A stretch of 64,000 nt of DNA from Tubulanus polymorphus. Taxonomy: Eukaryota; Nemertea; Palaeonemertea; Tubulaniformes; Tubulanidae. The DNA lies in the NCBI RefSeq assembly GCF_964204645.1, contig NC_134034.1, positions 1,176,001-1,240,000 of the forward strand. The letters are read 5' to 3'. How positions within the stretch are numbered: the first letter of the stretch is position 1; each line of letters opens with the position of its first letter. The notes under the pieces are model-generated. The model was not told the DNA's origin, did no database searches, and worked only from the letters and a program-made list of their open reading frames with translations. Shown one piece after another: positions 1 through 64,000 of the stretch. The position numbers were made by a program, and so were the translations under genes.

Positions 1-700
1 TCTGACGGCGTATAACTAATGAATCACTGAATCTCCCGGGGATCTCCAGGTGAATCTATGAAAGAATCTCTAAATGAATCGCCGGGGAATCTCTGATGAA
101 TCGTCAGGGTTATCTATCATCGGAAATATTCAACGCGTATCGGCGATGAATCGGAAGCAAACTCCGGGCGAATCTCAGACGGAACGAATCTTAACGCGGA
201 ACTAAAGAATCGGGGATCTTTGCGTCAGTACGAAACGAAAGATTTGTAAAGTGAAAAAATTCTCTAATTAAATTAAATTAAATTACGAATTAAAATTGAA
301 ATTCAATTTTCCAAAACAAAATATCGAAGAAAACAAGCTCTGGCAAGTGGATGAGTGTAGATGAATTTTCTGACACGAACTGACAATTTGACCTGACGAC
401 CGAGACCTGCCTTAATGTCGAATACCAGTGATCTCCAGAGAATCGACGAGGGAATCTCCGAGGGAATCTCCAGATAAATATCCAGGAAACCACCGACGAA
501 GCTGAGGAAAACTCCCGGGGAATCTGAACGAATCAGTAGGGAATCACCAAAGAATCTGTGAAGAATCGGGGACTTCTGTGTTTAATAGGAAACTCTGTCG
601 AAAATTAAAACGAAATACAATTTTCGAAAGCGAACAAAAATTTGTATTGAAGAAAACAAGCTCTGGCAAGTGGATGTAAGTCGGCCATTTTTTTTTAACC
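1..700. repeat. Degenerate GAATCTCC repeats with an approximately 320-bp tandem duplication
   Basis: The stretch is full of imperfect GAATC(T/G)CCGGG-like words. A larger duplication is visible: AAACAAGCTCTGGCAAGTGG occurs at about 329 and 655 with similar flanks (GAAGAAA before, ATG after). On the minus strand both copies read IHLPELVFF in open frames, but nothing else supports coding. Confidence 0.6.
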
Positions 701-988
701 GATAATTTACCGATAATTTCAAACGGCGTTGAAATGATCGAACACGACTCGCAGGGCGTGGTTACCACGGCTGCAGCGCGCGCGCGACCACGACGACGAT
801 GACTCACGATTCGCGTCGCGCGGAACAGATTATAACAATGTTTATACGACCTGTTTACGCTATCGTCATGGAGACGAGCGGCGACCGGCAGACATAAAGT
901 CGATGCGACGTTAATTAATGCCCGATCGACGTTTTTATTTCATCTCGCGACCGACCGAACGAACGATCTAAAATTTAAATATCGCCGA

Positions 989-1354
989 TTAACCCTTTAA
1001 CTAGTCAATTACCCTCGTCAAAATGGCTCCCCCTAGTGTTCAGTTAATCTAATGAACTTACTTTGAAATCTTCGAAAACAAGGATTTTTATCCTTAGAAT
1101 TATTTATCATGATGTTTAATGATCAGAAAATTGTTGATATTTTAGATCATTTTTTGGGCCAGTAGCGAATTGGGGAGTGAATTAGGAATCTTGCTGCACA
1201 TATAGGGAATCAAACTGCTAGTATTGCCACCTATAAGTGTCTACGTGAACTAGTAGTGAAAACACAGGGGGGGAACCCGGTCTAGGCGTGTAATCCTTGT
1301 CCTCGTAAACGGAGAGGTAAAAGTGAGGTTAGTTTGAAGCTGTTTAAGGGTTAA
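989..1354. mobile_element. Possible TTAA-flanked MITE (diverged)
   Basis: A 366-bp segment bounded by TTAA on both sides with imperfect terminal inverted repeats CCCTTTAACTAG / CCCTTAAACAGC. The ends resemble the better preserved TTAA elements at 22266, 29234, 36126 and 55920, but the inner palindromes are absent. May be a different or decayed family. Confidence 0.4.
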
Positions 1355-1734
1355 CGGCTGGTATTGTAAACGTTGAATTGAAGTTCAGTGTTATGAGTTA
1401 TTGATCCGCCGAGCGTTCAGCAGACGGATATCGCTAACGATAAATAAACCTCACATTTCACTCCAATAGTTAATTAACATTAGTCATATTATTATAATTG
1501 TATTGAATGCAGCTCGGCGTTCACTGCACGCTCCATCGTAAGACTCGGTCGTACAGCTCGGTCGTACAGCTCGGTCGTACGGCCGGTTGTATAAGCTGAT
1601 TAATGCGTTTATTAGCCTTGAAGTGGATGAACGTTTTTAACCCCTCACAGGACAACAACCAGTAAAGAGAATACGAAATCAATTGCTCCACAGAATTCGA
1701 CTCAAATAGCTCAAACGAGGGGACTGCGGCGAGG

Positions 1735-1915
1735 GAGGACTCACCAGGTGTCGCCGGTGGTATCCAAAATGTCTGAGGCAGATTCATCCTATGGCAAGAG
1801 AGGATCTACCAGGTGTGGCTAGTGTACAGTGGGACATCAACTACTGCGGCAATAAAGGATTCCACCATTGGCAAGCGATGATCCACCAGGTGTCGTTAGT
1901 GTGCAGTAGGACATA
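1735..1915. repeat. Copies of the 77-bp CACCAGGTGTCGCTAGTG family
   Basis: Two to three diverged units containing CACCAGGTGTC, GTGCAGTAGGACATC and CTACTGCGGCAATA-like phrases. The same family is at 16570-16860, 17250-17280, 19040-19350, 30385-30590 and 63690-64000. Confidence 0.7.
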
Positions 1916-2363
1916 GATGCCAAATTTCTTCAAAGATCAAATTAAAAGCTATTCATAATTTTCGATGACAAATAAATATTGCATCTTTCATGATTTTTAT
2001 CTGAACGAAATGATGCGGTACAAAATTGTGCCAGAACACCTCCCCCCACACTCCCCTTCCTCCCCACACACTCCCCCCTCCCCCTCCGAGTTCCGATTCA
2101 GATGACTCTCATAACGTGACGTGTTTCGAAAACTCAAAATTTTCAACGACCGTTTGAGTAGGTCGGGGGGAGGGGAGTCTAGTGACGTGAAGAGCCCATC
2201 CCCGGCGATATCGTCACTACCCGATATCACTACGCTTAAAAAAAAACAACCTCACCGAATAAAACTATGTTAACAGCACTTCTAGTCTTTCTCACATCTC
2301 ATATAAGTTGACAGAAATCAATATCTAGAGATTTATTTCAATATTTCATGATTACATCGTCGC

Positions 2364-2571
2364 GTTTAACCCTCTCCTCGCTGTACGTTTAACCCTCACC
2401 TCGCGGTACGTTTAACCCTCTCCTCGCGGTACGTTTAACCCTCTCCTCGCTGTACGTTTAACCCTCTCCTCGCTGTACGTTTAACCCTCTCCTCGCTGTA
2501 CGTTTAACCCTCCTCGCTGTACGTTTAACCCTCTCCTCGCTGTACGTTTAACCCTCTCCTCGCTGTACGTT
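2364..2571. repeat. 23-bp tandem array, about 9 copies
   Basis: Unit TTTAACCCTCTCCTCGCTGT plus ACG, with G/T variants (TCGCGG, TCGCTG) and one copy missing TC. A compact, little-diverged satellite. It is not telomeric repeat despite the AACCCTC core. Confidence 0.9.
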
Positions 2572-3360
2572 CATCTGATCTCATGACGACCGGACCACGG
2601 CCTACGAGGGACTTTACTCTATTGAGTTGATCTTTTAACCGTAGGACTCGACGACAGCCTTAGAGGGAAAGGAACCACCAAGAAAACTGAGTTTCAAACC
2701 TAATAGCTTTTTTCAAATTTTCAGATATTTGAAAAGAAAGACCCGTGGAGAAAATATTGATACCTTGTTTCTCATTTCTGCTGAGCCTAAAAATTTTACC
2801 CGGCCGGCCGTCTAGCTACCCTGTACATGATCAAACTCACAATAACGGAGACCTGACAGTTATAGAAATGAACTGATTACAAATTTCATTGCAGTTTACA
2901 AAAGTGACCCGGCCGTTTAGGAGAAACAAAGTATCCTTTTACTTCTAGCCTGAATTTTCTAAGAAGCAAATTAAGATTTGAAGCCTAATTACATTTTGAT
3001 CTGAGAAAGCTGAAGTAGTCACTGTTGTGATTATTACAGTGTGACTCGCGGTGGAGTGTTGAGAGCTCAACAAACAATAGAATTTAATCAATTCTATTGT
3101 CACACAGTCAATATTATAATATCATATGATTAATGAGTAGAACAATAACCCCTTCTCCCTCCCCTCCACCTCCCCTCCCCTCCCCTTCCCCCACCGGCGG
3201 TGGCTTACTCAACAGATGTAAAGAGAACAGATGTTTAAAGTAAATGATGTGAAAAATTATTCTTTTCAAATCTTACAACAGATTTTTCATCCAATTCATC
3301 GACAAAGCAAAGAATTCTTTTAACACAAATTGGATAAATAAATAATATATTAATAATGGG

Positions 3361-3757
3361 TTTGACTATGAATCCAGTTCCACAGTTGTGTGGGTTTAAT
3401 TTGACTCTGGATCCAGTTCCACAGTTGTGTGGGTTTGATTTGACTCTGGATCCAGTTCCACAGTTGTGTGGGTTTAATTTGACTCTGAATCCAGTTCCAC
3501 AGTTGTATAGGTTTAATTTGACTCTGAACCCAGCTCCACAGTTGAGTGGGTTTAATTTGACTCTGAACCCAGTTCCACATTTGTGTGGATTTAATTTGAC
3601 TCTGGATCCAGTTCCACAGTTGTGTGGGTTTAATTTGACTCTGGATCCGGTTCCACAGTTGTGTGGGCTTAATTTGACTCTAAATCCCACAGTTGTGTGT
3701 GAGTTTAATTCGACTCTGGATCCAGTTCCACAGTTGTGCGAGTTGGATTCGACTTTC
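3361..3757. repeat. 39-bp tandem array, about 10 copies (CCAGTTCCACAGTTG core)
   Basis: Each unit holds GATCCAGTTCCACAGTTGTG followed by TGGGTTTAATTTGACTCTG. Because 39 is a multiple of three, several frames stay open on both strands over the whole array and give repeated 13-residue peptides; I regard these as artefacts of the unit length. The core is shared with other dispersed repeats in the window. Confidence 0.9.
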
Positions 3758-3998
3758 AGATTTAAAACCTCTAAATCCCGTAATATATATATTGAGATAT
3801 AATAATCAGACACAGCAGCGTGGTGCGTGGTGTGTGGTATATAATGTGACGCTACTGCAATCAGTGTATGATACATCATATAATAAGCCTCTCTACTCTG
3901 AATGATCGCTCGTGAAAAAGACACCAAAGATAAAAGGCTAACAAACTAATCAATCAAATGAACATTTAATGTATTTCATCAGTCGCGACTCTAAGCCT

Positions 3999-5235
3999 TT
4001 CCCCTGTCTCGCTATCAGAGTCTCTTCTACCCAGCTATCAGCCTTTCCCCTGCCTCGCTATCAGAGTCTCTTCTACCCAGCTATCAGAGTCTCTCCTACC
4101 CAGCTATCAGCCTTTCCCCTGTCTCGCTATCAGAGTCTCTTCTACCCAGCTATCAGCCTTTCCCCTGCCTTGCTATCAGAGTCTCTTCTACCCAGCTATC
4201 AGCCTTTCCCCTGCCTCGCTATCAGAGTCTCTTCTACCCAGCTATCAGCCTTTCCCCTGCCTCGCTATCAGAGTCTCTTCTACCCAGCTATCAGCCTTTC
4301 CCCTGCCTCGCTATCAGAGTCTCTTCTACCCAGCTATCAGCCTTTCCCCTGTCTCGTTATCAGAGACTCTTCTACCCAGCTATCAGCCTTTCCCCTGCCT
4401 CGCTATCAGAGTCTCTTCTACCCAGCTATCAGAGTCTCTTCTACCCAGCTATCAGCCTTTCCCCTGCCTTGCTATCAGAGTCTCTTCTACCCAGCTATCA
4501 GCCTTTCCCCTGCCTTGCTATCAGAGTCTCTCCTACCCAGCTATCAGCCTTTCCCCTGCCTCGCTATCAGAGTCTCTTCTACCCAGCTATCAGAGTCTCT
4601 TCTACCCAGCTATCAGCTTTTCCCCTGTCTCGCTATCAGAGTCTCTTCTACCCAGCTATCAGCCTTTCCCCTGCCTCGCTATCAGAGTCTCTTCTACCCA
4701 GCTATCAGAGTCTCTTCTACCCAGCTATCAGCCTTTCCCCTGCCTTGCTATCAGAGTCTCTCCTACCCAGCTATCAGCCTTTCCCCTGCCTCGCTATCAG
4801 AGTCTCTTCTACCCAGCTATCAGCCTTTCCCCTGCCTTGCTATCAGAGTCTCTTCTACCCAGATATCAGCCTTTCCCCTGCCTTGCTATCAGAGTCTCTC
4901 CTACCCAGCTACCAGCCTTTCCCCTGCCTTGCTATCAGAGTCTCTCCTACCCAGCTATCAGCCTTTCCCCTGCCTTGCTATCAGAGTCTCTCCTACCCAG
5001 CTACCAGCCTTTCCCCTGCCTTGCTATCAGAGTCTCTTCTACCCAGCTATCAGCCTTTCCCCTGCCTTGCTATCAGAGTCTCTCCTACCCAGCTACCAGC
5101 CTTTCCCCTGCCTTGCTATCAGAGTCTCTCCTACCCAGCTATCAGCCTTTCCCCTGCCTTGCTATCAGAGTCTCTTCTACCCAGCTATCAGCCTTTCCCC
5201 TGTCGTGCTAGCGGAGTCCCCTCCATCCAGCTATA
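3999..5235. repeat. 23/46-bp tandem array, about 1.2 kb
   Basis: The longest array in the window. A 46-bp higher-order unit is made of two 23-mers: AGAGTCTCTTCTACCCAGCT plus ATC and AGCCTTTCCCCTGCCTCGCT plus ATC, with occasional doubling of the first half. Variation is limited to a few positions (T/C in CTCTTC, C/T in GCCTCG). Long open frames here arise only because the array lacks stops. Confidence 0.93.
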
Positions 5236-5531
5236 CCCATGCTTTGTGCATCACATGGTCCCTACAGATCGGTCATTCCTGGATATAAGGAGTTTTGAAG
5301 GAGAAAATTTTAATTTTTCATATTCCAATTACGGTAAATCGATACTGTTTATCTCGGTAAACCATTATTAATTCAGTGGTTTTATAAGCAAATTTTTATC
5401 CTTTACACTAATTAAACTAAGTTTGTAATTAGGAAACCGCCTAAAAATCTTGGTTCCAAACATATCGATTTAGGTGTAGTTTACTGTCGTACAACAACAA
5501 ACATTTCTAATTGCCTATTGCGCAATGGCGG

Positions 5532-5760
5532 TCTATTCGTTTTAAATCGGGCATCGTTCAGGGATGAACGTCGAGCCCACTCGCGATCTATTCGTTTTAA
5601 ATCGGGCATCGTTTAGGGATGAACGTCGAGCCCATTCGCGATCTATTCGTTTTAAATCGGGCATCGTTCAGGGATGAACGTCGAGCCCACTCGCGATCTA
5701 TTCGTTTTAAATCGGGCATCGTTCAGGGATGAACGTCGAGCCCACTCGCGATCTATTCGT
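5532..5760. repeat. 55-bp tandem array, 4 copies
   Basis: Units begin TCTATTCGTTTTAAATCGGG and contain CATCGTTCAGGGATGAACG, a short inverted repeat (CGTTC...GAACG). Copies are nearly identical, so expansion is recent. Confidence 0.9.
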
Positions 5761-5999
5761 TTTTATTTCTAATCATCACTCCCCGAAAAAACACGATCAA
5801 TAATTCAACGCAAATCGCATTTCAATCATCATAATACTCAGTAACCGTGACGATATAAACGCTCTGCGCGGCGATGCGTCGCGCATTGTTGCGTATCGAA
5901 ATCGTCGTCAAAATTTACGATTATTGAAACCAACGGCGATATTGAACATTTATTCAAATGTTTATTACACAAACAATTGATGGAAATACCCGTCTAGAA

Positions 6000-6200
6000 A
6001 ATATGGCTGCCTCCTTAAATCACCCTATGACATCATCAATAATCCCCCTATGACATCATCAATATGCCTGCTAGTGATTTAACCTATTGACAGTTCGAGA
6101 AAAGATGTCAGCCTCCATAAATCCCCCTATGACATCATCAAATTGTCTACTAGTGATTTGACCCTCCCAGAAATCACCCTATGACATCATAGTTGTTGTC
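6000..6200 (+). repeat. 79-bp CCCCCTATGACATCATC repeat family, 3-4 copies
   Basis: Forward copies of the family found throughout the window. A consensus copy runs AAAGATGTCTGCCTCCATAA, ATCCCCCTATGACATCATC, AAATTGTCTACTAGTGATTT, GATCTATAGACACTTCTAG. It contains a short inverted repeat ATCAAAT...ATTTGAT. These copies are antisense to PKD1, in whose long intron they probably lie. Confidence 0.85.
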
Positions 6201-6587
6201 AATAGTGACCGGTGACCGGAGCAGCAGACGCAACGCGATTAACCCCCCTCACTCCCTCCTCCCTCTCCTCCCCGTGCTCGGTTTGTTTATCTAATCAATG
6301 TTGAGACTGATTGTTAATTTCCTGTCGACGATATCCGACACACGGCGACGACGAAAACCGCAAACCCGAAAACAGACACGGACCACTTCCCCCTCGAGTG
6401 ATCCGTCCGAAACATGAAACTCCCGATGATGAAATATCGTTAATTACTCTCGGGTCTTAGCGGTGATTACCATCCCGCGTCCTCGTCGTCGATGGCGATG
6501 AAATTTGTTTTATTGTTGCCGCTAGAGTTTATATAAATATCGCGTGTATTTACACAACGTGACGATTCTGAAACCACGACCGTCCCC

Positions 6588-6880
6588 GGAACCACCGGGA
6601 CGTGATCATCAACCCCTCGAACTCCTCCCTGGAACCACCGGGACGTGATCATCAACCCCTCAAACTCCTCCCCGGAACCACCGGGACGTGATCATCAACC
6701 CCTCGAACTCCTCCCCGGAACCACCGGGACGTGATCATCAACCCCTCAAACTCCTCCCTGGAACCACCGGGACGTGATCATCAACCCCTCAAACTCCTCC
6801 CTGGAACAACCGGGACGTGATCATCAACCCCTCGAACTCCTCCCTGGAACAACCGGGACGTGATCATCAACCCCTCAAAC
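6588..6880. repeat. 43-bp tandem array, about 7 copies
   Basis: Unit GGAACCACCGGGACGTGATC followed by ATCAACCCCTCGAACTCCTCCCT with few substitutions (CGA/CAA, CCACC/CAACC). Confidence 0.9.
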
Positions 6881-7009
6881 TCCAGAACCAAACACATAGG
6901 CAGAGATACGAAGGAAGAACAGACAGATAGACAGAGCAAACAGACAGTTAGGAAGGACAGATGGACTGACAGACAGAAATACGAAGCAGAGTGACAGAGC
7001 TAGAGAGGA

Positions 7010-7350
7010 CAGACAGACCGATAGGAAGCAGATAGACACAGATAGGAAGCAGATAGATAGGAAGCAGATAGATAGGAAGCAGATAGACAGCGATAGGAAG
7101 CAGATAGACAGAGATAGGAAGCAGATAGATAGGAAGCAGATAGATAGGAAGCAGATAGACAGCGATAGGAAGCAGACAGACAGAGATAGGAAGCAGATAG
7201 ACAGGAAGCAGATAGATAGGAAGCAGATAGACAGAGATAGGAATCCGATACAGAGATAGGAATCAGATAGACAGGAAGCAGATAGACAGCGATAGGAAGC
7301 AGATAGACAGAGATAGGAATCAGATAGACAGAGATAGGAATCAGATAGAC
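7010..7350. repeat. Purine-rich GATAGGAAGCAGATAGACA array
   Basis: Irregular 12-, 18- and 21-bp combinations of GATAGGAAGCAGATAGACAG. The minus strand gives open frames rich in CFLSICFLS-like repeats; this is a composition effect, not a gene. Confidence 0.85.
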
Positions 7351-7699
7351 AGTATGTATAGCTGTAATGATGTTGTATGTATCTAAGATGTAACAGTGAT
7401 TCAGAGGCAGACGACCGAACGACCGACGGAACAAACAGTTTGACAGACGGACGAACATTGTATCCCTCGGCGACGACGCAGTAATTTCTGACATAATTTC
7501 GCCGCGAAAAATGATATACGACCACAATTCGACCAGTGACGTTCGTTCGGATCGAAATCTCGCCGGCTTTCAATATATCAAATATCTAAACACGATATAC
7601 ACTGACTAATGAATCAGCCGGGATCTTAGAGGCGAGGGGAGCGTGGGGGGAGGCAGCGGGGAGCAGAGGGGGGATTCTCAGACGGGACTCATTCCGTAT

Positions 7700-7942
7700 A
7701 TACATTAAATTGGATATTAATATATATCTCATATCATATAATATATATCTCATATAAATATAATATATATCTCATATCATATAATATATATCTCATATAA
7801 ATATAATATATATCTCATATAACATAATATATATCTCATACAAAATAATATATATATCATATAGCATAATATATATCTCATATAATATAATATATATCTC
7901 CTACAATACAATATATATCTCATATAATATAATATATATCTG
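7700..7942. repeat. ATATATCTCATAT array
   Basis: About 11 units of 20-22 bp, ATAATATATATCTCATAT with small changes. Confidence 0.88.
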
Positions 7943-8365
7943 AGGCGTAGTATCTTAAACATGTAGGATTCGGCGATCCCGATGAGGGTTGAGTTTATCT
8001 AATTTGTGACCTCGCGCATTCTAAACCCACAGGGTGAGGGATTACACGCTGTATTGATGTGAAGATAAGTTCATCTGACAACTGTCTGACCCGAGGGTCC
8101 TCGGCTATACACTGCACAGTATCCAACTCAAAACAGTCGTGAATTCGTGAGTTTCAATTAGTTCTTTTTCAGTTATTTTAACTCGAAGTTGAATCTTAAA
8201 CCAGAATTTTAGAAGCATCAGGTTTGAACCCAGCAGTTAGGCTCAAAACAATTACACCTGACTCAGAGTTTTAGAACATTATGGAAAGGCAATTTGAAAT
8301 TCATTTGATTCATATTTTTATGTTACATCTGCTTAAACTGAAATTATCTATTTACTACTGCCATA

Positions 8366-8640
8366 AGGTCACCTGGCCGGTGACATCATAGCCAACCAAA
8401 GCCTTTAGCCTAGGTCATGTGACCAGGACACCAGCCACCACTTCTAACACTAACCCGAGGTCACCTGACCAGGCTATACATATTCATAGCCTTAGGTCAG
8501 CTGACTGGTGATAGCTCAGCCAATCAAACCCCTAGCTGTAGGTCACCTGACCAGCCTATACATATTCATAACCCTAGGTCACCTGGCTGGTAATAGAACA
8601 GCCAATCAAACCCCTAGCTGTAGGTCACCTGACCACAGGG
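8366..8640. repeat. 82-bp diverged tandem repeat with GGTCACCTGACC palindromes
   Basis: Roughly three units carrying TAGGTCACCTG(A/G)CC(A/T)G and AGCCAATCAAACCCCTAGCTG. The words GGTCACCTGACC/GGTCAGCTGAC are near-palindromic E-box-like motifs. Confidence 0.75.
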
Positions 8641-8741
8641 TGGATTGTAAGTGGGTGGGCTGGTCAGTCCTATATCAGTCATTGCTCAAGAGTCTGACAA
8701 TAAGTTGTGGATATGAATGGAATAGTAATATAGCTGACAGA

Positions 8742-9127
8742 CATACTATAGACACTGACACTGACATACTATAGACACTGACACTGACATACTATAGACA
8801 CTGACACTGACATACTATAGACACTGACACTGACATACTATAGACACTGACACTGACATACTATAGACACTGACACTGACATACTATAGACACTGACACT
8901 GACATACTATAGACACTGACACTGACATACTATAGACACTGACACTGACATACTATAGACACTGACACTGACATACTATAGACACTGACACTGACATACT
9001 ATAGACACTGACACTGACATACTATAGACACTGACACTGACATACTATAGACACTGACACTGACATACTATAGACACTGACACTGACATACTATAGACAC
9101 TGACACTGACATACTATAGACACTGAC
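8742..9127. repeat. 23-bp tandem array, about 17 near-identical copies
   Basis: Unit ACACTGACACTGACATACTA plus TAG. Copies appear identical across the array, implying recent expansion or active homogenisation. Confidence 0.95.
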
Positions 9128-9164
9128 TGCTGAAGACATGATAAATGAGTTCAGAATACAGTAA

Positions 9165-9452
9165 TAAGGAATACAGTATTCCTGAAGATGACTATTAGGA
9201 TATAGTCCCCAAACGTTGAATAAACTACACTAACTCAAGGAATACAGTATTCCTGAAGATGACTATTAGGATATAGTCCCCAAACGTTGAATAAACTACA
9301 CTAACTCAAGGAATACAGTATTCCTGAAGATGACTATTAGGATATAGTCCCCAAACGTTGAATAAACTACACTAGCTCAAGGAATACAGTATTCCTGAAG
9401 ATGACTATTAGGATATAGTCCCCAAACGTTGAATAAACTACACTAACTCAAG
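9165..9452. repeat. 71-bp tandem array, 4 copies
   Basis: Each unit contains the palindrome GGAATACAGTATTCC and the phrase GACTATTAGGATATAGTCC (also a near-palindrome), followed by CCAAACGTTGAATAAACTAC. Only one or two substitutions separate copies. Confidence 0.93.
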
Positions 9453-9989
9453 GAAACATTTCAGGCTCTTTTTATTCTTATTGCGCGGGGGATTTTATCT
9501 AATCTTTACAATGCGGACTCGGAGAGCGTTAAGCGATAAAGATGTCCTACGACCATATGGCTCTCGACCGCCAATACACACACCGAACAGAAGAGATGAC
9601 ATTATCAACAAATCAGATCTTACGAACACTTTACACAAACCGCACAAATTATCAAGAGAAAGAGACCGAGAGAGAGATATTCATAGATCGCGTGCTGTTC
9701 CCATTATTCGTCGGTAATTCGTCGACATTTTCGCCGCACTTAAAGAATTACGTCGCGAATATCGCGGAATTATCGTCGTAACCAAAAATCGGCATTTTCT
9801 CATAATAATACGTCGTAATATCGGCATCGCGCGTTTATTATGTTTTTCTTCGTTCGAAAAGAAAATTACAATTCGTCGTCGTCGTCGACGACGTTTGAAA
9901 TCGTAAAATCGCGGCGATGAAAGTTGTAAACGACCGGGATTTGCGGCAGACGACAAAATCAGACTAATAATACTAGATACAGATTGTAT

Positions 9990-10255
9990 TTGATATGCCT
10001 GGAGCCACCCACTAGAGATTACTCCGAACAGAATTATCTGAATATCCTTGTAGCCGCCCGCTGCAGAAAGGGATGGCCCCGAATACCCATGATTAAGATA
10101 TTTCCGGAGCCACCCACTAGAGAAACCGACAACTCTGAATAACATGATTTGGATATTCTTGAAGCCACCCACTAGAGAAATGGATGGATATTCCCGGAGC
10201 CACCCTCTAGAGAAATGGATGGATATTCCCGGAGCCACCCTCTAGAGAAATGGAT
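9990..10255. repeat. GGAGCCACCCACTAGAGAAA repeats
   Basis: Five to six units of 45-55 bp combining GGAGCCACCC(A/T)CTAGAGAAA with GGATATTCC. The same family forms the array at 58265-58630 (in opposite orientation) and diverged copies at 24440-24620. Confidence 0.8.
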
Positions 10256-10264
10256 GACTCCGAA

Positions 10265-10515
10265 CTAGGACCTCTGGTAGAACCAGTCACAGTAGAACCA
10301 AGCCCGGTAGAACCAGGTCTAGTAATACCAAGCCCTGTAGACAAGACCCAGTAGAACCAGCGTCTAGTTGAACCAGACCTGGTAGAACCAGACCCGGTAG
10401 AACCAGACCCTGTAGAACCAGACCCGGTAGAACCAGACCCTGTAGAACCAGACCCGGTAGAACCAGACCCAGTAGAACCAGACCCAGTAGAACCAGACCC
10501 GGTAGAACCGGTCAC
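10265..10515. repeat. 15-bp GTAGAACCAGACCCG array
   Basis: About 16 units of 15 bp. The minus strand reads (GSTGS)n in one open frame of 102 codons; I treat this as non-coding because no splice site or non-repetitive coding sequence adjoins it. Confidence 0.88.
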
Positions 10516-10799
10516 AGTTTCTCAGTGGTTGATGGTTGTTATCAGTGTGCGTGTGTTATTTTAACAGACACTCTAGTCTGTACTGTCAAGTGCTACTCTT
10601 CACGCCGTGTGCAACATTTTTATGATATCACTTAAAAGCACTTATACACGACGGAAATAAAGTCACCTTCTGTTCATATATTTCCTGCCCCCCTCCTCCA
10701 GTCGACCGTCCAACACGCAAAATGAAAAAAAATGTTCCCATTTTTTTGCTATCACGTCGCTGATGATTCATGTACTAACAGTTAATGAATATTGATCAA

Positions 10800-11460
10800 G
10801 GGTTTTTTAATGGTTGCAACTTTTCCCTAATTGAGTACATGGTTCCTTTAATTAAGTACATGGTTCTCTTCCCTAATTGAGAACCTGGTTCCTTTAATCA
10901 AGTACATGGTTCTTTTCCCTAATTGAGAACCTGCTTCCTTTAATCAAGTACATGGTTCTCTTCCCCAATTGAGAACCTGGTTCCTTTAATTAAGTACATG
11001 GTTCTTTTCCCCAATTGAGAACCTGGTTCCTTTAATTAAGTACATGGTTCTTTTCCCTAATTGAGAACCTGCTTCCTTTAATCAAGTACATGGTTCTCTT
11101 CCCCAATTGAGAACCTGGTTCCTTTAATTAAGTACATGGTTCTTTTCCCCAATTGAGAACCTGGTTCCTTTAATTAAGTACATGGTTCTTTTCCCTAATT
11201 GAGAACCTGCTTCCTTTAATCAAGTACATGATTCTCTTCCCTAATTGAGAACCTGGTTCCTTTAATTAAGTACATGGTTCTTTTTCCTTATTGAGAACAT
11301 GGTTCCCTTAATCAAGTACATGGTTCTTTTCCCTAATTGATAACATGGTTCCTTTAATTAAGTAAATGGTTCTTTTCCCTAATTGAGAACATAGTTTCTT
11401 TTCCCGAATCAAGTACCTGGTTCCTCTAATCAAGTACATGGTTCCTTTGATTGAGTAAAG
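10800..11460. repeat. 46-bp tandem array, about 14 copies
   Basis: Unit built from GGTTCCTTTAATTAAGTACA and TGGTTCTTTTCCCTAATTGAGAACC. A higher-order pattern of three units (138 bp) is visible, since CTGCTTCC, CTCTTCCCC and CTTTTCCCC variants recur in order. Confidence 0.9.
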
Positions 11461-12119
11461 GTTCCATATCTATGAACACTAATCTTAAATAACGATTGAG
11501 GCTTCATTTGAACCTCGAACTGCCGAATCGGGTTCTGTTTCTTATTTCATTTTTTAAAAAAACGCTGACTTGGCGAGCAGACGTTAACAGCCATGTGACT
11601 TCAGTTCACGTAAATCATCATAAGTGAATTAAACATGCCCGACGAACGAGTACAGATTAAAACTGAATATAACAGAATGCCAGCAGGCATTATGGATTAT
11701 ACTCAACAACGAGGCTTTTAATATTCAATCATTTAATCTATGGATTTGCGTAAATAACAAAGTGATAAACAGCTTTGACGTATTTTACCACTAAGTAGAG
11801 ATAATCCTACAATAAACGTTGTGTTAGACGTGAATATATTTCTACAAGTTTTAGACGAGTGACTGTTTAATTATTTTAAGAGAGCTAATTAGACATCTAC
11901 AGGTTATCATCACTATCAACTGATAGTCCTGATGCATCAATGTTTCGGTGTTGTGAAAAAATTTGTTTGCACATTTGTTACCGGGCACCTTTCAAACATT
12001 GAATACCAGTGGCCAACACAATGGCAGCCGCGAGGGCTCTTTCTCATGAGAGATAGTTTGGATCAGTCGACGTTGTAATCGATGACACACGCCATCTGGT
12101 GGTGAAACTATGAACACAG
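11461..12119. other. Unique AT-rich sequence, no gene seen
   Basis: One of the few non-repetitive stretches of the left 12.7 kb. A 28-codon open frame starts at about 11634 (MPDERVQIKTEYNRM) but lacks any support. No polycystin-like exon found on the minus strand. Confidence 0.5.
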
Positions 12120-12640
12120 TAGAAACAGGGTAGTTAAATTCCCTGATTAAATTATAAGATATCCTCAGTGAGGGCTGTTTCTTATCAAGAGGTTCCTTGT
12201 GGGACTCATCACCAGCAAGTACAAGACACCAAAAATTCCCTGATTGAATTATAAGATATCCTCAGTTGGGGCTGTTTCTTATCAAGAGGTTCCTTGTGAC
12301 ATTCATCACCAGCAAGAACAAGAAGACACCAAAAATTCAAATTCCCTGATTGAATTATAAGATATCCTCAGTTGGGGCTGTTTCTTATCAAGAGGTTCCT
12401 TGTGACATTCATCACCAGCAAGTACAAGACACCAAAAATTCCCTGATTAAATTATAAGATATCCTCAGCGAGGGCTGTTTCTTATCAAGAGGTTCCTTGT
12501 GGGACTCATCACCAGCAAGTACAAGACACCAAAAATTCCCTGATTAAATTATAAGATATCCTCAGCGAGGGCTGTTTCTTATCAAGAGGTTCCTTGTGGG
12601 ACTCATCACCAGCAAGAACAACAAGACACCAACAACAATT
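12120..12640. repeat. About 97-110-bp tandem array, 5 copies
   Basis: Units contain TTCCCTGATTAAATTATAAG, ATATCCTCAG(C/T), GCTGTTTCTTATCAAGAGGT and CATCACCAGCAAGTACAAGA. Ends about 100 bp from PKD1 exon 30. Confidence 0.9.
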
Positions 12641-12740
12641 CTAATCCCTGACTTTTCCCTGACTTTTAAGATAAGTCAGAATTCCGCAAGTTTCCGCGAT
12701 CTGTAATAAACCCAGTGCACCTAAGAAGAATTCTACTTAC

Positions 12741-15700
12741 AGAACTTGTTCCATGGAATGTCGCGCCGTAGCGAACTGATTCGGCTGAACCTCGATTGCC
12801 AGATAGCAGACATTCGTCCGGTCACCGAGACTGTCCAATATCGATATATGGACAAACACTAGAAAACGAAACAGAACTTAATTCCAATCATAGCGCCGTA
12901 TTTTTTATAACTTTCATCTGCTGCTGGTCAATTTAGTCCATCTTTAGATGTTTCTCAATTTCAAACTAAGACACATCGAGTTATACCTCACCTACAGTAC
13001 TAATAATTACCTTTATGATGATTGCGCTCGTAACCGGCCGGAAGTTTAAACAGAATCTCGCGATTCAAACCGCGATACACGATTTCAGCGCGAGTTCCCT
13101 CCTCGAAACTGTATCCAACTTCATACGTGATCGGTAAATCCTACAAACACACGACAAAACGAACGTTCAAATCAGTAAATACAAACACACTGACAACAAC
13201 CAGTTCAACGGTTGTAAGTTAAGATATGACTCGGAGAGAGTTAACTCATCGAAAATGTACAGTAATTCTAACTCTAACTCACAACTATCGGACTGGATCT
13301 AGGGGCTGCAGTTAGTCAAAAGTTGGTTAGAGTTAACCAGTGGATAGTTGACATAGTGACAATCAAGAGTTCATTGTTACTACGGTATTTACCCACCGGT
13401 TATCTTTAACCAACTTTTCAGCAACTGCAGCCCTAGGGTGTTTATTGTCTCAACGTGGAAAAGTACCGGTATGTGTAAACAATGATGTCATAGGGGGATT
13501 TCTGCGGGTAGACATCTTTTCTAGGAGTGTCTATAGATCAAATCATTAGTAGGTAATCAGATGATGTCATAGGGGGATTCATGGATAACGCACCTTATCT
13601 TTCCATTCTTTGCAGTAGATTTTGAACATTGTATCCATTTCGATGCCTTTCTGAGGACGGATCGAGCAGTCTCCGCGTGTAGGACTCTCATTCACTCTGA
13701 ACACAGTCAACGCTTCACCAGTTCGTAACACGTTACCTTAAAACATACACAACTATCATGTCATAGGGGGAACAACTGAGAGGGTTTATGGATCAAATTA
13801 CTAGTAGACAATTTGATGATGTCATAGGGGGATTTATGGAGGTAGACATCTTTTCTTGAAGAGTCTATAAGCGGATTTCTGGAAGTAGACAAATTCTTAA
13901 TGATGTCATAGGGGGATTTATGGAGGCAGGCATCTTTTCTAGAAGTGTCTATAGATCCAATCACTAGTAGACAGTTTGATGATGTCATAGGGGGATTTAT
14001 GGAGGCAGACATATTTTCTAGAAGTGTATATAGATCAAATCACTAGTACAGTTTGATGATGTCATAGGGGGATTTATGGAGGCAGACATATTTTCTTGAA
14101 GTGTCTATAAGCGGATTTATGGAATTAGACAAATTCTTGATGATGTCATAGGGGGATTTCACTGGAGGCAGACATGTTTTACTAGATACCTTCATGTCTG
14201 ACGAGAACCTGCGCGAAGTAGGTGCGCGATTGTTGCAGGACGCCGGGTTTAACAACGAGCCAGCGTTGATTCATCCCGGTCGTCGTGTCGCGAGCCGGGT
14301 CTAAATAAATCCGATAACGAGGCTTCGTAACGATGTGCGAGTCGATCTTCGGCGGTAACAACGAGCCGTCAATCACGTTGTCGCCCCCGCCTCCATCGGT
14401 ACCGCCCCCTGTTGTCGTACCGCCTCCTCCACTGCCTCCTACAAATAAATTAAAAACTTTTTAAAATTAAATTCTCAAATTTGTTTACCCCTAAAATAAA
14501 TAAATCTGTACATTTTTAGTTTTTCTAGATTTCAAGATTTTAAAGAATATATTCTCATATTTTCAATTTCACGACGAATTTTCAAAAAATTTTTTTCGAT
14601 TCTCACCTGCTCCGCCCTGTCCGCTTCCGTTACCACGTCCGTTACCTCGACCTTCAGTCGGGCCTTGACCTTCGTCGCCGGACGTACCCCCGCGACGCGA
14701 CGACGAACTAGCGCCCTCTTGCGGAGTACCCGCGAATCGATTATTCGACGACGATTGCGAACCGGCGGCTTCGACGAGTTCGCGTTTCCGACGACGACGA
14801 CCTCGACGGCCGCGCGAAGCGGACGATCCTTCCGACATTTTGAAACTGTCGTCTGCTCCCGAAGCGCCAGCAGACGGATTCTGAGTCGTCTCTGCAACGA
14901 AATCGAGTTCGAAAACTTTTAACTTTCAAGCCAGTGAATTAACTCAAGAAAAAAAAGCAGATTTAGTAATTTCTAAAATTTTGTCTTCAAATTTGAATTT
15001 TACCTGTTGTTGTTGTTGTGCTAACAGTCGTTGTTGTTGTCGCCGTCGTCGTTGTGGTGTTCATCAATTTTTCATGCGCTGCTTTCAGAAATTTGATATA
15101 AGACGAACCGTTCGCTTCGATACAGGAATACTGATTATGAGCTCCTGAAAAACACGACCACGAGAAAATTCTAGTAATCTGATTAGATTTGTTCTATAGA
15201 AAAGATGTCTGCCTTCATAAATCCCCCTATGACATCATCAAACTGTCTACTAGTGATTAGATCTATAGACACTTCTTGAAAAGATGTCTGCCTCTATAAA
15301 TCCTCCTATGACATCATCAAACTGTTTACTAGTGATTAGATCAATAGACACTTCTTGAAAAGATGGCTGCCTCCATAAATCCCCCTATGACATCATCAAA
15401 TTGTCTACTAGTGATTTGATCTATAGACACTTCTAGAAACGATGTCTACCTCAATGAATCCCCCTATGACATCACCACACTTACCAGCAGCCGTTATGAA
15501 ATCATTGCGTTCAGCGACTATGAATAATTGCCATTCGTACGTAACGAAATGATAGCCGTCGTCGTGGTGATCGCAATCCTGACACGTCGACTCTAAAACG
15601 AGGCGCCGATTCGAATTCACGAATCCCGATTCACATCCCGGACAATTCACGATTACGCTACGTCAAATAGAGAAACAAAAATCTTTAATTTAAAGTCTTT

Positions 15701-18325
15701 AGAAGGTATATTTCAGAATACGCAGGATCTGATCCTGGGACCGGTTTCTAGACTTAGACTTAAGACCAGTCTAAGACCATCTTAATTCGATGGCCAATCT
15801 AACAACTTAAGACCAGTCTCAACTATAGAACTGGGGCCGGTTCCATAGACAGGACTTAGACTTAAGACCAGTCTAAGACAAACTAAGTTCTATAGCCAAT
15901 CTAACAACTTAAGACCAGTCTTAAGGTTTAAGACCACTTTTGGTCTTAAGTCTTGACTATGGAACCGGCCCCTGGTCCCTGGGCTCATTTGCAGTCATAA
16001 ACACAGATGCTGGATGATTTAAAGATAATTAACATTTGAAACTGCGAAAACAAAATCCAGTTCCACAGTTCTGAGGAAAGATTTGACTTGGAGTTAACTC
16101 AATGAAAATGAACTACTAATTTTATTAAACTGCGCTCCAACCAAAGCTGCAGTATCAACATTTTGGTAAAGAGACCAAGTTAACTCATTGAAAATGAATT
16201 GATTTTAACTCACAATTGTGGAACTGAGCCCAGATATTTCAGGGGATAAATAAACACTTACTCGAGGGTGTTAGGCAGACGTGAGATAACGAGAACCTGC
16301 GACGTGAAACCGAAACCTCGTCCCGGTCGGCTGATATTCACCGACAACACGACCTCGTCCTTCGCGAAGAATTTACCGGCAATACGCAGCAGGTCGTCGG
16401 GGGAACCGTCGTGCTGGAAATTCATCGTCGATAGCGGCTCGATGAAACACGACTCGTTCACGGTCGCCAGCTCCGCACATCGCCACTGGTAACTACACAA
16501 CAGAGCAGACGGACGGATCATTAAAACAAAATTTATTTAAAAAAAGTTTAAATCCAGTTGATGATTCCTTCTCTGGTAGTAGAGGATCCACCAGGTGCGC
16601 TAGTGGTATCTAAAGGTTACCCTGGTAGTAGAGGATCCACCAGGTGCGCTAGTGGTATGCAAAGGTTACTCTGGCAGTTGAGGATTCCTCCCATGGCAAC
16701 TGAGGATCCACAGGAGTGCTAGTGATATCTTAAGTGTAGGCCTAATATAGCAATTGAAGTCTTCTCCAAAGACGTACGAGAATTTCATCGTGTTGATGGC
16801 TCCTCCTCTGGTAGTTGAGGATCCACTAGGGGTGCTACTGGTATACGAATATAACTGTGGTAATTGAAGATTCCTCCTCTGGCAAATGGGGAAAATTAGT
16901 TTTTCTAATATCAACAAATTTTACAAATCAACTTGAACTTTAACTAAATTTACTTTGGTTCCACAAAAAGTCTGATCAATTGAAGCCCATTATCAGAGGA
17001 CTCATCAATCGGACTGGGTCGCCCGGACCGGAGCATACCTGATATCGCGCGCGTCGGGGAAATCCGGATCGAACGACTCGGCCGCGTCTAGGACGACGTC
17101 GTCGTCGGCGGCGACCGTGCGTTGAACTCCGCCGCGGATGATCGCCTGTAGAGGCGTCGGCTCGATGAAGAAATACGTCTGACTTCGACTGTAAACGATC
17201 GTGTCGTTCATATCAACCTGAAATAACCGAAATATATCTCATATCTGGCATGTGAGGATCCACCAGGTGGTGCTAGTGTTGCGGTAAAATTTCAGGGTTG
17301 CCTCTTTACGAATCTCCTCAGTTTTTCCCCGATTACACAAAATTCTATCCGAGTATCGAAAGCGAACTCGACGATGCACCGATTACCTCCGTACCTGAAG
17401 TTCGGCCGAAACGTTTCCGTACATCAGCGACAACCGCGGTAAAAACAAAATCCTCTGACGAAATATCGACGGCGATAAAAGCGGGAATTCGATCCGGTCG
17501 CCGGTTGTTCCGTTTTTTAGTGTCCACTGGTAATGCGTGATCGGTGTTATACTACAGTTTGGCGAGATCGATGCCTCCAGTTTTATAGCAGACGATCGAA
17601 ATATCTGAAATACACAACATTACCGTTCATTGACGTCTGCCTCCGTGAATCTACCTTATCCACCTATGACATCATTAAAATGACAAAAAAGATGGCTGCC
17701 TCTGTAAATCCCCCTATGACATCATCTAATTTTCTACTAGGGATCAGATCTATAGACACTTACGTTTTTGGATCCCCCTATGACATCATCAAATCTTGTA
17801 TCTACTAGTGATTTGATCTATAGACACTTCTAGAAAAGATGTCTGTTTCCATAAATCACCCTATGACATCATCAAATTGTCTACTAGTGATTAAATTTAT
17901 AGATACTTATATATAAGATGTCTACCTCCATAAATCCCATTATGACATCATCAAATTGATCCAGGTGGGATGACTGCCTCCTAAGAATCTCCCTATGACA
18001 TCATCGAAATTCCCAAATAGATGGCCGACTTCACGAAGTCCCCTATGACATCATCAAATTTATATACAAACCCTGCTTGAAAATATGTCAACCCTTAATA
18101 AATCCCCCTATGACATCATCAAATCATCTAGTGTTTTGATCTATAGACACTGCCTGAAAAGATGGCAGCCTCTATAAATCCCCCTATGACATCATCATTT
18201 TGTCTACTACGAACAATTTTGGTGAATAGATGATATAATTGAGAGGGGGTGATAGTGGGAACAGGGGTTTTACATACCTTCATGCCTCTATCACCTAGTA
18301 TCCTAACGTCCGGAGGTTTACACGG
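12741..18325 (-). CDS. PKD1: PKD1 exons 20-30: REJ (receptor for egg jelly) module
   Basis: The REJ module of polycystin-1/PKDREJ proteins follows the last PKD repeat. Family landmarks visible in order: [10 protein letters not shown] at the start; [30 protein letters not shown], the typical S-x-DPD site; YQWRCAE; a cysteine cluster [16 protein letters not shown] ... TCQDCDHH; then, after a long linker, [18 protein letters not shown] with [20 protein letters not shown], which matches the canonical N-E-P-x-G-G-x-C ... C-x-x-W-x-D-x-x-x-P-L-x-Y signature. Exon 30 ([20 protein letters not shown]) still lies in the REJ region. What follows in the family (GAIN/GPS autoproteolysis site, PLAT, 11 TM helices) is not in the window. 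Confidence 0.88.
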
Positions 18326-21300
18326 TCTGTTCAGTATAAACACAACACTCGACACCGACATGTTACTGACCAGATTCACTGCCGTTAGAATTATCAAATA
18401 TTCACCGACCCTATTACAAATATAACAAACAATTTCAGCTTTCGAGAGAATATTCTCTGACCCCGATACAAATATAACAAACAATCCATCCATTCCATTC
18501 ATCAGTTCATAATCCTCGTTGCTTACTGCCGTTACAAAAACAGAAATAACTGACACATCTTAAAGAGCTTACACTTCCCGTAAATCGAACAGAGTTGTTG
18601 AGATCGGGATAACAAGAGATACTGATATGTCTTCACCTCGTGACGTATTGTAGGTTTCAAACGCAATAAGTAATTTACAGGACAAACCGTCCAAGTTCAT
18701 AAACCCCCTTATCATACTATAACGTTATCTATGGCCAACACTGAATGGCTAACAAAACTATGAAATTAATACGCCTGGGATTCCCCCTATGACATCATTA
18801 ATTACCTGGTATACGTATGATTGATGTGATCTTCTGTAGTAACGATCTGCGGACTACCGTCTCCTAAATCCCACGTGTAAGTGACATCGCTCCCCGAGTA
18901 GATATACGACTTCAACGAAACCATCGAATTCACTAAAACGCTGCCATCCATTTCAATCTATACAAACAACCGAAAATTCATTAATTTCAGTTTTAACTTC
19001 GTTTGGTGTCATTGATTAATGGGGTCCCAGTTGGTGCATGGCGCACTTTTACCAAGTTAAGATCCACTGGGTGTCGCTAGTGTGCAGTAGGACATCAACT
19101 ACTGCGGCAATAGAGGATTCCACTTGAGGTAAGTGTAGATCCACTAGGTGTCACTAGTGTGCAGAAGGACATCAACTACTGCAGCAATAGAGGATTCCAC
19201 TTGAGGCAAGTGAAGATCCACCAGGTGTCGCTAGTGTACAGTAGGACATCACCTATTGCGGCAATAGAGGATTCCACTTGAGGCAGGTGAGGATCCACCA
19301 GGTGTCACTAGTGTGCAGTAGGACATCAATTACTGTACTGTGGCAATAGAGGATTAGTCGTTTAAAACTCTTACCTTCAATACATCTATAGGTTCAATGA
19401 CCTTGACCTCGATAGGAGCAGACGTCGCGTTGCTGATGTAGTTAAACGCGGTGACCTTGACGATTTTAACGCCTTTCCGTTTATAACTGTACGCCGTCTG
19501 ATTGGACAGACTCTGTTGACTGTTGCCGACGCCGAAATCGAATTCGTAATAGACGACATTTTTCGGATCGTCGGGTGCGGGCGTCGCGATGAACGTCACT
19601 TGTTCCTTCGTACGCGCGATCATCTTCATCGCTTTCAAATAACAACCTACAATCAAATCAGTTGAGATCAATCTCCATACACGTATCTATAGGGTGTTAG
19701 AAAGTGATGAATAGCCCTTTTACGAAATTGAGACTTGACATAAGACCAGGCTGAGCTCATTATTTTTGGTCTATTTCCACAGATGAGACATAAGATAAGA
19801 CCGGGCAAAACTCATTGGAATCCAGTTCCTCAGTTGAGACTCAAGACCAGGCTGAGCTCATTTTGGTCTATTTCCACAGATGAGACTTTAAGATTTTTGT
19901 TCTGTTTGTAAATATTCTTATAACATCTTATGAAATAAATTGAAATTGAAGATAAGACCGGGCTCATTTTAAAAGCAGGCCTCTTACCTTGTAACGGTTT
20001 CTGGATGAAGACTTTAATCAGTTTGTAAATGGTGTCGACTTTGTTGTAAGCAGTAACTTGTACAACATACATGCCGGGGTTGATGTACTGATGAGTGACT
20101 GATTTAGCTGAATAAACAAATATTATTCAAATTATGGAGTCACTTTTTTTCATTCCACCCCATTCAAAAATTCTGATATGTGCTACTAATGTCTATTTCA
20201 ACCTGACTTGAGAGCATTCCTGATGGCCTAGCTCGCTCATTTTTGGTAGTACATACCTGATAAGGGTCTTAATAGGACCAGAAAGGACAGGCAGTCCACC
20301 TTAAACATCGTTTTTTAATCCATGTGAAACTGTATTGAAGGATATCCAATAAGTCTTCACTGAAAGGGGTTAAATGAAGAGAAGTGACTCCATGATTTGA
20401 AAGTTTAACAATATGTTTCCATGCCTACGTACCAAACTTCAGTTGGTAGGCATGGAGACATATTGTTAAACTTTCAAATCACGGAGTCTCTTTCTCTCAG
20501 GAACCCCTCTCAATGCAGACTTTTTGGATATCCTTCAATACAGTTTAAATTGGATTAAAAAACGATGTTTAAGTTCGACTGCCTGTCCTTTCTGGTCCTA
20601 CTAAGACCTTTATCAGGTATGTACTACCAAAAATGAGTGAGCTAGGCCACCCGGAATGCTCTCAAGTCAGGTTGAAATAGACATTAAAGGTATGTAATAC
20701 TAAAACTGCCCGAGTCACTTCTAATAAGAAAAGCTGAAAATAAAATTTAATCGTAAAAAGAAAAACTTACACGCATTCGTTAGTTCATTCTCATCTCCTA
20801 GCAACCAGTCGATCTGCACGTCGGTGCCGGCCTCGAGTTCGACTCGTAAACGCGTGACCTCGCCGACGGCGTTCGCGTATCTCGAATTCACGAATCGTAA
20901 CCCGCTCGGCGCAACCTGCACGTAAAACGATGACCTCATCGTCGCTCGTGCACTTCCGAGGATATTCGACGCTTTTACCGACACCGTGTATACCCCCACT
21001 GAAAAACAGATTACCAAAAATAATGTTGAATTCATTGAAGATTTGTGTTTCTTAGGAAATGAGATGTGGACCAGGGGCCAGTTGCATAGTCATGGCTTAG
21101 ACTTAAGACCAATTCAAGAACACGTTAGTTCTACAACCAATCTAACAACTTAAGACAACTAACAACTTAAAATTTAAGACCAATTTGGACTTAAGTCTCA
21201 ACTGAGGAATCGGCCCCTGGATCCAGAGTTCCGGACCCCAGTTCCACAATTCTGGACCCAGTTCCACGATTCTGGACCCAGATCGGCAGTTCAGGACCTG

Positions 21301-24300
21301 GTTCGACGATTCGAGACAGCGGAACTGGATCCTGATCTAGTTGTGAGTAAGAGTTAACCTTGGAAATGGATCCAGTCTCATTGGATCGGGTTGCCACAAC
21401 CCTGGAACCTGATGTAGTTGTAAGGGTTAACTCTATAGAGTTATACCGTGGAACTGGATCCAGTCTCATTGGATCGGGCCTGGAACCCCGGGGACGCAGA
21501 ATAAGCTGTTTTACCTCTGTTATAAACGTGTTTGATGTTCGCGTAGTAAGAACCTCTCATCTCATGATAAATTGCCGATTTGTTTTTGGTCGTTCCGTCC
21601 CCGAAATTAAACTCAAACGTCATTCCTGAACCTGACGCAGCTCTGCAAATAAAATCAGTTCTTATTTGATGATGTCATAGGGGGATTTCTGGAGGCCGAT
21701 ATCAAATCTACAAGTGTCTACAGATCAAATTACAAGTTGAAATTTGAAAAGTGTCATAGGGGGATTTATGGAGGAAGACATCTTTCCTAGGATTGTCTAC
21801 TGGGTCGGATCACTAGTAGGTAATTCAATGATGTCATAGGGAGATTAGTAAAGGCAGATATTTTTCCTAGAAGTGCCAATAGATCAAATTACTAATAGAC
21901 AGTTTCATGATGTCATAGGGGCAAATACTTACACAGCAGTGAATGTAATCTCGTGCGTGTATCCGGATACAGAAAGCGCCGCCGCGGTCCGAGGATTCAG
22001 ACGGTGCAGTCCGACAGCGACGTTCAATACCGGCTCGGCGACGACGAACACGTCCGGTAACCAGGCTACGACTGGCTGTTTATAGGCGGCGTTAGTGATA
22101 CTGACGCTGACGTTAAACGTACCGGGATCGAGAAACATGAACGACGCCGTACTCGTACGTCCCGAACTGTCGTAACAATAGATACAGTTAATCAGTGTCG
22201 ATTATTGATGGAGAAAATTTGAAAATTCGAAACGGCCTAGTTCAAAATACAGGGGCTACAGTTGATTAACCCTTTCAGTGCTGACTAATTAATACCCTAT
22301 ATTGCTGGAGATAATTTGAAAATTATGAAAAATTCCACCCTAATGTGTTGAATAACGGGAATACCACTATAGTGCGTCTACACCGCGGTGCGGTGTATCG
22401 TTAGTTACTAGTATTTCACTGTTTGACAGGTGCTGCCATCTTTCAAGAGATAATTACTAATTACATCAATACACCGCAGCGTGGTGTACTAGCAAAATCC
22501 TTCACCGATTTATACACCGCATTGCGGTGTAGACGCGCTGAAAGGGTTAAAAATTCGTTAAAGTTAACCAGTGGATAGTTGACAACATGATTCAAACTTA
22601 AGCAAATGTTTCATGAAACCAGGACCCCAGCAATAATCAAAGTTATGGCTTCAAATCGACTCTAATTGACTCATAATACAAAATAAGTTTAAAATACTGA
22701 TACAAAATCATTCATTTTGAATTACTTTCAAATTCATCAGGAATTGTGACTACTGAACTACTAGTTCCATGGTCGTTTGCCAGTTGCTAAAAAGTTGGTT
22801 AAAAACAAGCGGTGGATAAATACCATAGTTACAATGAACTTTCAATTATGTCAACTATCGTCTGGTTAACTCTAACCAACATTCGACAACCAGCAGCCCC
22901 AGGTCCTGTATTGGGTCTTTGAATTCAATAAATCTTACGTTAGAACTTGCGGCGAGCCGACACTGCGAAAATTCCAACTAAATTTCAAATCGTTCCCCTT
23001 CTCGACGGTCACCTTAACTACGACCACTTCGCCGGTTTCAACAATCCGTTTGCTGTCGCTACTGACGACGACCCCGCTGATCCGCTGCTCGACCTTGGCG
23101 GTGGCCGTTGCTGACCGATTACTGACCTCGTTAACGACGGTCGCGCGGATCACGTAATCGCCCTCCGTCGCGTAACGATGCTCCGCAATGACCTTGAACT
23201 TTGGTGGCATGTGGTAAATGGACGTTCCGCGAATCGTTTGCAACAATCCGTCTGCTGCTCCTGCGTCTGCTGCTACGTCTGCTGCTCCTGCGTCTGCTGT
23301 TCCTGCGTCTGCTGCTCCTGCGTCTGCTGCTCCTGCTCCTGCGTCTGCTCTCCGCGTCGTTTGAATCGTACGATTTTTTCCGTCACCGAAATCTATTATG
23401 ATTTCGAAACTGTCGCCACCCTCGATGTCAATTTCAATTCGAGACGCCTCCCCCTGAATTACCAGAGCAACCGTAATATTGACGCTTATTATCGGGTGTT
23501 GCACGGTAACCCGTTTACTGGTGGTAATATTACCGAACACGTTTATTGCAGTGACCTTGACATCGAATTCGCCCGAATGCGAGAAATTGTAGAAAATCTG
23601 CGGAAAAAATATCAGAAAAATTCTTTTTTACAAGTGGTGAACATGACCCAGTTCTACAGCCGAGACTCAAGATAAGACCAGGTTAAGCCAATTTAGGTAA
23701 GTTCTATGTTTTTGAGTCTTGAGGCACAGTGCAGGCTTAACTCATTCTGGTCCAGTTCCACAGTTGAGACTATAAGATTAGGCTAAGCTTAAAAGTTCAG
23801 ACTTGAGATTAGACTGGGCTAAACTCATTTTAGTCCAGTTCCACAGTTGAAACCTAAGATTAGGTCGGACTAAACTCATTTTGGTCCAGTTCCACAGTTG
23901 AGACTTAAAGATTAGGCTAAGCTTAAAAGTTCAGACTTGAGATTATACCAAGCTAAACCCAGGCTAAATTTTGGTCCATCTCCGCTGTCAAGCCTGAGCT
24001 AAGTATCTTGATTACTTTCAAGAATGAAAATAGTTCCGAAAAACTTACGTAGTTTTCAGCTGTAAAGATCGTACTAGAATCGACCTGCCACCTATAAACA
24101 ATATCGGTACCAGAACCGACAGAACACAGCCATTTCTGATTGGTCAGAACCCTGAAATGCAAAAAAACATTTTTAGCATCAAAAACTAGCAGGGAAATCA
24201 GATATAAAATCGAGATTTTACTGCGTACCTTTGTAAGGCAACGACAGACGGGCCGTTGATGTTTAGAGAAGAGATCGGGGCCTGCACGACGAGAACGGAC

Positions 24301-26109
24301 GATAATTGCTGTTCGACACCGCCGCTAGGTGTCACTGCCATCTGTATTTCGTACAGACTCGACCACGTGTACGTGTATGTCCAACTGAAATATCGACAAC
24401 CCGCGAAACAAGAAATATCAGAAACAAGAATTTTCAAGAGGGCACTAAAACCACCCGGAACCACCCGCTATAGAAAGGGATAGACTTATATATCCTGATT
24501 CTCGAAGCCACCCACTAGAATAGAGATGGCTCTAAATGCTACCCATTTTATCATTTCGGAGCCATCCACAAAAGTGAGGAATGGCTTAAAATGTTATATT
24601 TGGATATTCCCGGAGCAACCCGGATTCGATCAATATTTCCGTCTGCCAGTTTTACCTGAACGTAGATCGGCCGTCCGTCGACAACACGGCTTTTTTCTCG
24701 TTGCCGTAGGAAATTTTCACCGAGCATCGAATCAGCGGTAACCCGACGAGCGTGAAGTTGGTGTTTGTTCCGTACATATAGGTGACGTTGTGGAGCAGAC
24801 GTAATGAATCGGTCGTCGTGGAAACAACGTCAATTTGACCTTGAACTGAACGAGAACTCACTGAAAATGAAAAATAAATATTTTAAGAGATTTTGGTTGA
24901 ATTACACAATTTGAGACTTAAGATAAGACCGGGCTAAACTAATTTCGGTCCAGTTTCACATTTCAGACCTAAAATAAGTCCAGGCTAAGCTAATTTGGGT
25001 CCAATTTTAAAGTTCAAACTTATGACCAGATTAGAATTTATGGAACTAATATCAAAATTTATGAAACCGGTCATTTTTAAATCTATGAACTGCCCGCCCC
25101 CTTCATAACAAATCTGAAATGCTCACCTTGATTTTCGACTATTAGTTCGTAATCGATTTTTCCGGGCAGTTGGAATATGCGTTTTAGGATCGGCTGCGTC
25201 GACATTACGGTTACATTTTCGATCGTCCATCGGTACAAAACATCCGTCCTTTTGATGAGAGATCCTAAAAATTTCATGAAAAATTTGACATCGATAAGTA
25301 CGCGGGTCTGTCAACCTATGTAAACTGCTATCAGCAACAAATTGAATTTTTCTCAAAAACATTTCATCGAAATATGAAAGAAAATGTTCAAATTAATCAG
25401 TTATCGACCGTAAGACCCTCAGTAACATCTTTCATATTTCTGTTCAAATTAATCAGTAATCGACAGTAAGACCCTCAGTAACATCTTTCATATTTCTGTT
25501 CAAATTAATCAGTAATCGACAGTAAGACCCTCAGTAACATCTTTCATATTTCTGTTCAAATTAATCAGTAATCAACAGTAAGACCCTCAGTAACATCTTT
25601 CATATTTCTGTTTTAAATTAATCAGTAATCAACAGTAAGACCCTCAGTAACATCTTTCATATTTCTGTTCAAATTAATCAGTAATCAACAGTAAGATCCT
25701 CAGTAACATCTTTCATATTTCTGTTCAAATTAATCAGTAATCAACAGTAAGATCCTCAGTAACATCTTTCATATTTCTGTTCAAATTAATCAGTAATCAA
25801 CAGTAAGACCTTCAGTAACATCTTTCATATTTCTGTTCAAATTTATCAGTAATCAACAGAAAGACCTTAATAGTAACAAAGTTCATATTTCTGTACGCAT
25901 CAAACCAATAAAATCAGTATTTCTCATCATCGAATAAGGTAGTCTCAAATACTGTATATCTGAAACAGTTGATAGTTCTGCATATGCAAAGTTCTGCATA
26001 TGCAAAGCTTTCTAAGAAAGAAATAAACTAAAGAAAGCCAACGACTCCTTTCAACATCAACGACAGCTAATGTGTGAGGGTATAAAATTTGGCCGGATCG
26101 AAATCATTT

Positions 26110-26192
<83 letters not shown>

Positions 26193-29100
26193 TATATATA
26201 TATATGTATATATATAAAATGTCATACCTATTTTTACACTGTAGGTACTGGTAGATCAGATTTCGTGAGGTTTCTAATTCATTCTAAATTTAACGCGGAG
26301 AAATTTGATCAATGCGAAAAAATAAAATCTAAACCTACGTCATGAAAAGGAGTGGCATCCGTAGTCATGACGTCTGAAGGAGTGGTACTGGTACTAGCTA
26401 GTTACTTAGATTTCACAGTGGGCTTACATCATGAACAGATTTATGAAGGCATGCGTGGATGATGTCATAGGGGGATTCATGGAAGCAGACTTCTAGAAGT
26501 ATCTATAGATGGAATCAGTAGTAGACAATTTGATGATGTCATAGGGGGATCTATCGGGGCAGACATCTTTTCTAGAAGTGTCTTTAGATCTAATCACTAG
26601 TAGACAATTTGATGATGTCATAGGGGGATTCATGGAGGCAGATATCTTTACTAGAAGTGTCTATTAATCAAATCAATGGTAGACAACTTGATGATGTCAT
26701 AGGGGGAGTTATGTGAAAGCCATATTTTCTGGATGTGTCTATAGATCAAATCACGAGTAGACAATTTGATGATGTCATAGGGGGATTTATGAAGGCAGAC
26801 ATCTTTTCTAGAAGTGTCCATAGATCAAATCCCAGTAGAAAATTTGATGATGTCATAGGGCGATCTTTTGTAGAAGCAGGTTTCAATTCAGATAAAAAAT
26901 TTCAGATGTAAAAGCAATTTTTCCAAGGGGACATTGAGAATCATAGATCAAAAGGATTACTAGTGATTTGATGATGTCATAGGGTGATTTTATCGCGGCA
27001 GACATCTCTTATACGTTTCAAAGAAAAAGCACGTACCGCTGATGAGAGCGACGAGTACTGTTGGTTTCCCGGTGACCGCATTCTGTAAGGTTGTTATATT
27101 GATGTAAGGTATCGTATCCTGAATGACGACCTCGATTCTCTTAAACGGTACCGACACTTTATTATCGGCGTAGACCGTCACCTGGTGGAGACCGGGTGAA
27201 TCGAACACGCGTTCCACGCTAACGTCCTTCCTGCCGGCGCCGATCCGCTGGCGTCCCGTTCCGTCGAAATCCGCGTCCCACACCACGTTGCTACCGGTAA
27301 CGACGCGCGCCCGAATACGCACGACGGCTCCGCGCGACCTCGGCGAATCGGAGGTGACGATCAAACCGGTGATCGGTTCCTCAATTCGTACGGTCAGACC
27401 CGTCTGCTTCGACGAGACGTAATTCGACGCGCGCACCGTCACATTATAAACGCCGACACTATCGAACGTATGATTCGCGGCGGACTCGAAATCGGATTCG
27501 CGTCGCGCGGAGAACGTCGGGTTCGTCGCGTCGTTAAAGTCCCACGCGAATACCGCGTCGGTGCCGCTCGATACCCGCGCCCGACAACGCACGCGCGTTC
27601 CAACCGGCAGAAACTGCGAGAACCGCGATTTAGTGACGACCAGTCCGGCGACTGGGTCCTGCGCGATCGTACGCGCCTCAGTCCGCGTTACGCTGATCGA
27701 ATTCCGAGCCGTAACCGCGACTACGTACGTTCCCGCGTTCGTAAACTCGTAATTCAAAATGGGCGACTTCGTCGTGAAATTCGCGATCGAGATTTCGCCT
27801 TTGATTTGGCTCGCGTCCAATTTTCGAATCGACCAATCGAAAGTCGTCTGCATGGCGGCCATACTCAGTCGAACGGACAGACGGATGTTCGTTCTCGTGC
27901 GAACCGCGTGAGGCATCGACAAGTTCGCACCGACTAAATCCTTTAACACTAAAATCGGACGGGTTAGATTCGCGTATTCGAACTTGCGCGCGACGAGTCC
28001 GCCGCCGCGTTTTAGGTAATCGTCGTTATAAGCGCGGACTTCCGGCCGGAACGGACTCTGAACGGAATACGCGTGTGTAATCTCGACCGAGAGTTTACAG
28101 CCGTGTTCATAACTCGCTACGAGGTGGATAGCACCGCTGACCGCCGGAACCGAGTCCGACGCCGTCTGCCGCTCTTTTAACACGTACATCTTCGTGTTTC
28201 CGTCGCCAAACGAGATGTTCATGATCGAATGCAGACGCGACGTCGTCGTCATCGAGATGACGAACGCGACGTTGTCGTGGATACGCACGGAGTAGTCCTT
28301 GCCGAGTTTCGTGCCCAGCGTCAAATTCGAAATTCGATGAGTCAAAACGATCTGGAAATAAAAAACCGGTCGAAAATATTTCTGAACCCCTTTTCGAGGA
28401 GTCGTAAGGAACCGTGTTTAAGCGATGAAATTTTGGACAATAAAAATATCTTCTGCTTACCACGTGAATGGTTTTATTGATCGTTCCGAAATCATTGGCG
28501 ACCGTCACGAATATATTAAACATGCCTTCTACGGTAAAACGATGATCCTGAATAATATAACGACAAAAACGCGACTGGTAAAATATTCATTCAAATTTCA
28601 AACCTGATAGGGAAAATTTTACTGACACCAAACGACACCGCTGAAGCTAAACTGCGGATACAACTGAAGCTAAACGACATGCTCACGCGAAATAATAAAA
28701 AACATAAATTTTCAGCTGGAAAAAAAGGAAAAACATTCACCAAACCGCTGTAAAAAGCAAGACTAAATTGGAAGCTGAAAATCCATGTAAACATGGCACA
28801 AAAACCGGGACTACAAAATATGAAATTGGTACCAGGCAGTAGATAGTTTGGTGGGGTGGTATCCAGACAGCTGAGAGGAGGATAGCTCCAGGCTATGTGG
28901 TTCTGGGCAGCTGAATGGAGGATAGCTCCAGGCTACAGGTCAGATCTACCTTGACACAACAGTTATCATACCAATACCTACCCAGCAGTATTCTCTCGAT
29001 TAATCTGCCAATAAAATTCCCAAACAGAAAATATATTATTTATTCGTTATAAATCATTCTTAAAATTCGAACAATTGTTTCAATGGGCTAAGACGGGATT

Positions 29101-32100
29101 TACCTCGAGTCACAAAAAAATTCACTTCTACATGAATTGAATTCAAGGTAGCTTAAACCATACATTCATAGAGGAATTAAATCAAATTTTGAGTTGAACT
29201 TTTTCACCAAAAACAGTTTAACTGACGTTACTGTTAACCCTTTCAGTGCATCTACACCGCAGTGCGGTGTATAAATCAGTGATAGATTTTGCTAGTACAC
29301 CTCACTGCGGTGTATTGATGTAATTAGTAATTAGTTTTCATCTCTCTTGAAAAATGGTAGCACCTGTCAAACATAGTGAAATATTAGTAACTAACGATAC
29401 ACCGCGCCGCGGTGTAGACGCACTATAGTGGTATTCCTGTTATTTTACACTCAGGTGGAATTTCTTAAAATTTTCAAATTATCTTCAGCCCTATAGGGTA
29501 TTAATTAGTCAGCACTGAAAGGGTTAAACTGGTTTAATTCATTCACAGTTCTGTATATTTTAGTAAACGTCTCACCTGAGCGTCTGTCAAACACGTTCTT
29601 CCAGCGCATGTATCATTCGGTATTTTAGAATCGGAGACGACCGAAGAATTCTCCGCTGTCGCGTCGGGAAATCGCCATCGAAACGTCAAATTCGTTCCCA
29701 CGGCAACCGAAGCTTCGAAGCTCACCGATTGGTTGATGAAAACGGTGACGGAATCTTTCGGAATCGGGTAATACTTCAACAGAATACAGGACGGCAGCTC
29801 CACGCTGGATGGACGTATTAGATTGACTTGAAGGTCGTGTGGAGCCGGCAAATGGACGGAGATTTGAGTGGACGTGTAAAATGTCGATATGGCGTTTTCA
29901 ACATTCAAATCTGAAACAAAATTAAACTGCCAATCAATTTGATGATGTCATAGGGGGATTTATGGAGGCAGAAATCTTTTCTAGAAGTGTCTATAAATCA
30001 AATCACTAGTAGACAATTTGATGATGTCATAGGGAGATATCAAGAAGGGAGCCATCTTTTCTGCGAGGTTACTAGTAGATAGTTAGATGATGTCATAGGG
30101 GGATTCAGTACGAAGGCGGACATGTTTTTTTTCTATACTCACTGATTGATTTAATTCCCTCGTTGTTAAACGTGTGATGAATCAACGTTCGACCGTCGTC
30201 TGTTCCTTCGTTGACGACGATCGTTTCTTGGTAAACGCTACCCGATACCTCAACGACGACCTTCACCTTCAGGTCGTCTGCCGTCATGTTGCGCACACCT
30301 AATAATAATAAGAATAATTCGAGATTTACTCAGAGAAACGATTTCAATTCAATTTCGGAAGAATCGAAGCATAGACAGAGTAACTGCTAGCGACACCTGG
30401 TGGATCCTCACTTGCCACAAGTGAAATCCTCTATTGCCGCAGTAGTTGATGTCCTACTGCACACTAGCGACACCTAGTGGATCCTCACTTGCCACAAGTG
30501 GAATTTTCTAATGCCGCAGTAGCTGATGTCCTATTCCACACTACTGACCCCTGGTGGACCTCAATTGCCACAGTAGCATTATTGGGCCTGTATAGATAAT
30601 TTTTTACATACCTGAATTCGTGTAATTCATTAATGCGGCCATTTTAACGATGACCTCTATTGACGTGCGTCTGCTGATGAGGATGTGATCCTCGACTGAG
30701 ATTTCACCGGTCAGTATAAACGGACCGCGCGTCGTGTAGATACTGATATACCCGGCGTCACCGCACGGTAAATCAACCAAACTCAACGTCTTTATACATC
30801 TATAAACAGAGAGAGAGAGCTTCATTTATTGTTTTACTTAAATTGTGTCAATCTGAATCAGTTGAGAATCACAATAAGCGACGACGAGTAAAAATACCAC
30901 AATAAATGAATGAATCTAAAAAGTTTATCTTTAAATAAGAAATAAAAGTTGTTTAGATATCGATGGGTTTCTGACAACGACGCAGACTCCTGACCCTAAT
31001 TGTAGAAATGTTACCTTTTTGAACATTTTGAAGTTTCGACGATGTAATTATCGTGAAGGCTGTTCGCGCAATAGCAGGATTTACTGTTCAGGATACCGGC
31101 ATATTTATACCTAGGAAAAAAACAAAGCGGAGAAATCAAAATAGCAATATCATATTAACGTACATCAGAACATTATGAAAAAATATTCAAAGACACTCTG
31201 GGCTCACGCAAAAAAAAAACAGGGGCTAATTTTGAAGGACTCACATCCCAAAACGGCATTTTGATGTCCAAAAAAGGCAATATTAGGATCATTACCGCGA
31301 TGAGGGGGCTATTCAAACTGTACACCCCCAGCCATTGTATGGTGACAATTTTTTTCACTTGTAACAGGACCTGAACTTGTCGCACCCAAAAAGCAAACGG
31401 CATTTTGATGTTCACAAAGGCAAAATATAAAGCGGAGTTGTACAAGTTTCACAAGACCCCCAGGAACCGATTAGAACAAACTTGATCGTCTTACTTTTTA
31501 AGACGGCAGTTTCGAGCGCAGGAGTCGACGTTGATCCCCGCATTGCCACCGATCATTGAACTGATGTTGTATTTCGTCAGTTCAAACCTGTAACAACCGA
31601 CATTCCACTCGCCGCAGGCCACTACAATAACAACAACAAAATCATCATCGAAAATTCAATTTTACAGGGTGGTGACTTTGAAAAAATCCCCTGATTTTTC
31701 CATGAAAACGAAATTCCCCCTGCTGTGAATCAGAGAAATTTCTTGGTTTAAAATGTTAAAATTCATTCATTTTTCATCGAATCACGTATTGGTATGGTAA
31801 CACGTGGGCTGGGTTTCATAGATGTGGAAGAAAGATAGTCCCCGGGAACATTTTGAATCTAGTCAGTTATAACCATGGTTTCTCATTGTTACTACGGTGG
31901 TTGTCACCCAAATTGAGGATTTACCCCTAGGGATAACTTCGATACTCAGTCTATGAAACCGGGCCCAGGTTAAGGATTTATCCCTGGGGATACTTTAGAT
32001 ACTCAGTCTATGAAACCGGGCCCAGGTCAACAGAATTATGTGAATTCCCTGAATTTTTTCCATTTTTCCGAGAAAAAATTAGCTCAATCTAACTCAAACT

Positions 32101-34943
32101 CGATGTAATACCATTTTAATCATTCATTGATCTCAACAGATGTAATAGAAAAATTTAAAACGTATCTGTTTTGAGGAGGGCATTAGGCATTTAAGCTCCA
32201 GGGCCCAGTTCCACAGTTCTGAGTTAAGATTTGACTCTGGGTTAAAAGGCAGATTTATAGGGGGTGGACCGAGTGGATCATAGATCATTAATCGGCCCTT
32301 GTGAAAAATATATATTTAACATTTCGGACTTTATTCTCGGAGGTGTTATAATCATCACAACACTGATTTCAGGATGTTAAGATTCTGAGTTAACTCATCG
32401 AAAATGAACTAATATCATGCAGTACATTTCTTTGTTTTAATTTAGATTTTTATCGGAGTGTATATTAACGTTTCTTGTGGATGTAATATAGTTTAATAAT
32501 GCTAAATATAATTCTCTTGTAAATTAATCAGCCTGATATTGATATGTGAAAAAGGGCATCAACATCGATGAGTAGTACTCTCTCCATTATATATAAACAA
32601 AAATATTGTCAAGCACACAGTTTTCTAGTTGAAGTTGTAAGATAGAAGTTGAAAATAGATCATCTAAATTCAAGATCACGACGTTATTTCAATGATGAGA
32701 AAAGGACAAGATATTCACGTCATGACACTAATCTTATCTCGGAGTTAACTCAGGACTGTAGAACCGGGTCCAGGAGAGTTTCATCAACGTTTGATGCGTA
32801 AAGTAAATTATTCAACACCACAAATCGCTTTCTGAGAAGACAATACAATTTTCATGAAGTCTCGAAGAAATGAAGACCAGTTGTTGTATATATTTCAGTA
32901 TTTAAGCGAACACCAGTTGTTGTATGTATTGTAGTATTGTAAGTATATACAGTGTATTGTATAAATTGTACTGAATTAAGGGAAAGTCTCTTCATACTTT
33001 GAATTACTATAGCCTAGGTACCGGTATAATAAATGTGTACTCATTGGTAATTTACATAAGACTCTGGGTGTGAAGATTGATATAGATAAAATCTGTTCAG
33101 AGGGTTAAAAACACTGGGGTATTAAGGGTAAACGAAATGGGATCAATATTGCATTAGTCAGGGATACCCAGTCTATAAAACCAGGTCCAAGTTAAGGATT
33201 TATCCCTAGGGGTAACTTTGATACCCAGTCTATAAAACCAGGTCCAGGTTAAGGATTTATCCCTAGGGGTAACTTTGATACCCAGTCTATAAAACCAGGT
33301 CCAGGTTAAGGATTTATCCCTAGGGGTAACTTTGATACCCAGTCTATAAAACCAGGTCCAGGTTAAGGATTTATCCCTAGGGGTAACTTTGATACCCAGT
33401 CTATAAAACCGGGTCCAGGTTAAGGATTTATCCCTAGGGATAACTTTGATACCCAGTCTATAAAACCAGGCCCAGGTTAAGGATTTATCCCTAGGGGTAA
33501 CTCTGATACCCGGTCTATAAAACCGGGTCCAGGTTAAGGATATTTCTCTTAAGGATTACTGAAATCCAGTATACAAATATAACTATGCATCTAATATTAT
33601 GAATTTCCTGGGAGGATAAACAATGATTCCAGGAATTCCAGGAATGTTGATAATATTTCTATCACGGTAAATAAAGATTTACATCGTCAGTTGAAATGTT
33701 AATTGGAAATGTCTTTGTGTTTGAGTAATTCGATAGGTCTTGAGTCTGACCCACCACATTCCAAAACCAGCCGTGAAAAAAAAAACTACAATATCCAAAC
33801 ACTGTAGAACAGGCTGTGGGGAAGTGCCAACGGCTACCTGCGACAACAAACAGGTTTCCACTCCAGGATGGAATGCAACTTTCCACCCATTTACAAATCT
33901 CCTGAGTTTTCCCTGATTTTTCAGCCCAATACAAAATTCCCAATGAGTGAATCATTTTTCATTCGAAACAAGTCAATAACATTATATCTGAATTCCATGA
34001 TTTTTCCAGGTTTTTGGCTAAAATTTATCAAATTTCCTGCAGGAGTTTTCTGATTCCCTGAGTTTCCCAGGTTTCCCAGGTCAGCGGCTATAACCCTGTC
34101 ATTTAAGCTCCCGCGACCCTCTATTTAGAATTTGGGAAACAAGAAAAGTGGTTTAAAGCTATCAATCAATCTAGAATTTTTCCTGTGAAAAACGAGTCAA
34201 TAATGAAACACCCAATCCTTGAATTCAATATCGCATTTTCTTCAACATTTCTAGCTTTGCCTCAAAAAAAATTAACCATATTTTCATATAGGTTGAAAAA
34301 ATTGTGGCCCTGTTAGGACGAAAATTACAAGTAATTTCCTGATAACAGGACTGAAAAGAAAACTACAGATTTTGATCATGATTAAAGAATTAGGGCCAGT
34401 TTTTTCATTATTTTGCAGATGTTTGTTTTTATCTAACATGAAAAATATTCATAATTGAAAAAGGAGATAATGAACTAGGAGTTAAGAGTATTAATAATTT
34501 TAGTTTGGGTGGGAGCAAGGTCTGAAAGAGGGTATTGTTTGCGATGAATCGACCAGTCACACCACACCTGACTGGTCACCGCAAGAGCTGAATGAATAGG
34601 CAAGTCTGACACCATTATTGGCCTCAAAACTCGAAACCCACTACACCAACAAAAGGCTGGTTCAATTAGTCACTCACACTTGACCAAACTTTCCAAACCA
34701 TGCTATCAACAAGCCTGACTGGTTTGAAGCAAGACAAACTGCGATCATTTCATTTCTCCATGCAAGCGCTGACCGAGAAGAGCGGCAAGGACAGGAGATT
34801 TTGACATTTTTAACTTTTTAAGAAGAAATTCTCCAAGAAATTGGAAAGAAATGTCATAAGAAATCATCGAATTTTCGATAGAAAAAGCTGAACTTACCGC
34901 AGGACAAGCCGTAGAATAACAGAAAAATAGCCACGGGTTTCAT
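12741..34943 (-). CDS. PKD1: Polycystin-1 family protein, 5' part (30 exons, 3' end outside window)
   Basis: Large secreted/membrane receptor of the polycystin-1 family, which in animals acts with TRPP channels at cilia or on sperm. Coding exons (minus strand, transcription order): 34898-34943, 31495-31621, 31015-31110, 30612-30799, 30143-30298, 29576-29910, 28461-28547, 27037-28351, 25127-25264, 24656-24860, 24229-24384, 24049-24151, 22939-23597, 21933-22166, 21515-21642, 20771-20998, 19988-20107, 19375-19646, 18806-18957, 18278-18410, 17395-17604, 17039-17217, 16262-16492, 15485-15657, 15004-15144, 14607-14891, 14190-14438, 13594-13736, 13011-13140, 12741-12858. All phases match and no stop interrupts the 6,737 nt (2,245 codons). 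The start ATG at 34943 opens a signal peptide, [16 protein letters not shown]. Order: signal peptide, WSC (about 16-90), about 14 PKD repeats (205-1610), REJ (from about 1611). I see no LRR or C-type lectin. GPS, PLAT and TM segments are missing because exon 30 ends in phase 2 and no next exon is visible. Confidence 0.93.
13480..14175 (-). repeat. 79-bp family block in PKD1 introns 27 and 28
   Basis: About eight copies in transcript sense (minus strand), on both sides of exon 28. The intron after exon 27 begins with the repeat about 9 nt after its donor, and the intron after exon 28 about 15 nt after its donor. Confidence 0.9.
14607..15144 (-). CDS. PKD1: PKD1 exons 25-26: low-complexity linker splitting the REJ module
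   Basis: Exon 25 (15004-15144) ends in a Thr-only stretch built from ACA/ACG codons with a single Ala and Val-Ser, likely mucin-type O-glycosylated. Exon 26 (14607-14891) is Ser/Gly/Arg-rich and contains the strongly basic [15 protein letters not shown], followed by Ser-rich and Gly-Asn-Arg-rich tracts; exon 27 opens with Gly/Thr repeats ([20 protein letters not shown]). All three exons begin and end in phase 1, so each can be skipped or duplicated without a frameshift. The R-R-R-R-K-R string fits a furin-type cleavage consensus. Such an insert is not part of the REJ modules I know. Confidence 0.8.
15190..15475 (+). repeat. 79-bp family block in PKD1 intron 24
   Basis: Four copies, antisense to PKD1. 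The block fills the intron almost from the exon 24 donor to near the exon 25 acceptor. Confidence 0.9.
15740..15975. repeat. Inverted pair of CTTAAGACCAGTCTAAGACC elements
   Basis: Phrases GGGGCCGGTTCCATAGAC and TTAAGACCAGTCTAAGAC occur at both ends in opposite orientation (end reads TCTTGACTATGGAACCGGCC). Relatives are at 21070-21220, 39020-39220, 40630-40740 and 56310-56450, each itself an inverted unit. Confidence 0.7.
17640..18215 (+). repeat. 79-bp family block in PKD1 intron 20
   Basis: About eight tandem copies, antisense to the gene, filling most of the 673-bp intron between exons 20 and 21. Copies are more diverged here than in UBR3. Confidence 0.9.
18326..29910 (-). CDS. PKD1: PKD1 exons 6-20: array of about 14 PKD (Ig-like) repeats
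   Basis: Tandem PKD domains, beta-sandwich modules with mechanical and adhesion roles. Each has a W/F-D/N-F-GDG-like first half and a Y/F-x-x-x-G-x-Y-x-V-x-V-x-A-x-N second half. Clear examples: [10 protein letters not shown] with [15 protein letters not shown] (exons 15-16), [10 protein letters not shown] with [15 protein letters not shown] (exons 19-20), [11 protein letters not shown] with [15 protein letters not shown] (exon 8) and [11 protein letters not shown] with [15 protein letters not shown] (exon 13). Several repeats have lost the GDG motif ([10 protein letters not shown] in exon 6, [11 protein letters not shown] in exon 9), as is usual in this family. Introns often cut a repeat between its two halves, at varied phases. 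My count of 14 is by eye and could be off by one or two. Confidence 0.85.
19040..19350. repeat. 77-bp family, 4 tandem copies in PKD1 intron 18
   Basis: Units include GATCCACCAGGTGTCGCTAG, TGTGCAGTAGGACATC and CTACTGCGGCAATAGAGGAT. The block ends about 20 bp from the exon 18 donor. Confidence 0.88.
20188..20685. mobile_element. Foldback element: 500-bp inverted repeat in PKD1 intron 16
   Basis: Two arms of about 240 bp, roughly 90% alike by eye, surround a loop of about 7 nt (acttcag near 20437). Paired phrases: AATGTCTATTTCAACCTGAC with GTCAGGTTGAAATAGACATT at the outer ends, GACAGGCAGTC with GACTGCCTGTC, and AACAATATGTTTCCATGCCT with AGGCATGGAGACATATTGTT near the loop. It lies between exons 16 and 17, so the PKD1 pre-mRNA can form a very long stem. 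Confidence 0.88.
21655..21930 (-). repeat. 79-bp family block in PKD1 intron 14
   Basis: Four copies in transcript sense. The first CCCCTATGACATCATG core begins about 11 nt after the exon 14 donor. Confidence 0.88.
22266..22550. mobile_element. TTAA MITE copy A, in PKD1 intron 13
   Basis: 285 bp, flanked by TTAA on both sides, with terminal inverted repeats CCCTTTCAGTGCTGAC / CCCTTTCAGCGCGTC. Three internal palindromes of the form ACACCGCNNTGCGGTGT are present (one with a GC-to-GT change). TTAA target duplication and CCCT ends are typical of piggyBac-type elements; no transposase is encoded. Confidence 0.85.
23251..23350 (-). repeat. In-frame GCT/GCA-GAC minisatellite inside a PKD repeat of PKD1
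   Basis: Within PKD1 exon 13, about seven copies of a 15-nt unit (plus strand GCTGCTCCTGCGTCT and variants) add an Ala/Asp/Gly-rich run of AADAG pentapeptides, between the [10 protein letters not shown] strand and the YHMPPKFKV segment of one PKD domain. The unit is a multiple of three, so length change keeps the frame. It sits in what should be a surface loop. Similar insertions are not expected in conserved PKD domains, so it is probably lineage-specific and length-polymorphic. Confidence 0.85.
23640..24000. repeat. CCAGTTCCACAGTTGAGACT repeats in PKD1 intron 12
   Basis: About six diverged units with GTCCAGTTCCACAGTTGAGA and TAAGATTAGGCTAAGCT. Related to the array at 56740-57205 in UBR3 and to a shorter run at 24900-25030. 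Confidence 0.8.
25400..25880. repeat. 56-bp tandem array, about 8 copies, PKD1 intron 8
   Basis: Unit AAATTAATCAGTAATCGACA, GTAAGACCCTCAGTAACATC, TTTCATATTTCTGTTC. Copies differ by single bases, with more decay towards the right end. Confidence 0.93.
26117..26213. repeat. (TA)n microsatellite
   Basis: About 95 bp of nearly pure TA in PKD1 intron 8, with two interruptions near the right end. Confidence 0.97.
26455..26990 (-). repeat. 79-bp family block in PKD1 intron 8
   Basis: Seven copies in transcript sense. In the transcript the first one (AGAGATGTCTGCCGCG) starts about 30 nt after the exon 8 donor. Confidence 0.9.
27037..28351 (-). CDS. PKD1: PKD1 exon 8: single 1,315-nt exon carrying about four PKD repeats
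   Basis: The longest exon in the window and the most GC- and CpG-rich stretch. It begins after a pyrimidine-rich acceptor as [15 protein letters not shown] and ends LVALISG at a GTACGT donor in phase 1. It encodes four consecutive PKD modules with second-half motifs [28 protein letters not shown] and [14 protein letters not shown], joined by linkers of the type PVAGLVV and PITGLIV. Neighbouring PKD repeats are interrupted by introns, so this block may reflect intron loss (retroposed segment) or an exon never invaded by the intronic repeats that surround it. Confidence 0.88.
29234..29527. mobile_element. TTAA MITE copy B, in PKD1 intron 6
   Basis: 294 bp between two TTAA sites, ends CCCTTTCAGTGCATC / CCCTTTCAGTGCTGAC. 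Palindromes ACACCGCAGTGCGGTGT, ACACCTCACTGCGGTGT and ACACCGCGCCGCGGTGT. Opposite orientation to copy A. Confidence 0.9.
29935..30115 (-). repeat. 79-bp family block in PKD1 intron 5
   Basis: Three sense copies filling the intron between exons 5 and 6; the first starts about 15 nt after the exon 5 donor. Confidence 0.88.
30385..30590. repeat. 77-bp family, 2-3 copies in PKD1 intron 4
   Basis: Units with CGACACCTGGTGGATCCTCA, CTTGCCACAAGTGGAATC and CCGCAGTAGTTGATGTCCTA, the same orientation as the array at the right end of the window. Confidence 0.88.
31015..31621 (-). CDS. PKD1: PKD1 exons 2-3: WSC domain
   Basis: These two exons encode a cysteine-rich WSC-type domain, a putative carbohydrate-binding fold also present near the N-terminus of vertebrate polycystin-1. 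Visible features are the opening [13 protein letters not shown], a middle [12 protein letters not shown], and the closing [16 protein letters not shown] followed by a last Cys in ETSKCSK. The intron between them (31111-31494) splits a Lys codon after two bases. In human PKD1 the WSC domain follows leucine-rich repeats; here it follows the signal peptide directly, so either the LRR block is absent in this lineage or an unseen upstream exon encodes it. The 16-residue signal peptide argues for absence. Confidence 0.8.
31622..34897. other. PKD1 intron 1
   Basis: 3.3-kb first intron. Mostly AT-rich unique sequence without exon candidates. It contains a 57-bp tandem array (33150-33540) and two isolated relatives of that unit at about 31900-32030. 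Short ORFs at 33662-34053 lack support. Confidence 0.7.
33150..33540. repeat. 57-bp tandem array, about 7 copies
   Basis: Unit AGGTCCAGGTTAAGGATTTA, TCCCTAGGGGTAACTTTGAT, ACCCAGTCTATAAAACC. Includes the near-palindrome ATCCCTAGGGGTAA. Located in PKD1 intron 1. Confidence 0.93.
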
Positions 34944-35533
34944 CGTTTCAGCCGATTCGTAGCGACAACATCGTTTTCGACGAGTAATCCGAGAGTTTTT
35001 ATTTCAGGTTTTCGAATTGTTTTCGGCGCTCGCCATGTTGTTTACTGATAAAAGTAGCGCGAGTTTCCCCGGATTCGATCCATCGACGGCGCGGACTAGT
35101 TGTGAATATAGTTCGCATTCGGAGCAACTCAGAATTCAAATTTCCATCAGATTTTATGATAAAATCATGTCTTAATTGTTTTAATGGTATATAGTTTTGT
35201 GAATCGTTCGGAATGTACTCTATCATTATATACAAGAAAGCTATGACCAGTCTCCGCCTTTTTAGTCAAATTCAATTTAAAAAATACCCGACACTTTGCG
35301 CAAAAAAACAGAATCAAGAATGATTCTAAAAAGCAGTCAACAGTTTTCGTGATTAAAAATGTAATAAGACAATATTAAAAACAAAATTAATTGAATTATA
35401 TTGATCGAGTGGTCGATGTTGATTTCGAGAGGCCTTGGATTCATTCGTCGTTATCGCAACATTACCCATACGAATATCAGTACGAGAAGAATTTCGAGTT
35501 TAAGCTGCTGAAATTCGCCTGTTTTTCGAGACG
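34944..35533. promoter_or_regulatory. Shared 590-bp head-to-head promoter region of PKD1 and TMEM218
   Basis: The start codons of the minus-strand PKD1 gene (34943) and plus-strand TMEM218 gene (35534) are 590 bp apart and divergent, with no repeat copies between them, which is notable in this repeat-packed window. Both families are cilium-linked (polycystin; transition-zone protein), so a common ciliary programme is plausible. The stretch contains a forkhead-type site at 35039-35045 and a weak X-box-like sequence GTTATCGCAAC at 35450-35460. Two CpG-rich ends flank an AT-rich middle, as in many bidirectional promoters. Transcription start sites cannot be read from sequence. Confidence 0.6.
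35039..35045 (-). promoter_or_regulatory. Forkhead (FKH/FOXJ1-type) site, minus strand GTAAACA
   Basis: Exact match to the RYAAAYA forkhead consensus, on the minus strand, about 100 bp upstream of the PKD1 start codon. FOXJ1 drives motile-cilium genes through this class of site. A seven-base match occurs often by chance, so it only carries weight together with the identity of both flanking genes. Confidence 0.3.
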
Positions 35534-36698
35534 ATGGCGCTCGTATTGGGTATGGGTGTTGGTATTATCGTACTGGCGTTTATCTGGATATTCTGTCTAT
35601 TCACAGCACTCGCGCTCGCCAGAGCTGAAGGACTCGCCAAGTAAGTTTTCCAAAAAGATCATAGATAAGATGGAAAGCCAAGATAGTAGATGATACACAC
35701 CACCCACCGGCACCCAGGCAAAAATCAGAAATTTTTGTGCCTGGCCCGAGACATTTTTTGTAAATTGAGTGATTATAATTTATAGATAGTTCGAGGTGTC
35801 CCTAATGGTTGTAGCCGACCTACCATAACAATTCTTTTAATCACTTAGGCCAGTGCCATGCCCATCGGCATCATGGAATAGAGAGTGGAAAAATCTGATC
35901 TAGAAAGTTCAGGTGGATATGAAGGCAGTTTGTTGTTTTTCTTACAGGTTTGGTTGCGTTGGTATGTTGCTGTTAGCCGTGGTAATAACGTTGATTTTAT
36001 GGTATATACCTCGAGAGCCGCCTTCAGGAATCATTGAAGACATCAAGGTACGTTCATTGTCCGCATGGTTCCCGAACGATAGTTATAGGACTAATAGTAA
36101 TCAGCAGAAGGCACAGTTCGTTGCTTTAACCCTTTCAGTGCATCTACACCGCAGTGCGGTGTACAAATCGGTGATGGATTTTGCTTGTACACCGCAATGC
36201 GGTGTATTGATGATATCAGTAATTAGTTATTATCTCTTGAAAAATGGCAGCATCTGTCAAACATAGTGAAATATTAGTAACTAACGATACACCGTACCGC
36301 GGTGTAGACGCATTATAGTGGTATTCCCGTTATTCAACACACTAGGGTGGAATTTTAAAAAATTTTCAAATTATCTCCAGCGCTATAGGGTATTAATTAG
36401 TCAGCACTGAAAGGGTTAAAGGCTTTGTGGCTAAATTCATTGTATTTTTGTTCTAGAAGCTTGGGGGGGGGGGGAAGGGACAACAACTGCCTGATAACAT
36501 GTTATGGCTGCTTTGTAGCTATATTTAATAGTTGATAATTTGGATATTTTTCAGATTTACGATTATATGTTCATAGCTCGCGTGACGCTGCTGACGTTTT
36601 TCTCGTTGATGGTATTCGTCGGGACCGGGTTCATGTTGAGTCAATGGTTGGCCGTACCGATCACCGGCAAACCGATGAGAAAAGTGAAAATCACCTGA
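35534..36698 (+). CDS. TMEM218: Transmembrane protein 218 (TMEM218), complete, 3 exons
   Basis: Small ciliary membrane protein; in vertebrates TMEM218 acts at the ciliary transition zone with the MKS module (Joubert/Meckel syndrome gene). Exons 35534-35640, 35948-36047 and 36555-36698 join in phase (2, then 0) to 116 residues, close to the 115 of the human protein. The start MALVLGMGVGIIVLAFIWIF begins the first of three hydrophobic helices (about 3-27); the second is GMLLLAVVITLILWYIP (about 41-57), then EDIKIYDYMFIARV and a third helix FFSLMVFVGTGFML (about 82-98), ending PITGKPMRKVKIT. The family signature of a short acidic loop then DDFFIGRY-like segment is preserved as YDYMFIAR. Intron 2 (36048-36554) contains a TTAA MITE. 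Confidence 0.9.
36126..36419. mobile_element. TTAA MITE copy C, in TMEM218 intron 2
   Basis: 294 bp between TTAA sites, ends CCCTTTCAGTGCATC / CCCTTTCAGTGCTGAC. Palindromes ACACCGCAGTGCGGTGT, ACACCGCAATGCGGTGT and ACACCGTACCGCGGTGT. Same orientation as copy B, and the most complete copy. Confidence 0.92.
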
Positions 36699-36795
36699 AC
36701 GTCGAGTTACGAAAACGATCTAGTTTAGAAATACAACGTAACCTCGTTACAACGAACTTTATAACGGACAAGTATATCTATTCATTGTAACTGAT

Positions 36796-37017
36796 ACGAG
36801 TGAAATCCCACAATAAATGAATTTAGTGATAAAATGTTTATTTAAAACATATGAGAAATATTTCAGGCGGTTACTACCACCCTTCTTCAGTCTAAAAATG
36901 TCTTCATTCACATTTTTAGACTGAAGAAGGGTGGTAGTAACCGCCCGAAATATTTCTCATATGTTTTAAATAAACATTTTTTATCATTTAATTCATTTAT
37001 TGTGGGATTTTACTCGT
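36796..37017. repeat. Near-perfect 110-bp inverted repeat (hairpin) in the TMEM218 3' region
   Basis: Two arms of about 105-110 bp, nearly identical in reverse complement, are separated by a loop of roughly 8-10 nt (cttcattc) near 36905. The arms read from ACGAGT(g/a)AAATCCCAC through GTTACTACCACCCTTCTTC to TAAAAATGT; I count only a few mismatches and a small indel. Each arm carries AATAAA in the outward direction. A partial relative of the arm's outer end is at about 30868-30895 in a PKD1 intron, so the arm derives from a dispersed element. It starts about 98 bp after the TMEM218 stop codon. Confidence 0.9.
36812..36817 (+). other. TMEM218: Candidate TMEM218 poly(A) signal AATAAA
   Basis: First AATAAA downstream of the TMEM218 stop (36696-36698), 114 bp into the 3' region, and located inside the left arm of the long hairpin at 36796-37017. 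A second candidate is at 37650-37655. Which one is used decides whether the hairpin lies in the mature mRNA. Confidence 0.4.
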
Positions 37018-38098
37018 AACGTTTTATCACGGATATCGTGATCTGCAATTGATTCATTGTAATTGATAATTCAGAGTGCAGGCCTCTTTTATCGGACTCG
37101 CTTTTCGCCGACTATTCCCGGACTTATAATCTGCTGCCTAAGAATCCAATCAATTAACGCATTCGAGCAATTCCTTCAAATTTCCCTGATTCTTAGCTAT
37201 TTTATGAAATCCCCTTATTTTGTAAAAAAGAGTAATTTCCCGGATTCCTAGGTTAGTGGCGTCATCCTATAGTGTGTTATATCCAGTATGAAATTAGATG
37301 AAGCGTCCAATTTGGGATGAAATTCTAGGATCGTAAAATAAACCGTTATAAATTGTTATACCCGATGTTCCATTGTGCAGTAAACCAACTCAGACTTTTA
37401 ACTATCTTCTGAATTTTTCTGAATTTCTAACGTATTTTCAAATCCTTAACTCGAAACAATTTGCTGGTCCAAGTTTGAGTTATGCGAGGTTTACTGTATC
37501 TGGTCGGTCTTAATCGGTTGAAATAAGGACCTGGAGATTCTTGTAGTTAGAATATTGAACAGTTAGATAAACTGATAGATTGATTTACCGTCCAATTTAG
37601 AATGATAATTAATCAATTTTATAATGTTTTTGTATTTTTATATCTTTGAAATAAATTATATCGTTTCTTTAAAAAAATAAGTAGAAAATTGTTGATTAGA
37701 TTTCAATTCATCGTTATAACTAGTGTTTTAAACAGTCCACATTGATATTGGAGTTTGGAGCAGTCCTTATTGATTGGAGTTAGCCGACTCCTGATTGGAT
37801 TTTGGAGCAGTCCCTATTGATTGGAGTTCCTTTCCTGCAGATTGATTGTTTGGAGCACTCCTTATTGATTGAGTTAGCTGTCCTGATTTATTGGAGTTTG
37901 GAGCAGTCCTTATTGAATGGAGTTAGCTGTCTCGATTGATTGGAGTTTGGAACACTCCCTATTGATAAGAGTAAGCAGTTCGCATGATTCGATTCCATTT
38001 AGGAGATTGACACAATTCAGCTAGCTCACTCCACTTGAAGAACAATTAAAGAAAGAAGGTTGAATTCTGTTGAATAACTGACAAAACCACCATAAATT
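37018..38098. other. Gap between the convergent TMEM218 and ORMDL 3' ends
   Basis: No gene seen. Holds the second possible TMEM218 poly(A) signal (37650-37655) and, at about 37735-37980, a diverged tandem array of a unit near 45 bp with the phrase TTGGAGTTTGGAGCAGTCC. ORFs here are short and lack splice or family support. Confidence 0.6.
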
Positions 38099-38104
38099 TT
38101 TATT
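38099..38104 (-). other. ORMDL: Candidate ORMDL poly(A) signal (AATAAA on minus strand)
   Basis: Reads AATAAA on the minus strand, about 1.5 kb past the ORMDL stop codon. If used, the ORMDL 3'UTR spans about 38090-39623 and would include copies of the 79-bp repeat (38300-38515) and the 101-codon open frame at 38686-38991. A nearer site may exist that I have overlooked. Confidence 0.3.
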
Positions 38105-38289
38105 CACAATTACTCGCTATATTCTTATGTACATTGTCTTCACAACTCGCGCTTTCATATAAAATGATTATCAACGAAATTATCTTCTTAACAATATTTC
38201 AATATACACGAATATTTCATCCGAAACCTTCAAGAAATAACTACAGAGAGATAGAAGGGGGGCTTCAGGGTAGGTACAACTTAATTATT

Positions 38290-38515
38290 GATTATTGCAG
38301 GTAATATGTCCATACATCCCCCTACGACATCATCAAATTGTCGATTATTGGTCGGAAATCGCAGGTCCCTCAATTCTCCCTATGACATCATCAAGTATCT
38401 CGTAAGACTGATGAAGAGAGCCAGCTGCTTTTCCAGTAGTGTCCACAGATCAAATCACTAGTAGATGATTTGATGACATCATAAGGGGATTTATGTACGC
38501 AGCCATCTTTTCTAT
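38290..38515. repeat. 79-bp family, mixed-orientation copies
   Basis: Two forward copies then one reverse copy, in the presumed ORMDL 3'UTR. An inverted arrangement is uncommon in this window. Confidence 0.8.
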
Positions 38516-39623
38516 ACATGATTCCTCAACCTTTTCACAATTATCACAATAAAAACATAGTAAAACAACTAAAAGTCAAAACACTTATGACACAAAATAT
38601 TCTCAAAAGGGACAGAACCGAATGTCAAAATCAGTTACAATAGACCCAGCGCGCTAAGAAGCCACTTCGGATCTTATGGGACTGTTTAATGGTTTCCACG
38701 GAGCAGCAAGTGATTACCGGGGCATTTGGGTGAATCATCGCATGAACTGGAATACTTGTATGAAAATTCTAAATTTGGCACGTGATAATCCCATGAAATC
38801 AGTTCCATGGCATCCGCAGTTCCATGCATGTGAATATACGAGGCTATCGGTTCGTTTGGCAAGCGCTGAACTGTCAGTTCTCTGATGGAAGTCGTGAAAT
38901 TATTATCAAATGCGCCTGGCGAAAAAAAGAATTGTAAACCAAGCGAGGCAGTGAAATTTATTGGAAAGTTTAAAATTCCACCGTATCTCAAATTAGTGTC
39001 GCATTAAGTTGACTAAATGTTTAAATCAGGAACCAGTTCTACAGTCGGGATCAGTTTAAGATCGACTTCGATCTAGAGCCAATTCAACTACTTTAAGACC
39101 AGTTTAAGATCTTAATTCCGTAGGCAATCTATCAATTTAAGACCGTTCTAAGACCATCTTAGTTCCGTAGCCAATATAACGAATTAAGACCAGTCTTTAG
39201 ATTTAAGACAACATTTGGACGATGACCGTGAAACTTGGTCCCGTTCTAGAGATCCCGTTCAAAATTTGGCACCAGAAGCCAGTTTTATAGACTAACATTA
39301 ACGTTAACCCAGCGGCTAACTCAATTGATAATGAATTCTTGAGTAAACCCCCGGGTTCAAGTTGATACCTGTCTATACAACCAGGCCTAGTAACGTTAAA
39401 AACATTGAAAATCAACTAATTCAACTTCCTTAAGTCAGCCACAACTGAGAACAGTGAAACTTGGTCATTACGTTTAAATATACAATACTTTCAGCTTCTA
39501 AAAAAAAAAAAAATTGCGGCTTCCCGACAGAAACCGCTTCGCAAAAAAATCCAACCGGGGCAGACGACGTAAACTATATAACTGTTCTGAAGGTCACGCG
39601 GACTACGAGCAGACGACCGCTCT

Positions 39624-41534
39624 TCAATATTTATTAATTCCGAATAATCGTTTTTTGTAGAGCTGCGGTAATTTCGGCACGAGCGCCAACAGAATCAACG
39701 TCGACGCGTTCAACGTGAAGTGATACGGATCGTATTTTGTGTAGAGACTCGCCAGGAAAAATCTACAAAACGAAAATGAACTTTATTCTCAAAAACCCGA
39801 CCAAGAAAAATCTAGAAAACGAAACAAGATATTTTTTTCGAAAACCCGAACAAACTATTGATTCTTCATCGAAAATATCCTCAGTCAGATTTTGGACCGA
39901 TACGCCCTCGCTTACCAGAGTTTGATTGCCTCACAACAACACCAACCCTGGACCTTCATCGGTCTACTACACCGCCTAGATTTTTTGGGTGGACTGGTTA
40001 CCACTCAGCGGCTACCAGTCTCTGAGATGAGTTGTTATTCACCAGCAGATTCGCTTTATCAATACAACGCATCGAATTGGCTAGATATATAGACTGGTGG
40101 GCGCTGAGCGGGAACCTGTGCGCCTGAGAAATCTTGGCCAGTGTAATAGAACAATGTTGGGTTTGTGATGGTGTCAAGTTCAGCGGGAGACAATCAAACC
40201 CTGGCTAGTGAGGACTGACCGATATTAACTTATTGAACAAGTCCCGGCAGTCCATCTTCACCCGTCAAGGGATTCGAACCCACTACGCTAAAGCTGTTCC
40301 CCGAACCCCTTGACCTCACGAGTCGTTGGAGTCGTTACTAGCCGACCAGAATCCGGTCGTACCAATCACAGCGCTTGTAACAAACGACAGTAGGCTTCTG
40401 TTGGTTTTCCCGTTAAATGGACCAATCAGCGAACGTTTTACCGAACAAGGAAGTATTTCGCAAATCGATATATGACGTCACGCGCAACAGCGCCAATAAT
40501 GAAATCACGCTTCGTGAGGCCAGGTTGCTGGTGGAAGCGAGTTCGGGAGTGATACCGACACCCCTGGCAAGCGAGGATGCGGCAGTCCAGCCTGGTTTAA
40601 TTGAGCATCAGTTTTAACGACTTTACAGCGTTCTCCAAAGTAATCTTAAATCTTAAGACTAGTCTTAAGTTGTTAGACGAGCTATATAACTAGGTCTTAA
40701 AACTGATTCTAAATGTAAACCTGGACTGTACTTGAACTGGCCCCAAGTTGTAAGGCACGTGTTGTTGATACTTACAGTACAATAGGAACGACAGTGAGGA
40801 ATTTTTTTGTAGCCGTTAGTTGCTCGCCGTGGTCGAACTGTTCCCAGACGGTCAACACGCGGTTCTTACCCTGATCGCACGTTTCAAACGGAGTTCCCTT
40901 CTCGATGTGCAGATACAAAAACATTAACTACAAACAAAACAAGAACAAAATCATTTCAACCAGTTCTCGATCAGGAGCCGTCTGCCCGTTAGACATCTCA
41001 ATTACCGGCTGGCTGCTAGAAGTGTTTATAGATCGAATCAATACTAGCTAAAATACATTTTTGCTAGAAGGTAATGTGATGTCATAGGGGGATTCATAGA
41101 GGCAGACATCTTTTCTATAGTGTCTATAGATTAAATCACTAGTACACAATTTGATGATGTCATAGGGTGATCTATGGTGGCAGACATCTTTTGTAGAAGT
41201 GTCTACAGTTCAAATCACTAATAGGTAATCTGATGATGTCATAGGGGTATTTATGGAGGCAGACATCTTTTCTAGAAGTGTCTATTGATGAAATCACTAG
41301 TAGACAATTTGATGATGTCATAGGGTGATTTATGGAGGCTGACATGATTTTTCGTTCACTTACAACGTTGTGCAGTAGATTGGTAAGCGTCCACGCTGTC
41401 GCCACGGTGAAGAACGGGATGCTGAGAATGATGAGATGAAAGAAGAAAATGATGAGGATGTACGTGACCCACATTCCTTTACTGTTAAAGTACGTTTCCG
41501 TAGGATTCGTGCCTCCGTCTGTTCCGACCTGCAT
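39624..41534 (-). CDS. ORMDL: ORMDL-family ER protein, complete, 3 exons
   Basis: Orosomucoid-like (ORMDL/Orm) proteins are ER membrane proteins that bind serine palmitoyltransferase and restrain sphingolipid synthesis when ceramide is high. Exons on the minus strand: 41364-41534, 40776-40927, 39624-39762, phases 0 and 2, giving 153 residues, the same length as human ORMDL proteins. Landmarks: [20 protein letters not shown], the helix [20 protein letters not shown], then [56 protein letters not shown], and the near-invariant end [18 protein letters not shown]. About four hydrophobic segments are present. A minus-strand acceptor just upstream of the ATG (AG near 41577) suggests a 5'UTR intron. 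Vertebrates have three paralogues; which this corresponds to, if any, cannot be told. Confidence 0.96.
40130..40400 (-). mobile_element. tRNA-derived SINE-like sequence in ORMDL intron 2
   Basis: On the minus strand the sequence around 40262-40282 contains an exact RNA polymerase III B-box, GGTTCGAATCC, inside a stem GTCAAGG...CCTTGAC that resembles a shortened tRNA acceptor plus T-arm. About 60 nt upstream the minus strand reads GGTCGGCTAGTAACGAC, a poor A-box. No complete tRNA cloverleaf can be drawn, because the D and anticodon arms are missing. The following part (minus strand, towards 40130) would be the SINE body; a related phrase, CCTGG(C/A)A/TAG(T/C)GAGGA, recurs at 40560-40600. Confidence 0.45.
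41030..41345 (-). repeat. 79-bp family block in ORMDL intron 1
   Basis: Four copies in transcript sense between ORMDL exons 1 and 2. The first begins about 15-20 nt after the exon 1 donor and the block covers most of the 436-bp intron. Confidence 0.9.
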
Positions 41535-41577
41535 CCTGTCGACTGATTACAGCGCCACCTACCGATTACAAATCTGT

Positions 41578-44500
41578 AAACACACCGAGAAATAAATAGT
41601 TAATAATATTATATATCGGCCATCTTTACATTTTCATTGGTTAGGTCATATTTTAACTGGAGTAGGCTACAAACAACGGTACGTCTGCTAACCCCTTCTC
41701 CTAGTCCGCTACCCCTAGTTGGTTACCTAATCGTTGGTGGTAAGCTTTTATAATCGGATATGGTTTGTGAAAATGTCCGATCGCGAAACTAAATCCGAGA
41801 GATTTACTGACTACCCTTCTACCAGTCCTCCTCAACTAGCCCTCTCCCTACAATTTATCCCCTATCCGAACCATTCTGTCTATAGACTAGGCCTACAAAT
41901 TGTTTTGACCTCAATCCCCTGGGTCTATTTCAATTCCCTCACTAAAAAAATAGTCCGTGCTGTACTGCTAAGCCTCAGTCAGTTCTCGAGCGCCCCAGAT
42001 TTTTAGACATATATTGTTATATCATTAATGGCAGCGAGCAGCCTCACCCTGACCCCAGGGCATCACACACAAACACACACCTGCAAAAATATGTGTCGAA
42101 GCCGAAGAAAGAACATGAGTTATTTTTAGCCGACAAATTTTAGTAGACAAAAAAACAGTAAAACAGTAGCGGCCTAACTCAGACTGGATGATTGATATTA
42201 TGATTGAGTACACGTAACATCGAACCTTTTAAAACCTTTTAAAAATACGGAAACGAACTAGGGCTCACTTACAATAGAGAGAAAGGTCTGGAAAACCTGG
42301 TGAAATCCTAAACGGCAGTAGAAACTGGCTGCCTGCAGCGAATTTCTGTACTGGATACGTGTATGTAGCAGCGCAGTGCTTCACAATTGGTTCTTTTTCT
42401 ATACGATAGATGGCGGTACGGTGGATAAATTCGAATACAAATTTGTTTATTGCGTATAGTATGGAAGCCCTGAGACGACATTGCCAGTTGCGAGCACAGG
42501 GGCTCGTCACGATAGCTGGGGGTCCAAAATCGAAGATTTGACCCAGTATCCTAGGTACCACCTATAATAAAAGGTTTTTACGGGCCCAGTGTACGTAAAT
42601 GTGCAGTGTCGGAACGTATGGTTCCGTGCTATTGATATAATCGCATCTAAGCTTGTCGACGGACCAGTTGGTGGGATTATTTTGTCGGTTGAAAAAAAGA
42701 AGTAGATTGCGAGAATAAAACACAGGAGTTTCAGGTTTAACTCTTAAATCGATTTAATTTCTTCATTAAATCAGTTTATCCGTAGTTAAACGATAGGCCT
42801 CAATCCAGGATTTGCTATATCAAACTTAACTAAACGATGGACAAATCAATCATATTTATTCTCATACAACAATTATACAAAATGCCAGAAGTGCTCGAGG
42901 AATTATGATGTAAGCTCCTCAAACACGTGGACTTTCAAAAACAACTAGTCCAACCACCATAGGCGTGTAAACTATAAACAAGGGTTTATACGCCCATGGT
43001 CCAAACATAGACTAAAAAAAGTCTATGGCCCAACCATGGACTCAATTGTCCATGGCTCCCCGCACTAAAACCAGAGATAAACCTGGCCAAATACTCTGGA
43101 AAGCGTAGGATAAAGTAATCAATCTGATTTACATTTTTTACATCATTTTATTTTCACATATCATTAACATATCATCACATATATTTAACTTTTTATATAA
43201 CTTTTAGCTTATTTTCTCAAATTTTGATAGTACTATTACCCTATATGAAATTGTACTAACTTAAAACCATAAAAGTTACATGTAAGGTATTTAGAAGTCT
43301 TTATCTACAATACATTTCCACTACAGCTGATTTATACAATTTGCATCAATAGGAAAATGAGTAAAATTCACAAAGAATTGTAAACTTTGATCCATATAAG
43401 GGCCTTAATGAAAATAGTATTTTATGAACCATTGATAACTACCACAGTGAAAATACATTTAGTTGCAATACACGTAATTAAAGAAGAAAAGTTTTTATAT
43501 GAATGACAAACATGTATGTCGTTTTATTCTTACACAACAATTATACCTGCTTAATGAGTTATTTAAAAACATTTCAAAATAAAAACATTGAACCTACAAA
43601 TTCACTCACTCTGGAAAGCGTAAGGTTAACTAATTAATCTTAATTATTACAAGAAAACTAAAAACATTGCCAAATTTTCCTCATTTTTAAGAGATTTCTT
43701 CGAACATTATCAACTAGCTTATTTCACAAATGTTACATTTGACATTTGAAACAAAGCAGGGTCTGATCTAAGCACTAGTCCAATTGCCCGGGACAAGTAT
43801 ATTTTCATTAGGGCATGTAGGTTATCATAATCACTCGTCCACCGGGCTTGTGTAATTCTATGTCTCAAAGCTTTTATCCCACTTGATGCAAGGGATGATT
43901 GTGTCACAATTGGACTGCTCGTAGGGCAAGTTGATTTTTGAGGGGGCAAGTGATATTACATATGCTTGCCCCAAGGTCAAGTGGCATTTATTCCTTAGAT
44001 CAAACCCTGCAAATTATAAAGGTTTTTCTTTGTGACAATTTAAGATAAATCAAGTATTTTCATATAAATATGGTTTGATTGGCGAAGCTAGGTATTCGGT
44101 AACTTCTTAATTGTATTATTCAACTTGGATAGTAGATATAAATACAACTCAATATAAAGATCATAAATTCTTCTTGTCCAGAGATGACAGGCCCCACGCA
44201 GACGAGATCAAACCGATAATCAAAACAAAGCTAGGACAATTGACCAATTAGAACTGTATCCTCAAATTAGCCTATCAAGAAACTGCTCCTTATATTCTAT
44301 GCTCCTGCTATTTTAGACAAGGCCTTAATTAAATCAGTATTTTATGAACCACTGAAAAGCACCACAGTGGAATTGTTGCTATAAAACTTAACAACTGAAA
44401 AGTTTCGACACGAATGATGAAAATGTACATCGTTTTATTCACACAATAATAATTATTTAATCGATGAATCGTCATGCAAGTTCCTAATTTACAAACATGC

Positions 44501-45318
44501 AAACTGTGTTACAATAACAGTCTCCGACATAAAAGCATTAAAACTAGAGATGAGACATACAGATTCACTCAGGAAATCTTAGTATCAACTAATCATTATT
44601 TTCACTAGAAAACTAGAATTTTGTCCACTTTGCCTTGTCTTAAAGATGTCCAAACACCTTGACATTAAATACTAAGTATTCTGATGTTTTTTCTGGCAGC
44701 TTCGAAAACATCAACATAATTACATAAATAATATAATCGGGAACTAATCAATAACTTAAGTTTATAGCTGTTTTACATTCGTTCTAAAAAGTAAAATGTA
44801 TTAACCAGATTTTAGATAGTAAGTCTACCCCAGTATAACAATCAACAGTCACAGCAGTGATTGAGCGCGGCTAGTTGAAAGGACGGGTCGATCTTTCATC
44901 ACAGTTATTCAAAGCATTCTATCATATCAGTTATTTTTTTAAATGTTTTCGATTTAGTTAAGGTTTATGGTTATTTGTTTCGTTCATTACAGTAACTGAG
45001 TCCGATAGAATGCTTTGAATAACAACAGAAAAGATCTCGGGTTTTCTCTATACTTAGGGAAGGTTGTTCGATAAATGAAGAACCTTGTTGATAAATATTT
45101 GAAAAAATGCCTTTTCATGTAAATAGAATATTAATTTGTTGTTTGTTTGTATTGTTGTTTATTATTTTTAATCTATTTTTTTATATTATCTATTTATTCA
45201 TGTGCTTGTATTTTGTATTATTTACTATTCATTATTTATTGGTTTTTTCTTATTTATTAATTTATGTGCTTGTATTTTGTATTATGTATCATTTAAACTC
45301 CTCTATCTACAATTGCAG
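41578..45318. other. Intergenic sequence with diverged tandem duplication
   Basis: No gene supported. From about 42840 to 44600 there are three diverged copies of a roughly 900-bp unit; shared phrases are TTTTATTC(A/T)TACACAACAAT, GTATTTTATGAACCA(T/C)TGA and ATTCACTCA(C/G)(T/G)(C/A)TGGAAA. A 20-bp inverted repeat pair (44904-44923 and 45004-45023, GTTATTCAAAGCATTCTATC) bounds a 120-bp MITE-like hairpin. Confidence 0.6.
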
Positions 45319-45340
45319 GCATTTTTTCACTGTAAAGTTC

Positions 45341-45541
45341 ATGGCCCATTCTAAAAAAAGCGCTACCGATTCACTGCCACTTCTTAATAATCATTATACA
45401 CCCGATTTGAAGCTAAGTGATTATTTACGAGAGCCATCTCGTGAAATGGACTTACCCAATACAATAAAAGAAGTTCAAACAGCTATAAACGATGTTAAAA
45501 CGTTCAAAATTAGTCCTAGCTATAACTTTATGCCTTGTTAA
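45341..45541 (+). CDS. Small unrecognised ORF with splice acceptor and poly(A) signal (66 aa)
   Basis: Not a family I recognise. The ATG (context AGTTCATGGCC) lies 22 nt after a good acceptor (pyrimidine-rich tract then ATTGCAG at 45312-45318), the frame runs 66 codons to TAA, and AATAAA follows at 45584-45589, so it would be a terminal exon. The product MAHSKKSATDSLPLL ... LSDYLREPSREMDLP ... TIKEVQTAINDVKTF is hydrophilic with a possible amphipathic helix. Codon use is AT-rich, unlike the CpG-rich exons of the recognised genes, which weakens the case. Upstream exons, if any, were not found. Confidence 0.3.
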   Translation: MAHSKKSATDSLPLLNNHYTPDLKLSDYLREPSREMDLPNTIKEVQTAINDVKTFKISPSYNFMPC

Positions 45542-46479
45542 TCCTAGCTTAACCTCTCAAATGTAAATAATGGTTTCCCTTCAAATAAAGCTTTTTTTTC
45601 AAATACGTAGCTATGATCATCAAACAGATTGATGGAGGCTTAAAGGTCGATGTGAAAATCGACGTCTACGATTCATTTGTCAAATTGGTAACATGGGCCT
45701 TTGAAAATATCAATGACATCAAATTAGTACATCTACAATTCAGCAAATACTTAATATTTGTACGTCAACACTGGTCTAACGCTATGTTCTATGTTTCCTA
45801 ACTACGTGATATCTATACAGACAAATAGCCACAGTTGACTATGTTTAACTATGGTAAGTTCGAAGATTAAACTCACAATATCAAGTTGAAACTATATCTC
45901 AGTTTAGGCGTTAACTCGAACAGACCTACGAGTCCAAACTAGGCGCTCAACACCTACATTTACCCCTAGTGACTAACCTAACTTGACTTATCTATCAACC
46001 AAGGATCGAAGACCAATATCTTGAATTAATGGGGCTTAGCTTTTATTAGACTCACACATTGCATAACAAATCATAAAATAGTTTCCTCGAAAACACTATA
46101 TCATCCATCAGACTGGTTTGAAAAAGGTGATAAGTAAAAAATCAATACTTTACTACGGAAGTCCGCTATTGTCTTCGCCGCTCCTGGATTTCAGTGTTTA
46201 TAAGATGCACTATTATCTATGCTGCTCCTAATAAGATACACTATTGTCTTTGCTGCTTTTAAAACATTGTTTATCCTGAATCAGTGTTTATGAATTAATC
46301 TATTAGTTTTGCTGCTCGAATCAGTGTTTATAAGATTCACTATTGTCTTTGCTGCTCCTGATAAAATGTTTCATAGAAATCAACCACCGATTGTCGAAGA
46401 ATCCATCGTTGAGTGATTAATCCATCGCTGGCTCCTCAACTTATCACCTGGGCTTCTGCAGTTTTCATCAGAAAATGGG

Positions 46480-49400
46480 TCAATCAGTAATCGTTGTGGG
46501 TGTCTTCTTCCGACGATTATTTCCGAGATGTAGTTTGGCTGAAACAAAGTAAAGAAAGCAAAACATTTCAGACAGATCTATCATAATTTACATGTCATTT
46601 CAAATAACAAGCAACAATGTTTTTCACAAAGCAAAATTCATTGACGTCAATTGCCGATTTAAACCCCAATAATCAATTGCAGTAGTAGGACTAGTTTATC
46701 ACTGTTTAAGACTAGTAAAGATAAAAGATCAGCCATGTGGACCGGTAAATAGATTTTGATGATAGTCACTTATTAAATGATATTCATATGAGGCCTGAAA
46801 TCTACATATACCGGTAATAAACATTGCTGGGTTCAGTTCTGGCCTTTTCTGTGCACCGTTCCAGTTTGTAGATTTTGGACGAGTAGTTGATCTCAAGCTG
46901 GGCTTTTTCTGATAGTTGAAACTTAGCTGCAATCATAAAAAGATGATGTCCTGTTATCACAAACCATTACATTTAGAATAATTTGAAATAATTCCACATA
47001 TATCAAGTTACCTTTCATGATTGCTGGGTTCGTTATCGGAGATGATCATCTAAGTTGGTTGACCTTTAGTTATACATTTCTATAATACATTTCTTTGGTA
47101 TTTTTTTTATGTAGTCCGAAAGTTTACAATAAGATAATTTCGTCTAAGTTATACATTTCTTTGGTATTTTTTTTTTCATGTAGTCCGAAAGTTTACAATA
47201 AGATAATTTTGTCTAAGTTATACATTTCTTTTATATTTTTTTCATGTAGTCCGAAAGTTTACAATAAGATAATTTCGTCTAAGTTATACATTTCTTTGGT
47301 ATTTTTTTTTTCATGTAGTCCGAAAGTTTACAATAAGATAATTTCGTCTAAGTTATACATTTCTTTGGTATTTTTTTTTTCATGTAGTCCGAAAGTTTAC
47401 AATAAGATAATTTCGTCTAAGTTATACATTTCTTAGGTATTTTTTTTTCATGTAGTCCGAAAGTTTACAATACGATAATTTCGTCTAAGTTATACATTTC
47501 TTTGGTATTTTTTTTTCATGTAGTCCAAAAGTTAATAATGAGATAATTTCGTCTAAGTTATACAATTCACATATAAGATCAGCAATGTGGACCGGTAATT
47601 AGATTTTGATAATAGTCAATCATTAAAAAATATTTATATGAAATTCAACTCATATTGTAATTCATCTATATTCCAGATATCTAAGCAATGGTTGATTATT
47701 ATAGTTTAACAACATTTCTAACAAGACTAAAGCATCTATAATCATCTCCAGGAATACCAGAGTTATGCATAATCGATCTTATCAAATCGTTTTTGTACTG
47801 TTTTTCCCTTCTATCTTCAGAAATTCTTGATGTGTCTCTTTCTTGGGTGTTAAACACCCAGTGGCCAGTAGGCTTTTATTGAAACCCAGGCCCATCATAC
47901 GGTGTAAACCTGCTAGTAATATTGCCCTAAATACATTTCGATTGTCAGCTAAACCATATTCTGAACCGTATTATCAAATTAACTTCATCGTCAGTTAATA
48001 AACTGAAGAGATGTTTTCTACCCATAGATGTTGATATTTGGACCCAGTGAATGGTATTTTAATCCATTTCAGTAATTCTAAAACTATTGCTCCTAATATA
48101 TACAATGACTCGATAATGATGATAATACAACTGAAGAGCACACTGATCCTACACGCAACCTTGAATCATTCCCACACCTTGACAAATCCAGAATTCTGCA
48201 AAGCCTTAAAAGATTCAATAAATCCCTCGCACAAGACACACACCTTATTCTTTAGATATCAAATAATTACATTATACAGTTTTCTTATCAACCCCTACGG
48301 TTTAGGTTTGAGCACTTTTACCTTATATGAAGATGCTGAAATAATCTTCATCTTAGATACCTAATCAATCAATTAATTTCCTAGCTATAATCAAAACTGT
48401 TTATGACAATATTTCAACCAATATCAAATTATACAGTTGTCTATCAACCCCTATGGTTTGGATTTGAGCACTTTTACCTTATAGGAAAATGCTGAATTAA
48501 ACTTCATACCTAATCAATCAATTAATGTCCAAGCTATAATTAGAATTGTCTCTGACAATATTTTATACGGGGCTTGAAATTTCTTCACTAGAAGAATTTC
48601 CGATCCGGTACAAATTTAGATTGATCGCTATTTCAAACTGCTACTTTTGCATCACAGCTTTTGATAATGTTTGATGAATTCAGAATTCCCCAAAACCTAA
48701 CTGACTCAACTGATCCCAGACACATGTGGCCCAGTTAGACGCAGACGACATTGAGCGATACAGTCGTCTCATCCACTGCGCTATATTTTGAATAATTTTC
48801 ACTTTTATTCATTAAATTGAATTAATTTTAACTAATCTTCTAGATATCTAAGTGATCCATTAATTAGTAATCATACTAGCTATATCTTAATTGTCAGTTG
48901 AATAATATCAACATGGAGCCTGAAAATCTACATGAGTAGAATTTCAGATGTGGTGAATTCGTCCCTATTTCAATTCATCAGAATTTAAGATAAAAGTACA
49001 ATTCTAGTAGTAAATTAGAAACTCCCTTAAACGAATTGCTATATAACCTTTATTTCCCTTTTATAGTAGTACACTGTGTATAAGGACCGAAAGACCTTGT
49101 TATGACCGGACCTCCCAGGTGCGGTGCAAGACATGATGCTAGAAAATAGTTTGAAGGAGAGGGGTTAGTAAAAGAGAGCTATTAGCAAGAGGAATAAGAC
49201 CTAAGTTTAGGATATCCTGTCAGAATAAGGCTCTCCATCTGACATACACAGTGAAATTGAAAAATTCCCCCTCCAAATTCAGGAATGTATTTGTGCACAG
49301 ATTTGTTTTATCTCCCTTCGATCGGAAGTAAATCTGCGTGAAATGATTTTGGCAATATGTATCAAAACTAATACAGCTGTATGAAGACACTATAGGTTCA

Positions 49401-50419
49401 CTTAGATACCGATAAATAAATGCGCTCAGATACGCATGTATCAGCTACATTTTAAATGTCCATGGACCTGAATTAAATATAATTTGACATAAAATATTGA
49501 ATTTATCTTAATTGTAGATATCTAAGTAATAGGTTAATGAGTAATTCATCTTAGATTCTACGGTAATTGTCAGTTAAACAATATCTATTATGCGTCACTT
49601 GACACACAGTATGGCTTTTCGATATTATTTGAATCAGTTAGGTTTTGGTAAATTTTGGCAATATTGAAGAGCATGACCAGTCGCCATAAGTACGGCAGTT
49701 GGAGATGGAAATACTGATCAGTCAATGAGACTGATTCACATGTGCTCATACATATATCAGATATATTTAAATTTTCAGTTTAACGACATTTATATTATGG
49801 ACCAGTATTACATATTAATAGTTTTTGATCTTACATGAAATATTGAATTCATCTTAATTGTGGATATCTAAGCCATTCGTTAATGAGCAATTTGTCCTAG
49901 CTATATATATGATAATTGTCAGTTAAACAATAATCATAGCGCAAAACAAGGCACAGAGTGTGGCTTTCAAGAAATGATTTGAATCAATTAAAGCTTTGTT
50001 TTATTCTAGATTTGTCAAAGTGCTGAGACCTTATCACGGTTTCTAAAAGACCTGCAGTCCATAGTTTTCCCCATATAAATATATATTACACCAGATCTCG
50101 ATAGAGCCCTAGACACTATTTTATACATCTTTCCGCGGAGAAGTTCATTAATGCAATGGGTAAAGCAGCAAAATATACACTGTAAAGTGCCTGAATGCTT
50201 ATAAATGTATCAATATATTATTTTATATAAATAGTCCGAAAATTTATTGTAGTTTTTCTCGGTTATATGTTGATACCTTCATCCTCCAAGTTGTTTGTCC
50301 CGCGTGTTGACTAGGTAACGATGTTGTTGGAACGTCCAAGGGTGCCATCGGACTCAGTCCCGGAGTCGGATTCTGGATGTTGGTATCACCAGACTTCCCA
50401 CCATCGGAATTTGTTCTGA
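46480..50419 (-). CDS. Orphan three-exon gene candidate, C-terminal part
   Basis: Three minus-strand segments with good splice signals join in one frame to a stop: 50277-50419 (acceptor after a long pyrimidine tract ending TTTCACTAG; donor AAG/GTATCA), 46812-46926 (acceptor ATTGCAG; donor CCG/GTATAT), and 46480-46538 (acceptor TTTGTTTCAG; stop TGA at 46480-46482). The join gives about 104 residues including RTNSDGGKSGDTNIQNPTPG, a Pro/Ser/Thr-rich stretch, then FNYQKKPSLRSTTRPKSTNW and the basic tail AKLHLGNNRRKKTPTTITD. No domain is recognised; it looks disordered and basic. Other frames of the first segment are closed, so phase matching across two introns is informative. An alternative acceptor four bases downstream (exon start 50415) exists. 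No N-terminal exon is assigned. Confidence 0.38.
47085..47575. repeat. 69-bp tandem array, 7 copies
   Basis: Unit CATGTAGTCCGAAAGTTTAC, AATAAGATAATTTCGTCTAA, GTTATACATTTCTTTGGTAT then a T-run of variable length. The plus-strand open frame of 113 codons is a product of the 69-bp (23-codon) period. Confidence 0.93.
47576..50276. other. AT-rich sequence, likely a 3.3-kb intron of the orphan minus-strand gene
   Basis: No exon seen. It contains a 155-bp tandem duplication at about 48256-48560 (shared GAGCACTTTTACCTTATA and CCTAATCAATCAATTAAT) and three or four diverged copies of a longer unit (about 48840, 49510, 49855) marked by AGATATCTAAGT and TAATTGTCAGTTAAACAAT. Confidence 0.55.
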
Positions 50420-51190
50420 CTAGTGAAATGACAAGAGGAAGAGAGCATATTATATATTAAGTCAAAATGTTTGTCAGACAGAGCCTGACCACTGTGGTTT
50501 GAGAAAGCTTTTATTATCTCATAACCATCCCTATCATAAGTAGTATTAACTATTATTATGCCACAAATTTATGCCAGCTCCATTCGTGTCTGAGTACAAG
50601 TACAACCAAACCATGTACCTCTTACCCACACAATAAGCCAGGTTTTTTTTTTGAACGGAATGTCTGAGCTTTTTTGCCTAAGAGCTAGTAAGAAATCAAC
50701 ACCAACAGGCTTTTTTTCTGAGAATCAAACACCTGTATTTTGGAATTAGTAAAAATTAATCCCTGATATACGACTATTGCCCCAAGTGGGCTAAATAAAA
50801 TCAAGCTGAAATTAAAAAGTACATAATCATTAATTAACAAGATGATGAGATGAGGGAAAAGATGAATGGCCAGGATGAGGGGTCTGAATTAGAAATCGAA
50901 GCTACAGAGTTAACGATGAATTTGAAGTACACAAAAGATGTTCGAGATTACAGAGTTCACGAATACAATATTGACGTTATCATCCGCTGCGACAAGAAAA
51001 ATTGGGAAAGATTTTGATGGAAGGGGAAAGAACCTTGGATGAAAAATCAAATTTCCAGAGTTTCACGGCTTAATTCGAAGTACAACCATATAGACGCTGG
51101 TAATACATAGTTTTAACGGCTTTACATCATATTTGATCTAACCTGAGAGAAAGAAGTCAGCACAGAACTTCTGGCTGATAACAGCAAAGT

Positions 51191-51812
51191 CCGGTTCTCA
51201 GGGTTCCAACTGGCAGCGGCAGAGTCGGAGTTCTCTAACGTGGCCTCGTCCCAGCTAGTGGCGGGGTGCTGACAACACGGGTGTTACCACGGAGGACCCG
51301 CAATCAGAGTAAGATGGGAAGCGACAAACAACTTCGGCTTCAGGGGATATCCGATCTTCAAGCATCAACACCAAAAGACAACCGGCACCCAGAAGAGAGA
51401 GAAAAACTGGGTGAACGGGGAGCCCAATCAGCAAGATGCCAATGGGTAGCCTTAGGCGAAGAAACCAGCCGATTCAGACTAGAATGGACCAAACTGGGGA
51501 CCCAATTGAGAATTGAGCACACCACCTAAGACAACCGGCACCCAGATGACAGAGAAAAACTGGGTGAACGGGGAGCCCAATCGGCAAGATGCCAATGGGT
51601 AGCCTTAGGCGATGAACCAGCCGATTCAGACTAGAATGGACCAACTGGGGACCTAAAGATCCAACAGCCCCCTCAGTCGAAGATTGCTACCGCCCCCATC
51701 TTATTCTGATCGCAGGTACCCCGTAGTAACATCCGCATCACCAGCACTCCGCCACTAGCTGGATCGAGGCCACATTAGAGAACTCCGACTCCGCCGCTGC
51801 CAGTTGAAACCC
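51191..51812. mobile_element. 620-bp foldback element with internal 118-bp duplication
   Basis: Outer arms of about 115-120 bp are inverted copies: CTCAGGGTTCCAACTGGCAG and ACTCTGCCGC-type sequence at the left match CTGCCAGTTGAAACCCTGAG at the right, through to AGAGTAAGATGGG / CCCATCTTATTCT. Between the arms a unit starting ACAACCGGCACCCAGA and containing GTGAACGGGGAGCCCAATC and ATGCCAATGGGTAGCCTTAG is present twice in tandem (about 51375 and 51532). No transposase is encoded, so it is a non-autonomous DNA transposon or foldback element. Confidence 0.82.
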
Positions 51813-52155
51813 TGAGATTGAGAGGGCGGGGGTGGGGGTGAGGGACGAATGAAATGAAAGAAAAAAAAATGAAAAAACAAAAATAATATAGAAAAATAAC
51901 GAAAAAAATAAGATATAAAATATACCACACATTCATACGACACATATAAACTCCATTCACTCCTCTTGCACACACCGGGCACACGACTCCGTCCACTCCG
52001 CTTGCACACACCGCGCACACAACTCCATCCACCGCACACATAACTCCATCCACTGCCACCGGCGCCACGCCACCACTCCGAAAAACACCGCGCCACAAAA
52101 CCGCCAGGATCGCCAGGAAACACAGCAAAAGCTGAAGAGCTCGAGAAAACGCCAT
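51775..52155 (-). CDS. Open frame with signal-peptide-like start, possibly first exon of an unknown gene
   Basis: Minus-strand ATG at 52155 opens 126 codons. The start MAFSRALQLLLCFLAILAVL is a convincing signal peptide or anchor. It is followed by repeats of the type VDGVVCAVC / VDGVVCPVC coded by a 36-nt GGATGGAGT...-type minisatellite, then a hydrophobic, A/T-coded run and low-complexity sequence that enters the foldback element at 51191-51812. Only the first about 70 codons look coding. It could be the N-terminus of the orphan minus-strand gene downstream, but I see no strong GTRAGT donor. May be fortuitous. Confidence 0.2.
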   Translation of the reverse strand: MAFSRALQLLLCFLAILAVLWRGVFRSGGVAPVAVDGVMCAVDGVVCAVCASGVDGVVCPVCARGVNGVYMCRMNVWYILYLIFFVIFLYYFCFFIFFSFISFVPHPHPRPLNLRVSTGSGGVGVL

Positions 52156-54855
52156 CTGATCGTGTCAAAGACTAGCACTCGATTGAACGATTGTGGAGAA
52201 ATTCCGCAGTCTACAGTATCAAATGCAAACATAAATGTAGATATTTTATTGAACGAAATTGATTTTCAGTCCACGTCAGTTGAAAACCCGTTTTGATCGA
52301 TGTTTTAATGTTTATTTTAAATAAAAATTAGATTTACGACCTAGGGCTATTGACTAATATCTAATTGTGAGGGTTAGATAATAGGATCGCGGATGAATTT
52401 ACTGCTCGCATGCCACAGCTCCGTCAAATCTCAATCGTCTAGTGCTGCCCCTAAATACTGTGGCGAACACATAAACTAATCGATTAATATACTCTACTCG
52501 TATTTGTACATAAGGCCTACAGTTTACTTATCTTGCTTAATTTACGCCGTTCATGTCTTGTGCCGGTATCCTAAGACTAAGGATCATATTGGATCCATTT
52601 TCAGCGGTAGAGCTAGATAATTAAATGATAATTATCCGAACAGTAGATTGTTCTATTTTTTAAAACTTCCTCCACGTCAAAGTTAATAGTTAAAAATTCA
52701 CAATACAAATTATGTTCAAATCCAGATTCCACAAACAACAACTCGTTGGCCCACTGAAAGATAGCAGTGATACAATCATCGGGTATAAATGTTAGAAAGA
52801 ATTAGGTCTCAGGGCCTTAATTGTACGTCACCGGTAATGGAAAAAGTAAGGCAGCAGGAAGGTAGGCCTACCCTAGTCAGTAACCTGACTGTGGTTTAGT
52901 TTCACGATCGGATATTTTCACAAACCACATGAGCCCATCCGACTATAAAAAAGCTTACCACCAACGAGTAGGTAACTAACTAGGCCTACCCATGTAGGCT
53001 TAAATTATCCAACTACAAAAGCCTTGACGAGAAAAGAACGAATTAGCAACATAAACAAAATCGAAAAGGAAAATATCGAAAGTGCATGATATCAAATTAA
53101 CTTAATTATGGCTGCTCAAATATAACCACCACTAAAACCGATGCCTGAGAGGGACTTGAAGCTCACACCACGAGGACAGATCTAGGCAAATATCCGAATT
53201 TCAATTGCTAGACTTTAGGGTATGGTCGAATGAGAGAGTAACATCTCAGGGAATGTCTAGAAGTTCAAATGACACTGCGCGTAGATTGTTCACGTCAGGA
53301 GTCATCAAACTCAAACAGTCCCATAAAAATGAGCACCTGAAGTCTACATCAGGGGCCATTTTATCAGAATCTTGGGAAGAAATCCGTTGAAGAAGCGATG
53401 GATAAAGGCAAATAGATCTGATTAGAAAAAAAAAACATGTTTTGAATATTAGTTTCCATTATATTGAAAGTATTCCTAGTTACAAAATTTCTCATTAAAA
53501 AACCAAAACCGACCCTGAAAGATTTCATTCTGCAAGGTTGGTCGCAATTTAGGTGGTAAATTATTAGAGATTTGAATGTGGAAGATATGAATCACATTAT
53601 GAATCACATCACGCCGTATGTCGTAATACATTGACGCGATTGTGTGTTCAGATTTCACATGGTCACAGTCGAATGATCGTGGGTGGGTACTGAGGGAATT
53701 TACTATACGCCAGGTCAATTGAGTCTATTCACGCTCGTAACACAAACTAAGTCCCGTTCTAATATACACGTACGGTAAGCCCTATGTTTTTGGGCCCTGG
53801 TTGTTAATTATTAAGATTTTTGATGACGCGGTCTTTCGTCTTAGACTGTTGTTTGGTCATTGTTCGGAAGGTTGACCAAATTTCATCTGGGTTTGCATGC
53901 AGACGTTTCGAATTTGTCTACCCAGGCTTTCTTAGCGTTTTGAATGCTTAATTGGGCCTCAGCAGAAGGCAAGGAGATTGTCGATGGAGTTTCTTTGTTT
54001 TTGTATCTCTCGCTGCATAAAGTAAAGATAGCTCTCTTGTACGTATCCTGGTTAGCCCAGCATGGATGTTTCAGTCTGTATTTTTATACATAGTAAAACC
54101 TTTTGTGTCAGGTCCCTTTCGTATTCCAATTTTGATTCGGCCGTGCGAATGATATCAACATCTCTGAAAAACCGCTGTTAAATGGATTTATGAGTTTATC
54201 ATGGACGTTAGAGTCTGAATACCTGTCCTTGTTACCGGTTCTCTTAAACGGTTTTTTGTTTGTGGAACGACGGCTAGGTACTAATGAGACTACCATGGAC
54301 GGAACAAACAAAATGCACACATAAGACACTGAGATGAACAAACAAATAGTAGCATTAGTATGTAGATGTGACTTGCTAGTTATAAAGATTTTTCTGGTGG
54401 TAATGAAAATCATCTGGTCAGTCATTGGAATATCAGTGGAGGAACATTGAAATCGCACCCTGTTTTAGTTTAGATTGTAGGATAGTGTCAACGAGGACAA
54501 TTCATACTCAGGCCCTACAATATAACCTATATAGAAACTTGAAATAACACTTGAAAACATCCAATTATCATTTTCGCAAGGAAAGACTTTGCAAAATGAT
54601 TTACTAAAATTGTAGAATGATGGAATTAAGATTGCGTGCGTCCTTTAACGGACTTGAGCTCTGACTGGCCACCGTGTCGTGCTGCCATCTGTACTCGTTT
54701 CAGATAAATCTACACTTCGCGTTAGAAATATAGATTTGTGGAGCCGAAATTTTGACTTCCGGCAGTTAAGAAATTGCGTAAATAAAAAGATAAACGACAA
54801 ATGTGCAATTAACCAGGCCGTAATTATCGAGTTAATCAGCCTGATTAATTTTCAG
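52156..54855. other. Intergenic region upstream of UBR3
   Basis: No gene supported. Plus and minus ORFs at 53205-53718 and 54108-54458 have no splice, domain or composition support. UBR3's promoter and first non-coding exon should lie towards the right end, since a splice acceptor (54849-54855) precedes the UBR3 start codon by six bases. Confidence 0.55.
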
Positions 54856-54861
54856 TAATTA

Positions 54862-57800
54862 ATGATGGCTGGCGGGCAGCACGACCATGCCGCTAATGCG
54901 CTAATGAAGCGAGGCAAGCGACCGCTGGCCGTTTACATGAAAGCTCAATGTTTGAGAATCGTCGGAAAAAACAACTGTCAACAGCTTCACGATTTACTGG
55001 ATCACCTGCTCGACCCTAGAGAACCCTTCGATTACGAGCGTATCGACTGGTGTCGTTGGTTGATTGCAGGGGGCGCCACGTTCGACGATTTTGCTAAAAC
55101 TGGTGAGTCTCAGTCAAGTCGCTGACACAATTCATGTCCAAAAATTTTTATTGCACCTCTACTACAAGGCATGGGCATGGGTCTGGTTTTTGAGTGGGTT
55201 TAAATTAAAACTTACCCAACCCTCCTTAGAAGGATAGAGAAAATAGATTCCCTTCCACAGACGAAAGTCTCGTAGCGTCCTGCTAGGCCTATTTGATTCC
55301 ATAGTTTGAAATATAAATCATCTAATTTATGGTTTTCTACGGGTGGCGCCACTTACTGGAAGCCAGGAAAAGTTGTAAAAAAGCTACTTTAGTGGGGAAA
55401 ATTAGTTTAGATTTGTTTAGATTTAGAATATGCGTAGAGTCAAACTGTTTCTATCTGTAAATAGTATTGTTTCTATCTATATATTTGACGTGTGTTAATT
55501 GATTGGATTCTTACCAGATCAAGTCAGGAAAAGTAACGCGCATGTTAGGGAATAAATAGTCAGGGTATTTTCTTAGAAATAGTTGAGGAAATTAGTCGGG
55601 ATTGCTTTCGATCGCTCGTAAAATCTAAACTGTTTCCGTTTATGTTTTACGTTTTATCTGTTTATGATTTAGTGCGTATGTACGATAACGCTGTAACGTG
55701 CGGTCTCGTTTGGACGGCTAATTTCGTCGCGTATCGCTGTCGAACGTGCGGCATCTCGCCGTGTATGTCGCTGTGCGCCGAGTGTTTCCAGGCCAGCGAT
55801 CATCAGGGTCACGATTTCAACATGTTCCGCAGTCAGGCAGGGGGCGCTTGCGACTGCGGCGATGTCAGCGTCATGAACCCAGACGGGTGAGTGTTAATGA
55901 TTTTAAGCATTTCGGTTGTTTAACCCTTTCAGTGCATCACACCGCAGTGCGGTGTATGAATCGGTGATGGATTTTGCTAGTACACTGCGGTGTATTGATT
56001 TAATTAGTTTTTAGTTGTTATCTCTATATAAAGATGGCAGCACCTGTCAAACATAGTGAAATACTAGTAACTAACGATACACTGCACTGCGGTGTAGACG
56101 CACTATAGTGGTATTCCCGTTATTCAACACACTAGGGCAGAATTTTCCCAAATTTTCACATTTTTTCCAGCACTATAGGGTAGTCAGCACTGAAAGGGTT
56201 AAATAATCTATAGGCTTTGTCTTGATTTTAAATGCTAATTAAAGTAAAATCTTGTGTGAAGAATGTTCTTCAACTACAGACTAGTCTTCTGATTTAAAAC
56301 AACCCAACTCTGGGGCCAGTTGCACAGTCGTGACTTAAGTCCAAAAGTGGTCTTTTATCTTAAGACTGGTCTTAAGTTGTTAGATTGGCTATAGAACAAA
56401 GTTGGTCTTAAGTCTAAGCCATGACTATGGAACTGGGCCCTGGACTGGGGGTAGATGTAGTTCTTACTTCAGCCGACCGTGTTCCCAGTTTTGCAGGATA
56501 ATCGCTAAACTCAATTGCCAAATTTTTCATTCAGATTTTGTCCTCGCCACGGTCCGAACCGGACTAGTCAGCAGCATTCCGTTCCTCCGGACTTGCTCGT
56601 CATCGCGGAAGAAATGATGCCGCGGTTGCTATGGCGATTCATCCAGCATCTACGCGGAAATTCGAAACCCGGTAAGTTCCCTCCGTTATTCTGAAATATT
56701 CATGAGTAACACTAAAACTAGGCCGGCAGTTACGACTGTGGATAAGACCTGGCTCTAAATTTAAGCCCTGGTTTAGCTATTTTTGGTCTAGTTATTCTGT
56801 TGAGACTTAAGTTTAGACCAAGCTAAGCTTAATTTGATAGAGTGTTCACAAGAAAAACCCAGTTTCACTGTTGAGAGTAAACATTAGACCGGGCTAAGCT
56901 AATTTCAGTCCAGTTCCACTGTTAAGAGTAAAGATAAGTCCGGGCTAAGCTAATTTTAGTCCAGTTCCACTGTTAAGAGTAAAGATAAGTCCGGGCTAAG
57001 CTAATTTCAGTCCAGTTCCACTATTAAGAGTAAAGATAAGACCGGGCTAAGCTAATTTCAGTCCAGTTCCATTGTTAAGAGTAAAGATAAGTCCGGGCTA
57101 AGCTAATTTCGGTCCAGATCCACAGTTAAGAGTAAAGAAAAGTCCGGGCTAAGCTAATTTTGGTGCAGGTCCACAGTTGAGAGTTACGATAAGACCGGTC
57201 TAACTGATTGTTGATGATAATGTTTTTGATTACAGAGATGTTGGATACGTTCCTGGTTGCTATGGAAGATGCTGATCAGTATCTGACGTTTCTACACACT
57301 CTCAGTGATATGGGCGCCGCTATGCGACATGTTTTCACATCAGCCATGACCAACACGCAAGTTTACAAAAATTTCAACGAAAGTGAGTCATAGCCAAGAT
57401 GTCTGCCTTCATAAATCCCCCTATGACATCATCAACTCGTCAACTATTGATCTATAAATCACTTCTATAAAAAATGTCTGCCTCCATAAATCCCCCTATT
57501 GATCGAATCACTGAAAAAGGAAATATTAATCACTTTTAGGTAATTTGATGATGTCATAGGGGGATTTATTGTGGGGGTTTATTTTTGAGAAATTGTGAAA
57601 ACTTTATTATGAATGCGTCTGTGTTGTATGAGTAGGTCGTCGAGGGCAGACGTCTACCCACAATGCATCACCTAGTTCGTCAACGGCAGACGTTGATTTC
57701 GACGAAGAATTACAGATAAATTACGAGACGGCGATCGAATCGTTGAGGTTTCCTCCGATGCCCGAAGAATTACCCGGTAGATATTTCCCGGTTAAAGATT

Positions 57801-60800
57801 CCGGTCTAAGATTTAATAATAATCAAAGTTGTAGTTGATTGTTTATTTTTTGATCGGGTCGTTGTTTTTAGAACTGGCGCGACAGCAGAGTAAACTTGTC
57901 CACACGAACTTGTTAGAAGAGCTCGTCTTCTGGATGGTAAAATTCGAATTTCCTCAGAAGATCGTCACTCTACTGTTGAGTATCTTACCAGACGACGCCT
58001 ACAAGGTAAGCAACACCGGGTTGATCCAGGTGTGCACGTTTCTGAGATATCCCTCTGACTGGAGGTGAGGCCAAACGTTTTGTAACAGTGGTAATAACCT
58101 GGGCCCAGTTAATTCTGAGTTTAAATCAGTTCATTTTCAAAGTTTTAACCACGGAGTCAAATTCAACTCTGAACTGTGGTACTGGATCTTGTAGTATTAA
58201 GTGTATTGTTAAAAGAAAATGTTTAGAAAATTAGAAAGGTTGAAATTTTAAAGATTTTTTTATCCAGATTATGTTATTCGGAATCATGCCTATCTCCGGT
58301 GGGTGGCTCCAGGAATATCTTGATCATGGTATTCGGAGTCACCCCTCTCTCTAGTTGGTGGCTCCAGGAATATCTTGATCATGGTATTCGGAGTTATCCA
58401 TTTCTCCGGTGGGTGGCTCCAGGAATATCTTGATCATGGTATTCGGAGTTATCCATTTCTCCGGTGGGTGGCTCCAGGAATATCTTAATCATGGTATTCG
58501 TAGTCATCCCTTTCTCTAGTGGGTGGCTCCAGGAATATCTTAATCATGGTATTCGTAGTCACCCCTCTCTAGTGGGTGGCTCCAGGAATTGTATTTGGAG
58601 TCATCCCTTTCTCTAGTGGTTGGCTCCAGATTTGTGTCTAAGATTCGTGATGATTATTTTCTATAGGAAGCGTTCACGCGTACGTTTGTTCAACACTACA
58701 GTCGTATATCGATAGCGCTGGTGAATTCCATCGACCGGCAGACGATCTCAAACCGGGTCGTACACATCAGCGTTCAGCTGTTCAGCAACGAATCGATCGC
58801 GTCGAAGATCGCCGAACAATATCAGCTCATACACGTGATGATCGCTAGTTTAAATCACATGCTGAAAAATATACTCACCGAGAGTACGTTACAAGGTACG
58901 TCAATCCCCCTATGACATCATTATCACTGATGCATGATCCCCCTATGACATCATTATCACTGACGATGCAATACTAACGCGATAACATCGAATGAATTTT
59001 GATTCCGATTTATAGAAACTTCTAGATAAGAAAAGATGTCTGCCTCCATAAATCCCCCTATGACATCATCAAATTACCTACTAGTGATTTGATCTATAGA
59101 CACTTCTAGAAAAGATGTCTGCCTCCATAAATCCTCCTATGACATCATCAAATTGTCTACTAGTGATTTGATCTATAGACACTTGTAGAAAAGATGTCTG
59201 CCTTCATAAATCCCCCTATGACATCATCATTAGGGAAACCTCGGTTACAGATACTTCACTACAATAAAGATGGCATACTCCATAAATCCCTCTATGATGT
59301 AATCATTTTAGTCTCATTCAGACTTTAGATACTTTACAGAAAATTGTCCGGCTGCGTAAGTCCCCCCTATGACATCATAATCTGATATTGAAATGTTTTC
59401 TAGTTGCAGAATGTAATTTACACATGGTAGTTGATTGTAGTAAGGATATACTGAGGGATCACTGTTATTGGCCGGTAGTTAGTGATCTGATTAATCTACT
59501 ATCACACTCGTCTATAGCTAATCAAATATTCGACGATCTGAAAATGATGCCCATGTGGCTCGAACTGATTTCTTATTTTCAAGGTACGTATTCCGGCCGC
59601 ATATCCCCCTATGACATCATGCAATTATCTACTAGCGTGATATGATACTTGACACTTCTAGAAAAGATGTCTGCCTCCATATATCACGCTATGACATCAT
59701 TTAATTATTTACTACACTGTAGTGTGATATTTGACACTTCTAGAAACGATGTCTGCCTCCATAAATCCCCCTATGACATCATCAAATTGTCTACTAAGTG
59801 ATTTGACCTATAGACACTTCTAGAAAAGATGTCTGCCTCCACAAATTCCCCTATGACATCATCAAATTGTCTACTAGTGATTTGATACTTGACACTTCTA
59901 GAAAAGATGTCTGCCTCCATAAATCCCCCTATGACATCATCAAATTGTCTACTAGTGATTTGATACTTGACACTTCTAGAAAAGATGTCTGCCTCCATAA
60001 ATCCCCCTATGACATCATCAAATTGTCTATTAGTGATTTGATCTCTAGACCCTTCTAAAAAACATGTCTGCCTCCTTAATCACCCTATGACATCATCACA
60101 TTGTCAACTAGAGTGTAGACCCTTCTAAAAAACATGTCTGCCTCTATAAATCCCCCTATGACATCATCAAAATGAATTGTATCATTGAATTGTAGGAATG
60201 AATTTGAACGTACGCGAGTTGTCTCAACACGTAGAATATGAACCGGACACGTATTATGCTGCGTTCTCGGCTGAGTTAGAAATATGTGCGTCGCCGATGT
60301 GGTCTCTACTCGTACATCTCAAAAACAAGGTCCGTCTGCTCGAGAATTAGAGAAATCTGGAAAATTTAAAAAAAACTGGAAAATCGGAAGATCGTTTTTT
60401 TATTTCTAGGGCGACGAAGAGCGCTGTAAACGTATAATAAAGATGATAGTCTCCGCTCTGCAGCATTGGTTCAACGTTATAGACGTCAATTCGAATACGG
60501 TGGTACGTTTCATATCACTGCAGGGTGGCGCCACTGACCTCGAAAACTACGGGATTCAGAAAAATCTTGAAAAAAATTGGGGAGAACTCTCCGGGAATTT
60601 GACAATTTTTACCAAAAACCTGGAAAACTCAGGGCCCGGTTTTATAGACTGGTATTGATTTCAACCCGGGTTTCAAGCTAATTCAATTCATTTTCAATTG
60701 AGTTAACATACCAGGCCTAGGGAAATAGAATAATGCTATTGACGAACTGTTTCTTTATTATCAATACGTGATTTAATGAAAAATGAATAAATCGTAAAAT

Positions 60801-63680
60801 ATTAAGTTAAGAAATTTCTCTGAGGGAATTTTGTGTAATCACATGGAAAAATCCGGGACCAGGGCCCAGTTTCACAAAAAAGGGAACTCAAATTTTTGGT
60901 GTAATTGCCATTGGTTACTTCGTGTTTTCAATGACGACAACAGTTCGAACTTAACCGAGGCTTCCAATTTTTTGTGAAACTGGGCCCAGTTACAATCAAT
61001 CTGGGATGTTTGGCAACTTTCATTTACTCAAGATCTTTACATCTGTAGCTGAACCACGGATATTGCGTATATTCTCGACGTTTCATTTTCTCTCCGTATT
61101 TTCAGCCGAATAGTCGTCAGATATCGTTTCATTTACCGCTGCATCGTTATCTGGCGGCGTTTCTCAGTCAGGCCGTCTGCGTGCTCGACATCCCGTTATC
61201 GGACGTGCTGCCATCTAGTGACCAATTGAAACAACTACTCATTCATCCTTTACAAATACAGGTAGCGAACGAAAACAAACTTTTGATTCGCTTCGTTTTT
61301 AAAAGCTGACTATGAAATTTAAAGAAATTTAAATTCTTTTTCACGTGTTTCTTTTTCCTGCCTACAGGTGGCGTTTTACGAGATATTCTGCGGTCTATGG
61401 GTGCGAAACGGGTTACAAATCAAAGGACAAGCGATGACCTACATACAGTGTCATTTCTGTAACAGTCTCGTAGACGCCGACATCTTCCTCTTACAGGTAC
61501 GATCCCCCTATGACATCATCAAATTGTTCACTTGTGATTCGATCTATAGACACTTGTAGAAATGATGTCTGCCTCCACAAATCCACCTATGACATCATCA
61601 AAGTCTAATTACTGGTGATTTGATTTATAGACACATCCAGGAAATATGGCTTTCACAAAACTCCCCCTGTGTCATCATCCAAATACCTACTGGTGATATA
61701 GACCCTTCTAGAAAAGGTGTCTGCCTCCATAAATCCACCTATGACATCATCAAATCACTTACGGGTGATATAGACCCTTCTGGAAAAGGTATCTGCCTCC
61801 ATAAATCCACCTATGATATCATCAAAGTCTAATTACTTACTATTGATTTGATTTATTTCTAAGAAAAGATGTCAGCCTTCATATAATCCCCCTATGACAT
61901 CACTTTATCATCTGCTGCTGGTGTATTACAGGTGTGTTTTTATTTATAGGTTTGCGCTGCGTATTTAGATCCCGAGTTCGTTTTGAAATCAATATTTGAA
62001 AGATTCCACGTATTTGATTGGGTAACGTTGAGTCCGATTCCCACGTTGTCGCCACGGTTACAGCACGAGGATGCATTGTTGGAAGGCTGTCTGACATTCC
62101 TCGCCACACTGCTCGGTTTCCGTAATCATTGGGGTACGTCTCTTAAAAACTGGAACTAGGTCTAGAACCCACAATTGTGGAACTGGGCCAAGAACCCACA
62201 ACTGTGGAACTGGGCCAAGAACCCACAACTGTGGAACTAGGTCTAGAACCCACAACTGTGGAACTGGGCCAAGAACCCACAACTGTGGAACTAGGTCTAG
62301 AACCCACAACTGTGGATCTGGGTCTAAAACCCACAACTGTGGAACTGGGTCTAGAACCCACAATTGTGGAACTGGGCCAAGAACCCACAACTGTGGAACT
62401 GGGCCAAGAACCCACAACTGTGGAACTAGGTCTAGAACCCACAACTGTGGAACTGGGCCAAGAACCCACAACTGTGGAACTAGGTCTAGAACCCACAACT
62501 GTGGAACTGGGTCTAGAACCCACAACTGTGGAACTGGGTCTAAAACCCACAACTGTGGAACTGGGCCCAGAACCCACAACTGTGGAACTGGGTCTAGAAC
62601 CCACAACTGTGGAACTGGGCCCAGAACCTACAACTGTGGGATGAAATTTTCAACAACTGTGGAACTGGGTTTATTATTTACAACTGTTTAAACTTTGATT
62701 CCAAATTTATAACTGTGAAATTGTGTGTAGAACCCACAACTGCGGAACTGGGTTCCTAATTGACAACTGGGAAATGTGGTCCTGTAGTACACACAACTGT
62801 GGAACTGGGACTGTAATTCGTAAGGTTCTTCTGTTTCATATATGTTTGCTGTGTTAATTGTAAACAGGTATTGGGGAAGAAGAATTAACACGTATCGAAA
62901 TGGTTACTCTGTTATGCGTTAGTGATCGCACGCATTCACAATTGATGGATCTGATGCCAGAGAAATGCGGCTTGAGCGGACAAACGAAACAGTTTGAACC
63001 CATTCTCAGACAGGTACGTCTATCGGTGACACCTAGTGTTGCTCTTTTCAACTACTAGTTACGCACAGCCATCTATTGTCATTCGAATCAACTAATTCAA
63101 CATCCTCATACAAATACATCTACGAATATTTATTACAATCCAACCATTTCCATGGTATATGGAGGAAAAACAGTATTTACAATTAATTACATAAACAGCA
63201 ATAAAAGCCTTTAAACCTCAATAAACTGGGCTCACACTTATATGCGTAAAAAACTATTAACTAGTCACCAAGTGTCCTTCTAATCAACTAGTCACAAAGA
63301 GCCACCTAGTGTCACAAACATCAACTATTTCTTTGGCGATGTGGATATCGAATTATTGTATTTGCCGTTACAGATTGGTGACTATAAGGCTCCTAATTTC
63401 GAGGCTGGTGGTGGTACTATGCAACAGGGCATGTATGTGCCTAAAGGTAAATAACCAATCTACGTCTGCTCATGAAATACATTACATGTATTATCGATTT
63501 TCCTTTGAAATTTTCAACGAGAAACATTTTTAACTGATTAACTGCTGTTTATTTGAAAAGTTTACGCCCGTTGTTATTTGTAGAATTAGTTTGGAATGAA
63601 GATTTCGACCCGATGTATGTTTCTTTGAGAGCCGTTCATCGCAGGGACTTTCAGAGCGCCATGGATCGATATACTACGGC
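54862..63680 (+). CDS. UBR3: E3 ubiquitin-protein ligase UBR3, N-terminal part (16 exons, 3' end outside window)
   Basis: UBR3 is a large UBR-box RING ubiquitin ligase (about 1,890 residues in human). Coding exons: 54862-55102, 55673-55886, 56535-56671, 57236-57382, 57636-57776, 57872-58005, 58667-58895, 59404-59583, 60196-60329, 60410-60502, 61106-61261, 61368-61496, 61950-62133, 62868-63013, 63374-63446, 63584-63680. All phases agree, giving 811 residues and ending in phase 2 at the last donor. The start is fixed by an in-frame TAA six bases upstream, just after a 5'UTR acceptor (TTTTCAG at 54849-54855); a second ATG follows at once. Landmarks: the UBR box (90-157), FHPR-like linker, [26 protein letters not shown] and [16 protein letters not shown], all close to UBR3 as I know it. 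The RING and C-terminal parts lie to the right. Confidence 0.95.
55699..56550 (+). CDS. UBR3: UBR3 exons 2-3: UBR zinc box
   Basis: The zinc-binding UBR box spans residues 90-157 and is split by one intron carrying a TTAA MITE (55887-56534). Zinc ligands expected for the fold are all present: C90, C103, C106, C111, C115, C118, H124, H127, C140, C142, C154 and H157 ([47 protein letters not shown]). This box in UBR1/2 binds basic N-degrons; in UBR3 classical N-degron binding has not been demonstrated, so substrate recognition should not be inferred from it. Confidence 0.93.
55920..56202. mobile_element. TTAA MITE copy D, in UBR3 intron 2
   Basis: 283 bp between TTAA sites, ends CCCTTTCAGTGCATC / CCCTTTCAGTGCTGAC. 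The middle palindrome is shortened to ACACTGCGGTGT and the TATTAATTAG segment near the right end is deleted, so this copy is more decayed than B and C. Confidence 0.9.
56740..57205. repeat. 51-bp tandem array, about 8 copies, UBR3 intron 3
   Basis: Unit GGGCTAAGCTAATTTCAGTC, CAGTTCCACTGTTAAGAGTA, AAGATAAGTCC. Ends about 25 bp before the UBR3 exon 4 acceptor. Confidence 0.92.
57390..57570. repeat. 79-bp family in UBR3 intron 4
   Basis: Two forward copies and one reverse copy. The first begins about 12 nt after the exon 4 donor. Confidence 0.88.
58265..58630. repeat. 56-bp tandem array, about 6 copies, UBR3 intron 6
   Basis: Unit GGTGGGTGGCTCCAGGAATA, TCTTGATCATGGTATTCGGA, GTCATCCCTTTCTCTA. 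Same family as 9990-10255. Confidence 0.92.
58900..59370 (+). repeat. 79-bp family block in UBR3 intron 7
   Basis: Seven forward copies covering nearly the whole 508-bp intron. The first core starts about 10 nt after the donor and the last ends about 25 nt before the exon 8 acceptor. Confidence 0.92.
59590..60175 (+). repeat. 79-bp family block in UBR3 intron 8
   Basis: Eight forward copies making up almost the entire 612-bp intron. This block has the most regular 79-bp period and the best-conserved copies (59800-60030). Confidence 0.93.
61495..61905 (+). repeat. 79-bp family block in UBR3 intron 12
   Basis: Five to six forward copies. The CCCCCTATGACATC core begins 7 nt after the G of the donor GT, so the 5' splice site sequence (GTACGAT) runs straight into the repeat. 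Confidence 0.92.
62150..62830. repeat. 27-bp tandem array, about 18 regular copies plus decayed units, UBR3 intron 13
   Basis: Unit AACCCACAACTGTGGAACTG followed by GG(T/C)C(T/C)AG. Regular to about 62640, then diverged to 62830. The reverse complement carries CCAGTTCCACAGTTGTGG, the same core as the array at 3361. A 27-bp (nine-codon) period leaves long open frames on both strands; these are not genes. Confidence 0.93.
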
Positions 63681-63693
63681 GTAAGAATCCGGC

Positions 63694-64000
63694 ACACTGG
63701 CGACACCTGGTGGATCCTCACTTACCTCAAGTGGAATCTTCTATTGCCGCAGTAGTTGATATCCTACTGCGCGCTAGCGACACCTGGTGGATCCTCACTT
63801 GCCACAAGTGGAATCCTCTATTGCCGCAGTAGTTGATGTCCTACTGCACGCTAGCGACACCTGGTGGATCCTCACTTGCCACAAGTGGAATCCTCTATTG
63901 CCGCAGTAGTTGATGTCCTACTGCACGCAAGCGACACCTGGTGGATCCTCACTTGCCACAAGTGGAATCCTCTATTGCCGCAGTAGTTGATGTCCTACTG
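63694..64000. repeat. 77-bp tandem array, at least 4 copies, runs off the window
   Basis: Unit CGACACCTGGTGGATCCTCA, CTTGCCACAAGTGGAATCCT, CTATTGCCGCAGTAGTTGAT, GTCCTACTGCACGCTAG. Begins 13 nt after the UBR3 exon 16 donor and copies are nearly identical. Confidence 0.95.

Follow-up and report, generated by a model that had tools for sequence, protein, structure and literature searches.

Why do so many introns of unrelated, neighboring genes begin with the same short tandem repeat? The preliminary description of the stretch of Tubulanus polymorphus DNA analyzed here (64,000 nucleotides, C10:1176001-1240000, hereafter the window) noted a 79-bp repeat beside 5' splice sites and proposed either introner-type elements or array growth bounded by exons. 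We joined the window to 100 kb on each side, and the resulting 264 kb served as the main test region within a genome of 268 Mb in 77 contigs. The 17-nt core of the repeat, CCCCCTATGACATCATC, has 68 matches in the window at up to 3 mismatches, compared to 0.13 expected. Exact cores number 1060 across the genome, 84 of them in the 264 kb, where their density is approximately 80 times that of the genome. In total, the 264 kb contain 47 arrays or copies of the repeat family, 41 of which span at least 40 bp.

Intron borders were taken from models made by a small ab initio gene finder, which we trained on the 264 kb itself with repeats masked. The initial settings were discarded for overprediction (one gene with 1654 exons), and the second and third sets were used, giving UBR3 models of 30 and 31 exons, respectively. 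The genes are animal-like: UBR3 (Pfam zf-UBR), PKD1 (Pfam PKD, Polycystin_dom, and PKD_channel), and ORMDL (PF04061) lie inside the window, and RIF1 and SCAP (both by Pfam) adjoin it. RIF1 was recovered as well, PKD1 in several pieces, and the SCAP model has an incorrect first exon, therefore its donor distance of 1692 is meaningless. Without repeat masking, 29 of 29 host introns were predicted identically. Eight of the 47 arrays fall outside predicted introns and one overlaps an exon; several have a donor-like junction by eye, and we did not add these to the intronic set. At C10:1269737-1274958 (L021, L022), a small gene that begins MDFEQLIEDED is present three times in tandem on the minus strand.

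The clearest cases in the window are in UBR3, on the plus strand, where introns 4, 7, 8, and 12 had been described as starting with the element. The models give the same borders, with the first core 33, 10, 20, and 6 nt past the donor, respectively. Intron 4 (57383 to 57635, 253 nt) holds a sense array at 57416-57488 and then a convergent antisense copy at 57528-57565, and intron 7 (58896 to 59409, 514 nt) holds a sense array at 58906-59228 and a single core at 59363. It had also been noted that some introns are nearly all repeat, which is borne out by UBR3 intron 8 (59584 to 60195, 612 nt), where a sense array at 59604-60168 makes up 92% of the intron and ends 27 nt from the acceptor, and by UBR3 intron 12 (61497 to 61949, 453 nt), where a sense array at 61503-61904 makes up 89% and ends 45 nt from the acceptor.

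ORMDL and PKD1 are read on the minus strand. ORMDL intron 1 (40928-41363) begins with the element as described, its sense array (41013 to 41328) lying 35 nt from the donor. Of five donor-near sense copies described in PKD1, four stand: 29927 to 30103 in a 232-nt intron (39 nt from the donor, 16 nt from the acceptor), 26458 to 26986 in a 1772-nt intron (50 and 1193 nt), 13754 to 14156 in a 453-nt intron of which it makes up 89% (33 and 17 nt), and 13481 to 13577 in the next intron, also of 453 nt (16 and 340 nt). The fifth, at 21617 to 21922 on the minus strand, is model-dependent: the first model places it roughly 10 nt from a donor but also has a predicted exon that overlaps it, the later model leaves it unassigned, and we counted it as nonintronic. 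Antisense copies, which lie on the plus strand, were correctly placed at two PKD1 donors, an array at 15222 to 15476 (donor 8 nt, acceptor 77 nt) and a single core at 18783 to 18799 (donor 6 nt). Another antisense array, at 17660 to 18213 (plus strand), lies 64 nt from its donor and 55 nt from its acceptor in an intron whose position repeats that of another PKD-repeat intron. Elsewhere in the window, a plus-strand array at 5976 to 6191 is in no predicted intron, and at 38316 to 38489 two plus cores are followed by a minus copy in a convergent, inverted-repeat arrangement.

We quantified placement with the 41 arrays of at least 40 bp, of which 32 are intronic according to the models, 23 of them in sense orientation and 9 in antisense. 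Nineteen of the 23 sense arrays lie within 50 nt of the donor, compared to 13.3 expected when arrays are slid within their own introns, and 16 of the 23 fill at least 60% of the intron. Because the donor excess of sense arrays remains after this sliding (P = 1.5e-4 / P = 0.0001), we rejected short introns as the sole cause of the closeness to splice sites. A stricter sense test, restricted to multi-unit arrays and using minimal splice spacing and a position statistic, gave P = 0.04 on C10, 0.07 elsewhere, and 0.01 combined.

Other dispersed tandem families recur in introns of the window and served as controls; window examples of tandem families are those of 77 bp (19053-19335, 30387-30572, and 63692-64000), 51 bp (56859-57203), 57 bp (33163-33541), and 27 bp (62151-62639). 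None of the seven control families, which together have 90 arrays in this DNA (50 of them intronic), has a donor excess at P < 0.05, and in this local sample the family is more often intronic than they are (32/41 versus 50/90, P = 0.019). A gene-finder artifact was rejected, given that the 29 host introns are mask-independent and the control families are unbiased under the same masking. Placement at exon edges is thus real and specific to the 79-bp repeat family. Among the 30 multi-unit arrays in introns of the 264 kb (22 sense and 8 antisense), many fill the host intron, and for 22 the distance from the outer end to an exon is at most 50 nt.

The preliminary description took the 5' splice site as the anchor. 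Our data replace it with the exon edge: the array's own 5' end, which we call the outer end, faces the exon, such that arrays in sense orientation lie against donors and those in antisense orientation tend to lie against acceptors, a placement absent from the preliminary description. In SCAP, for example, two antisense arrays are 18 and 27 nt from acceptors. Tested against a uniform position, antisense outer ends are the closest to exons, both on C10 and elsewhere (P = 0.002 in each). For the outer-end test we used 43 arrays of at least 60 bp (30 on C10 and 13 elsewhere) and dropped 15 shorter intronic copies; the outer end is nearer the exon than the inner end in 31 of the 42 untied arrays (P = 0.003). 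In 24 introns, located on C2, C6, C7, C8, C9, and C10, the array leaves 120 nt or more of free space; 21 of them follow the rule, with one tie and two exceptions, and 16 have the outer end no more than 50 nt from an exon, compared to 1 for the inner end. Single copies (<60 bp) follow the rule in 8 of 15 cases and break it in 7. Two antisense copies in PKD1, at donor distances of 6 and 8 nt, are clear exceptions.

The placement of the element near donors extends beyond the window, to the 264 kb and to other chromosomes. It had been suggested that a genome-wide distribution flat with respect to splice sites would speak against introners; on our sample (the 264 kb plus 28 loci), exon-edge placement is present for multi-unit arrays and not for single copies. 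The 28 loci comprise 24 places on C3, C4, and C6 to C9 and four of eight further places, on C2, C3, C4, and C6. They hold 40 copies or arrays, of which 20 are in predicted introns (10 sense and 10 antisense) and 20 are in none, in gene models that are less certain where they come from 3-kb loci; 13 of the 20 intronic copies (>=60 bp) entered the outer-end test. Nine of the 10 peptides tested have a Pfam match (the tenth, from L038, has none; L032, L037, L046, and L048 were outside the test). By Pfam assignment, sense arrays lie 25 nt from the donor in a filamin gene, 20 nt in the gene for an ankyrin protein, 69 nt in that for a HAD-hydrolase-domain protein (presumably a P-type ATPase), and 102 nt in that for an MFS transporter. 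Antisense arrays lie 49 nt from the acceptor in a ubiquitin hydrolase gene, 35 nt in the gene for a BRCT protein, and 27 nt in that for a DEG/ENaC-type channel, also by Pfam.

Sense arrays are in excess on C10 (22/30, P = 0.016) and in total (30/43, P = 0.014); elsewhere, the share of 8/13 is not significant. The best decoy acceptor in antisense arrays scores 4.1, compared to 3.0 in sense arrays and a median of 6.4 for real sites, and decoy acceptors are a weak reason for the sense excess.

The architecture of the copies suggests what the repeat is. Opposite-strand cores no more than 400 nt apart form 12 convergent pairs and no divergent ones, a regularity that the preliminary description does not mention. 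One of these pairs straddles an exon, therefore the remaining 11 of 11 can each be one element (P = 0.001). Given this constant convergence, our preferred reading is that the repeat represents a terminal inverted repeat from a nonautonomous, foldback- or MITE-like transposon. One locus on C9 (L045) looks like a whole element of approximately 175 bp, short and apparently noncoding. The motif GATGTC is present in 4 of 36 outermost copies and in 73 of 131 inner copies (P = 1e-6), which indicates that arrays have a defined outer end.

Identity between units is 0.839 within arrays (165 pairs) and 0.811 between arrays (5191 pairs), considering 104 units from 32 arrays. The idea that each array grew from one founder unit per intron, which would predict clearly higher likeness within arrays, is weakened by these similar values and by the distinct outermost copy. 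A second arm is not visible in most arrays, and a tandem second arm is visible in few cases. We recognized no target-site duplication by eye in the few whole-looking, old copies among the convergent pairs. GTACG donors occur in 7 of 24 host introns and 18 of 148 others (P = 0.054), and we do not rely on donors supplied by the element. Two other candidates were rejected: a common tail beyond the array, since tails share mainly fragments of the inverted arm, and resident single modules as landing pads, since none scores at least 8 outside the masked arrays.

The core is not tied to the 79-bp period. Elsewhere in the genome, core spacing ranges from about 32 to 95 bp, with the same core and a variable spacer, and the module's outer half shows no more than moderate conservation away from C10; conservation of the core in these places partly reflects how copies were picked. 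We counted the 79-bp form by a spacer-specific 26-mer, which has 69 exact copies genome-wide: 55 in C10:0.08-2.03 Mb, 9 in C6:20.9-22.9 Mb, 1 on C12, and 4 on C37. The family thus has regional subfamilies, and the 79-bp form is itself regional, with 55 of 69 diagnostic copies within 2 Mb of one chromosome end. Apart from the C12 copy and the four on the small contig C37, the form is found at the ends of two large contigs, and C37 may belong to one of these. The same core recurs at 37-bp and 41-bp periods in the arrays C10:272219-272901 and C6:21458689-21459156. A 24-mer of the module has 0 matches in IMG/VR.

We consider the arrays most likely to derive from a transposon with inverted repeats, whose arms were amplified and came to sit against exons with the outer end leading, and give this reading a probability of roughly 0.6. 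The repeat would be the terminal inverted repeat of a short, noncoding DNA transposon of MITE or foldback type, with an outer end that is roughly AAAGATGGCTGCC and an inner end ..CCCCCTATGACATCATC; an autonomous counterpart would have ends matching AAAGATGGCTGCC and CTATGACATCATC. Tandem amplification of one arm would have produced the 79-bp arrays here and the arrays with other spacers on other chromosomes. The element, which is probably a transposon judging from its architecture, may have landed in very short introns or itself supplied them, and later growth would have occurred on the inner side of the array. Antisense arrays may be fewer in part through their somewhat better decoy 3' splice sites. 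Several observations count against this reading: the regional confinement of the 79-bp form, which would be unusual for a freely mobile element; the lack of a target-site duplication recognizable by eye; the few second arms; the single copies, of which 8 of 15 follow the rule; the P value of 0.07 for sense arrays alone outside C10, where the sense excess (8/13) is not significant either; the two rule-breaking antisense copies near PKD1 donors; and the 20 of 40 copies or arrays at other loci that are in no predicted intron.

A stronger form of this reading holds that the element is a true introner, which inserted into exons in either direction and created most of the host introns, its arms amplifying afterward. 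After removal of the array, 8 of 28 host introns keep 25 to 59 nt, and 87 introns free of repeats have a minimum length of 64 nt (P = 5e-6); however, the insertion may have been followed by loss of older intron sequence. RIF1 intron 5 (84 nt) consists mostly of the two arms, and RIF1 intron 4, which is 90% array, splits the Rif1_N domain (amino acid 192 within 101-288). The higher intronic share than in the control families also favors an introner. On the other side, the PKD1 intron noted above is at the same PKD-repeat position as an intron without the family, and the ORMDL host intron may be ancient. Because these two hosts look old, the PKD1 intron by comparison within the gene, intron creation is not general. 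Intron phases are also alike (14/11/4 in hosts versus 67/49/36 in others), and donors are not clearly derived from the element. The introner-type interpretation therefore stands with respect to placement, which is introner-like and family-specific, and falls short with respect to intron creation as a general process. That the element made the introns that are almost wholly array is a tentative suggestion that we would sooner doubt than accept, and that it made most of the host introns seems to us unlikely.

The arrays could alternatively be an old minisatellite that spread by recombination or gene conversion between nearby introns and grew until stopped by exons, with no transposition. Such a history would suit the confinement of the 79-bp form to chromosome-end regions and a region in which tandem repeats of all families make up approximately 19% of the 264 kb. 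An inverted pair of genes that we take to be ADA2-like (C10:1255500-1261600 and C10:1289400-1294600, on the L019-L020 and L023-L024 sides) also suits it: both copies carry an array, of unequal length and in one case with a duplication through the acceptor, which indicates that arrays change size in place. We find this account improbable, given that control families in the same DNA are not placed at exon edges and that it fails to predict the convergent pairs, the distinct outermost copy, and the orientation rule. The module might instead have a function in splicing or regulation, as a signal retained close to donors, as the recurrence of the same core with very different spacers and the sense excess would allow. 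This is very improbable: a profile scan of the array-masked 264 kb found 0 further modules at a score of at least 8 and 1 at a score of 6, conservation of the core owes something to the choice of copies, and a signal acting in RNA is at odds with the antisense arrays near acceptors.

Introners are transposable elements that make introns, which one large survey reports from only two animal groups, with inverted-repeat ends in 72 of 177 families (Gozashti et al. 2022, PMC9860276). The family resembles them in having related sequence at the intron ends of unrelated genes (for multi-unit arrays, not single copies), in both orientations, with gene enrichment in our local sample (32/41 versus 50/90) and inverted-repeat ends. 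Unlike introners as described there, it forms tandem arrays rather than single copies and is regional, and its intron gain is only a candidate. According to the same source, low-complexity families were removed from the survey (PMC9860276), a filter that this family of tandem arrays would not pass; tandem-repeat introners would thus have been missed. At the level of titles and abstract openings we saw no tandem-repeat introner in an animal, and we found no paper that joins the terms introner and foldback; most subscription journals lay outside the scope of both searches.

The arrays may, though we hold it doubtful, represent a foldback-type introner in an animal: an element with tandem arms that inserts into exons either way, acts as an intron at once, and lengthens from within. 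Whole introns of UBR3, RIF1, and PKD1 would then be a transposon arm, and the regional subfamilies would be a sign that introns are gained in a local spread at chromosome ends. If intron creation were confirmed, an intron-rich animal would have introns made of a transposon arm, and there would be reason to rescan genomes without the filter. Even if the introns are old, the placement of arrays outer end first is an unusual pattern of insertion or retention. Taken as a whole, an element that sits beside exons and often makes up almost all of the intron may show introns built or rebuilt by mobile DNA.

Among known systems, Drosophila foldback elements have arms with tandem repeats that seed satellites, and those described as Tetris and Galileo have units of about 220 bp and arms of up to 1.7 kb, with Tetris units as alike between arrays as within them (PMC4079207). 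The family shares with these elements the inverted arms of tandem repeats (12 convergent pairs, none divergent, with a second tandem arm in few cases), variable repeat number, no coding capacity seen, the likeness of units, and arms that seed satellite-like arrays; in contrast, its units measure about 32 to 95 bp, amplification has mostly affected a single arm, and its sites are at exon edges. It is like MITEs in being short and apparently noncoding with inverted-repeat ends (L045, approximately 175 bp) and unlike them in that its arms have grown into arrays and no target-site duplication was recognized by eye. Ordinary minisatellites likewise form short arrays of variable copy number that are dense near chromosome ends; however, this family is oriented and exon-anchored, unlike seven other families in the same DNA, and unit likeness within arrays is not clearly higher than between them. 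Also present in the window, at 8740-9127, is a 23-bp repeat with approximately 17 copies and 100% matches, which suggests a very recent expansion.
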